64,000 bases of DNA, from contig OZ014411.1 in the NCBI GenBank assembly GCA_963965975.1, positions 18,442,446 through 18,506,445 of the forward strand. The letters are read 5' to 3'. Below the pieces are notes generated by a model. The model worked only from the letters and a program-made list of their open reading frames with translations, had not been told where the DNA came from and did not search any database. Of the stretch, positions 1 to 64,000 are shown one piece after another. The translations under genes were made by a program, and so were the position numbers. The DNA is from Xestospongia bergquistia (taxonomy: Eukaryota; Porifera; Demospongiae; Haplosclerida; Petrosiidae). Position 1 is the first letter of the stretch; every line of letters starts with the position of its first letter.

Positions 1-29
1 AAAGTCTTTAAATTAAAGACTTTATAAGG

Positions 30-75
30 TTTAGACTATTGAGTGAAGTTAATAAAGTAAACAGCACAGTCTAAA
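30..75. repeat. Third dyad: TTTAGACT / AGTCTAAA with a 30-bp spacer
   Basis: TTTAGACT (30-37) and AGTCTAAA (68-75) are exact reverse complements separated by 30 bp. Part of the motif (TCTAAAG / CTTTAGA) is shared with palindrome 1. This suggests that the monomer grew from a short AGTC/GACT-rich ancestral motif. Subfamily variants with CTAATGG, or with TTTACACT plus AGTCAAAT, break this dyad, so it is less conserved than palindromes 1 and 2. Confidence 0.8.
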
Positions 76-97
76 GGACTCTATAGGACTAACTACA

Positions 98-118
98 TAA
101 ACTGTTATTAACAGTTTA
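98..118. repeat. Palindrome 2 of the monomer, representative copy
   Basis: The arms TAAACTGTTA and TAACAGTTTA are exact reverse complements around one central T, giving a 21-bp inverted repeat. Its centre lies 96 bp after the centre of palindrome 1 and 47 bp before the next palindrome 1. The centre and adjacent bases vary often (TTGTTA, TTACTA, TTATCA, TTATAA). Arm variants such as AACTCTTATT, AACTGCTATT and AACAGTTATT mark particular higher-order repeat positions. Confidence 0.92.
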
Positions 119-426
119 GTAAGTTGGTTTGCATTAACACTATAAAGTCTTTAAATTAAAGACTTTAGAAGGTTTAGACTATTGAGTGAAGTTAATAAAG
201 TAAACAGCTCAGTCTAAACGACTCTATGGGACTAACTCAATAAAATGTTTTTAACAGTTTAGTAAGTTGGTTCGCATCAAGACTCTAATGTGTTTAAATT
301 AAAGACTTTAGAAGGTTTAGACTATTAAGTGAAGTTAATAAAGTAAACAGCTCAGTCTAAAGGACTCTATGGGACTAACTAAATAAACTGTTATTAGCAG
401 TTTAGTAAGTTGGTTTGCATTAACAC

Positions 427-455
427 TCTAAAGTCTTTAAATTAAAGACTTTAGA
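427..455. repeat. Palindrome 1 of the monomer, representative copy
   Basis: Two 14-bp arms, TCTAAAGTCTTTAA and its exact reverse complement, flank a single central A, giving a 29-bp near-perfect inverted repeat across the monomer junction. It recurs in most monomers, including the same place in the next ones at about 573, 716 and so on. A perfect palindrome with almost no loop can extrude as a cruciform or act as a symmetric protein-binding site. Neither role can be shown from sequence. Some copies carry one-arm changes such as GTGTTT or TATAGTC, and a few carry matched changes in both arms. Confidence 0.93.
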
Positions 456-3143
456 AGGTTTAGACTATTGAGTGAAGTTAATAAAGTAAACAGCTCAGTC
501 TAAACGAATATATGGGACTAACTAAACAAACTGTTATTAACAGTTTAGTAATTTGTTTTGCTTTAACACTCTAAAGTCTTTAAATTAAAGACTTTAGAAG
601 GTTTAGACTATTGATTGAAGTTAACAAAGTAAACAGCTCAGTCTAATGGACCTATGGGACTAAATAAGCGAACTCTTATTAACAGTTTAGTAAGTTGGTT
701 TGCATTAACACTCTAAAGTCTTTAAATTAAAGACTTTAGAAGGTTTAGACTACTGAGTGAAGTTAATAATGTAAACAGCTCAGTCTAAAGGACTCTATGG
801 GACTAACTAAATAATCTGTTATTAACAGTTTAGTAAGTTGGTTTGCATTAACTCTCTAAAGTCTTTAAATTAAATACTTTAGAAGGTTTAGACTATTGAG
901 TTAAGTTAATAAAGTAAACAGCTCAGTCTAAAGGACTCTATGGGACTAACTAAATAAACTGTTATTAACAGTTTAGTAAGTCGGTTTGCATTAACAATCT
1001 AAAGTCTTTCAATTAAAGACTTTAGAAGGTTTAGACTATTGATTGAAGTTAACAAAGTAAACAGCTCAGTTTCATGGACTCTACGGGACTAACTAAATGA
1101 ACTCTTATTCACAGTTTAGTAAGTTGGTTTGCATTAAAACTCTAAACACTGTAAATTAAAGAGTTTAGAAGGTTTAGACTATTGAGTGAAGTTAATAAAG
1201 TAAACAGCTCAGTCTAAAGGACTCTATGGGACTAACTAAATAAACTGTTATTAACAGTTTAGCAATTTGGTTTGCATTAACTATCTAAAGTCTTTAAATT
1301 CAAGACTTTAGAAGGTTTCCAATATTGAGTGAAGTTAATAAAGTAAACAGCTCAGTCTAAAGGACTCTATGGGACTAACTAAGTGAAATGTTATTAACGG
1401 TTTAGTAGGTTGGTTTTCATTAACACTCTAAAGTCTTTAAATTAAAGACTTTAGAAGGTTTAGAATATTGAGTGAAGTTAATAAAGTAAACTGCTCAGTT
1501 TAAAGGACTCTATGGGACTAACTAAATAAACTGCTATTACCAGTTTAGTAAATTGGTTAGCCTTAACACTCTAAAGTGTTTAAATTAAAGACTTTAGAAG
1601 TTTACACTATTGATGAAAGTTAACAAAGTAAACAGCTCAGTCAAATGGACTCTATGGGACAAGCTAAATTAACTGTTCTTAACTGTTTAGCAAGTTGGTT
1701 TGCATTAACAGTTTAAAGTCTTTAAATTAAGGACTTTAGAAGGTTTAGACTATTGAGTGAAGTTAACTAAGTAAACAGCTCAGTCTAAAGGACTCTATGG
1801 GACTAACTAAATCAACTGTTATTAACAGTCTAGTAAGTTTGTGTGCATTAACACTCTAAAGTCTTTAAATTAAAGACTTTAGAAAGTTTAGACTATTGAG
1901 TGAAGTTAATAAATAAACAGCTCAGTCCAAAGAATTCTATGGGACTAACTAAATAAACTGTTATTAACAGTTTAGTAAGTTGGTTTGCCTTAAAACTCTA
2001 TAGTCTTTAAATTAAAGACTTTAGAAGGTTTAGACTATTGATTAAAGTTAATAAAGTAAACAGCTCAGTCTATAGTACTTTATGGGACTAATTAAATAAT
2101 CTGTTATAAACAGTTTACTAAGTTTGTTTGCATTAACACACTAAAGTCTTTAAATTAAAGACTTTAGAAGATTTAGACTATTGATTGAAGTTAATAAAGT
2201 AAACAGCTCAGTCTAAAGCACTCTATGGGACAAACTAAATAAACTGTTATTAACAGTTTAGTAAGTTGGTTTGCATTAACACTCTAAAGTCTTTAAATTA
2301 AAGACTTTAGAAGGTTTAGACTATTGAGTGAACTTAATAAAGTAAACATCTCAGTCTAAAGGACTCTATGGGACTAACTAAATAAACTGCTATTAACAGT
2401 TTAGTAAGTTGGTTTGCTTTAACACTCTAAAGTCTTTAAATTAAAGACTTTAGAAGGTTTAGACTATTGAGTGAAGTTAATAAAGTAAACAGCTCAGTCT
2501 AAACGACTCTATGGGACTAACTAAATAAACTGCTATTAACAGTTTAGTAAGTTGGTTTGTATTAACACTCTAAAGTGTTTACATTAAAGACTTTAGAAGG
2601 TTTAGACTATTGAGTGAAGTTAATAAAGTAAACAGCTCAGTCCAAAGGACTCTGTGGGACTAACTAAATAAACTGTTATTAACAGTTTAGTAATTTTGTT
2701 TGCATTAACACTCTAAAGTCTTTAAATTAAAGACTTAAGAAGGTTTAGACTATTGAGTGAAGTTAATAAAGTAAACAGCACAGTTTAAAGGACTCCATGG
2801 GACTAACTAAATAAACTGTTATTAACAGTTTAGTAAGTTGGTTTGCATTAACACTATAAAGTCTTTAAATTAAAGACTTTAGAAGGTTTAGACTATTGAG
2901 TGAAGTTAATAAAGTAAACAGCTCAGTCTAAACGACTCAATGGGACTAACTAAATAAAATATTATTAACAGTTTAGTAAGTTTGTTTGCATTAAGACTCT
3001 AATGTGTTTAAATTAAAGACTTTAGAAGGTTTAGACTATTAAGTGAAGTTTTTAAAGTAAACAGCTCAGTCTAAAGGACTCTATGGGACTAACTAAATAA
3101 ACTGTTATTAACAGTTTAGTAAGTTGGTTTGCATTAACACTCT

Positions 3144-5856
3144 AAAGTCTTTAAATTAAAGACTTTAGAAGGTTTAGACTATTGAGTGAAGTTAATAAAG
3201 TAAACAGCTCAGTCTAAGCGACTCTATGGGACTAAATAAATAAACTGTTATTAACAGTTTAGTAATTTGGTTTGCTTTAACACTCTAAAGTCTTTAAATT
3301 AAAGACTTTAGAAGGTTTAGACTATTGTTTGAAGTTAACGAAGTAAACAGCTCAGTCTAATGGACTCTATGGGACTAACTAAACGAACTCTTATTAACAG
3401 TTTAGTAAGTTCGTTTGCATTAACACTCTAAAGTCTTTAAATTAAAGACTTTAGAAGGTTTAGACTATTGAGTTAAGTTAATAAAGTAAACAGCTCAGTC
3501 TAAAGGACTCTATGGGACTAACTAAATAAACTGTTACTAACAGTTTAATAAGTTGGTTTGCATTAACACTCTAAAGTCTTTCAATTAAAGACTTTAGAAG
3601 GTTTGGACTATTGAGTTAAGTTAATAAAGTAAACAGCTAAGTCTAAAGGACTCTATGGGACTAAATAAATAAACTGTTATTAACAGTTTAGTATGTTTGT
3701 TTGCATTAACACTCTAAAGTCTTTAAATTAAAGACTTAGAAGGTTTAGACTATTGAGTGAATTTAATAAAGTAAATAGCGCAGTCTAAAGGACTCTATGG
3801 GACTAACTAAAGAAAATGTTATTAACAGTTTAGTAAGTTGGTTTGCATTAACACTCTAAAGTCTTTAAATTAAAGACTTTAGAAGGTTTAGACTATTAAG
3901 TGAAGTTAATAAATTAAATAGCTCAGTCTAAAGGACTTTATGGGACTAACTAAATAAACTGTTATTAATAGTTTAGTAAGTTGGTTTGAGTTAACACTCT
4001 AAAGTCTTTAAATTAAAGACTTTAGAAGGTTTAGACTATTGAGTGAAGTTAATAAAGTAAACTGCTCAGTCTAAAGGTCTCTATGGGACTAACTAAAAAA
4101 ACTGCTATTACCAGTTTAGTAAGTTTGTTTGCATTAACACTCTAAAGTCTTTAAATTAAAGACTTTAGAAGGTTTACACTATTGATGAAAGTTAACAAAG
4201 TAAACAGCTCAGTCAAATGGACTCTATGGGACAAGCTAAATTAACTGTTATTAACTGTTTAGCAAGTTGGCTTGCATTAACAGTCTAAAGTCTTTAAATT
4301 AAAGACTTTAGAATGTTTAGAGTATTGAGTGAAGTTAATGAAGTAAACAGCTCAGTCTAAAGGACTCTATGGGACTAACTAAATGAACTGTTATTAACAG
4401 TTTAGTAAGTTGGTTTGCATTAACACTTTAAAGTCTTTAAATTAAGGACTTTAGAAGGTTTAGACTATTGAGTGAAGTTAACTAAGTAAACAGCTCAGTC
4501 TAAAGGACTCTATGGGACTAACTAAATCAACTGTTATTAACAGTTTAGTAAGTTTGTGTGCATTAACACTCTAAAGTCTTTAAATTAATGACTTTAGAAA
4601 GTTTAGACTATTGAGTGAAGTTAATAAATAAACAGCTCAGTCCAAAGGATTCTATGGGACTAACTAAATAAACTGTTATTAACAGTTTAGTAAGTTGGTT
4701 TGCCTTAACACTCTATAGTCTTTAAATTAAAGACTTTAGAAGGTTTAGACTATTGATTGAAGTTAATAAAGTAAACAGCTCAGTCTATAGTTCTTTATGG
4801 GACTAACTAAATAATCTGTTATAAACAGTTTACTAAGTTTGTTTGCATTAACACACTAAAGTCTTTAAATTAAAGACTTTAGAAGGTTTCGACTATTGAG
4901 TGAAGTTAATAAAGTAAACTGCTCACTCTAAACGACTCTATAGGACTAACTAAATAAACTGCTATTACCAGTTCAGTAAGTTGGTTTACATTAACACTCT
5001 AAAGTCTTTAAATTAAAGACTTTAGAAGGTTTACACTATTGATGAAAGTTAACAAAGTAAACAGCTCAGTCAAATGGACTCTATGGGACAAGCTAAATTA
5101 GCTGTTATTAACTGTTTAGCAAGTTGGTTTGCATTAACAGTCTAAAGTCTTTAAATTAAAGACTTTAGAATGTTTAGAGTATTGAGTGAAGTTAATAAAG
5201 TAAACAGCTCAGTCTAAAGGACTCTACGGGACTAACTAAATGAACTGTTATTAACAGTTTAGTAAGTTGGTTTGCATTAACACTTTAAAGTCATTAAATT
5301 AAGGACTTTAGAAGGTTTAGACTGTTGAGTGAAGTTAACTAAGTAAACAGCTCAGTCTAAAGGACTCTATGGGACTAACTAAATCAACTGTTATTAACAG
5401 TTTAGTAAGTTTGTGTGCATTAACACTCTAAAGTCTTTATTTAAAGACTTTAGAAAGTTTAGACTATTGAGTGAAGTTAATAAATAAACAGCTCAGTCCA
5501 AAGGATTCTATGGGACTAACTAAATAAACTTTTATTAACAGTTTAGTAAGTTGGTTTGCCTTAACACTCTATAGTCTTTAAATTAAAGACTTTAGAAGGT
5601 TTAGACTATTGATTGAAGTTAATAAAGTAAACAGCTCAGTCTATAGTACTTTATGGGGCTAACTAAATAATCTGTTATAAACAGTTTACTAAGTTTGTTT
5701 GCATTAACACACTAAAGTCTTGAAATTAAAGACTTTAGAAGGTTTAGACTATTGATTGAAGTTAATAAAGTAAACAGCTCAGTCTAAAGCAGTCTATGGG
5801 ACAAACTAAATAAACTGTTATTAACAGTTTAGTAAGTTGGTTTGCATTAACACTCT
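3144..5856. repeat. 19-monomer block, copy A of a tandem duplication
   Basis: This 2,713-bp block (19 monomers) is followed directly by its near-identical copy at 5857-8426. Shared rare variants include AGTCTAAGCG (3211 and 5924), ACTATTGTTT (3321 and 6034) and TGGTTTGAG (3982 and 6552). Copy A has one monomer absent from copy B. It lies at about 3812-3954 and is bounded by the sequence GACTAACTAAA, which occurs at both edges. The internal 6-mer duplication at 4144-5857 predates the 19-mer duplication, because both copies carry it. Confidence 0.92.
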
Positions 5857-5857
5857 A
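4144..5857. repeat. Nested 6-monomer (857-bp) tandem duplication
   Basis: The 4144-5000 and 5001-5857 units share five of six monomers in order: TTTACACT/GATGAAAG, TGTTTAGAG, AAGGACTTT with GTTAACTAAG, AGAAAGTTT with AATAAATAAAC, and TATAGTC with TTATAAACAG. Only the sixth differs. The period is 857 rather than 858 because the AATAAATAAAC monomer is one base short. The same pair is carried over into copy B at about 6714-8426. Confidence 0.88.
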
Positions 5858-8426
5858 AAGTCTTTAAATTAAAGACTTTAGAAGGTTTAGACTATTGAGT
5901 GAAGTTAATAAAGTAAACAGCTCAGTCTAAGCGACTCTATGGGACTAAATAAATAAACTGTTATTAACAGTTTAGTAATTTGGTTTGCTTTAACACTCTA
6001 AAGTCTTTAAATTAAAGACTTTAGAAGGTTTAGACTATTGTTTGAAGTTAACGAAGTAAACAGCTCAGTCTAATGGACTCTATGGGACTAACTAAACGAA
6101 CTCTTATTAACAGTTTAGTAAGTTCGTTTGCATTAACACTCTAAAGTCTTTAAATTAAAGACTTTAGAAGGTTTAGACTATTGAGTTAAGTTAATAAAGT
6201 AAACAGCTCAGTCTAAAGGACTCTATGGGACTAACTAAATAAACTGTTACTAACAGTTTAATAAGTTGGTTTGCATTAACAATCTAAAGTCTTTCCAGTA
6301 AAGACTTTAGAAGGTTTGGACTATTGAGTTAAGTTAATAAAGTAAACAGCTAAGTCTAAAGGACTCTATGGGACTAAATAAATAAACTGTTATTAACAGT
6401 TTAGTATGTTTGTTTGCATTAACACTCTAAAGTCTTTAAATTAAAGACTTAGAAGGTTTAGACTATTGAGTGAATTTAATAAAGTAAATAGCGCAGTCTA
6501 AAGGACTCTATGGGACTAACTAAATAAACTGTTATTAATAGTTTAGTAAGTTGGTTTGAGTTAACACTCTAAAGTCTTTAAATTAAAGACTTTAGAAGGT
6601 TTAGACTATTGAGTGAAGTTAATAAAGTAAACTGCTCAGTCTAAAGGACTCTATGGGACTAACTAAAAAAACTGCTATTACCAGTTTAGTAAGTTTGTTT
6701 GCATTAACACTCTAAAGTCTTTAAATTAAAGACTTTAGAAGGTTTACACTATTGATGAAAGTTAACAAAGTAAACAGCTCAGTCAAATGGACTCTATGGG
6801 ACAAGCTAAATTAACTGTTATTAACTGTTTAGCAAGTTGGCTTGCATTAACAGTCTAAAGTCTTTAAATTAAAGACTTTAGAATGTTTAGAGTATTGAGT
6901 GAAGTTAATGAAGTAAACAGCTCAGTCTAAAGGACTCTATGGGACTAACTAAATGAACTGTTATTAACAGTTTAGTAAGTTGGTTTGCATTAACACTTTA
7001 AAGTCTTTAAATTAAGGACTTTAGAAGGTTTAGACTATTGAGTGAAGTTAACTAAGTAAACAGCTCAGTCTAAAGGACTCTATGGGACTAACTAAATCAA
7101 CTGTTATTAACAGTTTAGTAAGTTTGTGTGCATTAACACTCTAAAGTCTTTAAATTAATGACTTTAGAAAGTTTAGACTATTGAGTGAAGTTAATAAATA
7201 AACAGCTCAGTCCAAAGGATTCTATGGGACTAACTAAATAAACTGTTATTAACAGTTTAGTAAGTTGGTTTGCCTTAACACTCTATAGTCTTTAAATTAA
7301 AGACTTTAGAAGGTTTAGACTATTGATTGAAGTTAATAAAGTAAACAGCTCAGTCTATAGTTCTTTATGGGACTAACTAAATAATCTGTTATAAACAGTT
7401 TACTAAGTTTGTTTGCATTAACACGCTAAAGTCTTTAAATTAAAGACTTTATAAGGTTTAGACTATTGAGTGAAGTTAATAAAGTAAACTGCTCACTCTA
7501 AACGACTCTATAGGACTAACTAAATAAACTGCTATTACCAGTTCAGTAAGTTGGTTTACATTAACACTCTAAAGTCTTTAAATTAAAGACTTTAGAAGGT
7601 TTACACTATTGATGAAAGTTAACAAAGTAAACAGCTCAGTCAAATGGACTCTATGGGACAAGCTAAATTAGCTGTTATTAACTGTTTAGCAAGTTGGTTT
7701 GCATTAACAGTCTAAAGTCTTTAAATTAAAGACTTTAGAATGTTTAGAGTATTGAGTGAAGTTAATAAAGTAAACAGCTCAGTCTAAAGGACTCTACGGG
7801 ACTAACTAAATGAACTGTTATTAACAGTTTAGTAAGTTGGTTTGCATTAACACTTTAAAGTCATTAAATTAAGGACTTTAGAAGGTTTAGACTGTTGAGT
7901 GAAGTTAACTAAGTAAACAGCTCAGTCTAAAGGACTCTATGGGACTAACTAAATCAACTGTTATTAACAGTTTAGTAAGTTTGTGTGCATTAACACTCTA
8001 AAGTCTTTATTTAAAGACTTTAGAAAGTTTAGACTATTGAGTGAAGTTAATAAATAAACAGCTCAGTCCAAAGGATTCTATGGGACTAACTAAATAAACT
8101 TTTATTAACAGTTTAGTAAGTTGGTTTGCCTTAACACTCTATAGTCTTTAAATTAAAGACTTTAGAAGGTTTAGACTATTGATTGAAGTTAATAAAGTAA
8201 ACAGCTCAGTCTATAGTACTTTATGGGGCTAACTAAATAATCTGTTATAAACAGTTTACTAAGTTTGTTTGCATTAACACACTAAAGTCTTGAAATTAAA
8301 GACTTTAGAAGGTTTAGACTATTGATTGAAGTTAATAAAGTAAACAGCTCAGTCTAAAGCAGTCTATGGGACAAACTAAATAAACTGTTATTAACAGTTT
8401 AGTAAGTTGGTTTGCATTAACACTCT
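5857..8426. repeat. 18-monomer block, copy B, missing one monomer relative to copy A
   Basis: It aligns to 3144-5856 at offset 2,713 up to about 6520, then at offset 2,570. The shift of exactly 143 marks the in-register loss of one monomer. I count about seven or eight substitutions over 2.57 kb, roughly 99.7% identity. Examples are TTTCCAGT for TTTCAATT near 6296, CACGCT for CACACT near 7424, and two changes near 7452 and 7459. At 8427 the match ends and CAGCACAG-type monomers like those at 1 and 2715 resume. Confidence 0.92.
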
Positions 8427-11400
8427 AAAGTCTTTAAATTAAAGACTTTAGAAGGTTTAGACTATTGAGTGAAGTTAATAAAGTAAACAGCACAGTCTAA
8501 AGGACTCTATGGGACTAACTACATAAACTGTTATTAACAGTTTAGTAAGTTGGTTTGCATTAACACTCTAAAGTCTTTAAATTAAGGACTTTAGAAGGTT
8601 TAGACTATTGAGTGAAGTTAATAAAGTAAACAGCTCAGTCTAAACGACTCTATGGGACTAACTAAATAAAATGTTATTAACAGTTTAGTAAGTTGGTTTG
8701 CATTAAGACTCTAATGTGTTTAAATTAAAGACTTTAGAAGGTTTAGACTATTGAGTGAAGTTAATAAAGTAAACAGCTCAGTCTAAAGGACTCTATGGGA
8801 CTAACTAAATAAACTGTTATTAACAGTTTAGTAAGTTGGTTTGCATTAACACTTTAAAGTCTTTAAATTAAAGACTTTAGAAGGTTTAGACTATGGAGTG
8901 AACTTAATAAAGTTAACATCTCAGTCTAAAGGACTCTATGGGACTAACTAAATAAACTGCTATTAACAGTTTAGTAAGTTGGTTTGCTTTAACACTCTAA
9001 AGTCTTTAAATTAAAGACTTTAGAAGGTTTAGACTATTGAGTGAAGTTAATAAAGTAAACAGCTCAGTCTAAACGACTCTATGGGAATAACTAAATAAAC
9101 TGCTATTAACAGTTTAGTAAGTTGGTTTGCATTAACACTCTAAAGTCTTTAAATTAAAGACTTTAGAAGGTTTAGACTATTGAGTGAAGTGAATAAAGTA
9201 AACAGCTCTGTCCAAAGGACTCTGTGGGACTAACTAAATAAACTGTTATTAACAGTTTAGTAATTTGGTTTGCATTAACACTCTAAAGTCTTTGAATTAA
9301 AGACTAAAGAAGGTTTAGACTATTGATTGAAGTTAGTAAAGTAAACAGCACAGTCTAAAGACTCTATGGGACTAACTAAATAAACTGTTATTAACAGTTT
9401 AGTAAGTTGGTTTGCATTAACACTATAAAGTCTTTAAATTAAAGACTTTAGAAGGTTTAGACTATTGAGTGATGTTAATAAAGTAAACAGCTCAGTCTAA
9501 AGGACTCTATGGGACTAACTAAATAAAATATTATTAACACTTTAGTAAGTTGGTTTGCATTAAGACTCTAATGTGTTTAAATTAAAGACTTTAGAAGGTT
9601 TAGACTATTAAGTGAAGTTTTTAAAGTAAACAGCTCAGTCTAAAGGACTCTATGGGACTAACTAAATAAACTGTTATTAACAGTTTAGTAAGTTTGTTTG
9701 CATTAACACTCTAAAGTCTTTAAATTAAAGACTTTAGAAGGTTTAGACTATTGAGTGAAGTTAATAAAGTAAACAGCTCAGTCTAAGCGACTCTATGGGA
9801 CTAAATAAATAAACTGTTATTAACAGTTTAGTAATTTGGTTTGCTTTAACACTCTAAAGTCTTTAAATTAAAGACTTTAGAAGGTTTAGACTATTGTTTG
9901 AAGTTAACAAAGTAAACAGCTCAGTCTAATGGACTCTATGGGACTAACTAAACGAACTCTTATTAACAGTTTAGTAAGTTAGTTTGCATTAACACTCTAA
10001 AGTCTTTAAATTAAAGACTTTAGAAGGTTTAGACTATTGAGTGAAGTTAATAAAGTAAACAGCTCAGTCTAAAGGACTCTATGGGACTTACTAAATAAAC
10101 TGTTATTAACAGTTTAGTAAGTTGGTTTGCATTAACTCTCTAAAGTCTTTAAATTAAATACGTTAGAAGGTTTAGACTATTGAGTGAAGTTAATAAAGTA
10201 AACAGCTCAGTCTAAAGGACTCTATGGGACAAACTAAATAAACTGTTATTAACAGTTTAGTAAGTTGGTTTGCATTAACAATCTAAAGTCTTTAAATTAA
10301 AGACTTTAGAAGGTTTGGCCTATTGATTGAAGTTAATAAAGTAAACAGCTAAGTCTAAAGGACTCTATGGGACTAAATAAATAAACTGTTATTAACAGTT
10401 TAGTAAGTTGGTTTGCATTAACACTCTAAAGTCTTTAAAATAAAGACTTAGAAGGTTTAGACTATTGAGTGAATTTAATAAAGCAAATAGCGCAGTCTAA
10501 AGGACTCTATGGGAGTAACTAAATAAAATGTTATTAACAGTTTAGTAAGTTGGTTTGCATTAACACTCTAAAGTCTTTAAATTAAAGACTTTAGAAGGTT
10601 TAGACTATTAAGTGAAGTTAATAAGGTAAATAGCTCAGTCTAAAGGACTTTATTGGACTAACTAAATAAAATGTTATTAACAGTTTAGTAAGTTGGTTCG
10701 CGTTAACACTCTAAAGTCTTTAAATTAAAGACTTTAGAAGGTTTATACTATTGAGTGAAGTTAATAAAGTAAATAGCTCAGTCTAAAGGACTCTATGGGA
10801 CTAACTAAATAAAATGTTATTAACAGTTTAGTATGTTGGTTTGCATTAACAGTCTAAAGTCTTTAAATTAAAGTCTTTAGAAGGTTTCGACTATTGTGTG
10901 AAGTTAATAAAGTAAACAGCTCAGCCTAAAGGACTCTGTGGGACTAACTAAATAAACTGTTATTAACAGTTTAGTAAGTTGGTTTGCATTAACACTCTAA
11001 AGTCTTTAAATTAAAGACTTTAGAAGGTTTAGACTATTGATTGAAGTTAACAAAGTAAACAGCTCAGTTTCATGGACTCTACGGGACTAACTAAATGAAC
11101 TCTTATTAACAGTTTAGTAAGTTGGTTTACATTAAAACTCTAAACTCTTTAAATTAAAGAGTTTAGAAGGTTTAGACTATTGAGTGAAGTTAATAAAGAA
11201 AACAGCTCAGTCTAAACGACTCTATGGGACTAACTAAATAAACTGTTATTAACAGTTTAGTAAGTTGGTTTGCATTAACTCTCTAAAGTCTTTAAATTAA
11301 ATACTTTAGAAGGTTTAGACTATTGAGTGAGTTAATAAAGTAAACAGCTCAGTCTAAAGCACTCTATGGGATAAACTAAATAAACTGTTATTAACAGTTT

Positions 11401-14344
11401 AGTAAGTTGGTTTGCATTAACAATCTAAAGGCTTTAAATTAAAGACTTTAGAAGGTTTAGACTATTGAGTGAAGTTAATAAAGTAAACAGCTCAGTCTAA
11501 ACGACTCTATGGGACTAACTAAATAAAATGTTATTACAGTTTAGTAAGTTGGTTTGCATTAAGACTCTAATGTGTTTAAATTAAAGACTTTAGAAGGTTT
11601 AGACTATTGAGTGAAGTTAATAAAGTAAACAGCTCAGTCTAAAGGACTCTATGGGACTAACTAAATAAACTGTTATTAACAGTTTAGTAAGTTGGTTTGC
11701 ATTAAGACTCTAAAGTCTTTAAATTAAAGACTTTAGAAGGTTTAGACTATTGAGTGAACTTAATAAAGTAAACAGCTCAGTCTAAAGGACTCTATGGGAC
11801 TAACTAAATAAACTGCTATTAACAGTTTAGTAAGTTGGTTTGCTTTAATACTCTAAAGTCTTTAAATTAAAGACTTTAGAAGGTTTAGACTATTGAGTGA
11901 AGTTAATAAAGTAAACAGCACAGTCTAAAGGACTCTATGGGACTAACTAAATAAACTGTCATTAACAGTTTAGTAAGTTGGTTTGCATTAACACTCTAAA
12001 GTCTTTAAATTAAAGACTTTAGAAGGTTTAGACTATTGAGTGAAGTTAATAATGTAAACAGCTCAGTCTAAACCACTCTATGGGACTAACTAAATAAAAT
12101 GTTATTAACAGTTTAGTAAGTTGGTTTGCATTAAGACTCTAATGTGTTTAAATTAGAGACTTTAGAAGGTTTAGACTATTAAGTGAAGTTAATAAAGTAA
12201 ACAGCTCAGACTAAAGGACTCTAAGGGACTAACTAAATAAACTGTTATTAACAGTTTAGTAAGTTGGTTTGCATTAACATTCTAAAGTCTTTAAATTAAA
12301 GACTTTAGAAGGTTCAGACTATTGAGTGAAGTTAATAAAGTAAACAGCTCAGTCTAAGCGACTCTATGGGACTAAATAAATAAACTGTTATTAACAGTTT
12401 AGTAATTTGGCTTGCTTTAACACTCTAAAGTCTTTAAATTAAAGACTTTAGAAGGTTTAGACTATTGTTTGAAGTTAACAAAGTAAACAGCTCAGTCTAA
12501 TGGACTCAACGGGACTAACTAAACGAACTCCTATTAACAATTTAGTAAGTTTGTTTGCATTAACACTCTAAAGTCTTTAAATTAAAGACTTTAGAAGGTT
12601 TAGACTATTGAGTGAAGTTAATAAAGTAAACAGCTCAGTCTAAAGGACTCTATGGGACTAACTAAATAAACTGTTACTAACAGTTTAGTAAGTTGGTTTG
12701 CATTAACTCTCTAAAGTCTTTAAATTAAATACTTTAGAAGGTTTAGACTATTGAGTGAAGTTAATAAAGTAAACAGCACAGTCTAAAGGACTCTATGGGA
12801 AAAACTAAATAAACTGTTATTAACAGTTTAGTAAGTTGGTTTGCATTAACAATCTAAAGTCTTTCAATTAAAGACTTTAGAAGGTTTGGACAATTGAGTG
12901 AAGTTAATAAAGTAAACAGCTAAGTCTAAAGGACTCTATGGGACTAAATAAATAAACTGTTATTAACAGTTTAGTAAATTGGTTTGCGTTAACACTCTAA
13001 AGTCTTTAAATTAAAGACTTAGAAAGTTTAGACTATTGAGTGAATTTAATAAAGTAAATAGCACAGTCTAAAGGACTCTATGGGACTAAATAAATAAAAT
13101 GTTATTAACAGTTTAGTAAGTTGGTTTGCGTTAACACTCTAAAGTCCTTAAATTAAAGACTTTAGAAGGTTTATACTATTGAGTGAAGTTAATAAAGTAA
13201 ATAGCTCAGTCTAAAGGACTCTATGGGACTAACTAAATAAACTGTTATTAACAGTTTAGTATGTTGGTTTGCATCAACACTCTAAAGTCTTTAAATTAAA
13301 GTCTTTAGAAGGTTTAGACTATTGAGTGAAGTTAATAAAGTAAACAGCTCAGTGTAAAGGACTCTATGGGACTAACTAAATAAACTGTTATTAACAGTTT
13401 AGTAAGTTGGTTTGCATTAAGACTCTAAAGTCTTTAAATTAAAGACTTTAGAAGGTTTAGACTATAGATTGAAGGTAACAAAGTAAACAGCTTAGTTTCA
13501 TGGACACTACGGGACTAACTAAATGAACTCTTATTAACAGTTTAGTAAGTTGGTTTGCATTAAATCTCTAAACTCTTTAAATTAAAGAGTTTAGAAGGTT
13601 TAGACTATTGAGTGAAGTTAATAAAGTAAACAGCTCAGTCTAAACGACTCTATGGGACTAACTAAATAAACTGTTATTAACAGTTTAGCAATTTGGTTTG
13701 CATTAACTATATAAAGTCTTTAAAATAAAGACTTTAGAAGGTTTCCACTATTGAGTGAAGTTAGTAAAGTAAACAGCTCAGTCTAAAGGACTCTATGGGA
13801 CTAACTAAGTGAAATGTTATTAACGGTTTAGTAGGTAGGTTTGCATTAACACTCTAAAGTCTTTAAATTAAAGACTTTAGAAGGTTTAGAATATTGAGTG
13901 AAGTTAATAAAGTAAACAGCTCAGTCTAAAGGACTCTATGGGACTAACTAAATAAACTGCTATTAACAGTTTAGTAAGTTGGTTTACCTTAACACTCTAA
14001 AGTCTTTAAATTAAAGACTTTAGAAGGTTTAGACTATTGATGAAAGTTAACAAAGTAAACAGCTCAGGCAAATGGACTCTACGGGAGAAGCTGAATTAAC
14101 TGTTATTAACTGTTTAGCAAGTTGGTTTGCATTAACAGTCTAAAGTCTTTAAATTAAAGACTTTAGAAGGTTTAGACTATTGAGTGAAGGTAATAAAGTA
14201 AACAGCACAGACTAAAGGACTCTATGGGACTAACTACATAAACTGTTTTTAACAGTTCAGTTAGTTGGTTTGCATTGACACTATAAAGTCTTTAAATTAA
14301 AGACTTTAGAAGGTTTACACTATTCAGTGAAGTTAATAAAGTAA
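8427..14344. repeat. Tandem 18-19-monomer higher-order repeats, diverged
   Basis: About 41 monomers. Variant series recur in the same order. CTAATGTG monomers lie near 8713, 9570, 11568 and 12140. GTAATTTGG, then a TTGTTTGAAG/CTAATGG monomer, then AAATACTT, CTTTCAATT or CAATCT, and CAGCTAAG with AAATAAAT follow them. Then come AGACTTAGA with GCGCAG, TTTCATGG with TACGGG, and the double-variant palindrome AAACTCTTT. The last marker starts at 11142, 13570 and 16143, spacings of 2,428 and 2,573 bp (17 and 18 monomers). Copies differ by a few percent and by whole monomers, so this layer is older than the blocks on either side. Confidence 0.8.
11139..11167. repeat. Palindrome 1 with matched changes in both arms
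   Basis: Here the left arm reads TCTAAACTCTTTAA and the right arm is its exact reverse complement. G has become C on the left and C has become G on the right, so pairing is kept. The same double change occurs in monomers starting at 13570, 16143, 25297, 35310 and 41029. All sit just after a TTTCATGG monomer, so they probably descend from one event. The monomer starting near 1144 has the right-arm change with a different left arm. Copies near 50170 and 51900 have the right-arm change only. Confidence 0.85.
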
Positions 14345-17300
14345 ACAGCTCAGTCTAAACGACTCTATGGGACTAAATAAATAAAATGTTATTAACAGTT
14401 TAGTAAGTTGGTTTGCATTAAGACTCTAATGTGTTTAAATTAAAGACTTTAGAAGGTTTAGACTATTGAGTGAAGTTAATAAAGTAAACAGCTCAGTCTA
14501 AAGGACTCTATGGGACTAACTAAATAAACTGTTATTAACAGTTTAGTAAGTTGGTTTGCATTAAGACTCTAAAGCCTTTAAATTAAAGACTTTAGAAGGT
14601 TTAGACTATTGAGTGAAGTTAATAAAGTAAACAGCTCAGTCTAAAGGACTCTATGGGACTAACTAAATAAACTGCTATTAACAGTTTAGTAAGTTGGTTT
14701 GCTTTAACACTCTAAAGTCTTTAAATTAAAGACTTTAGAAGGTTTAGACTATTGAGTGAAGTTAATAAAGTAAACAGCACAGTCTAAAGGACTCTATGGG
14801 ACTAACTAAATAAACTGTCATTAACAGTTTAGTAAGTTGGTTTGCATTAACACTCTAATGTGTTTAAATTAAAGACTTTAGAAGGTTTAGACTATTAAGT
14901 GAAGTTAATAAAGTAAACAGCTCAGTCTAAAGGACCCTATGGGACTAACTAAATAAACTGTTATTAACAGTTTAGTAAGTTGGTTTGCATTAACACTCTA
15001 AAGTCTTTAAATTAAAGACATTAGAAGGTTTAGACTATTGAGTGAAGTTAATAAAGTAAAAAGCTCAGTCTAAGCGACTCTATGGTACTAAATATATAAA
15101 CTGTTATTAACAGTTTAGTAATTTGGCTTGCTTTAACACTCTAAAGTCTTTAAATTAAAGACTTTAGAAGGTTTAGACTATTGTTTGAAGTTAAGAAAGT
15201 AAACAGCTCAGTCTAATGGACTCTACGGGACTAACTAAACGAACTCCTATTAAAAGTTTAGTCAGTTGGTTTGCATTAACACTCTAAAGTCTTTAAATTA
15301 AAGACTTTAGAAGGTTTAGACTATTGAGTGAAGTTAATAAAGTAAACAGCTCAGTCTAAAGGACTCTATGGGACTAACTAAATAAACTGTTATTAACAGT
15401 TTAGTAAGTTGGTTTGCATTAACTCTCTAAAGTCTTTAAATTAAATACTTTAGAAGGTTTAGACTATTGAGTGAAGTTAATAAAGTAGACAGCTCAGTCT
15501 AAAGGACTCTATGGGACAAACTAAATAAACTGTTATTAACAGTTTAGTAAGTTGGTTTGCATTAACAATCAAAAGTCTTTCAATTAAAGACTTTAGAAGG
15601 TTTGGACTATTGAGTGAAGTTAATAAAGTAAACAGCTAAGTCTAAAGGACTCTATGGGACTAAATAAATAAACTGTTGTTAACAGTTTAGTAAGTTGGTT
15701 TGAGTTAACACTCTAAAGTCTTTAAATTAAAGACTTAGAAGGTTTAGACTGTTGAGTGAAGTTAATAAAGTAAATAGCTCAGTCTAAAGGACTCTATGGG
15801 ACTAACTAAATAAACTGTTATTAACAGTTTAGTATGTTGGTTTGCATTAACACTCTAAAGTCTTTAAATTAAAGTCTTTAGAAGGTTTCGACTATTGAGT
15901 GAAGTTAATAAAGTAAACAGCTCAGTGTAAAGGACTCTACGGGACTAACTAAATAAACTGTTATTAACAGTTTAGTAAGTTTGTTTGCATTAAGACTCTA
16001 AAGTCTTTAAATTAAAGACTTTAGAAGGTTTAGACTATAGATTGAAGTTAACAAAGTAAACAGCTCAGTTTCATGGACACTACGGGACTAACTAAATGAA
16101 CTCTTATTAACAGTTTAGTAAGTTGGTTTGTATTAAAACTCTAAACTCTTTAAATTAAAGAGTTTAGAAGGTTTAGACTATTGAGTGAAGTTAATAAAGT
16201 AAACAGCTCAGTCTAAACGACTCTATGGGACTAACTAAATAAACTGTTATTAACAGTTTAGCAATTTGGTTTGCATTAACTATCTAAAGTCTTTAAATTA
16301 AAGACTTTAGAAGGTTTCCACTATTGAGTGAAGTTAGTAAAGTAAACAGCTCAGTCTAAAGGACTCTATGGGACTAACTAAGTGAAATGTTATTAACGGT
16401 TTAGTAGGTAGGTTTGCATTAACACTCTAACGTCTTTAAATTAAAGACTTTAGAAGGTTTAGACTATTGAGTGAAGTTAATAAAGTAAACAGCTCAGTCT
16501 AAAGGACTCTATGGGACTAACTAAATAAACTGCTATTAACAGTTTAGTAAGTTGGTTTGCCTTAACACTCTAAAGTCTTTAAATTAAAGACTTTAGAAGG
16601 TTTACACTATTGATGAATGTTAACAATGTAAACAGCTCAGGCAAATGGACTCTACGGGACAAGCTGAATTAACTGTTATTAACTGTTTAGCAAGTTGGTT
16701 TGCATTAACAGTCTAAAGTCTTTAAATTAAAGACTTTAGAATGTTTAGAGTATTGAGTGAAGTTAATAAAGTAAACAGCTCAGTCTAAAGGACTCTATGG
16801 GACTAACTAAATAAACTGTTATTAACAGTTTAGTAAGTGGGTTTGCACTAACACTTTAAAGTCTTTAAATTAAAGACTTTAGAAGGTTTAGACTAATTAG
16901 TGAAGTTAATAAAGTAAACAGCTTACTTTTAAAGGACTCTATGGGACTAACTAAATAAACTTTTATTAACAGTTTAGTAAGTTGGTTTGCATTAACACTC
17001 TAAAGTCTTTAAATTAATGACTTTAGAAGGTTTAGACTATTGATTGAAGTTAATAAAGTAAACAGCTCAGTCTAATGGACTCTATTGGAGTAACTAAATA
17101 AACTGTTATCAACAGTTTAGTAAGTTGATTTGCATTAACACTCTAAAGTCTTTAAATTAAAGACTTTAGAAGTTTTAGACTATTGAGTGAAGTTCATAAA
17201 GTAAAAGGCTCAGTCTAAAGGACTCTATCGGACTAACTAAGTAAACTGTTATAAACAGTTTAGTAAGTTTGTTTGCATTAACACTCTAAAGTCTTTAAAT

Positions 17301-20300
17301 TAAAGACTTTAGAAGGTTTAGACTATTGAGTCAAGTTAATAAAGTAAACAGCTCAGTCTAAAGGACTCTATGGGACTAACTAAATAAACTGTTATTAACA
17401 GTTTAGTAAGTTGGTTTGCGTTAACACTCTAAAGTCTTTAACTTAAAGACTTTAGAGGGTTTAGACTATTGATTGAAGTTAACAAAGTAAACAGCTCAGT
17501 CTAATGGACTCTATGGGACTAACTAAACTAACTGTTATTAACAGTTTAGCAAGTTGGTTTGCATTAACTATCTAAAGTCTTTAAATTAAAGACTTTAGAA
17601 GGTTTAGACTATTCAGTGAAGTTAACAAAGTAAACAGCTCAGTCTAATGGACTCTATGGGACTAATTAAATGAACTGTTATTAACAGTTTAGTAAGTTGG
17701 TTTGCATCAACACTCTAAAGTCTTTAAATTAAGGACTTTAGAAGGTTTGGACTATTGAGTGAAGTTAACTAAGTAAACAGCTCAGTCTAAAGAACTCTAT
17801 GGGACTAACTAAATAAACTGTTATTAACAGTATAGTAAGTATGTTTGCATTAACATTCTAAAGTCTTTAAATTAAAGACTTTAGAAGGTTTAGACTATTG
17901 AGTGAAGTTAATAAAGTAAACAGCTCAGTCTAAACGACTCTATGGGACTAACTAAGTAAACTGTTATTAACAGTTTAGCAAGTTTGTTTGCATTAACACT
18001 CTAAAGTCTTTAAATTACAGACTTTAGAAGGTTTAGACTATTGAGTCAAGTTAATAAAGTGAACAGCTCAGTCTAAAGGACTCTATGGGACTAACTAAAT
18101 AAACAGTTATTAACAGTTTAGTAAGTTGCTTTGCTTTAACCCTCTAAAGTCTTTAAATTAAGGACTTTAGAAGGTTTAGACTATTGATTGAAGTTAACAA
18201 AGTGAACAGCTCAGTCTAATGGACTCTATGGGACTAACTAAATTAACTGTTATGAACAGTTTCGCAAGTTGGTTTGCATTAACTATCTGAAGTCTTTAAA
18301 TTAAAGACTTTAGAAGGTTTAGACTATTGAGTGAACTTAATAAAGTAAACAGCTCAGTTTAAAGGACTCTAAGGGACTAAATAAATAAACTGTTATTAAC
18401 AGTTTAGTAAGTTGGTTTGCATTAACACTCTAAAGTCTTTAAATTAAAGACTTTAGAAGGTTTAGACTATTGAGTGAAGTTAACAAAGTAAACAGCTCAG
18501 TCTAAAGGACTCTATGGGACTAACTAAATAAACTGTTATTAACAGTATAGTAAGTATGTTTGCATTAACATTCTAAAGTCTTTAAATTAAAGACTTTAGA
18601 AGGTTTAGACTATAGAGTGAAGTTAATAAAGTAAACAGCTCAGTCTAAACGACTCTATGGGACTATCTAAGTAAACTGTTATTAACAGTTTAGCAAGTTT
18701 GTTTGCATTAGCACTCTAAAGTCTTTAAATTACAGACTTTAGAAGGTTTAGACTATTGAGTCAAGTTAATAAAGTGAACAGCTCAGTCTAAAGGACTCTA
18801 TGGCACTAACTAAATAAACAGTTATTAACAGTTTAGTAAGTTGCTTTGCTTTAAACCTCTAAAGTCTTTAAATGAAAGACTTTAGAAGGTTTAGACTATT
18901 GATTGAAGTTAACAAAGTGAACAGCTCAGTCTAATGGACTCTATGGGACTAACTAAATTAACTGTTATGAACAGTTTCGCAAGTTGGTTTGCATTAACTA
19001 TCTGAAGTCTTTAAATTAAAGACTTTAGAAGGTTTAGACTATTGAGTGAACTTAATAAAGCAAACAGCTCAGTCTAAAGGACTCTAAGGGACTAACTAAA
19101 TAAACTGTTATTAACAGTTTAGTAAGTTGGTTTGCTTTAACACTCTAAAGTCTTTAAATTAAAGACTTTAGAAGGTTTAGACTATTGAGTGAAGTGTTAA
19201 TAAAGTAAACAGCTCAGTCTAAAGTACTCTATGGGACTAACTAAATAAACTGTTATTAACAGTTTAGTAAGTTGGTTTGCATTAACACTCTAAAGTCTTT
19301 AAATTAAAGACTTTAGAAGGTTTAGACTATTGATTGAAGTTAATAAAGTAAACAGCTCAGTCTAAAGGACTCTATCGGACTAACTAAATAAACTGTTACT
19401 AACAGTTTAGAAAGTTGGTTTGCATTAACACTTTAAAGTCTTTAAATTAAGGACTTTAGAAGGTTTAGACTATTGAGTGAAGTTAACTAAGTAAACAGCT
19501 CAGTCTAAAGGACTCTATGGGACTAACTAAATTAACTTTTATTAACAGTTTAGCAAGTTGGTTTGCATTAACTATATAAAGTCTTTAAATTAAAGACTTT
19601 AGAAGGTTTAGACTATTGAGTGAAGTTAATAAAGTAAACAGCTCAGTCTAATGGACTCTATGGGACTAACTAAATGAACTGTTATTAACAGTTTAGTAAG
19701 TTGGTTTGCATCAACACTCTAAAGTCTTTAAATTAAGGACTTTAGAAGGTTGGGACTATTGAGTGAAGTTAACTAAGTAAACAGTTCAGTCTAAAGGACT
19801 CTATGGGACTAACTAAATAAACTGTTATTAACAGTATAGTAAGTATGTTTGCATTAACATTCTAAAGTCTTTAAATTAAAGACTTTAGAAGGTTTAGACT
19901 ATTTAGTGAAGTTAATAAAGTAAACAGGTCAGTCTAAACGACTCTATTGGACTAACTAAGTAAACTGTTATTAACAGTTTAGCAAGTTGGTTTGCATTAA
20001 CACTCTAAAGTCTTTAAATTACAGACTTTAGAAGGTTTAGACTATTGAGTCAAGTTAATAAAGTAAACAGCTCAGTCTAAAGGACTCTATGGGACTAACT
20101 AAATAAACAGTTATTAACAGTTTAGTAAGTTGCTTTGCTTTAACCCTCTAAAGTCTTTAAATTAAAGACTTTAGAAGGTTTAGACTATTGATTGAAGTTA
20201 ACAAAGTGAACAGCTCAGTCTAATGGACTCTATGGGACTAACTAAATTAACTGTTATGAACAATTTCGCAAGTTGGTTTGCATTAACTATCTGAAGTCTT

Positions 20301-23297
20301 TAAATTAAAGACTTTAGAATGTTTAGACTATTGAGTGAACTTAATAAAGTAAACAGCTCAGTCTAAAGGACTCTATGGGACTAACTAAATAAACTGTTAT
20401 TAACAGTTTAGTAAGTTGGTTTGCATTAACACTCTAAAGTCTTTAAATTAAAGACTTTAGAAGGTTTAGACTATTGAGTGAAGTTAATAAAGTAAACAGC
20501 TCAGTCTAAAGGACTCTATGGGACTAACTAAATAAACTGTTATTATCAGTTTGGTAAGTTGGTTTGCATTAACACTCTAAAGTCTTTAAATTAAAGACTT
20601 TAGAAGGTTTAGACTATTGAGTGAAGTTAATAAAGTAAACAGCTCAGTCTAAAGGACTCTATCGGACTAACTAAATAAACTGTTACTAACAGTTTAGTAA
20701 GTTGGTTTGCATTAACACTTTAAAGTCTTTAAATTAAGTACTTTAGCAGGTTTAGACTATTGAGTGAATTTAACTATGTAAACAGCTCAGTCTAAAGGAC
20801 TCAATGGGACTAACTAAATAAACTGTTATTAACAGTTTAGTAAGTTGGTTTGCGTTAACACTCTAAAGTCTTTAAATTAAAGACTTTAGAAGGTTTAGAC
20901 TATTGAGTGAAGTTAATAAAGTAAACAGCTCAGTCTAAAGGACTCTATCGGACTAACTAAATAAACTGTTACTAACAGTTTAATAAGTTGGTTTGCCTTA
21001 ACACTCTATAGTCTTTAAATTAAAGACTTTAGAAGGTTTAGACTATTGCATGAAGTTAATAAAGTAAACAGCTCAGTCTAAAGGACTCTATGGGACTAAC
21101 TAAATAAAATGTTATTAACAGTTTACTAAGTTGGTTTACATTAACACTCTAAAGTCTTTAAATTAAAGACTTTAGAAGGTTTAGACTATTGATTGATGTT
21201 AAGAAAGTAAACAGCTCAGTCTAAACCATTCTATGGGACTAACTAAATAAAATGTTATTAACAGTTTAGTAAGTTTGTTTGCCTTAATACTCTATAGTCT
21301 TTAAATTAAAGACTTTAGAAGGTTTAGACTATTGAGTGAAGTTAACAAAGTAAACAGCTCCGTCTAAACGACTCTATGGGACTAACTAAATATACTGCTA
21401 TTAACAGTTTAGTAAGTTGGTTTGCATTAACACTCTAAAGTCTTTAAATTAAAGACTTTGGAAGGTTTAGACTATTTAGTGATGTTAATAAAGTAAACAG
21501 CTCAGTCTAAACGACTCTAAGGGACTAACTAAATAAACTGCTATTAACAGTTTAGTAAGTTGGTTTGCATTAACACTCTAAAGTGTTTACATTAAAGATT
21601 TTTGAATATTTAGACTATTAAGTGAAGTTAATAAAGTAAACAGCTCAGTCCAAAGGACTCTATGGGACTAACTAAATAAACTGTTATTAACAGTTTAGCA
21701 ATTTGGTTTGCTTTAACACTCTAAAGTCTTTAAATTAAAGACTTTTGAAGGTTTAGACTATTGATTGAAGTTAACAAAGTAAACAGCTCAGTCTAAAGGA
21801 CTCTATGGGACTAAATAAATAAACTATTATTAACAGTTTAGTAAGTTGGTTTGCCTTAACACTCTATAGTCTTTAAATTAAAGACTTTAGAAGGTTTAGA
21901 CTATTGAGTGAAGTTAATAAAGTAAACAGCTCAGTCTAAACGACTCTAAGGGACTAACTAAATAAACTGCTATTAACAGTTTAGTAAGTTGGTTTGCATT
22001 AACACTCTAAAGTGTTTACATTAAAGACTTTTGAATATTTAGACTATTAAGTGAAGTTAATAAAGTAAACAGCTCACTCCAAAGGACTCTATGGGACTAA
22101 CTAAATAAACTGTTGTTAACAGTTTAGTAATTTGGTTTGCTTTAACACTCTAAAGTCTTTAAATTAAAGACTTTAGAAGGTTTAGACTATTGATTGAAGT
22201 TAACAAAGTAAACAGCTCAGTCTAAAGGACTCTATGGGACTAAATAAATAAACTATTATTAACAGTTTAGTATGATGGTTTGCCTTAACACTCTATAGTC
22301 TTTAATTTAAAGACTTTAGAAGGTTTAGACTGTTGTGTGAAGTTCATAAAGTAAACAGCTCAGTGTAAAGGACTGTATTAGACTAACTGAATGAACTGTT
22401 ATTAACAGTTTAGTAAGTTGCTTTGCTTTAACACTCTATAGTCTTTAAATTAAAGACTTTAGAAGGTTTAGACTATTGATTGAAGTTCACAAAGTAAACA
22501 GCTCAGTCTAAAGGACTCTATGGGACTAACTAAATGAACTGTTATTAACAGTTTAGTAAATTGGTTTGCATTAACACTTTAAAGTCTTTAAATTAAAGAC
22601 TTTAGAAGGTTTAGACTATTAAGTGAAGTTAATAAAGTAAACAGCTTAGTTTAAAGGACTCTACGGGACTAACAAAATAAACTGTTATTAACAGTTGAGT
22701 AAGTTGGTTTGCATTAACACTCTAAAGTCTTTAAATTAAAGACTTTCGATGGTTTAGACTATTGAATGAAGTTAATAAAGTAAACAGCTCAGTCTAAAGG
22801 ACTCTATGGGACTAACTAAGTAAAATGTTATTAACAGTTTACTAAGTTGGTTTGCATTAACACTCTAAAGTCTTTAAATTAAAGACTTTAGAAGGTTTAG
22901 ACTATTGATACATGTTAAGAAAGTAAACAGCTCAGTCTAAACCACTCTATGGGACTTACTAAATAAAATGTTATTAACAGTTTAGTAAGTTGGTTTGCAT
23001 TAAGACTCTAATGTGTTTAAATTAAAGACTTTAGAAGGTTTAGACTATTAAGTGAAGTTAATAAAGTAAACAGCTCAGTCTAAACCACTCTATGGGACTA
23101 ACTAAATAAACTGTTATTAACAGTTTAGTAAGTTGGTTTGCATTAATACTCTAAAGTCTTTAAATTAAAGACTTTAGAAGGTTTAGACTATTGAGTGAAG
23201 TTAATAAAGTAAACAGCTCAGTCTAATCGACTCTATGGGACTAACTAAATAAACTGCTATTAACAGTTTAGTAAGTTGGTTTGCATTAACACTCTAA
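14345..23297. repeat. 64-monomer block, copy 1 of a near-perfect tandem duplication
   Basis: About 8.95 kb reappears at an offset of 9,154 bp (64 monomers plus 2 bp). Rare markers fix the offset: AGGACCCTAT (14931 and 24085), AAAGACATTAG (about 15014 and 24168), AAACTCTTT (16143 and 25297) and GTCTAATCGA (23221 and 32375). Reading both copies I saw about seven substitutions and no indels, roughly 99.9% identity. Examples are AATTAATGAC versus AATTAAAGAC near 17016, TTTGCG versus TTTGCT near 17420, and TTTACA versus TTTGCA near 21139. Copy 1 contains older internal 3-mer and 5-mer repeats, such as the GAGTCAAG/TTCGCAAG/CTGAAG triplet at about 18002, 18717 and 20007. Confidence 0.93.
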
Positions 23298-23724
23298 AGC
23301 CTTTAAATTAAAGACTTTAGAAGGTTTAGACTATTGAGTGAACTTAATAAAGTAAACAGCTCAGTCTAAAGGACTCTATGGGACTAACTAAATAAACTGC
23401 TATTAACAGTTTAGTAAGTTGGTTTGCTTTAACACTCTAAAGTCTTTAAATTAAAGACTTTAGAAGGTTTAGACTATTGAGTGAAGTTAATAAAGTAAAC
23501 AGCACAGTCTAAACGACTCTATGGGACTAAATAAATAAAATGTTATTAACAGTTTAGTAAGTTGGTTTGCATTAAGACTCTAATGTGTTTAAATTAAAGA
23601 CTTTAGAAGGTTTAGACTATTGAGTGAAGTTAATAAAGTAAACAGCTCAGTCTAAAGGACTCTATGGGACTAACTAAATAAACTGTTATTAACAGTTTAG
23701 TAAGTTGGTTTGCATTAAGACTCT
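23296..23724. repeat. Junction of the 64-mer duplication with a 3-monomer (429-bp) repeat
   Basis: The monomer with TAAAGCCTTT starts at 23296 and again at 23725. About 210 bp from 23296 (AGCC, GTGAACTTAAT, GCTATTAAC, GCTTTAAC, CAGCACAG) matches the sequence 429 bp downstream. Copy 1 of the 64-mer stops matching at about 23297 and copy 2 begins at about 23499. This stretch is therefore the scar between them. The GTGAACTT variant at 23773 in copy 2, which is GTGAAGTT at 14619 in copy 1, is shared with 23342. That fits local conversion or exchange at the junction. Confidence 0.8.
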
Positions 23725-26700
23725 AAAGCCTTTAAATTAAAGACTTTAGAAGGTTTAGACTATTGAGTGAACTTAATAAAGTAAACAGCTCAGTCTAAAG
23801 GACTCTATGGGACTAACTAAATAAACTGCTATTAACAGTTTAGTAAGTTGGTTTGCTTTAACACTCTAAAGTCTTTAAATTAAAGACTTTAGAAGGTTTA
23901 GACTATTGAGTGAAGTTAATAAAGTAAACAGCACAGTCTAAAGGACTCTATGGGACTAACTAAATAAACTGTCATTAACAGTTTAGTAAGTTGGTTTGCA
24001 TTAACACTCTAATGTGTTTAAATTAAAGACTTTAGAAGGTTTAGACTATTAAGTGAAGTTAATAAAGTAAACAGCTCAGTCTAAAGGACCCTATGGGACT
24101 AACTAAATAAACTGTTATTAACAGTTTAGTAAGTTGGTTTGCATTAACACTCTAAAGTCTTTAAATTAAAGACATTAGAAGGTTTAGACTATTGAGTGAA
24201 GTTAATAAAGTAAAAAGCTCAGTCTAAGCGACTCTATGGTACTAAATATATAAACTGTTATTAACAGTTTAGTAATTTGGCTTGCTTTAACACTCTAAAG
24301 TCTTTAAATTAAAGACTTTAGAAGGTTTAGACTATTGTTTGAAGTTAAGAAAGTAAACAGCTCAGTCTAATGGACTCTACGGGACTAACTAAACGAACTC
24401 CTATTAACAGTTTAGTCAGTTGGTTTGCATTAACACTCTAAAGTCTTTAAATTAAAGACTTTAGAAGGTTTAGACTATTGAGTGAAGTTAATAAAGTGAA
24501 CAGCTCAGTCTAAAGGACTCTATGGGACTAACTAAATAAACTGTTATTAACAGTTTAGTAAGTTGGTTTGCATTAACTCTCTAAAGTCTTTAAATTAAAT
24601 ACTTTAGAAGGTTTAGACTATTGAGTGAAGTTAATAAAGTAGACAGCTCAGTCTAAAGGACTCTATGGGACAAACTAAATAAACTGTTATTAACAGTTTA
24701 GTAAGTTGGTTTGCATTAACAATCAAAAGTCTTTCAATTAAAGACTTTAGAAGGTTTGGACTATTGAGTGAAGTTAATAAAGTAAACAGCTAAGTCTAAA
24801 GGACTCTATGGGACTAAATAAATAAACTGTTGTTAACAGTTTAGTAAGTTGGTTTGAGTTAACACTCTAAAGTCTTTAAATTAAAGACTTAGAAGGTTTA
24901 GACTGTTGAGTGAAGTTAATAAAGTAAATAGCTCAGTCTAAAGGACTCTATGGGACTAACTAAATAAACTGTTATTAACAGTTTAGTATGTTGGTTTGCA
25001 TTAACACTCTAAAGTCTTTAAATTAAAGTCTTTAGAAGGTTTCGACTATTGAGTGAAGTTAATAAAGTAAACAGCTCAGTGTAAAGGACTCTACGGGACT
25101 AACTAAATAAACTGTTATTAACAGTTTAGTAAGTTTGTTTGCATTAAGACTCTAAAGTCTTTAAATTAAAGACTTTAGAAGGTTTAGACTATAGATTGAA
25201 GTTAACAAAGTAAACAGCTCAGTTTCATGGACACTACGGGACTAACTAAATGAACTCTTATTAACAGTTTAGTAAGTTGGTTTGTATTAAAACTCTAAAC
25301 TCTTTAAATTAAAGAGTTTAGAAGGTTTAGACTATTGAGTGAAGTTAATAAAGTAAACAGCTCAGTCTAAACGACTCTATGGGACTAACTAAATAAACTG
25401 TTATTAACAGTTTAGCAATTTGGTTTGCATTAACTATCTAAAGTCTTTAAATTAAAGACTTTAGAAGGTTTCCACTATTGAGTGAAGTTAGTAAAGTAAA
25501 CAGCTCAGTCTAAAGGACTCTATGGGACTAACTAAGTGAAATGTTATTAACGGTTTAGTAGGTAGGTTTGCATTAACACTCTAACGTCTTTAAATTAAAG
25601 ACTTTAGAAGGTTTAGACTATTGAGTGAAGTTAATAAAGTAAACAGCTCAGTCTAAAGGACTCTATGGGACTAACTAAATAAACTGCTATTAACAGTTTA
25701 GTAAGTTGGTTTGCCTTAACACTCTAAAGTCTTTAAATTAAAGACTTTAGAAGGTTTACACTATTGATGAATGTTAACAATGTAAACAGCTCAGGCAAAT
25801 GGACTCTACGGGACAAGCTGAATTAACTGTTATTAACTGTTTAGCAAGTTGGTTTGCATTAACAGTCTAAAGTCTTTAAATTAAAGACTTTAGAATGTTT
25901 AGAGTATTGAGTGAAGTTAATAAAGTAAACAGCTCAGTCTAAAGGACTCTATGGGACTAACTAAATAAACTGTTATTAACAGTTTAGTAAGTGGGTTTGC
26001 ACTAACACTTTAAAGTCTTTAAATTAAAGACTTTAGAAGGTTTAGACTAATTAGTGAAGTTAATAAAGTAAACAGCTTACTTTTAAAGGACTCTATGGGA
26101 CTAACTAAATAAACTTTTATTAACAGTTTAGTAAGTTGGTTTGCATTAACACTCTAAAGTCTTTAAATTAAAGACTTTAGAAGGTTTAGACTATTGATTG
26201 AAGTTAATAAAGTAAACAGCTCAGTCTAATGGACTCTATTGGAGTAACTAAATAAACTGTTATCAACAGTTTAGTAAGTTGATTTGCATTAACACTCTAA
26301 AGTCTTTAAATTAAAGACTTTAGAAGTTTTAGACTATTGAGTGAAGTTCATAAAGTAAAAGGCTCAGTCTAAAGGACTCTATCGGACTAACTAAGTAAAC
26401 TGTTATAAACAGTTTAGTAAGTTTGTTTGCATTAACACTCTAAAGTCTTTAAATTAAAGACTTTAGAAGGTTTAGACTATTGAGTCAAGTTAATAAAGTA
26501 AACAGCTCAGTCTAAAGGACTCTATGGGACTAACTAAATAAACTGTTATTAACAGTTTAGTAAGTTGGTTTGCTTTAACACTCTAAAGTCTTTAACTTAA
26601 AGACTTTAGAGGGTTTAGACTATTGATTGAAGTTAACAAAGTAAACAGCTCAGTCTAATGGACTCTATGGGACTAACTAAACTAACTGTTATTAACAGTT

Positions 26701-29700
26701 TAGCAAGTTGGTTTGCATTAACTATCTAAAGTCTTTAAATTAAAGACTTTAGAAGGTTTAGACTATTCAGTGAAGTTAACAAAGTAAACAGCTCAGTCTA
26801 ATGGACTCTATGGGACTAATTAAATGAACTGTTATTAACAGTTTAGTAAGTTGGTTTGCATCAACACTCTAAAGTCTTTAAATTAAGGACTTTAGAAGGT
26901 TTGGACTATTGAGTGAAGTTAACTAAGTAAACAGCTCAGTCTAAAGAACTCTATGGGACTAACTAAATAAACTGTTATTAACAGTATAGTAAGTATGTTT
27001 GCATTAACATTCTAAAGTCTTTAAATTAAAGACTTTAGAAGGTTTAGACTATTGAGTGAAGTTAATAAAGTAAACAGCTCAGTCTAAACGACTCTATGGG
27101 ACTAACTAAGTAAACTGTTATTAACAGTTTAGCAAGTTTGTTTGCATTAACACTCTAAAGTCTTTAAATTACAGACTTTAGAAGGTTTAGACTATTGAGT
27201 CAAGTTAATAAAGTGAACAGCTCAGTCTAAAGGACTCTATGGGACTAACTAAATAAACAGTTATTAACAGTTTAGTAAGTTGCTTTGCTTTAACCCTCTA
27301 AAGTCTTTAAATTAAGGACTTTAGAAGGTTTAGACTATTGATTGAAGTTAACAAAGTGAACAGCTCAGTCTAATGGACTCTATGGGACTAACTAAATTAA
27401 CTGTTATGAACAGTTTCGCAAGTTGGTTTGCATTAACTATCTGAAGTCTTTAAATTAAAGACTTTAGAAGGTTTAGACTATTGAGTGAACTTAATAAAGT
27501 AAACAGCTCAGTTTAAAGGACTCTAAGGGACTAAATAAATAAACTGTTATTAACAGTTTAGTAAGTTGGTTTGCATTAACACTCTAAAGTCTTTAAATTA
27601 AAGACTTTAGAAGGTTTAGACTATTGAGTGAAGTTAACAAAGTAAACAGCTCAGTCTAAAGGACTCTATGGGACTAACTAAATAAACTGTTATTAACAGT
27701 ATAGTAAGTATGTTTGCATTAACATTCTAAAGTCTTTAAATTAAAGACTTTAGAAGGTTTAGACTATAGAGTGAAGTTAATAAAGTAAACAGCTCAGTCT
27801 AAACGACTCTATGGGACTATCTAAGTAAACTGTTATTAACAGTTTAGCAAGTTTGTTTGCATTAGCACTCTAAAGTCTTTAAATTACAGACTTTAGAAGG
27901 TTTAGACTATTGAGTCAAGTTAATAAAGTGAACAGCTCAGTCTAAAGGACTCTATGGCACTAACTAAATAAACAGTTATTAACAGTTTAGTAAGTTGCTT
28001 TGCTTTAAACCTCTAAAGTCTTTAAATGAAAGACTTTAGAAGGTTTAGACTATTGATTGAAGTTAACAAAGTGAACAGCTCAGTCTAATGGACTCTATGG
28101 GACTAACTAAATTAACTGTTATGAACAGTTTCGCAAGTTGGTTTGCATTAACTATCTGAAGTCTTTAAATTAAAGACTTTAGAAGGTTTAGACTATTGAG
28201 TGAACTTAATAAAGCAAACAGCTCAGTCTAAAGGACTCTAAGGGACTAACTAAATAAACTGTTATTAACAGTTTAGTAAGTTGGTTTGCTTTAACACTCT
28301 AAAGTCTTTAAATTAAAGACTTTAGAAGGTTTAGACTATTGAGTGAAGTGTTAATAAAGTAAACAGCTCAGTCTAAAGTACTCTATGGGACTAACTAAAT
28401 AAACTGTTATTAACAGTTTAGTAAGTTGGTTTGCATTAACACTCTAAAGTCTTTAAATTAAAGACTTTAGAAGGTTTAGACTATTGATTGAAGTTAATAA
28501 AGTAAACAGCTCAGTCTAAAGGACTCTATCGGACTAACTAAATAAACTGTTACTAACAGTTTAGAAAGTTGGTTTGCATTAACACTTTAAAGTCTTTAAA
28601 TTAAGGACTTTAGAAGGTTTAGACTATTGAGTGAAGTTAACTAAGTAAACAGCTCAGTCTAAAGGACTCTATGGGACTAACTAAATTAACTTTTATTAAC
28701 AGTTTAGCAAGTTGGTTTGCATTAACTATATAAAGTCTTTAAATTAAAGACTTTAGAAGGTTTAGACTATTGAGTGAAGTTAATAAAGTAAACAGCTCAG
28801 TCTAATGGACTCTATGGGACTAACTAAATGAACTGTTATTAACAGTTTAGTAAGTTGGTTTGCATCAACACTCTAAAGTCTTTAAATTAAGGACTTTAGA
28901 AGGTTGGGACTATTGAGTGAAGTTAACTAAGTAAACAGTTCAGTCTAAAGGACTCTATGGGACTAACTAAATAAACTGTTATTAACAGTATAGTAAGTAT
29001 GTTTGCATTAACATTCTAAAGTCTTTAAATTAAAGACTTTAGAAGGTTTAGACTATTTAGTGAAGTTAATAAAGTAAACAGGTCAGTCTAAACGACTCTA
29101 TTGGACTAACTAAGTAAACTGTTATTAACAGTTTAGCAAGTTGGTTTGCATTAACACTCTAAAGTCTTTAAATTACAGACTTTAGAAGGTTTAGACTATT
29201 GAGTCAAGTTAATAAAGTAAACAGCTCAGTCTAAAGGACTCTATGGGACTAACTAAATAAACAGTTATTAACAGTTTAGTAAGTTGCTTTGCTTTAACCC
29301 TCTAAAGTCTTTAAATTAAAGACTTTAGAAGGTTTAGACTATTGATTGAAGTTAACAAAGTGAACAGCTCAGTCTAATGGACTCTATGGGACTAACTAAA
29401 TTAACTGTTATGAACAATTTCGCAAGTTGGTTTGCATTAACTATCTGAAGTCTTTAAATTAAAGACTTTAGAATGTTTAGACTATTGAGTGAACTTAATA
29501 AAGTAAACAGCTCAGTCTAAAGGACTCTATGGGACTAACTAAATAAACTGTTATTAACAGTTTAGTAAGTTGGTTTGCATTAACACTCTAAAGTCTTTAA
29601 ATTAAAGACTTTAGAAGGTTTAGACTATTGAGTGAAGTTAATAAAGTAAACAGCTCAGTCTAAAGGACTCTATGGGACTAACTAAATAAACTGTTATTAT

Positions 29701-32451
29701 CAGTTTGGTAAGTTGGTTTGCATTAACACTCTAAAGTCTTTAAATTAAAGACTTTAGAAGGTTTAGACTATTGAGTGAAGTTAATAAAGTAAACAGCTCA
29801 GTCTAAAGGACTCTATCGGACTAACTAAATAAACTGTTACTAACAGTTTAGTAAGTTGGTTTGCATTAACACTTTAAAGTCTTTAAATTAAGTACTTTAG
29901 CAGGTTTAGACTATTGAGTGAATTTAACTATGTAAACAGCTCAGTCTAAAGGACTCAATGGGACTAACTAAATAAACTGTTATTAACAGTTTAGTAAGTT
30001 GGTTTGCGTTAACACTCTAAAGTCTTTAAATTAAAGACTTTAGAAGGTTTAGACTATTGAGTGAAGTTAATAAAGTAAACAGCTCAGTCTAAAGGACTCT
30101 ATCGGACTAACTAAATAAACTGTTACTAACAGTTTAATAAGTTGGTTTGCCTTAACACTCTATAGTCTTTAAATTAAAGACTTTAGAAGGTTTAGACTAT
30201 TGCATGAAGTTAATAAAGTAAACAGCTCAGTCTAAAGGACTCTATGGGACTAACTAAATAAAATGTTATTAACAGTTTACTAAGTTGGTTTGCATTAACA
30301 CTCTAAAGTCTTTAAATTAAAGACTTTAGAAGGTTTAGACTATTGATTGATGTTAAGAAAGTAAACAGCTCAGTCTAAACCATTCTATGGGACTAACTAA
30401 ATAAAATGTTATTAACAGTTTAGTAAGTTTGTTTGCCTTAATACTCTATAGTCTTTAAATTAAAGACTTTAGAAGGTTTAGACTATTGAGTGAAGTTAAC
30501 AAAGTAAACAGCTCCGTCTAAACGACTCTATGGGACTAACTAAATATACTGCTATTAACAGTTTAGTAAGTTGGTTTGCATTAACACTCTAAAGTCTTTA
30601 AATTAAAGACTTTGGAAGGTTTAGACTATTTAGTGATGTTAATAAAGTAAACAGCTCAGTCTAAACGACTCTAAGGGACTAACTAAATAAACTGCTATTA
30701 ACAGTTTAGTAAGTTGGTTTGCATTAACACTCTAAAGTGTTTACATTAAAGATTTTTGAATATTTAGACTATTAAGTGAAGTTAATAAAGTAAACAGCTC
30801 AGTCCAAAGGACTCTATGGGACTAACTAAATAAACTGTTATTAACAGTTTAGCAATTTGGTTTGCTTTAACACTCTAAAGTCTTTAAATTAAAGACTTTT
30901 GAAGGTTTAGACTATTGATTGAAGTTAACAAAGTAAACAGCTCAGTCTAAAGGACTCTATGGGACTAAATAAATAAACTATTATTAACAGTTTAGTAAGT
31001 TGGTTTGCCTTAACACTCTATAGTCTTTAAATTAAAGACTTTAGAAGGTTTAGACTATTGAGTGAAGTTAATAAAGTAAACAGCTCAGTCTAAACGACTC
31101 TAAGGGACTAACTAAATAAACTGCTATTAACAGTTTAGTAAGTTGGTTTGCATTAACACTCTAAAGTGTTTACATTAAAGACTTTTGAATATTTAGACTA
31201 TTAAGTGAAGTTAATAAAGTAAACAGCTCACTCCAAAGGACTCTATGGGACTAACTAAATAAACTGTTGTTAACAGTTTAGTAATTTGGTTTGCTTTAAC
31301 TCTCTAAAGTCTTTAAATTAAAGACTTTAGAAGGTTTAGACTATTGATTGAAGTTAACAAAGTAAACAGCTCAGTCTAAAGGACTCTATGGGACTAAATA
31401 AATAAACTATTATTAACAGTTTAGTATGATGGTTTGCCTTAACACTCTATAGTCTTTAATTTAAAGACTTTAGAAGGTTTAGACTGTTGTGTGAAGTTCA
31501 TAAAGTAAACAGCTCAGTGTAAAGGACTGTATTAGACTAACTGAATGAACTGTTATTAACAGTTTAGTAAGTTGCTTTGCTTTAACACTCTATAGTCTTT
31601 AAATTAAAGACTTTAGAAGGTTTAGACTATTGATTGAAGTTCACAAAGTAAACAGCTCAGTCTAAAGGACTCTATGGGACTAACTAAATGAACTGTTATT
31701 AACAGTTTAGTAAATTGGTTTGCATTAACACTTTAAAGTCTTTAAATTAAAGACTTTAGAAGGTTTAGACTATTAAGTGAAGTTAATAAAGTAAACAGCT
31801 TAGTTTAAAGGACTCTACGGGACTAACAAAATAAACTGTTATTAACAGTTGAGTAAGTTGGTTTGCATTAACACTCTAAAGTCTTTAAATTAAAGACTTT
31901 CGATGGTTTAGACTATTGAATGAAGTTAATAAAGTAAACAGCTCAGTCTAAAGGACTCTATGGGACTAACTAAGTAAAATGTTATTAACAGTTTACTAAG
32001 TTGGTTTGCATTAACACTCTAAAGTCTTTAAATTAAAGACTTTAGAAGGTTTAGACTATTGATACATGTTAAGAAAGTAAACAGCTCAGTCTAAACCACT
32101 CTATGGGACTTACTAAATAAAATGTTATTAACAGTTTAGTAAGTTGGTTTGCATTAAGACTCTAATGTGTTTAAATTAAAGACTTTAGAAGGTTTAGACT
32201 ATTAAGTGAAGTTAATAAAGTAAACAGCTCAGTCTAAACCACTCTATGGGACTAACTAAATAAACTGTTATTAACAGTTTAGTAAGTTGGTTTGCATTAA
32301 TACTCTAAAGTCTTTAAATTAAAGACTTTAGAAGGTTTAGACTATTGAGTGAAGTTAATAAAGTAAACAGCTCAGTCTAATCGACTCTATGGGACTAACT
32401 AAATAAACTGCTATTAACAGTTTAGTAAGTTGGTTTGCATTAACACTCTAA
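23499..32451. repeat. 64-monomer block, copy 2
   Basis: Copy 2 of the 9,154-bp duplication matches 14345-23297 in order, monomer by monomer. Copy-2-specific changes include AAAGTGAAC near 24487 (AAAGTAAAC in copy 1), CTATTAACAG near 24403 (CTATTAAAAG in copy 1) and TTTAACTCTC near 31300 (TTTAACACTC in copy 1). The match ends at about 32451, where AAAGCC in copy 1 becomes AAAGTC and the following monomers differ. Confidence 0.93.
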
Positions 32452-33764
32452 AGTCTTTAAATTAAAGACTTTAGAAGGTTTAGACTATTGAGTGAAGTTA
32501 ATAAAGTAAACAGCTCAGTCTAAAGGATTCTATTGGACTAACTAAATAAAGTTTTATGAACAGTCTAGTAAGTTGGTTTGCCTTAAAACTCTAAAATCTT
32601 AAAATTAAAGACTTTAGAAGGTTTAGACTATTGAGTGAAGTTAATAAAGTAAACAGCTCAGTCTAAAGGACTCTATGGGACTAACTAAGTAAAATGTTAT
32701 TAACAGTTTACTAAGTTGGTTTGCATTAACACTTTAAAGTCTTTAAATTAAAGACTTTAGAAGGTTTAGACTATTAAGTGAAGTCAATAAAGTAAACAGC
32801 TTAGTTTAAAGGACTCTACGGGACTAACAAAATAAACTGTTATTAACAGTTTAGTAAGTTGGTTTGCATTAACACTCTAAAGTCTTTAAATTAAAGACTT
32901 TAGAAGGTTTAGACTATTCAGTGAAGTTAATAAAGTAAACAGCTCAGTGTAAAGGACTCTATGGGACTAACTAGGTAAACTGTTATTAACAGTTTAGTAA
33001 GTTTGTTTGCATTAACACTCTAAAGTCTTTAAATTAAAGACTTTCGATGGTTTAGACTATTGAGTGAAGTTAACTAAGTAAACAACTCAGTCTAAAGGAC
33101 TCTATGGGACTAACTAAATAAACTGTTATTAACAGTTTAGCAACTTGGTTTGCATTAACACTCTAAAGTCTTTAAATTAAAGACTTTAGAAAGTTTAGAC
33201 TATTGAGTGAAGTTAATAAAGTAAACAGCTCAGACTAAAGGATTCTATGGGACTAAATAAATAAACTGTTATTAACAGTTTAGTAAGTTGGTTTGCCTTA
33301 ACACTCAATAGTCTTTAAATTAAAGACTTTAGAAGGTTTAGACTATTGAGTGAATTTATTAAAGTAAACAGCTCAGTCTAAAGGACTCTATGGGACTAAC
33401 TAAATAAACTGTTATTAACAGTTTAGTAAGTTGGTTTGCATTAACAGTCTAAAATCTTTAAATTAAAGACTTTAGAAGGTTTAGACTATTGAGTGAAGTT
33501 AATAAAGTAAACAGCTCAGTCTAAACGACTCTAAGGGACTAACTAAATAAACTGCTATTAACAGTTTAGTAAGTTGGTTTGCATTAACACTTTAAAGTGT
33601 TTACATTAAAGACTTTTGAATATTTAGACTATTAAGTGAAGTTAATAAAGTAAACAGCTCAGTCCAAAGGACTCTATGGGACTAACTAAATAAACTGTTA
33701 TTAACAGTTTAGTAATTTGGTTTACTTTAACACTCTAAAGTCTTTAAATTAAAGACTTTAGAAG
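32452..33764. repeat. Nine-monomer linker between the two largest duplications
   Basis: Ordinary monomers in mixed order. It includes a rare variant near 32595 (AAAATCTTAAAATT) and a CTATTGG/TTTTATGAAC monomer. A short series (CGATGG, AGAAAGTTT, GAATTTATTAAAG, then TGTTTACATT with TGAATATTT) recurs inside 33765-45340 and at 45604. No clean tandem partner was found within the window. Confidence 0.7.
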
Positions 33765-36700
33765 GTTTAGACTATTGATTGAAGTTAACAAAGTAAACAG
33801 CTCAGTCTAAAGGACTCTATGGGACTAAATAAATAAACTATTATTAACAGTTTAGTAAGTTGGTTTGCCTTAACACCCTATAGTCTTTAAATTAAAGACT
33901 TTAGAAGGTTTAGACTGTTGTGTGAATTTAATAATGTAAACAGCTCAGTCTAAAGGACTGTATGGGACTAACTAAATGAACTGTTATTAAAAGTTTAGTA
34001 AGTTGCTTTGCTTTAGCACTCTATAGTCTTTAAATTAAAGACTTTAGAAGGTTTAGACTATTGATTGAAGTTAACAAAGTAAACAGCTCAGTCTAAAGGA
34101 CTCTATGGGACTAACTAAATGAACTGTTATTAACAGTTTAGTAAATTGGTTTGCATTAACACTTTAAAGTCTTTAAATTAAAGACTTTAGAAGGTTTAGA
34201 CTATTAAGTGAAGTTAATAAAGTAAAGAGCTTAGTTTAAAGGACTCTACGGGACTAACAAAATAAACTGTTATTAACAGTTTAGTAAGTTAGTTTGCATT
34301 AACAATCTAAAGTCTTTAAATTAAAGACTTTAGAAGGTTTAGACTATTTAGTGAAGTTAATACAGTAAACAGCTCAGTGTAAAGGACTCTATGGGACTAA
34401 CTAGGTAAACTGTTATTAACAGTTTCGTAAGTTGGTTTGCATTAACACTCTAAAGTCTTTAAATTAAAGACTTTCGATGGTTTAGACTATTGAGTGAAGT
34501 TAACTAAGTAAACAACTCAGTCTAAAGGACTCTATGGGACTAACTAAATAAACTGTTATTAACAGTTTAGCAAGTGGGTTTGCATTAACACTCTAAAGTC
34601 TTTAAATTAAAGACTTTAGAAAGTTTAGACTATTGAGTGAAGTTAATAAAGTAAACACCTCAGACTAAAGGATTCTATGGGACTAAATAAATAAACTGTT
34701 ATTAACAGTTTAGTAAGTTGGTTTGCCTTAACACTCTAAAGTCTTTAAATTAAAGACTTTAGAAAGTTTAGACTATTGAGTGAATTTATTAAAGTAAACA
34801 GCTCAGTCTAAAGGACTCTATGGGACTAACTAAATAAACTGTTATTAACAGTTTAGTAAGTTGGTTTGCATTAAGACTCTAAAATCTTTAAATTAAAGAC
34901 TTTAGAAGGTTTAGACTATTGAGTGAAGTTAATAAAGTAAACAGCTCAGTCTAAAGGACTCTATGGGACTAACTAAATAAACTGTTATTAACAGTATAGT
35001 AAGTATGTTTGCATTAACATTCTAAAGTCTTTAAATTAAAGACTTTAGAAGGTTTAGACTATTGAGTGAAGTTAATAAAGTAAACAGCTCAGTCGAAAGG
35101 ACTCTATGGGACTAACTAAATAAACTGTTATTAACAGTTTAGTAAGTTGGTTTGCATTAACACTCTAAAGTCTTTAAATTAAAGACTTTAGAAGGTTTAG
35201 ACTATTGATTGAAGTTAACAAAGTAAACAGCTCAGTTTCATGGACTCTACGGGACTAACTAAATGAACTCTTATTAACAGTTTAGTAAGTTGGTTTACAT
35301 TAAAACTCTAAACTCTTTAAATTAAAGAGTTTAGAAGGTTTAGACTATTGAGTGAAGTTAATAAAGTAAACAGCTCAGTCTAAACGACTCTATGGGACTA
35401 ACTAAAAAAACTGTTATTAACAGTTTAGCAAGTTGGTTTGCATTAACTCTATAAAGTCTTTAAATTAAATACTTTAGAAGGTTTAGACTATTGAGTGAAG
35501 TTAATAAAGTAAACAGCTCAGTCTAAAGCACTCTATGGGACAAACTAAATAAACTGTTATTAACAGTTTAGTAAGTTGGTTTGCATTAACAATCTAAAGT
35601 CTTTCAATTAAAGACTTTAGAAGGTTTAGACTATTGAGTGAAGTTAATAAAGTAAACAGCTCAGTCTAAAGGACTCTATGGGACTAAATAAATAAACTGT
35701 TATTAACAGTTTAGTAAGTTGGTTTGCATTAACACTCTAAAGTCTTTAAATTAAAGACTTAGAAGGTTTAGACTATTGAGTGAAGTTAATAAAGTAAATA
35801 GCGCAGTCTAAAGGACTCTATGGGACTAACTAAATAAACTGTTATTAACAGTTTAGTAAGTTGGTTTGCATTAACACTCTAAAGTCTTTGAATTAAAGAC
35901 TTTAGAAGGTTTAGACTATTAAGTGAAGTTAATAAAGTAAACAGCTTACTTTTAAAGGACTCTATGGGACTAACTAAATAAACTTTTATTAACAGTTTAG
36001 TAAGTTGGTTTGCATTAACACTCTAAAGTCTTTAAATTAAAGACTTTAGAATGTTTAGACTATTGATTGAAGTTAATAAAGTAAAAGCTCAGTCTAATGG
36101 ACTCTATTGGAGTAACTAAATAAACTGTTAGCAACAGTTTAGTAAGTTGATTTGCATTAACACTCTAAAGTCTTTAAATTAAAGACTTTAGAAGTTTTAG
36201 ACTATTGAGTGAAGTTAATAAAGTAAAAGGCTCAGTCTAAAGGACTCTATGGGACTAACTAAGTAAACTGTTATAAACAGTTTAGTAAGTTGGTTTGCAT
36301 TAACAGTCTAAAGTCTTTAAATTAAAGACTTTAGAAGGTTTAGACTATTGAGTGAAGTTAGTAAAGTAAACAGCTCAGTCTAAAGGACTCTATGGGACTA
36401 ACTAAATAAACTGTTATTAACAGTTTAGTAAGTTGGTTTGCTTTAACACTCTAAAGTCTTTAACTTAAAGACTTTAGAAGGTTTAGACTATTGATTGAAG
36501 TTAACAAAGTAAACAGCTCAGTCTAATGGACTCTATGGGACTAACTAAATTAACTCTTATTAACAGTTTAGCAAGTTGGTTTGCATTAACTATCTAAAGT
36601 CTTTAAATTAAAGACTTTAGAAGGTTTAGACTATTGAGTGAAGTTAATAAAGTAAACAGCTCAGTCTAATGGACTCTATGGGACTAACTAAATGAACTGT

Positions 36701-39483
36701 TATTAACAGTTTAGTAAGTTGGTTTGCATCAACACTCTAAAGTCTTTAAATTAAGGACTTTAGAAGGTTTGGACTATTGAGTGAAGTTAACTAAGTAAAC
36801 AGCTCCGTCTAAAGGACTCTATGGGACTATCTAAATAAACTGTTATTAACAGTATAGTAAGTATGTTTGCATTAACATTCTAAAGTCTTTAAATTAAAGA
36901 CTTTAGAAGGTTTAGACTATTGAGTGAAGTTAATAAAGTAAACAGCTCAGTCTAAACGACTCTATGGGACTAACTAAGTAAACTGTTATTAACAATTTAG
37001 CAAGTTGGTTTGCATTAACACTCTAAAGTCTTTAAATTACAGACTTTAGAAGGTTTAGACTATTGAGTCAAGTTAATAAAGTGAACAGCTCAGTCTAAAG
37101 GACTCTATGGGACTAACTAAATAAACATTTATTAACAGTTTAGTAAGTTGCTTTGCTTTAATCCTCTAAAGTCTTTAAATTAAAGACTTTAGAAGGTTTA
37201 GACTATTGATTGAAGTTAACAAAGTGAACAGCTCAGTCTAATGGACTCTATGGGACTAACTAAATTAACTGTTATGAACAGTTTCGCAAGTTGGTTTGCA
37301 TTAACTATCTGAAGTCTTTAAATTAAAGACTTTAGAAGGTTTAGACTATTGAGTGAACTAAATAAAGTAAACAGCTCAGTCTAAAGGACTCTATGGGACT
37401 AACTAAATAAACTGTTATTAACACTTTAGTAAGTTGGTTTGCATTAACACTCTAAAGTCTTTAAATTACAGACTTTAGAAGGTTTAGACTATTGAGTCAA
37501 GTTAATAAAGTGAACAGCTCAGTCTAAAGGACTCTATGGGACTAACTAAATAAACATTTATTAACAGTTTAGTAAGTTGCTTTGCTTTAATCCTCTAAAG
37601 TCTTTAAATTAAAGACTTTAGAAGGTTTAGACTATTGATTGAAGTTAACAAAGTGAACAGCTCAGTCTAATGGACTCTATGGGACTAACTAAATTAACTG
37701 TTATGAACAGTTTCGCAAGTTGGTTTGCATTAACTATCTGAAGTCTTTAAATTAAAGACTTTAGAAGGTTTAGACTATTGAGTGAAGTTAATAAAGTAAA
37801 CAGCTCAGTCTAAAGCACTCTATGGGACTAACTAAATAAACTGTTATTAACAGTTTAGTAAGTTGGTTTGCATTAACACTCTAAAGTCTTTAAATTAAAG
37901 ACTTTAGAAGGTTTAGACTATTGAGTGAAGTTAATAAAGTAAACAGCTCAGTCAAAAGGACTCTATCGGACTAACTAAATAAACTGTTACTAACAGTTTA
38001 GTAAGTTGGTTTGCATTAACACATTAAAGTCTTTAAATTAAGGACTTTAGAAGGTTTAGTCTATTGAGTGAAGTTAACTAAGTAAACAGCTCAGTCTAAA
38101 GGACTCTATGGGACTAACTAAATTAACTTTTATTAACAGTTTAGCAAGTTGGTTTGCATTAACTATCTAAAGTCTTTAAATTAAAGACTTTAGAAGGTTT
38201 AGACTAATGAGTGAAGTTAATAAAGTAAACAGCTCAGTCTAATGGACTCTATGGGACTAACTAAATGAACTGTTATTAACAGTTTAGTAAGTTGGTTTGC
38301 ATCAACACTCTAAAGTCTTTAAATTAAGGACTTTAGAAGGTTTGGACTATTGAGTGAAGTTAACTAAGTAAACAGCTCAGTCTAAAGGACCCTGTCGGAC
38401 TAACTAAATAAACTGTTATTAACAGTATAGTAAGTATGTTTGCATTAAGATTCTAAAGTCTTTAAATTAAAGACTTTAGAAGGTTTAGACTATTGAGTGA
38501 AGTTAATAAAGTAAACAGCTCAGTCTAAACGACTCTATGGGACTAACTAAGTAAACTGTTATTAACAGTTTAGCAAGTTGGTTTGCATTAACACTCTAAA
38601 GTCTTTAAATTACAGACTTTAGAAGGTTTAGACTATTGAATCAAGTTAATAAAGTAAACAGCTCAGTCTAAAGGACTCTATGGGACTAACTAAATAAACA
38701 GTTATTAACAGTTTAGTAAGTTGCTTTGCTTTAACCCACTAAAGTCTTTAAATTAAAGACTTTAGAAGGTTTAGACTATTGATTGAAGTTGACAAAGTGA
38801 ACAGCTCAGTCTAATGGACTCTATGGGACTAACTAAATTAACTGTTATGAACAGTTTCGCAAGTTGGTTTGCATTAACTATCTGAAGTCTTTAAATTAAA
38901 GACTTTAGAAGGTTTAGACTATTGAGTGAACTTAATAAAGTAAACAGTTCAGTCTAAAGGACTCTATGGGACTAACTAAATAAACTGTTATTAACAGTTT
39001 AGTAAGTTAGTTTGCATTAAAACTCTAAAGTCTTTAAATTAAAGACTTTAGAAGGTTTAGACTATTGAGTGAAGTTAATAAAGGAAACAGCTCAGTCTAA
39101 AGGACTCTATGGGACTAACTAAATAAGCTGTTATTAACAGTTTAGTAAGTTGGTTGGCATTAACACTCTAAAGTCTTTAAATTAAAGACTTTAGAAGGTT
39201 TAGACTATTGAGTGAAGTTAATAAAGTAAACAGCTCAGTCTAAAGGACTCTATCGGACTAACTAAATAAACTGTTACTAACAGTTTAGTAAGTTGGTTTG
39301 CATTAAGACTTTAAAGTCTTTAAATTAAGGACTTTAGAAGGTTTAGACTATTGAGTGAAGTTAACTAAGTAAACAGCTCAGTCTAAAGGACTCTATGGGA
39401 CTAACTAAATAAACTGTTATTAACAGTTTAGTAAGTTGGTTTGCATTAACACTCTAAAGTCTTTAAATTAAAGACTTTCGATG
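33765..39483. repeat. 40-monomer block, copy 1 of a tandem duplication
   Basis: The period to copy 2 is 5,719 bp (40 monomers minus 1 bp). It is fixed by GTCGAAAGG (35092 and 40811), AAACTCTTT (35310 and 41029) and GGACTCTATGGGACTAAAT (about 33812 and 39531). Identity by eye is about 98-99%, clearly lower than in the 64-mer pair. Differences include AATAATG/AATAAAG near 33935 and TTTAGCACT/TATAACACT near 34013. The left boundary falls inside a monomer, between AGAAGG (copy 1) and CGATGG (copy 2). Variant content overlaps that of the 64-mer (TTTCATGG, CTTACTTTTA, ACAGTATAG, TTCGCAAG), so both derive from a common older higher-order repeat. Confidence 0.88.
37025..37882. repeat. Three-monomer (429-bp) tandem repeat, two copies
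   Basis: The triplet is (1) AATTACAG with GAGTCAAG, AAACATTTATT and TTGCTTTGC; (2) TTGAAGTTAAC with GTGAACAGC, CTAATGG and TTCGCAAG; (3) CTGAAGTC. It starts at 37025 and again at 37454. The corresponding pair in the downstream 40-mer copy starts at 42744 and 43173. Single or diverged versions occur near 18002, 18717, 20007, 27156, 38597 and 44456. Confidence 0.85.
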
Positions 39484-42400
39484 GTTTAGACTATTGATTG
39501 AAGTTAACAAAGTAAACAGCTCAGTCTAAAGGACTCTATGGGACTAAATAAATAAACTATTATTAACAGTTTAGTAAGTTGGTTTGCCTTAACACTCTAT
39601 AGTCTTTAAATTAAAGACTTTAGAAGGTTTAGACTGTTGTGTGAATTTAATAAAGTAAACAGCTCAGTCTAAAGGACTGTATGGGACTAACTAAATGAAC
39701 TGTTATTAACAGTTTAGTAAGTTGCTTTGCTATAACACTCTATAGTCTTTAAATTAAAGACTTTAGAAGGTTTAGACTATTGATTGAAGTTAACAAAGTA
39801 AACAGCTCAGTCTAAAGGACTCTATGGGACTAACTAAATGAACTGCTATTAACAGTTTAGTAAATTGGTTTGCATTAACACTTTAAAGTCTTTAAATTAA
39901 AGACTTTAGAAGGTTTAGACTATTAAGTGAAGTTAATAAAGTAAACAGCTTAGTCTAAAGGACTCTACGGGACTAACAAAATAAACTGTTATTAACAGTT
40001 TAGTAAGTTGGTTTGCATTAACACTCTAAAGTCTTTAAATTAAAGACTTTAGAAGGTTTAGACTATTTAGTGAAGTTAATAAAGTAAACAGCTCAGTGTA
40101 AAGGACTCTATGGGACTAACTAGGTAAACTGTTATTAACAGTTTCGTAAGTTTGTTTGCATTAACACTCTAAAGTCTTTAAATTAAAGACTTTCGATGGT
40201 TTAGACTATTGAGTGAAGTTAACTAAGTAAACAACTCAGTCTAAAGGACTCTATGGGACTAACTAAATAAACTGTTATTAACAGTTTAGCAAGTTGGTTT
40301 GCATTAACACTCTAAAGTCTTTAAATTAAAGACTTTAGAAAGTTTAGACTATTGAGTGAAGTTAATAAAGTAAACACCTCAGACTAAAGGATTCTATGGG
40401 ACTAAATAAATAAACTGTTATTAACAGTTTAGTAAGTTGGTTTGCCTTAACACTCAATAGTCTTTAAATTAAAGACTTTAGGAGGTTTAGACTATTGAGT
40501 GAATTTATTAAAGTAAACAGCTCAGTCTAAAGGACTCTATGGGACTAACTAAATAAACTGTTATTAACAGTTTAGTAAGTTGGTTTGCATTAAGACTCTA
40601 AAATCTTTAAATTAAAGACTTTAGAAGGTTTAGACTATTGAGTGAAGTTAATAAAGTAAACAGCTCAGTCTAAAGGACTCTATGGGACTAACTAAATAAA
40701 CTGTTATTAACAGTATAGTAAGTATGTTTGCATTAACATTCTAAAGTCTTTAAATTAAAGACTTTAGAAGGTTTAGACTATTGAGTGAAGTTAATAAAGT
40801 AAACAGCTCAGTCGAAAGGACTCTATGGGACTAACTAAATAAACTGTTATTAACAGTTTAGTAAGTTGGTTTGCATTAACACTCTAAAGTCTTTAAATTA
40901 AAGACTTTAGAAGGTTTAGACTATTGATTGAAGTTAACAAAGTAAACAGCTCAGTTTCATGGACTCTACGGGACTAACTAAATGAACTCTTATTAACAGT
41001 TTAGTAAGTTGGTTTACATTAAAACTCTAAACTCTTTAAATTAAAGAGTTTAGAAGGTTTAGACTATTGAGTGAAGTTAATAAAGTAAACAGCTCAGTCT
41101 AAACGACTCTATGGGACTAACTAAAAAAACTGTTATTAACAGTTTAGCAAGTTGGTTTGCATTAACTCTCTAAAGTCTTTAAATTAAATACTTTAGAAGG
41201 TTTAGACTATTGAGTGAAGTTAATAAAGTAAACAGCTCAGTCTAAAGCACTCTATGGGTCAAACTAAATAAACTGTTATTAACAGTTTAGTAAGTTGGTT
41301 TGCATTAACAATCTAAAGTCTTTCAATTAAAGACTTTAGAAGGTTTAGACTATTGAGTGAAGTTAATAAAGTAAACAGCTCAGTCTAAAGGACTCTATGG
41401 GACTAAATAAATAAACTGTTATTAACAGTTTAGTAAGTTGGTTTGCATTAACACTCTAAAGTCTTTAAATTAAAGACTTAGAAGGTTTAGACTATTGAGT
41501 GAAGTTAATAAAGTAAATAGCGCAGTCTAAAGGACTCTATGGGACTAACTAAATAAAATGTTATTAACAGTTTAGTAAGTTGGTTTGCATTAACACTCTA
41601 AAGTCTTTGAATTAAAGACTTTAGAAGGTTTAGACTATTAAGTGAAGTTAATAAAGTAAACAGCTTACTTTTAAAGGACTCTATGGGACTAACTAAATAA
41701 ACTTTTATTAACAGTTTAGTAAGTTGGTTTGCATTAACACTCTAAAGTCTTTAAATTAAAGACTTTAGAATGTTTAGACTATTGATTGAAGTTAATAAAG
41801 TAAAAGCTCAGTCTAATGGACTCTATTGGAGTAACTAAATAAACTGTTATCAACAGTTTAGTAAGTTGATTTGCATTAACACTCTAAAGTCTTTAAATTA
41901 AAGACTTTAGAAGTTTTAGACTATTGAGTGAAGTTAATAAAGTAAAAGGCTCAGTCTAAAGGACTCTATGGGACTAACTAAGTAAACTGTTATAAACAGT
42001 TTAGTAAGTTGGTTTGCATTAACACTCTAAAGTCTTTAAATTAAAGACTTTAGAAGGTTTAGACTATTGAGTGAAGTTAGTAAAGTAAACAGCTCAGTTT
42101 AAAGGACTCTATGGGACTAACTAAATAAACTGTTATTAACAGTTTAGTAAGTTGGTTTGCTTTAACACTCTAAAGTCTTTAACTTAAAGACTTTAGAAGG
42201 TTTAGACTATTGATTGAAGTTAACAAAGTAAACAGCTCAGTCTAATGGACTCTATGGGACTAACTAAATTAACTCTTATTAACAGTTTAGCAAGTTGGTT
42301 TGCATTAACTATCTAAAGTCTTTAAATTAAAGACTTTAGAAGGTTTAGACTATTGATTGAAGTTAATAAAGTAAACAGCTCAGTCTAATGGACTCTATGG

Positions 42401-45340
42401 GACTAAGTAAATGAACTGTTATTAACAGTTTAGTAAGTTGGTTTGCATCAACACTCTAAAGTCTTTAAATTAAGGACTTTAGAATGTTTGGACTATTGAG
42501 TGAAGTTAACTAAGTAAACAGCTCAGTCTAAAGGACTCTATGGGACTAACTAAATAAACTGTTATTAACAGTATAGTAAGTATGTTTGCATTAACATTCT
42601 AAAGTCTTTAAATTAAAGACTTTAGAAGGTTTAGACTATTGAGTGAAGTTAATAAAGTAAACAGCTCAGTCTAAACTACTCTATGGGACTAACTAAGTAA
42701 ACTGTTATTAACAATTTAGCAAGTTGGTTTGCATTAACACTCTAAAGTCTTTAAATTACAGACTTTAGAAGGTTTAGACTATTGAGTCAAGTTAATAAAG
42801 TGAACAGCTCACTCTAAAGGACTCTATGGGACTAACTAAATAAACATTTATTAACAGTTTAGTAAGTTGCTTTGCTTTAATCCTCTAAAGTCTTTAAATT
42901 AAAGACTTTAGAAGGTTTAGACTATTGATTGAAGTTAACAAAGTGAACAGCTCAGTCTAATGGACTCTATGGGACTAACTAAATTAACTGTTATGAACAG
43001 TTTCGCAAGTTGGTTTGCATTAACTATCTGAAGTCTTTAAATTAAAGACTTTAGAAGGTTTAGACTATTGAGTGAAGTTAACAAAGTAAACAGCTCAGTC
43101 TAAAGGACTCTATGGGACTAACTAAATAAACTGCTATTAACAGTTTAGTAAGTTGGTTTGCATTAACACTCTAAAGTCTTTAAATTACAGACTTTAGAAG
43201 GTTTAGACTATTGAGTCAAGTTAATAAAGTGAACAGCTCAGTCTAAAGGACTCTATGGGACTAACTAAATAAACATTTATTAACAGTTTAGTAAGTTGCT
43301 TTGCTTTAATCCTCTAAAGTCTTTAAATTAAAGACTTTAGAAGGTTTAGACTATTGATTGAAGTTAACAAAGTGAACAGCTCAGTCTAATGGACACTATG
43401 GGACTAACTAAATTAACTGTTATGAACAGTTTCGCAAGTTGGTTTGCATTAACTATCTGAAGTCTTTAAATTAAAGACTTTAGAAGATTTAGACTATTGA
43501 GTGAACTTAATAAAGTAAACAGCTCAGTCTAAAGGACTCTATGGGACTAACTAAATAAACTGTTATTAACAGTTTAGTAAGTTGGTTTGCATTAACACTC
43601 TAAAGTCTTTAAATTAAAGACTTTAGAAGGTTTAGACTATTGAGTGAAGTTAATAAAGTAAACAGCTCAGTCTAAAGTACTCTATGGGACTAACTAAATA
43701 AACTGTTATTAACAGTTTAGTAAGTTGATTTGCATTAACACTCTAAAGTCTTTAAATTAAAGACTTTAGAAGGTTTAGACAATTGAGTGAAGTTAATAAA
43801 GTAAACAGCTCAGTCAAAAGGACTCTATCGGACTAACTAAATAAACTGTTACTAACAGTTTAGTAAGTTGGTTTGCATTAACACATTAAAGTCTTTAAAT
43901 TAAGGACTTTAGAAGGTTTAGACTATTGAGTGAAGTTAACTAAGTAAACAGCTCAGTCTAAAGGACTCTATGGGACTAACTAAATTAACTTTTATTAACA
44001 GTTTAGCAAGTTGGTTTGCATTAACACTCTAAAGTCTTTAAATTAAAGACTTTAGAAGGTTTAGACTTTTGAGTGAAGTTAATAAAGTAAACAGCTCAGT
44101 CTAATGGACTCTATGGGACTAACTAAATGAACTGTTATTAACAGTTTAGTAAGTTGGTTTGCATCAACACTCTAAAGTCTTTAAATTAAGGACTTTAGAA
44201 GGTTTGGACTATTGAGTGAAGTTAACTTAGTAAACAGCTCAGTCTAAAGGACCCTGTCGGACTAACTAAATAAACTGTTATTAACAGTATAGTAAGTATG
44301 TTTGCATTAACATTCTAAAGTCTTTAAATTAAAGACTTTAGAAGGTTTAGACTATTGAGAGAAGTTAATAAAGTAAACAGCTCAGTCTAAACGACTCTAT
44401 GGGACTAACTAAGTAAACTGTTATTAACAGTTTAGCAAGTTGGTTTGCATTAACACTCTAAAGTCTTTAAATTACAGACTTTAGAAGGTTTAGACTATTT
44501 AATCAAGTTAATAAAGTAAACAGCTCAGTCTAAAGGACTCTATGGGACTAAGTAAATAAACAGTTATTAACAGTTTAGTAAGTTGCTTAGCTTTAACCCA
44601 CTAAAGTCTTTAAATTAAAGACTTTAGAAGGTTTAGACTATTGATTGAAGTTAACAAAGTGAACAGCTCAGTATAATGGACTCTATGGGACTAACTAAAT
44701 TAACTGTTATGAACAGTTTCGCATGTTGGTTTGCATTAACTATCTGAAGTCTTTAAATTAAAGACTTTAGAAGGTTTAGACTATTGAGTGAACTTAATAA
44801 AGTAAACAGCTCAGTCTAAAGGACTCTATGGGACTAACTAAATAAACTGTTATTAACAGTTTAGTAAGTTGGTTTGCATTAACACTCTAAAGTCTTTAAA
44901 TTAAAGACTTTAGAAGGTTTAGACTATTGAATGAAGTTAATAAAGGAAACAGCTCAGTCTAAAGGACTCTATGGGACTAACTAAATAAGCTGTTATTAAC
45001 AGTTTAGTAAGTTGGTTTGCATTAACACTCAAAAGTCTTTAAATTAAAGACTTTAGAAGGTTTAGACTATTGAGTGAAGTTAATAAAGTAAACAGCTCAG
45101 TCTAAAGGACTCTATCGGACTAACTAAATAAACTGTTACTAACAGTTTAGTAAGTTGGTTTGCATTAACACTTTAAAGTCTTTAAATTAAGGACTTTAGA
45201 AGGTTTAGACTATTGAGTGAAGTTAACTAAGTAAAAAGCTCAGTCTAAAGGACTCTATGTAACTAACTAAATAAACTGTTATTAACAGTTTAGTAAGTTG
45301 GTTTGCATTAACACTCTAAAGTCTTTAAATTAAAGACTTT
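39484..45340. repeat. 41-monomer block, copy 2, one extra monomer
   Basis: It aligns to 33765-39483 at offset 5,719 until about 43460, and then at offset 5,862. The shift of 143 is one inserted monomer at about 43470-43750. GTCAAAAGG at 37951 and 43813, and ATAAAGGAAAC at 39078 and 44940, both show the 5,862 offset. The match ends at about 45340, where the downstream sequence has AGAAGG with GAGTGAAG and copy 2's own start has CGATGG with TTGAAGTTAAC. Confidence 0.88.
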
Positions 45341-48300
45341 AGAAGGTTTAGACTATTGAGTGAAGTTAATAAAGTAAACAGCTCAGTCTAAAGGACTCTA
45401 TGGGACTAACTAAATAAACTGCTATTAACAGTTTAGTAAGTTGGTTTGCATTAACACTCTAAAGTCTTTAAATTAAAGACTTTAGAAGGTTTCGACTATT
45501 GAGTGAAGTTAATAAAGTAAACAGCTCTGTCTAAACGACTCTAAGGGACTAACTAAATAAACTGCTATTAACAGTTTAGTAAGTTGGTTTGCATTAACAG
45601 TCTAAAGTGTTTACATTAAAGACTTTTGAATATTTAGACTATTAAGTGAAGTGAATAACGTAAACAGCTCAGTCCAAAGGACTCTATGGGACTAACTAAA
45701 TAAACTGTTATTAACAGTTTAGTAATTTGGTTTGCTTTAACACTCTAAAGTCTTTAAATTAAAGACTTTAGAAGGTTTAGACTATTGATTGAAGTTAACA
45801 AAGTAAACAGCTCAGTCTAAAGGACTCTATGGGACTAAATAAATAAACTATTATTAACAGTTTAGTAAGTTGGTTTGCCTTAACACTCTATAGTCTTTAA
45901 ATTAAAGACTTTAGAAGGTTTAGACATTTGTGTGAAGTTAATAAAGTAAACAGCTTAGTTTAAAGGACTCTACGGGACTAACAAAATAAACTGTTATTAA
46001 CAGTTTAGTAAGTTGGTTTGCATTAACACTCTAAAGTCTTTAAATTAAAGACTTTAGAAGGTTTAGACTATTTAGTGAAGTTAATAAAGTAAACAGCTCA
46101 GTGTAAAGGACTCAATGGGACTGACTACGTAAACTGTTATTAACAGTTTAGTAAGTTTGTTTGCATTAACACTCTAAAGTCTTTAAATTAAAGACTTTCG
46201 ATGGTTTAGACTATTGAGTGAAGTTAACTAAGTAAACAACTCAGTCTAAAGGACTCTATGGGACTGACTAAATAAACTGTTATTAACAGTTTAGCAAGTT
46301 GGTTTGCATTAACACTCTAAAGTCTTTAAATTAAAGACTTTAGAAAGTTTACACTATTGAGTGAAGTTAATAAAGTAAACAGCTCAGACTAAAGAATTCT
46401 ATGGGACTAAATAAATAAACTGTTATTAACAGTTTAGTAAGTTGGTTTGCCTTAACACTCAATAGTCTTTAAATTAAAGACTTTAGAAGGTTTAGACTAT
46501 TGAGTGAATTTATTAAAGTAAACAGCTCAGTTTAAAGGACTCTGTGGGACTAACTAAATAAACTGTTATTAACAGTTTAGTAAGTTGGTTTGCATTAACC
46601 CTCTAAAGTCTTTAAATTAAAGACTTTAGAAGGTTTAGACTATTGATTGAAGTTAACAAAGTGAACAGCTCAATCTAATGGACTCTATGGGACTAACTAA
46701 ATTAACTGTTATGAACAGTTTCGCAAGTTGGTTTGCATTAACTATCTGAAGTCTTTAAATTAAAGACTTTAGAAGGTTTAGACTATTGAGTGAAGTTAAT
46801 AAAGTAAACAGCTCAGTCTAAAGGATTCTATGGGACTAACTAAATAAGCTGTTATTAACAGTTTAGTAAGTTGGTTTGCATTAACACTCTAATGTCTTTA
46901 AATTAAAGACTTTAGAAGGTTTAGACTATTGAGTGAAGTTAATAAAGTAAACAGCTTAGTCTAAAGGACTCTATCGGACTAACTAAATAAACTGTTACTA
47001 ACAGTTTAGTAAGTTGGTTTGCATTAACACTTTAAAGTCTTTAAATTAAGGACTTTAGAATGTTTAGACTATTGAGTGAAGTTAACTAATTAAACAGCTC
47101 AGTCTAAAGGACTCAATGGGACTAACTAAATAAACTGTTATTAACAGTTTAGTAAGTTGGTTTGCATTAACACTCTAAAGTCTTTAAATTAAAGACTTTA
47201 GAAGGTTTAGACTATTGAGTGAAGTTAATAAAGTAAACAGCTCAGTCTAAAGGACTCTATCGGACTAACTAAATAAACTGTTACTAACAGTTTAGTAAGT
47301 TGGTTTGCCTTAACACTCTATAGTCTTTAAATTAAAGACTTTAGAAGGTTTAGACTATTGATTGATGTTAAGAAAGTAAACAGCTCAGTCTAAACCACTC
47401 TATGGGACTAACTAAATAAAATGTTATCAACAGTTTAGTAAGTTGGTTTGCATTAACACTCTAAAGTCTTTAAATTAAAGACTTTAGAAGGTTTAGACTA
47501 TTGAGTGAAGTTAATAAAGTAAACAGCTCAGTTTAAACGACTCTATGGGACTAACTAAATAAACTGCTATTAACAGTTTAGTATGTTGGTTTGCATTAAC
47601 ACTCTAAAGTGTTTACATTAAAGACTTTTGAATATTTAGACTATTAAGTGAAGTTAATAAAGTAAACAGCTCAGTCCAACGGACTCTATGGGACTAACTA
47701 AATAAACTGTTATTAACAGTTTAGTAATTTGGTTTGCTTTAACACTCTAAAGTCTTTAAATTAAAGACTTTAGAAGGTTTAGACTATTGATTGAAGTTAA
47801 CAAAGTAAACAGCTCAGTCTAAAGGACTCTATGGGACTAAATAAATAAACTATTATTAACAGTTTAGTAAGTTGGTTTGCCTTAACACTCTATAGTCTTT
47901 AAATTAAAGACTTTAGAAGGTTTAGACTGTTGTGTGAAGTTAATAAAGTAAACAGCTTAGTTTAAAGGACTCTACGGGACTAACAAAATAAACTGTTATT
48001 AACAGTTTAGTAAGTTGGTTTGCATTAACACTCTAAAGCCTTTAAATTAAAGACTTTAGAAGGTTTAGACTATTTAGTGAAGTTAATAAAGTAAACAGCT
48101 CAGTGTAAAGGACTCTATGGGACTAACTAGGTAAACTGTTATTAACAGTTTAGTAAGTTGGTTTGCATTAACACTCTAAAGTCTTTAAATTAAAGACTTT
48201 CGATGGTTTAGACTATTGTGTGAAGTTAACTAAGTAAACAACTCAGTCTAAAGGACTCTATGGGACTGACTAATTAAACTGTTACTAACAGTTTTGCAAG

Positions 48301-48944
48301 TTGGTTTGCATTAACACTCTAAAGTCTTTAAATTAAAGACTTTAGATAGTTTAGACTATTGAGTGAAGTTAATAAAGTAAACAGCTCAGACTAAAGGATT
48401 CTATGGACTAAATAAATAAACTGTTATTAACAGTTTAGTAAGTTGGTTTGCCTTAACACTCAATAGTCTTTAAATTAAAGACTTTAGAAGGTTTAGACTA
48501 TTGAGTGAATTTATTAAAGTAAACAGCTCAGTCTAAAGGACTCTATGGGACTAACTAAATAAACTGTTATTAACAGTTTAGTAAGTTTGTTTGCATTAAG
48601 ACTCTAAAGTCTTTAAATTAAAGACTTTAGAATGTTTAGACTATTGATTGAAGTTAAGAAAGTAAACAGCTCAGTCTAATAGACTCTATGGGACTAACCA
48701 AATGAGGTTTTATTAACAGTTTAGTAAGTTGCTTTGCATTAACAATCTAAAATCTTTAAATTAAAGACTTTAGAAGGTTTAGACTATTGAGTTAAGTTAA
48801 TAAGTTAAACAGCTCAGTCTAAAGGATTCTATGGGACTAAATAAATAAACTATTATTAACAGTTTAGTAAGTTGGTTTGCCTTAACACTCTATAGTCTTT
48901 AAATTAAAGACTTTAGAAGGATTAGACTATTGAGTGAAGTTAAT
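45341..48944. repeat. Segment with a partial 14-monomer (2,002-bp) duplication
   Basis: The monomer with AAGTGTTTACATT and TGAATATTT starts at 45604 and again at 47606, exactly 14 monomers apart. About seven following monomers agree in order: TTGAAGTTAAC with ACTATTATT; TATAGTC with CTTAGTTTAAAGG; TTTAGTG with CAGTGTAAAGG; CGATGG; AGAAAGTTT or AGATAGTTT; and GAATTTATTAAAG. The match then fails near 48600. One small indel, CTATGGACTAAAT near 48410, lacks two bases. From 48601 to 48944 there are only ordinary mixed monomers. Confidence 0.75.
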
Positions 48945-50804
48945 AAAGTAAACAGCTCAGTCTAAAGGACTGTATGGGACTAACTGAATGAACTGTTATT
49001 AACAGTTTAGTAAGTTGCTTTGCTTTAACACTCTAAAGTCTTTAAATTAAAGACTTTAGACGGTTTAGACTATTGATTGAAGTTAACAAAGTAAACAGCT
49101 CAGTCTAATCGACACAATTGGACTAACTAAATGAACTGTTATTAACAGTTTAGTAAGTTTGTTTGCATTAACAATCTAAAGTCTTTAAATTAAAGACTTT
49201 AGAAGGTTTAGACTAATGAGTGAAGTTAATAAAGTAAACAGCTCTGTCTAAAGGACTCTATGGGACTAACTAATTAAACTGTTATTAACAGTTTAGTAAG
49301 TTGGTTTGCATTAACACTCTAAAGTCTTTAAATTAAAGACTTTAGAAGGTTTAGACTATTGAGTGAAGTTAATAAAGTAAACAGCTCAGTGTAAAGGACT
49401 CTATGGGAATAACTAAATAAACTGTCATTAACAGTTTAGTAAGTTGGTTTGCATTAACACTCTAAAGTCTTTAAATTAAAGACTTTAGAAGGTTTAGACT
49501 ATTCATTGAAGTTAATAAAGTAAACAGCTCAGTCTAATGAACTCTATAGGACTATCTAAATGAACTGTTATTAACGCTTTAGCAAGTTTGTTTGCATTAA
49601 CACTCTAAAGTCTTTAAATTAAAGACTTTAGAAGGTTTAGACTATGGAGTGAAGTTAGTAAAGAAAACAGCTCGGTCTAAATGACTCTGTGGGACTAACT
49701 AAATAAACTGTGATTAAAAGTTTAGTAACTTGGTTTGCCTTTAACATTCTAAAGTGTTTAAATTAAAGACTTTAGAAGGTTTAGACTATTGAGTGAAGTT
49801 ATTAAAGTAAACAGCTCAGTCTAAAGGACTCTATGTGACTAACTTAATGAACTGTTATTAACAGTTTAGTAAGTTTATTTGCCTTAACACTCTAAAGTCT
49901 TTAAATTAAAGACTTTAGAAGGTTTAGACTATTGAGTGAAGTTCATAAAGTAAACAGCTCAGTCTAAAGGACTCTATCGGACTAACTAAATAAACTGTTA
50001 TTAACAGTTTAGTAAGTTGGTTTGCATTAACACTCTAAAGTCTTTAAATTAAAGACTTTAGAAGGTTTAGACTATTGATTGAACTCAACAAAGTAAACAG
50101 CTCAGTCTAAAGGACTCAATGGGACTAACTAAATGAACTGTTATTCACAGTTTAGTAAGTTGTTTTGCATTAACACATTAAAGTCTTTAAATTAAAGAGT
50201 TTAGAAGGTTTAGACTATTGAGTGAAGTTAATAAAGTAAACAACATAGTTTAAAGGAGTCTACGGGACTAACAAAATAAACTGTTATTAACAGTTTAGTA
50301 AGTTGGTTTGCTTTAACACTCTAAAGTCTTTAAATTAAAGACTTTTGAAGGTTTAGACTATTGAGTCAAGTTCATAAAGTAAACAGCTCAGTCTAATGGA
50401 CTCTATATGAGTAACTAAATAAACTTTTATTAACAGTTTAGTAAGTTGGTTTGCATTAACACTCTAAAGTCTTTAAGTTAAAGAATTTAGAAGGTTTAAA
50501 CTAATGAGTGAAGTTAATAAAGTAAACAGCTCAGTCTAAAGGACTCTATGGGAAAAACTAAATAAACTGTTATTAACAGTTTAGTAAGTTGGCTTGCATT
50601 AACAATCTAAAGTCTTTAAATTAAAGACTTTAGAAGGTTTCCACTATTGAGTGAAGTTAGTAAAGTAAACAGCTCAGTCTAAAGGACTCTATGGGACTAA
50701 GTAAGTGAAATGTTATTAACGGTTTAGTAGGTAGGTTTGCATTAACACTCTAAAGTCTTTAAATTAAAGACTTTAGAAGGTTTAGAATATTGAGTGTAGT
50801 TAAT
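48945..50804. repeat. 13-monomer block, copy 1 of a tandem duplication
   Basis: The period is 1,860 bp (13 monomers plus 1 bp). ACTGTATGGGACTAACTGAA at 48970 recurs at 50830, and CAGTCTAATCGACAC at 49100 recurs at 50960. Copy 1 retains a TTGAACTCAAC monomer, whose distinctive bases lie near 50080-50100, that copy 2 lacks. It also has unusual variants shared by both copies: TTAACGCTTTAG, GATTAAAAG and CAACATAG. Confidence 0.88.
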
Positions 50805-52525
50805 AAAGTAAACAGCTCAGTCTAAAGGACTGTATGGGACTAACTGAATGAACTGTTATTAACAGTTTAGTAAGTTGCTTAGCTTTAACACTCTAAAGTC
50901 TTTAAATTAAAGACTTTAGACGGTTTAGACTATTGATTGAAGTTAACAAAGTAAACAGCTCAGTCTAATCGACACTATTGGACTAACTAAATGAACTGTT
51001 ATTAACAGTTTAGTAAGTTTGTTTGCATTAACAATCTAAAGTCTTTAAATTAAAGACTTTAGAAGGTTTAGACTAATGAGTGAAGTTAATAAAGTAAACA
51101 GCTCAGTCTAAAGGACTCTATGGGACTAACTAATTAAACTGTTATTAACAGTTTAGTAAGTTGGTTTGCATTAACACTCTAAAGTCTTTAAATTAAAGAC
51201 TTTAGAAGGTTTAGACTATTGAGTGAAGTTAATAAAGTAAACAGATCAGTGTAAAGGACTCTATGGGAATAACTAAATAAACTGTCATTAACAGTTTAGT
51301 AAGTTGGTTTGCATTAACACTCTAAAGTCTTTAAATTAAAGACTTTAGAAGGTTTAGACTATTCATTGAAGTTAATAAAGTAAACAGCTCAGTCTAATGA
51401 ACTCTATAGGACTATCTAAATGAACTGTTATTAACGCTTTAGCAAGTTTGTTTGCATTAACACTCTAAAGTCTTTAAATTAAAGACTTTAGAAGGTTTAG
51501 ACTATGGAGTGAAGTTAGTAAAGAAAACAGCTCGGTCTAAATGACTCTGTGGGACTAACTAAATAAACTGTGATTAAAAGTTTAGTAACTTGGTTTGCCT
51601 TTAACACTCTAAAGTGTTTAAATTAAAGACTTTAGAAGGTTTAGACTATTGAGTGAAGTTATTAAAGTAAACAGCTCAGTCTAAAGGACTCTATGTGACT
51701 AACTAAATGAACTGTTATTAACAGTTTAGTAAGTTTATTTGCCTTAACACTCTAAAGTCTTTAAATTAAAGACTTTAGAAGGTTTAGACTATTGAGTGAA
51801 GTTCATAAAGTAAACAGCTCAGTCTAAAGGACTCTATGGGACTAACTAAATAAACTGTTATTAACAGTTTAGTAAGTTGGTTTGCATTAACACATTAAAG
51901 TCTTTAAATTAAAGAGTTTAGAAGGTTTAGACTATTGAGTGAAGTTAATAAAGTAAACAACATAGTTTAAAGGAGTCTACGGGACTAACAAAATAAACTG
52001 TTATTAACAGTTTAGTAAGTTGGTTTGCTTTAACACTCTAAAGTCTTTAAATTAAAGACTTTTGAAGGTTTAGACTATTGAGTCAAGTTAATAAAGTAAA
52101 CAGCTCAGTCTAATGGACTCTATATGAGTAACTAAATAAACTTTTATTAACAGTTTAGTAAGTTGGTTTGCATTAACACTCTAAAGTCTTTAAATTAAAG
52201 AATTTAGAAGGTTTAAACTAATGAGTGAAGTTAATAAAGTAAACAGCTCAGTCTAAAGGACTCTATGGGACAAACTAAATAAACTGTTATTAACAGTTTA
52301 GTAAGTTGGCTTGCATTAACAATCTAAAGTCTTTAAATTAAAGACTTTAGAAGGTCTCCACTATTGAGTGAAGTTAGTAAAGTAAACAGCTCAGTCTAAA
52401 GGACTCTATGGGACTAACTAAGTGAAATGTTATTAACGGTTTAGTAGGTAGGTTTGCATTAACACTCTAAAGTCTTTAAACTAAAGACTTTAGAAGGTTT
52501 AGAATATTGAGAGAAGTTAATAAAG
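50805..52525. repeat. 12-monomer block, copy 2, one monomer lost
   Basis: It aligns to 48945-50804 at offset 1,860 until about 51885, then at offset 1,717. CAACATAG at 50241 and 51958 confirms the second offset. The difference of 143 is one lost monomer. I count about 13 substitutions in 1.7 kb, roughly 99.2% identity. Examples are TTGCTTAGC versus TTGCTTTGC, and TCTCCAC versus TTTCCAC. The match ends near 52525, where GTGTAGTT in copy 1 reads GAGAAGTT. Confidence 0.87.
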
Positions 52526-55500
52526 TAAACAGCTCAGTCTAAAGGACTCTATGGGACTAACTAAATAAACTGCTATTAACAGTTTAGTAAGTTGGTTTGC
52601 CTTAACACTCTAAAGTCTTTAAATTAAAGACGATAGAAGGTTTAGACTATTGATGAAAGTTAACAAAGTAAACAGCTCAGGCAAATGGACTCTACGGGAC
52701 AAGCTAAATTAACTGTTATTAACTGTTTAGCAAGTTGGTTTGCATTAACAGTCTAAAGTCTTTAAATTAAAGACTTTAGAATGTTTAGACTATTGAGTGA
52801 AGTTAACAAAGTAAAGAGCTCAGTCTAAAGGACTCTATGGGACTAACTAAATGAACTGTTTTTAACGGTTTAGTAAGTTGTTTTGCATTAACACTTTAAA
52901 GTCTTTAAATTAAAGACTTTAGAAGGTTTAGACTATTGAGTGAAGTTGATAATGTAAACAGCTTACCTTTAAAGAACTCTATGGGACTAACTAAATAAAC
53001 TTTTATTAACAGTTTAGTAAGTTGGTTTGCATTAACACTCTAAAGTTTTTAAATTAAAGACTTTAGAAAGTTTAGACTATTGATTGAAGTTAATAAAGTA
53101 AACAGCTCTGTCTAATGCACTCTATTGGAGTAACTAAATAAGCTTTTATCAACAGTTTAGTAAGTTGATTTGCATTAACACTCTAAAGTCTTTCAATTAA
53201 AGACTTTAGAAGGTTTAGACTATTGAGTGAAGGTAATAAAGTAAACAGCTCAGTCTAAAGGACTCTATGGGACTAACAAAGTAAACTGTTATAAACAGTT
53301 TAGTAAGTTTGTTTGCATTAACACTCTAAGGTCTTTAAATTAAAGACTTTAGAATGTTTAGACTATTGAGTCAAGTTAATAAAGTAAACCGCTCAGTCTA
53401 AAGGACTCTATGGGACTAACTAAATGAACTGTTATTAACAGTTTAGTAAGTTGGTTTGCTTTAACACTCGAAAGTCTTTAAATTAAAGACTTTAGAAGGT
53501 TTAGACTATTGATTCGAGTTAACAAAGTAAACAGCTCAGTCTAATGGACTCTATGGGACTAACTAAATTAACTGTTATTAACTGTTTAGCAAGTTGGTTT
53601 GCATTAACTATCTAAAGTCTTTAAATTAAAGACTTTAGAAGGTTTAGACTATTGAGTGAAGTTAATAAAGTAAATAGCTCAGTCTAATGGACTCTATGGG
53701 ACTAACTAAATGAACTGTTATTAACAGTTTAGTAAGTTGGTTTGCATCAACACTCTAAAGTCTTTAAATTAAGGACTTTAGAAGGTTTGGACTATTGAGT
53801 GAAGTTAACTAAGTAAACAGCTCAGCCTAAAGGACTCTATGGGACTAACTAAATAAACTGTTATTAACAGTATAGTAAGTATGTTTGCATTAACATTCTA
53901 AAGTCTTTAAATTAAAGACTTTAGAAGGTTTAGACTATTGAGTGAAGTTAATAAAGTAAACAGCTCAGTCTAAACGACTCTATGGCACTAACTAAGTAAA
54001 CTGTTATTAACAGTTTAGCAAGTTGGTTTGCATTAACACTCTAAAGTCTTTAAATTACAGACTTTAGAAGCTTTAGACTATTGAGTGAAGTTAATAAAGT
54101 AAACAGCTCAGTCTAAAGGACTCTATGGGACTAACTAAATAAACAGTTATTAACAGTTTAGTAAGTTGCTTTGCTTTAACCCTCTAAAGTCTTTAAATTA
54201 AAGACTTTAGAAGGTTTACACTATTGATTGAAGTTAACAAAGTGAACAGCTCAGTCTAATGGACTCTATGGGACTAACTAAATTAACTGTTATGAACAGT
54301 TTCGCAAGTTGGTTTGCATTAACTATCTGAAGTCTTTAAATTAAAGACTTTAGAAGGTTTAGACTATTGAGTCAAGTTAATAAAGTAAACAGCTCAGTCT
54401 AAAGGACTCTATGGGACTAACTAAATAAACAGTTATTAACAGTTTAGTAAGTTGCTTTGCTTTAACCCTCTAAAGTCTTTAAATTAAAGACTTTAGAAGG
54501 TTTAGACAATGTTTGAAGTTAACAAAGTGAACAGCTCAGTCTAATGGACTCTATTGGACAAACTAAATTAACTGTTATGAACAGTTTCGCAAGTTGGTTT
54601 GCATTAACTATCTGAAGTCTTTAAATTAAAGACTTTAGAAGGTTTAGACTGTTGAGTGAACTTAATAAAGTAATCCGCTCAGTCTAAAGGACTCTATGGG
54701 ACTAACTAAATAAACTGTTATTAACAGTTTAGTAAGTTGGTTTGCATTAACACTCTAAAGTCTTTAAATTAAAGACTTTAGAAGGTTTAGACTATTGACT
54801 GAAGTTAATAAAGTAAACAGCTCAGTCTAAAGGACTCTATCGGACTAACTAAATAAACTGTTACTAACAGTTTAGTAAGTTGGTTTGCCTTAACACTCTA
54901 TAGTCTTTAAATTAAAGACTTTAGAAGGTTTAGACTATTTAATGAAGTTAATAAAGTAAACAGCTCAGTCTAAAGGACTCTATGGGACTAACTAAGTAAA
55001 ATGTTATTAACAGTTTACTAAGTTGGTTTGCATTAACACTCTAAAGTCTTTAAATTAAAGACTTTAGAAGGTTTAGACTATTGATACATGTTAAGAAAGT
55101 AAAGAGCTCAGTCTAAACCACTCTATGGGACTAACTAAATAAAAAGTTATTAACAGTTTAGTAAGTTGGTTTGCAATAAGACTCTAATGTGTTTAAATTA
55201 AAGACTTTAGAAGGTTTAGACTATTAAGTGAAGTTAATAAAGTAAACAGCTCTGTCTAAACCACTCTATGGCACTAACTAAATAAAATGCTATTAACAGT
55301 TTAGTAAGTTGGTTTGCATTAAGACTCTAATGTGTTTAAATTAAAGACTTTAGAAGGTTTAGACTATTAAGTGAAGTTAATAAAGTAAACAGCTCAGCCT
55401 AAAGGACTCTATGGGACTAACTAAATAAACTGTTATTAACAGTTTAGTAAGTTGGTTTCCATTAACACTCTAAAGTCTTTAAATTAAAGACTTTAGAAGG

Positions 55501-55757
55501 TTTAGACTATTGAGTGAATTTAATAAAGTAAACAGATCAGTCTAAACGACTCTATGGGACTAACTAAATAAACTACTATTAACAGTTTAGTAAGTTGGTT
55601 TGCATTAACACTCTAAAGTCTTTAAATTAACGACTTTAGAAGGTTTAGACTATTGAGTGAAGTTAATAAAGTAAACAGCTCAGTCTAAAGGATTCTATTG
55701 GACTAACTAAATAAAGTGTTATGAACAGTTTAGTAAGTTGGTTTGCCTTAACACTCT
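52526..55757. repeat. Diverged co-linear relative of part of the 64-mer block
   Basis: About 13 monomers from roughly 52620 to 54400 carry the same variant series as 16570-18430, at an offset near 36,050 bp. The series is GATGAAAG with CAGGCAAATGG; GAATGTTTAG; CTTACCTTT (CTTACTTTT in the relative); TTGGAGTAAC; a TTATAAACAG monomer; GAGTCAAG; GCATCAACAC; AAGGAC with TTTGGAC; ACAGTATAG; and TTACAG. Agreement is looser than between the two 64-mer copies. The segment then passes into GATACATG, CTAATGTG and GATTCTATTGG monomers like those near 22900-23100 and 32540. Confidence 0.75.
54043..54614. repeat. Two-monomer (286-bp) tandem duplication
   Basis: The AAACAGTTATTAACAG / TTGCTTTGC monomer and the GTGAACAGC / TTCGCAAG monomer occur at 54043-54328 and again at 54329-54614. 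The third member of the usual triplet is fused: the monomer at 54329 starts like member 3 (CTGAAGTC) and continues like member 1 (GAGTCAAG). This is the expected product of an in-register exchange that reduced a 3-mer to a 2-mer. Confidence 0.8.
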
Positions 55758-57044
55758 AAAATCTTTAAATTAAAGACTTTAGAAGGTTTAGACTATTGAG
55801 TGAAGTTAATAAAGTAAACAGCTCAGTCTAAACGACTCTAAGGGACTAACTAAATAAACTGCTATTAACAGTTTAGTAAGTTGGTTTGCATTAACACTCT
55901 AAAGTGTATACATTAAAGACTTTTGAATATTTAGACTATTAAGTGAAGTTAATAAAGTAAACAGCTCACTCCAAAGGACTCTATGGGACTAACTAAATAA
56001 ACTGTTATTAACAGTTTAGTAATTTGGTTTGCTTTAACACTCTAAAGTCTTTAAATTAAAGACTTTAGAAGGTTTAGACTATTGATTGAAGTTAACAAAG
56101 TAAACAGCTCAGTCTAAAGGACTCTATGGGACTAAATAAATAAACTATTATTAACAGTTTAGTAAGTTGGTTTGCCTTAACACTCTATAGTCTTTAAATT
56201 AAAGACTTTAGAAGGTTTAGACTGTTGTGTGAAGTTAATAAAGTAAACAGCTCAGTCTAAAGGACTGTATGGGACTAACTAAATGAACTGTTATTAACAG
56301 TTTAGTAAGTTGCTTTGCTTTAACACTCTATAGTCTTTAAATTAAAGACTTTAGAAGGTTTAGACTATTGATTGAAGTTAACAAAGAAAACAGCTCAGTC
56401 TAAAGGACTCTATGGGACTAACTAAATGAACTGTTATTAACAGTTTAGTAAATTGGTTTGCATTAACACTTTAAAGTCTTTAAATTAAAGACTTTAGAAG
56501 GTTTAGACTATTAAGTGAAGTTAATAAAGTAAACAGCTTAGTTTAAAGGACTCTACGGGACTAACAAAATAAACTGTTATTAACAGTTTAGTAAGTTGGT
56601 TTGCATTAACACTCTAAAGTCTTTAAATTAAAGACTTTAGAAGGTTTAGACTATTTAGTGAAGTTAATAAAGTAAACAGCTCAGTGTAAAGGACTCTATG
56701 GGACTAACTAGGTAAACTGTTATTAACAGTTTAGTAAGTTTGTTTGCATTAACACTCTAAAGACTTTAAATTAAAGACTTTCGATGGTTTAGAGTATTGA
56801 GTGAAGTTAACTAAGTAAACAACTCAGTCTAAAGGACACAATGGGACTAAATAAATAAAGTGTTATTAACAGTTTAGCAAGTTGGTTTGCATTAACACTC
56901 TAAAGTCTTTAAATTAAAGACTTTAGAAAGTTTAGACTATTGAGTGAAGTTAATAAAGTAAACAGCTCAGACTAAAGGATTCTATGGGACTAAATAAATA
57001 AACTGTTATTAACAGTTTAGTAAGTTGGTTTGCCTTAACACTCA
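55758..57044. repeat. Nine-monomer block, copy 1 of a tandem duplication
   Basis: The period is 1,287 bp, exactly 9 monomers. GACTCTAAGGGACTAAC occurs at 55834 and 57121. The order is AACGACTCTAAGG; TGTTTACATT or TGTATACATT; GTAATTTGG; ACTATTATT; GACTGTTGTG; TTGCTTTGC; TTAGTTTAAAGG with TACGGG; TTTAGTG with CTAGGTAAAC; CGATGG; then AGAAAGTTT. Related series without this exact period lie at 21560-22900, 30720-32060, 33590-34900 and 45600-48600. Confidence 0.86.
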
Positions 57045-58188
57045 ATAGTCTTTAAATTAAAGACTTTAGAAGGTTTAGACTATTGAGTGAAGTTAATAAA
57101 GTAAACAGCTCAGTCTAAACGACTCTAAGGGACTAACTAAACAAACTGCTATTAACAGTTTAGTAAGTTGGTTTGCATTAACACTCTAAAGTGTTTACAT
57201 TAAAGACTTTTGAAGATTTAGACTATTAACTGAAGTTAATAAAGTAAACAGCTCAGTCCAAAGGACTCTATGGGACTAACTAAATAAACTGTTATTAACA
57301 GTTTAGTAATTTGGTTTGCTTTAACACTCTAAAGTCTTTAAATTAAAGACTTTAGAAGGTTTAGACTATTGATTGAAGTTAACAAAGTAAACAGCTCAGT
57401 CTAAAGGACTCTATGGGACTAAATAAATAAACTATTATTAACAGTTTAGTAAGTTGGTTTGCCTTAACACTCTATAGTCTTTAAATTAAAGACTTTAGAA
57501 GGTTTAGACTGTTGTGTGAAGTTAATAAAGTAAACAGCTCAGTCTAAAGGACTGTATGGGACTAACTAAATGAACTGTTATTAACAGTTTAGTAAGTTGC
57601 TTTGCTTTAACACTCTATAGTCTTTAAATTAAAGACTTTAGAAGGTTTAGACTATTGATTGAAGTTAACAAAGTAAACAGCTCAGTCTAAAGGACTCTAT
57701 GGGACTAACTAAATGAACTGTTATTAACAGTTTATTAAATTGGTTTGCATTAAGACTTTAAAGTCTTTAAATTAAAGACTTTAGAAGGTTTAGACTATTA
57801 AGTGCAGTTAATAAAGTAAACAGCTTAGTTTAAAGGACTCTACGGGACTAACAAAATAAACTGTTATTAACAGTTTAGTAAGTTGGTTTGCATTAACACT
57901 CTAAAGTCTTTAAATTAAAGACTTTAGAAGGTTTAGACTATTTAGTGAAGTTAATAAAGTAAACAGCTCAGTGTAAAGGACTCTATGGGACTAACTAGGT
58001 AAACTGTTATTAACAGTTTAGTAAGTTGGTTTGCATTAACACTCTAAAGTCTTTAAATTAAAGACTTTCGATGGTTTAGACTATTGAGTGAAGTTAACTA
58101 AGTAAACAACTCAGTCTAAAGGATTCTATGGGACTAAATAAATAAACTGTTATTAACAGTTTAGTAAGTTGGTTTGCCTTAACACTCA
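57045..58188. repeat. Eight-monomer block, copy 2, one monomer lost by fusion
   Basis: It follows copy 1 in order, but its last monomer, starting near 58046, is a hybrid. Its 5' part (CGATGG, GTTAACTAAG, CAACTCAG) matches the monomer at 56759. Its 3' part (GATTCTATGGG, AAATAAAT, GCCTTAACACTCA) matches the monomer at 56902. The block is 1,144 bp, exactly 8 monomers, so the deletion is in register. Confidence 0.86.
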
Positions 58189-58759
58189 ATAGTCTTTAAA
58201 TTAAAGACTTTAGAAGGTTTAGACTATTGAGTGAATTTATTAAAGTAAACAGCTCAGTCTAAAGGACTCTATGGGACTAACTAAATAAAATGTTATTAAC
58301 AGTTTAGTAAGTTGGTTTGCATTAACACTCTAAAATCTTTAAATTAAAGACTTTAGAAGGTTTAGACTATTGAGTGAAGTTAATAAAGTAAACAGCTCAG
58401 TCTAAAGGATTCTATGGGACTAAATAAATAAACTATTATTAACAGTTTAGTAAGTTGGTTTGCCTTAACACTCTATAGTCTTTAAATTAAAGACTTTAGA
58501 AGGTTTAGACTATTGATTAAGTTAACAAAGTAAACAGCTCAGTCTAATGGACTCTATGGGACTAACTAAATTAACTGTTATGAACAGTTTAGCAAGTGTG
58601 TTTGCATTAACTATCTAAAGTCTTTAAATTAAAGACTTTAGAAGGTTTAGACTATTGAGTGAAGTTAATAAAGTAAACAGCTCAGTCTAAAGGACTCTAT
58701 GGGATTAACTAAATAAACTGTTATTAACAGTTTAGTAAGTTAGTTTGCATTAACACTTT

Positions 58760-58866
58760 ATAGTCTTTAAGTTAATAAAGTAAACAGATCAGTCTAAAGG
58801 ACTCTATTGGACTAACTAAATAAACTGCTATTAACAGTTTAGTAAGTTGCTTTGCTTTAACACTCT
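58760..58866. repeat. Truncated 107-bp monomer with a 36-bp internal deletion
   Basis: TAGTCTTTAA is joined directly to GTTAATAAAG, removing 36 bp. The lost part is the right arm of palindrome 1 and the left arm of the third dyad (consensus positions 12-47 or equivalent). An intact relative with the same downstream variants (CAGATCAG, GCTATTAAC, TTGCTTTGC) lies at 60155-60297. This is the only large departure from 143 bp I detected in the window. Confidence 0.9.
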
Positions 58867-59296
58867 AAAGTCTTTAAATTAAAGACGTTAGAAGGTTTAG
58901 ACTATTGATTGAAGTTAAGAAAGTAAACACCTTAGTCTAATGGACTCTATTGGACTAACTAAATGAACTGTTGCTAACAGTTCAGTAAGTTGTTTTGCAT
59001 TAACACTCTAAAGTATTTAAATTAAAGACTTTAGAAGGTTTAGACTATTGAGTGAAGTTAACCAAAGTAAACAGCTCAGTCTAAAGGACTCTATTGGACT
59101 AACTAAATGAACTGTTATTAACAGTTTAGTAACTTGGTTTGCCTTAACACTTCAAAGTCTTTAAGTTAAAGACTTTAGAAGGTTTAGACTATTTAGTGAA
59201 GTTATTAAAGTAAACAGCTCAGTCTAAAGGATTCTATGGGACTAACTAAATAAACTGTTATTAACAGTTTAGTAAGTTGGTTTGCATTAACACTCT

Positions 59297-60869
59297 AAAG
59301 TTTTTAAATTAAAGACTTTAGAAGGTTTAGACTATTGATTGAAGTTAAGAAAGTAAACAGCTCAGTCTAATGGACTCTATGGGACTAACTAAATGAACTG
59401 TTATTAACAGTTTGGTAAGTTGGTTTGCATTAACACTCTAAAGTCTTTAAATTAAAGACTTTAGAAGGTTTAGACTATTGAGTGAAGTTATTAAGCTAAA
59501 TAGCTCACTCTAAAGGACTCTATGGGACTAACTAAATAAACTGTTATTAACAATTTAGTATGTTGGTTTACCTTAAGACTCTAAAGTCTTTAAATTAAAG
59601 ACTTTAGAAGGTTTAGACTATTGATTGATGTTAACAAAGTAAACAGCTCAGTCTAAAGGACTCTATGGGACTAACTAAATGAACCGTTATTAACAGTTTA
59701 GTAAGTTGGTTTGCATTAACACTCTAAAGTCTTTAAATTAAAGACTTTAGAAGGTTTAGACCATTGAGTGAAGTTAATAAAGTAAACAGCCCAGTCTAAA
59801 GGACTCTATGGGACTAACTAAATAAACTGTTATTAACAGTTTAGTTAGTTGCCTTGCCTTAACACTCTAAAGTCTTTAAATTAAAGACTTTAGAAGGTTT
59901 AGACTATTGAGTGAAGTTAATAATGTAAACAACTCAGTCTAAAGGACTCTATGGGACTAACTAAATAAACTGTTATTAACAGTTTAGTAACTTAGTTTGC
60001 ATTAACACTCTAAAGTCTTTAAATTAAAGAGTTTACAAGATTTAGACTATTAAGTGAAGTTAATAAAGTAAACAGCTCAGTCTAAAGGACTCTATGGGAC
60101 TAACTAAATAAACTGTTATTAACAGTTTAGTAAGTTGGTTTGCATTAATACTCTAAAGTCTTTAAATTAAAGACTTTAGAAGGTTTAGACTATTGAGTGA
60201 AGTTAATAAAGTAAACAGATCAGTCTAAAGGACTCTATCGGACTAACTAAATAAACTGCTATTAACAGTTTAGTAAGTTGCTTTGCTTTAACACTCTAAA
60301 GTCTTTAAATTAAAGACTTTAGAAGGTTTAGACTATTGATTGAAGTTAAGAAAGTAAACAGCTCAGTCTAATGGACTCTATGGGACTAACTAAATGAACT
60401 GTTATTAACAGTTTGGTAAGTTGGTTTGCATTCACACTCTAAAGTCTTTAATTTAAAGACTTTAGAAGGTTTAGACTATTGAGTGAAGTTATTAAGCTAA
60501 ATAGCTCTCTCTAAAGGACTCTATGGGACTAACTAAATAAACTGTTATTAACCGTTTAGATTGGTGGTTTGCCTTAAGACTCTAAAGTCTTTAAATTAAA
60601 GACTTTAGAAGGTTTAGACTATTGATTGATGTTAACAAAGTAAACAGCTCAGTCTAAAGGACTCTATGGGACTAACTAAATGAACTGTTATTAACAGTTT
60701 AGTAAGTTGGTTTGCATTAACACTCTAAAGTCTTTAAATTAAAGACTTTAGAAGGTTTAGACCATTGAGTGAAGTTAATAAAGTAAACAGCTCAGTCTAA
60801 AGGACTCTATGGGACATACTAAATAAACGATTATTAATAGTTTAGTAAGTTTTTTTGCCTTAACACTCT
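59297..60869. repeat. Partial seven-monomer (1,001-bp) tandem duplication
   Basis: Four consecutive monomers at 59297-59868 recur at 60298-60869: GTTAAGAAAG with TTTGGTAAG; GTTATTAAGC with AAATAGC; CCTTAAGAC with GATTGATG; and GACCATTGAG. The offset is exactly 1,001 bp. The remaining three monomers of the period (59869-60297) have no convincing partners after 60870. Either the duplication is old or only its first part survives. Confidence 0.78.
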
Positions 60870-63800
60870 AATGTCTTTAAATTAAAGACTTTAGAAGGTT
60901 TAGACTGTTGAGTGAAGTTAATAAGGTAAAGAGCTCAGTCTAAAGGACTCTATGGGACTAACTAAATAATCTTTTATTAACAGTTTAGCAAGTTGGTTTG
61001 CATTAACACTCTAAAGTCTTTAAATTAAAGATTTTAGAAGGTTTAGACTATTGAGTGAAGTTAATAAAGTAAACATCTCAGTCTAAAGGACTCTGTGGGA
61101 CTAAATAAATAAACTGGTATTAACAGTTTATTTAGTTGCCTTGCCTTAACAGTCTAAAGTCTTTAAATTAAAGACTTTAGAAGGTTTAGACTATTGAGTG
61201 AAGTTAATAAAGTAAACAGCTCAGTCTAAAGGACTCTATGGGACTAACTAAATAAACTGTTATTAACAGTTTAGCAACTTGGTTCGCGTTAACACTCTAA
61301 AGTCTTTAAATTAAAGACTTTAGAAAGTTTAGACTATTGAGTGAAGATAATAAAGTAAACAGCTCAGTCTAAAGGACTCTATGGTACTAACTAAATAAAC
61401 TGTTATTAACAGTTTAGTAATTTGGTTTGCCTTAATACTCTAAAGTCTTTAAATTAATGACTTTAGAATGTTTTGACTATTGATTGAAGTTGACAAAGTA
61501 AACAGCTCAGTCTAATGGACTCTAAGAGACTAACTAAATGAACTGTTATTAACAGTTTTGTAAGTTGGTATGCATTAACCATCTAAAGTCTTTAAATTAA
61601 AGACTTTAGAAGGTTTAGACTATTGAGTGAAGTTAATAAAGTAAACAGCTCTGTCTAAAAAACTCTATGGGACTAACTAAATAAACTGTTATTAACAGTT
61701 TAGTAAATTGGTTTGCCTTTAACCCTCTAAAGTCTTTAAATTAAAGACTTTAGAAGGTTTAGACTATAAAGTGAATTTAATAAAGGAAACAGCTCAGTCT
61801 ACAGGACTCTATGGGACTAACTAAATGAACTGTTATTAACAGTTTAGTAATTTCGTTTGCTTTAACACTCTCAAGTCTTTAAATTAAAGACTTTAGAAGG
61901 TTTAGACTGTTGATTAATGTTAACAAAGTAAACAGCTCAGTCTAATGGACTCTATGGGACTAACTAAATGAACTGTTTTGAACAGTTTAGTAATTTGGTT
62001 TGCGTTAACACTCTAAAGTCTTTAAATTAAAGACTTTAGAAGGTTTAGACTATTGAGTGAAGTTAATAAAGTAAAGAGCTCAGTCTAAAGGACTCTATGG
62101 GACTAACTAAATAAACTGTTATTAACAGTTTAGTAAGTTGGTTTGCATTAACACTCTAAAGTCTTTAAATTAAACACTTTAGAAGGTTTCGACTATAGAG
62201 TGAAGTTAATAAAGTAAACAGCTCATTCCAAAGGACTCTATGGGACTATCTAAATAAACTGTTATTAACAGTTTAGTAAGTTGGTTTACCTTCACACTCT
62301 AAAGTCTTTAAATTAAAGACTTTAGAAGGTTTAGACTATTGAGTGAAGTTCACTAAGTAAACAGCTCAGTCTAAAGGACTCTATGGGACTAACTAAATAA
62401 ACTGTTATTAACAGTTTAGTAAGTTGGTTCGCATTAACACTCTAAAGTCTCTTAATTAAAGACTTTAGAAGGTTTAGACTATTAAGTGAAGTTAATAAAG
62501 TAAACAGCTCAGTCTAAAGAACTCTAGGGGACTAACAAAATGAACTGTTATTAACAGTTTAGTAATTTGGTTTGCTTGAACACTTTAAAGTCTTTAAATT
62601 AAAGACTTTAGAACGTTTAGACTATTGATTGAAGTTAACAAAGTAAACAGCTCAGTTTAATGGACTCTATGGGACTAACTAAATGAACTGTTACTAACAG
62701 TTTAGTAAGTTGGTTTGCATTAACACTCTAAAGTCTTTATATTAAAGACTTTAGAAGGTTTAGACTATTGATTGAAGTTAATAAAGTAAACAGCTCAGTC
62801 TAATGGACTTTATGGGACTGACTAAATAAACTGTTATCAACAGTTTAGTAAGTTGGTTTGCATTAACACTCTAAAGTCTTTAAATTAAAGACTTTAGAAG
62901 GATTCGACTATTGATTGAAGTTAATAAAGTAAACAGCTCAGTCCAAAGGACTCTATGGGACTAACTAAATAAACTGTTCTTAACAGTTTAGTAATTTGGT
63001 TCGTTTTAACACTCTAAAGTCTTTAAATTAAAGACTTTAGAAGGTTTAGACTATTGATTGAAGTTAACAAAGTAAACAGCTCAGTCTAATGGACTCTATG
63101 GGACTAACTAAATGAACTGTTATTAACAGTTTAGTAAGTTGTTTGCATTAACACTCTAAAGTCTTTAAATTATAGACTTTAGAAGGTTTGGACAATTGAT
63201 TGAAGTTAACAAAGTAAACAGCTCAGTCTAAAGGACTCTATGGGACTAACTAACTAAATTGTTATTAACAGCTTAGTAAGTTAGTTTGCCTTAACACACT
63301 AAAGTCTTTAAATTAAAGACTTTAGAAGGTTTAGACTATTGAGTGAAGTTAATAAAGTAAACACCTCAGTCTAAAGGATTCTAAGGGACTAACTAAATAA
63401 ACTGTTCTTAACAGTTTAGTAACTTGGTTTGCCTTAACACTCTATAGTCTTTAAATTAAAGACTTTAGAAGGTTTAGACTATTGAGTGAAGTTAATAAAA
63501 TAAACAGCTCAGTCTAAGGGACACTATGGGACTAACTACATGAACTGTTATTAACAGTTTAGTAAGTTGCTTTGCTTTAACACTCTAAAGGCTTTAAATT
63601 AAAGACTTTAGAAGGTTTAGACTATTGATTGAAGTTAACAAAGTAAACAGCTCAGTCTAATGGACTCTATTGGACTAACTAAATGAACTGTTATTAACAG
63701 TTTATTAAGTTCGTTTGCATTAACAATCTAAAGTCTTTAAATTAAAGACTTTAGAAGGTTTAGACTATTGATTGAAGTTAATAAAGTAAACAGCTCAGTC

Positions 63801-63872
63801 TAAAGGACTCTATTGGACTAACTAAATAAACTGTTATTAACAGTTTAGTAAGTTGCTTTGCATTAACACTCT

Positions 63873-64000
63873 AAAGTCTTTAAATTAAAGACTTTAGAAG
63901 GCTTAGACTATTGATTGAAGTTAACAAAGTAAACAGCTTAGTCTAATGGACTCTATTGGACTAACTAAATGAACTGTTGCTAACAGTTCAGTAAGTTGGT
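63873..64000. repeat. Partial monomer at the right window edge
   Basis: The first 128 bp of a monomer are cut by the window end, not by a biological boundary. It belongs to the ATTGAAG / TTAACAAAG / CTAATGG subfamily and most resembles the monomer at 58867. Confidence 0.9.

What the first reader, a model, noticed from the sequence alone, without database searches (positions are those of the whole stretch)
14345..32451. A 9.15-kb, 64-monomer tandem duplication at about 99.9% identity
Two adjacent blocks of about 8.95 kb share every rare variant in the same order at an offset of 9,154 bp. I saw about seven substitutions and no indels. Monomers within a block differ from each other by several percent, so this is a very recent segmental event laid over an old array. 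A unit of 64 monomers is far longer than common satellite higher-order repeats. The substitutions argue against a simple assembly duplication, but that must be tested.
Basis: seen in the sequence. Interest (0 to 1): 0.72.

Follow-up and report, generated by a model that had tools for sequence, protein, structure and literature searches.

The report
Recent 9-kb duplication in satellite DNA
A long run of 143-base repeats, in a genome that looks like a marine sponge's, contains a stretch of 64 repeats that was recently copied next to itself; this is normal behaviour for such repeats, and its seam carries a small copied patch that hints at how the copying happened.

Summary
At offset 9,154 bp (64 monomers of a 143-bp satellite), 14351-23299 and 23505-32453 match over 8,949 bp with 7 substitutions and no indels; random monomer pairs are about 90% alike. 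It is not a 64-mer higher-order repeat: two copies, no periodicity at lag 64 (0.902; 0.899-0.903 at 12 other lags). It is one of many recent duplications: 46.5% of the 264 kb examined lies in runs of 500 bp or more at 99% or more identity, including a larger, older one of about 30 kb.

New here: the copies do not abut. The seam (23300-23504, at most 23291-23513) is an exact copy of sequence three monomers further on and carries a base private to copy 2. A second young duplication also has an exact internal patch at its seam; three of seven are clean. Most likely: out-of-register recombination or break-induced replication with a short template switch. An assembly artefact is unlikely but untested, as no reads were available. 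Host probably a demosponge. New member of a known kind; modest interest.

The parts
1..64000 (+). 143-bp satellite array filling the whole window; part of a longer array on C1, about 18.37-18.72 Mb
   Evidence: TRF period 143 over 1-58775 and 58769-64000. 1,842 monomers over 264 kb, mean 94.4% identical to consensus. Exact 81-mers listed on C1 from 18372088 to 18721229. 2-kb samples at 18.30 and 18.80 Mb have no satellite match, the one at 18.70 Mb has.
14351..23299 (+). Copy 1 of the tandem duplication (8,949 bp)
   Evidence: 7 mismatches and 0 indels against 23505-32453 at offset 9154.
23505..32453 (+). Copy 2 of the tandem duplication
23300..23504 (+). Seam patch between the copies (minimum 205 bp; maximum 23291-23513, 223 bp)
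   Evidence: 23291-23513 has 0 mismatches to 23720-23942 (offset +429, 3 monomers) and 1 mismatch to 14566-14788. Next best places have 2 (11707) and 3 (2281) mismatches. On the 9154 diagonal, a 162-bp core of the seam has 13 mismatches to the right flank and 15 to the left flank (alignment).
23720..23942 (+). Apparent template of the seam patch, inside copy 2
   Evidence: It shares the copy-2-private C (23343 = 23772 = C; copy 1 14618 = G, the array majority, 1640 of 1842 monomers).
17794..19195 (+). Older 5-monomer (715 bp) duplication inside copy 1, also in copy 2 at 26948-28349
   Evidence: 687-bp run with 11 mismatches in each copy.

Best explanation
A 143-bp satellite array, probably of a demosponge and perhaps centromeric, is being rebuilt by serial segmental duplication. 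The flagged block is one such event: a recombination or replication-restart end invaded about 61 monomers out of register, copied 205-223 bp, slipped or re-invaded 3 monomers further back, and then copied on through the block. This left two 64-monomer-spaced copies with a short templated patch at the seam. Shown: the two copies, the 7 substitutions, the patch and its exact match, and a second event with the same anatomy. Inferred: that patch and duplication arose in one event, that the mechanism was break-induced replication or an interrupted exchange with template switching, and that the donor molecule (sister or homologue) carried the C now seen in both the patch and copy 2.
For: The offset is a whole number of monomers (64.01), and so are the two jumps (61.01 and 3.00); both breakpoints fall in 9-bp shared intervals, 23291-23299 and 23505-23513. 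A plain exchange predicts an identity run at least as long as the offset; 3 of the 7 distinct young events of 1 kb or more show that (offsets 2611, 1714, 1281), while the 9154 event falls 205 bp short and the gap is an exact internal copy. A second young event (offset 3145, 2,891 bp with 0 mismatches) has a 254-369 bp seam patch identical to sequence 12 monomers back and 10 forward. Exact copies of this length are rare by chance: 0.95% of 204-bp and 0.29% of 254-bp windows outside recent duplications. The two 9-kb copies differ only at single bases at least 90 bp apart, with no multi-base conversion tract, so a later conversion falling exactly on the seam is unlikely.
Against: Only two events with exact patches were seen, in one array of one assembly; 3 of 7 young events are clean, and the other two (1144, 1856) have short runs without an exact patch (best seam matches 2 mismatches). 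Older events (offsets 2001, 1287, 1572) have seams whose best matches carry 14, 5 and 48 mismatches, so they neither help nor exclude. Later gene conversion at the seam gives the same sequence. Break-induced replication is described as mutagenic, but the substitutions are balanced between copies (3, 3 and 1 unclear). The background rate was measured outside recent runs; near a seam it could be higher, and 9 of 150 random windows had a copy with at most 1 mismatch. No reads, second haplotype or second individual were examined.
Confidence: 0.6

Rival explanations
1. Plain unequal crossing-over of 64 monomers, followed later by ordinary gene conversion of the seam from a monomer 3 units downstream.
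For: Explains the same sequence. Gene conversion between repeats in tandem arrays is a long-standing idea (Dover 1982 as told in passages of PMC8997354). 2 of 150 random 204-bp windows also had exact copies elsewhere. The shared C fits a donor in copy 2 after it had mutated.
Against: No conversion tract is visible elsewhere in the two 8,949-bp copies, so one landing exactly on a 205-bp seam is improbable. A second event repeats the coincidence.
Confidence: 0.25
2. Assembly artefact: two haplotypes, or a repeat-graph loop, laid in tandem.
For: 7 differences in 9 kb is compatible with allelic divergence. The reads cannot be checked. Two other tandem pairs in the array are 100% identical (2,891 and 2,617 bp).
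Against: A false tandem join is made through shared overlap and should have a clean seam; here the seam holds a distinct 205-223 bp internal copy. Copy-specific bases lie at most 3,718 bp apart, so long accurate reads could separate the copies. No N in the 264 kb examined. Differences are balanced between copies.
Confidence: 0.1
3. Two successive exchanges: first a 61-monomer duplication, then a second crossover between the duplicated chromosome and an unduplicated homologue, 3 monomers out of register near the first seam.
For: Gives the observed order (inference), and the 7 differences plus the shared C would then be old allelic differences.
Against: Needs two independent crossovers within about 220 bp of each other; the 3145 event would need the same again.
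Confidence: 0.05

Closest known systems
Duplications in satellite arrays by out-of-register exchange (Smith 1976 model) or break-induced replication (Rice model), as reviewed in PMC8997354 (passages read)
   Same: Direct duplication of whole numbers of monomers, high identity, in a long head-to-tail array; range of sizes and ages.
   Different: The identity run is 205 bp shorter than the offset because of a templated patch at the seam.
Higher-order repeats such as those of human alpha satellite (longest quoted there: 34 monomers on the Y; PMC8997354 passages)
   Same: A block of distinct monomers is repeated in order.
   Different: Only two copies, no periodicity at lag 64, variable block sizes.
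Templated insertions linked to microhomology-mediated break-induced replication (start of the abstract of PMC8421209; PMC6258378 on clustered copy-number variants was seen only as a listing with 11 uses of the term)
   Same: Short sequence copied from elsewhere and inserted at a rearrangement junction.
   Different: Here the switches occur in register between roughly 90% identical monomers, so homology rather than microhomology may guide them; membership is not shown.

Membership tests
Higher-order repeat (HOR) | Several to many consecutive copies of an n-monomer unit, seen as periodicity | tested here: not met
   Two copies only; mean identity at lag 64 is 0.902 against 0.899-0.903 at 12 other lags between 2 and 128, over 1,842 monomers.
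Plain unequal-exchange tandem duplication | High-identity run at least as long as the offset, copies abutting | tested here: not met
   Run 8,949 against offset 9,154; seam patch 23300-23504. Met by 3 of 7 distinct young events of 1 kb or more (offsets 2611, 1714, 1281).
Tandem segmental duplication in a satellite array | Neighbouring direct copies, whole number of monomers, far above array identity | tested here: met
   64 monomers, 99.92% against about 90%.
Replication-based (BIR/template-switch) duplication | Templated sequence at the seam copied from nearby | tested here: met
   Exact 223-bp match at +429; second event exact 369-bp match at -1716 and +1429. Does not by itself exclude gene conversion.
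Replication-based (BIR/template-switch) duplication | Raised mutation load in the newly made copy | tested here: inconclusive
   3 derived in each copy, 1 unclear: no excess in one copy, but 7 sites cannot decide, and which copy is the new one is not known.
Centromeric satellite | Binds CENP-A / kinetochore | not testable with these tools
   No chromatin data.
Centromeric satellite | Long arrays on many chromosomes with dyad symmetries | tested here: inconclusive
   Matches listed on C1, C2, C3 and C9; the other contigs were not tabulated, lists being capped. Consensus folds better than shuffles, z -3.07, 2 of 200 shuffles as good.
Assembly artefact | No spanning reads, abnormal depth | not testable with these tools
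   No reads held.

The most novel reading that the evidence does not exclude
Long duplications in this satellite are made by one-event template switching, leaving an exact internal patch of about 1.5-2.5 monomers at the seam. Seam patches could then be used to tell break-induced replication from plain unequal crossover across satellite arrays.
Probability: 0.35. Interest if true: 0.5.

Novelty: new member of a known kind. Interest (0 to 1): 0.33.

Why it matters
Unequal exchange, gene conversion and break-induced replication are rival models of how satellite arrays grow (PMC8997354 passages). Very young duplications with readable seams are direct traces of single events. This array has several, two of them with exact templated patches, so the models can be tested by counting seam types in long-read assemblies. 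The 64-monomer length itself is not remarkable: a larger duplication lies in the same array.

Tried and rejected
Rejected: higher-order repeat (no periodicity). Chance similarity. A preferred cut motif: both 9-bp breakpoint intervals hold TCTAAA, but the second event's intervals are 55 and 60 bp long and do not discriminate, so I drop it. An altered outer flank as the origin of the mismatch: the 204 bp before copy 1 have no close source (best 10 mismatches) and the 204 bp after copy 2 have best 5, so the seam, not the flanks, is the exact copy.

Led nowhere: naming the species. The 18,997-bp contig C21 reads COX1 with TGA as tryptophan and looks demosponge-like by my own reading, with no sequence comparison behind it. 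Passages of the Xestospongia muta genome note (PMC12398682) give an 18.99-kb mtDNA and chromosomes of 35.36 and 22.15 Mb, similar in shape but not equal to C1/C2 here (28.17 and 16.13 Mb); its total is 158.52 Mb against 146.46 here. Phrase searches for 146.46/146.5 Mb and the listing of sponge genome notes (abstract starts) gave no match. A 2-kb DNA query of the genome was not scored. A BLAST of the C2 sample against C1 printed nothing and is not used. Paper searches aimed at such a satellite or at template switching in satellite arrays showed no description of it in their listings or abstract starts; 9 paper searches in all, open-licence papers only, so absence from print is not shown.

Full report
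What is there. The window (C1:18442446-18506445 of a 146.46-Mb, 21-contig genome) is entirely a 143-bp satellite. 2-kb samples at 18.30 and 18.80 Mb have no satellite match, while 18.70 Mb has, and the listed exact 81-mers run from 18372088 to 18721229 on C1, so the array is roughly 350-500 kb. I read 264 kb of it, without any N. It holds 1,842 monomers, mean identity to consensus 94.4%, random pairs 89.5%, 1,548 distinct sequences.

The duplication. At offset 9,154 bp, 14351-23299 and 23505-32453 agree over 8,949 bp with 7 substitutions and no indels. Judged by the array-majority base, copy 1 is derived at 15254, 17018 and 21138, copy 2 at the partners of 14618, 15344 and 22147, and 17420 is unclear. 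The largest distance between copy-specific bases is 3,718 bp. An older 715-bp duplication sits inside both copies, so it most simply predates the event.

Not a higher-order repeat. Mean identity at 13 monomer lags from 2 to 128 lies at 0.899-0.903, lag 64 included. The block exists twice in the 264 kb, and 46.5% of the 264 kb lies in runs of at least 500 bp at 99% or more. A chain of 12 segments with offsets 28.4-32.0 kb, between about 73417 and 104050 in window coordinates (right of the window), marks a duplication of about 30 kb. Its six segments of more than 1.2 kb sum to 118 mismatches in about 25.2 kb, near 0.5%, against 0.08% for the flagged block; the other six are shorter and run from about 98% to 100%. 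All were picked for high identity, so 0.5% is a floor. A 10-kb sample of the C2 array shows the same kind of structure, such as 1,379 bp at offset 1285 with 5 mismatches.

The seam. A plain out-of-register exchange leaves an identity run at least as long as the offset. Here it is 205 bp short. The missing stretch, 23300-23504, extends to an exact 223-bp match (23291-23513) with 23720-23942, three monomers downstream in copy 2, and differs by one base from the copy-1 counterpart 14566-14788. That base is C in the patch and in copy 2 (23343, 23772) but G in copy 1 (14618), G being the array majority (1,640 of 1,842; C in 34). So the patch most simply comes from a copy-2-like molecule. Other similar places have 2 or more mismatches.

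A second case. The tandem duplication at offset 3145 (C1:18411318-18414208 and 18414463-18417353; 2,891 bp, 0 mismatches) also has a short run, and its 254-bp seam lies in an exact 369-bp match to sequence 12 monomers back and 10 forward.

All young events. (offsets 400-12000, at most 0.6% mismatch) lists 10 rows, which are 9 distinct events; two of 429 bp are set aside as short. Of the remaining 7 (offsets 2611, 1714, 3145, 9154, 1281, 1144, 1856), two have exact seam patches; three (2611, 1714, 1281) have runs as long as the offset. The 1144 event is 15 or 121 bp short (the 121-bp seam best matched with 2 mismatches) but 150 bp longer than its offset under looser scoring. The 1856 event is 146 bp short, where its seam matches at -1855 with 2 mismatches, a 1-bp shift, with a 181-bp seam, no match of 8 mismatches or fewer was found. 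An eighth event, offset 2570, is not; its seam matches at -2713 with 3 mismatches, one monomer of indel. Older events (offsets 2001, 1287, 1572) have seams with best matches of 14, 5 and 48 mismatches and cannot be judged.

Is the patch chance? Of windows outside recent runs, 0.95% of 204-bp windows (135,265 examined) and 0.29% of 254-bp windows (134,115 examined) have an exact copy elsewhere in the 264 kb. In a random draw, 2 of 150 windows of 204 bp had an exact copy and 9 of 150 one with at most 1 mismatch; the mean best was 7.27 mismatches. The two long copies show no multi-base conversion tract. I therefore think the patch was made in the duplicating event, by template switching during break-induced replication or an interrupted exchange. 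Later gene conversion stays possible.

Mechanism in the literature. PMC8997354 (passages) sets out unequal exchange, gene conversion and break-induced replication as models for satellite arrays. Templated insertions are linked to microhomology-mediated break-induced replication in the start of the abstract of PMC8421209.

Artefact? A false tandem placement should join through shared sequence and leave no separate patch, and assemblers tend to collapse such copies rather than add one (recalled). That is indirect; reads are needed.

Host and function. C21 (18,997 bp) encodes COX1 with TGA read as tryptophan, demosponge-like by my reading. A sample 1.4 Mb from the array holds transposase pieces (Pfam DDE_Tnp_1_7; piggyBac-type by recall). 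The satellite also lies on C2, C3 and C9. The consensus has strong dyad symmetry (z -3.07), a feature PMC8997354 links to many centromeres. Centromere function is a guess.

Verdict. A true and recent tandem segmental duplication, ordinary in kind for a satellite array, with an informative seam.

Noticed in passing
C1:18515862-18546495 against 18547427 onward (window +73417 to +104050 and beyond): Larger, older tandem duplication of about 30 kb (offsets 28.4-32.0 kb, about 0.5% diverged in its best segments, with internal indels).
   Followed up: partly
C1:18402206-18407433 (window -40239 to -35012): Tandem duplication with 0 mismatches over 2,617 bp at offset 2,611, which is 18.26 monomers, so not a whole number.
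   Followed up: no
C2:12305442-12330318: Strand switches in the C2 array: identical monomers + at 12305442, - at 12315335 and 12320282, + at 12330176, symmetric spacing of 9,893 and 9,894 bp, suggesting a large inverted repeat.
   Followed up: no
58517-59025: Monomer phase break with 107-bp and 250-bp periods, where the long 143-bp array is split by TRF.
   Followed up: no
C6:3154917-3200446: COX1-like pieces with stop codons in another contig, possible nuclear copies of mtDNA.
   Followed up: no
whole genome: Only 13 histone-fold matches from 25 candidates, which seems few for an animal genome (counts are lower bounds).
   Followed up: no
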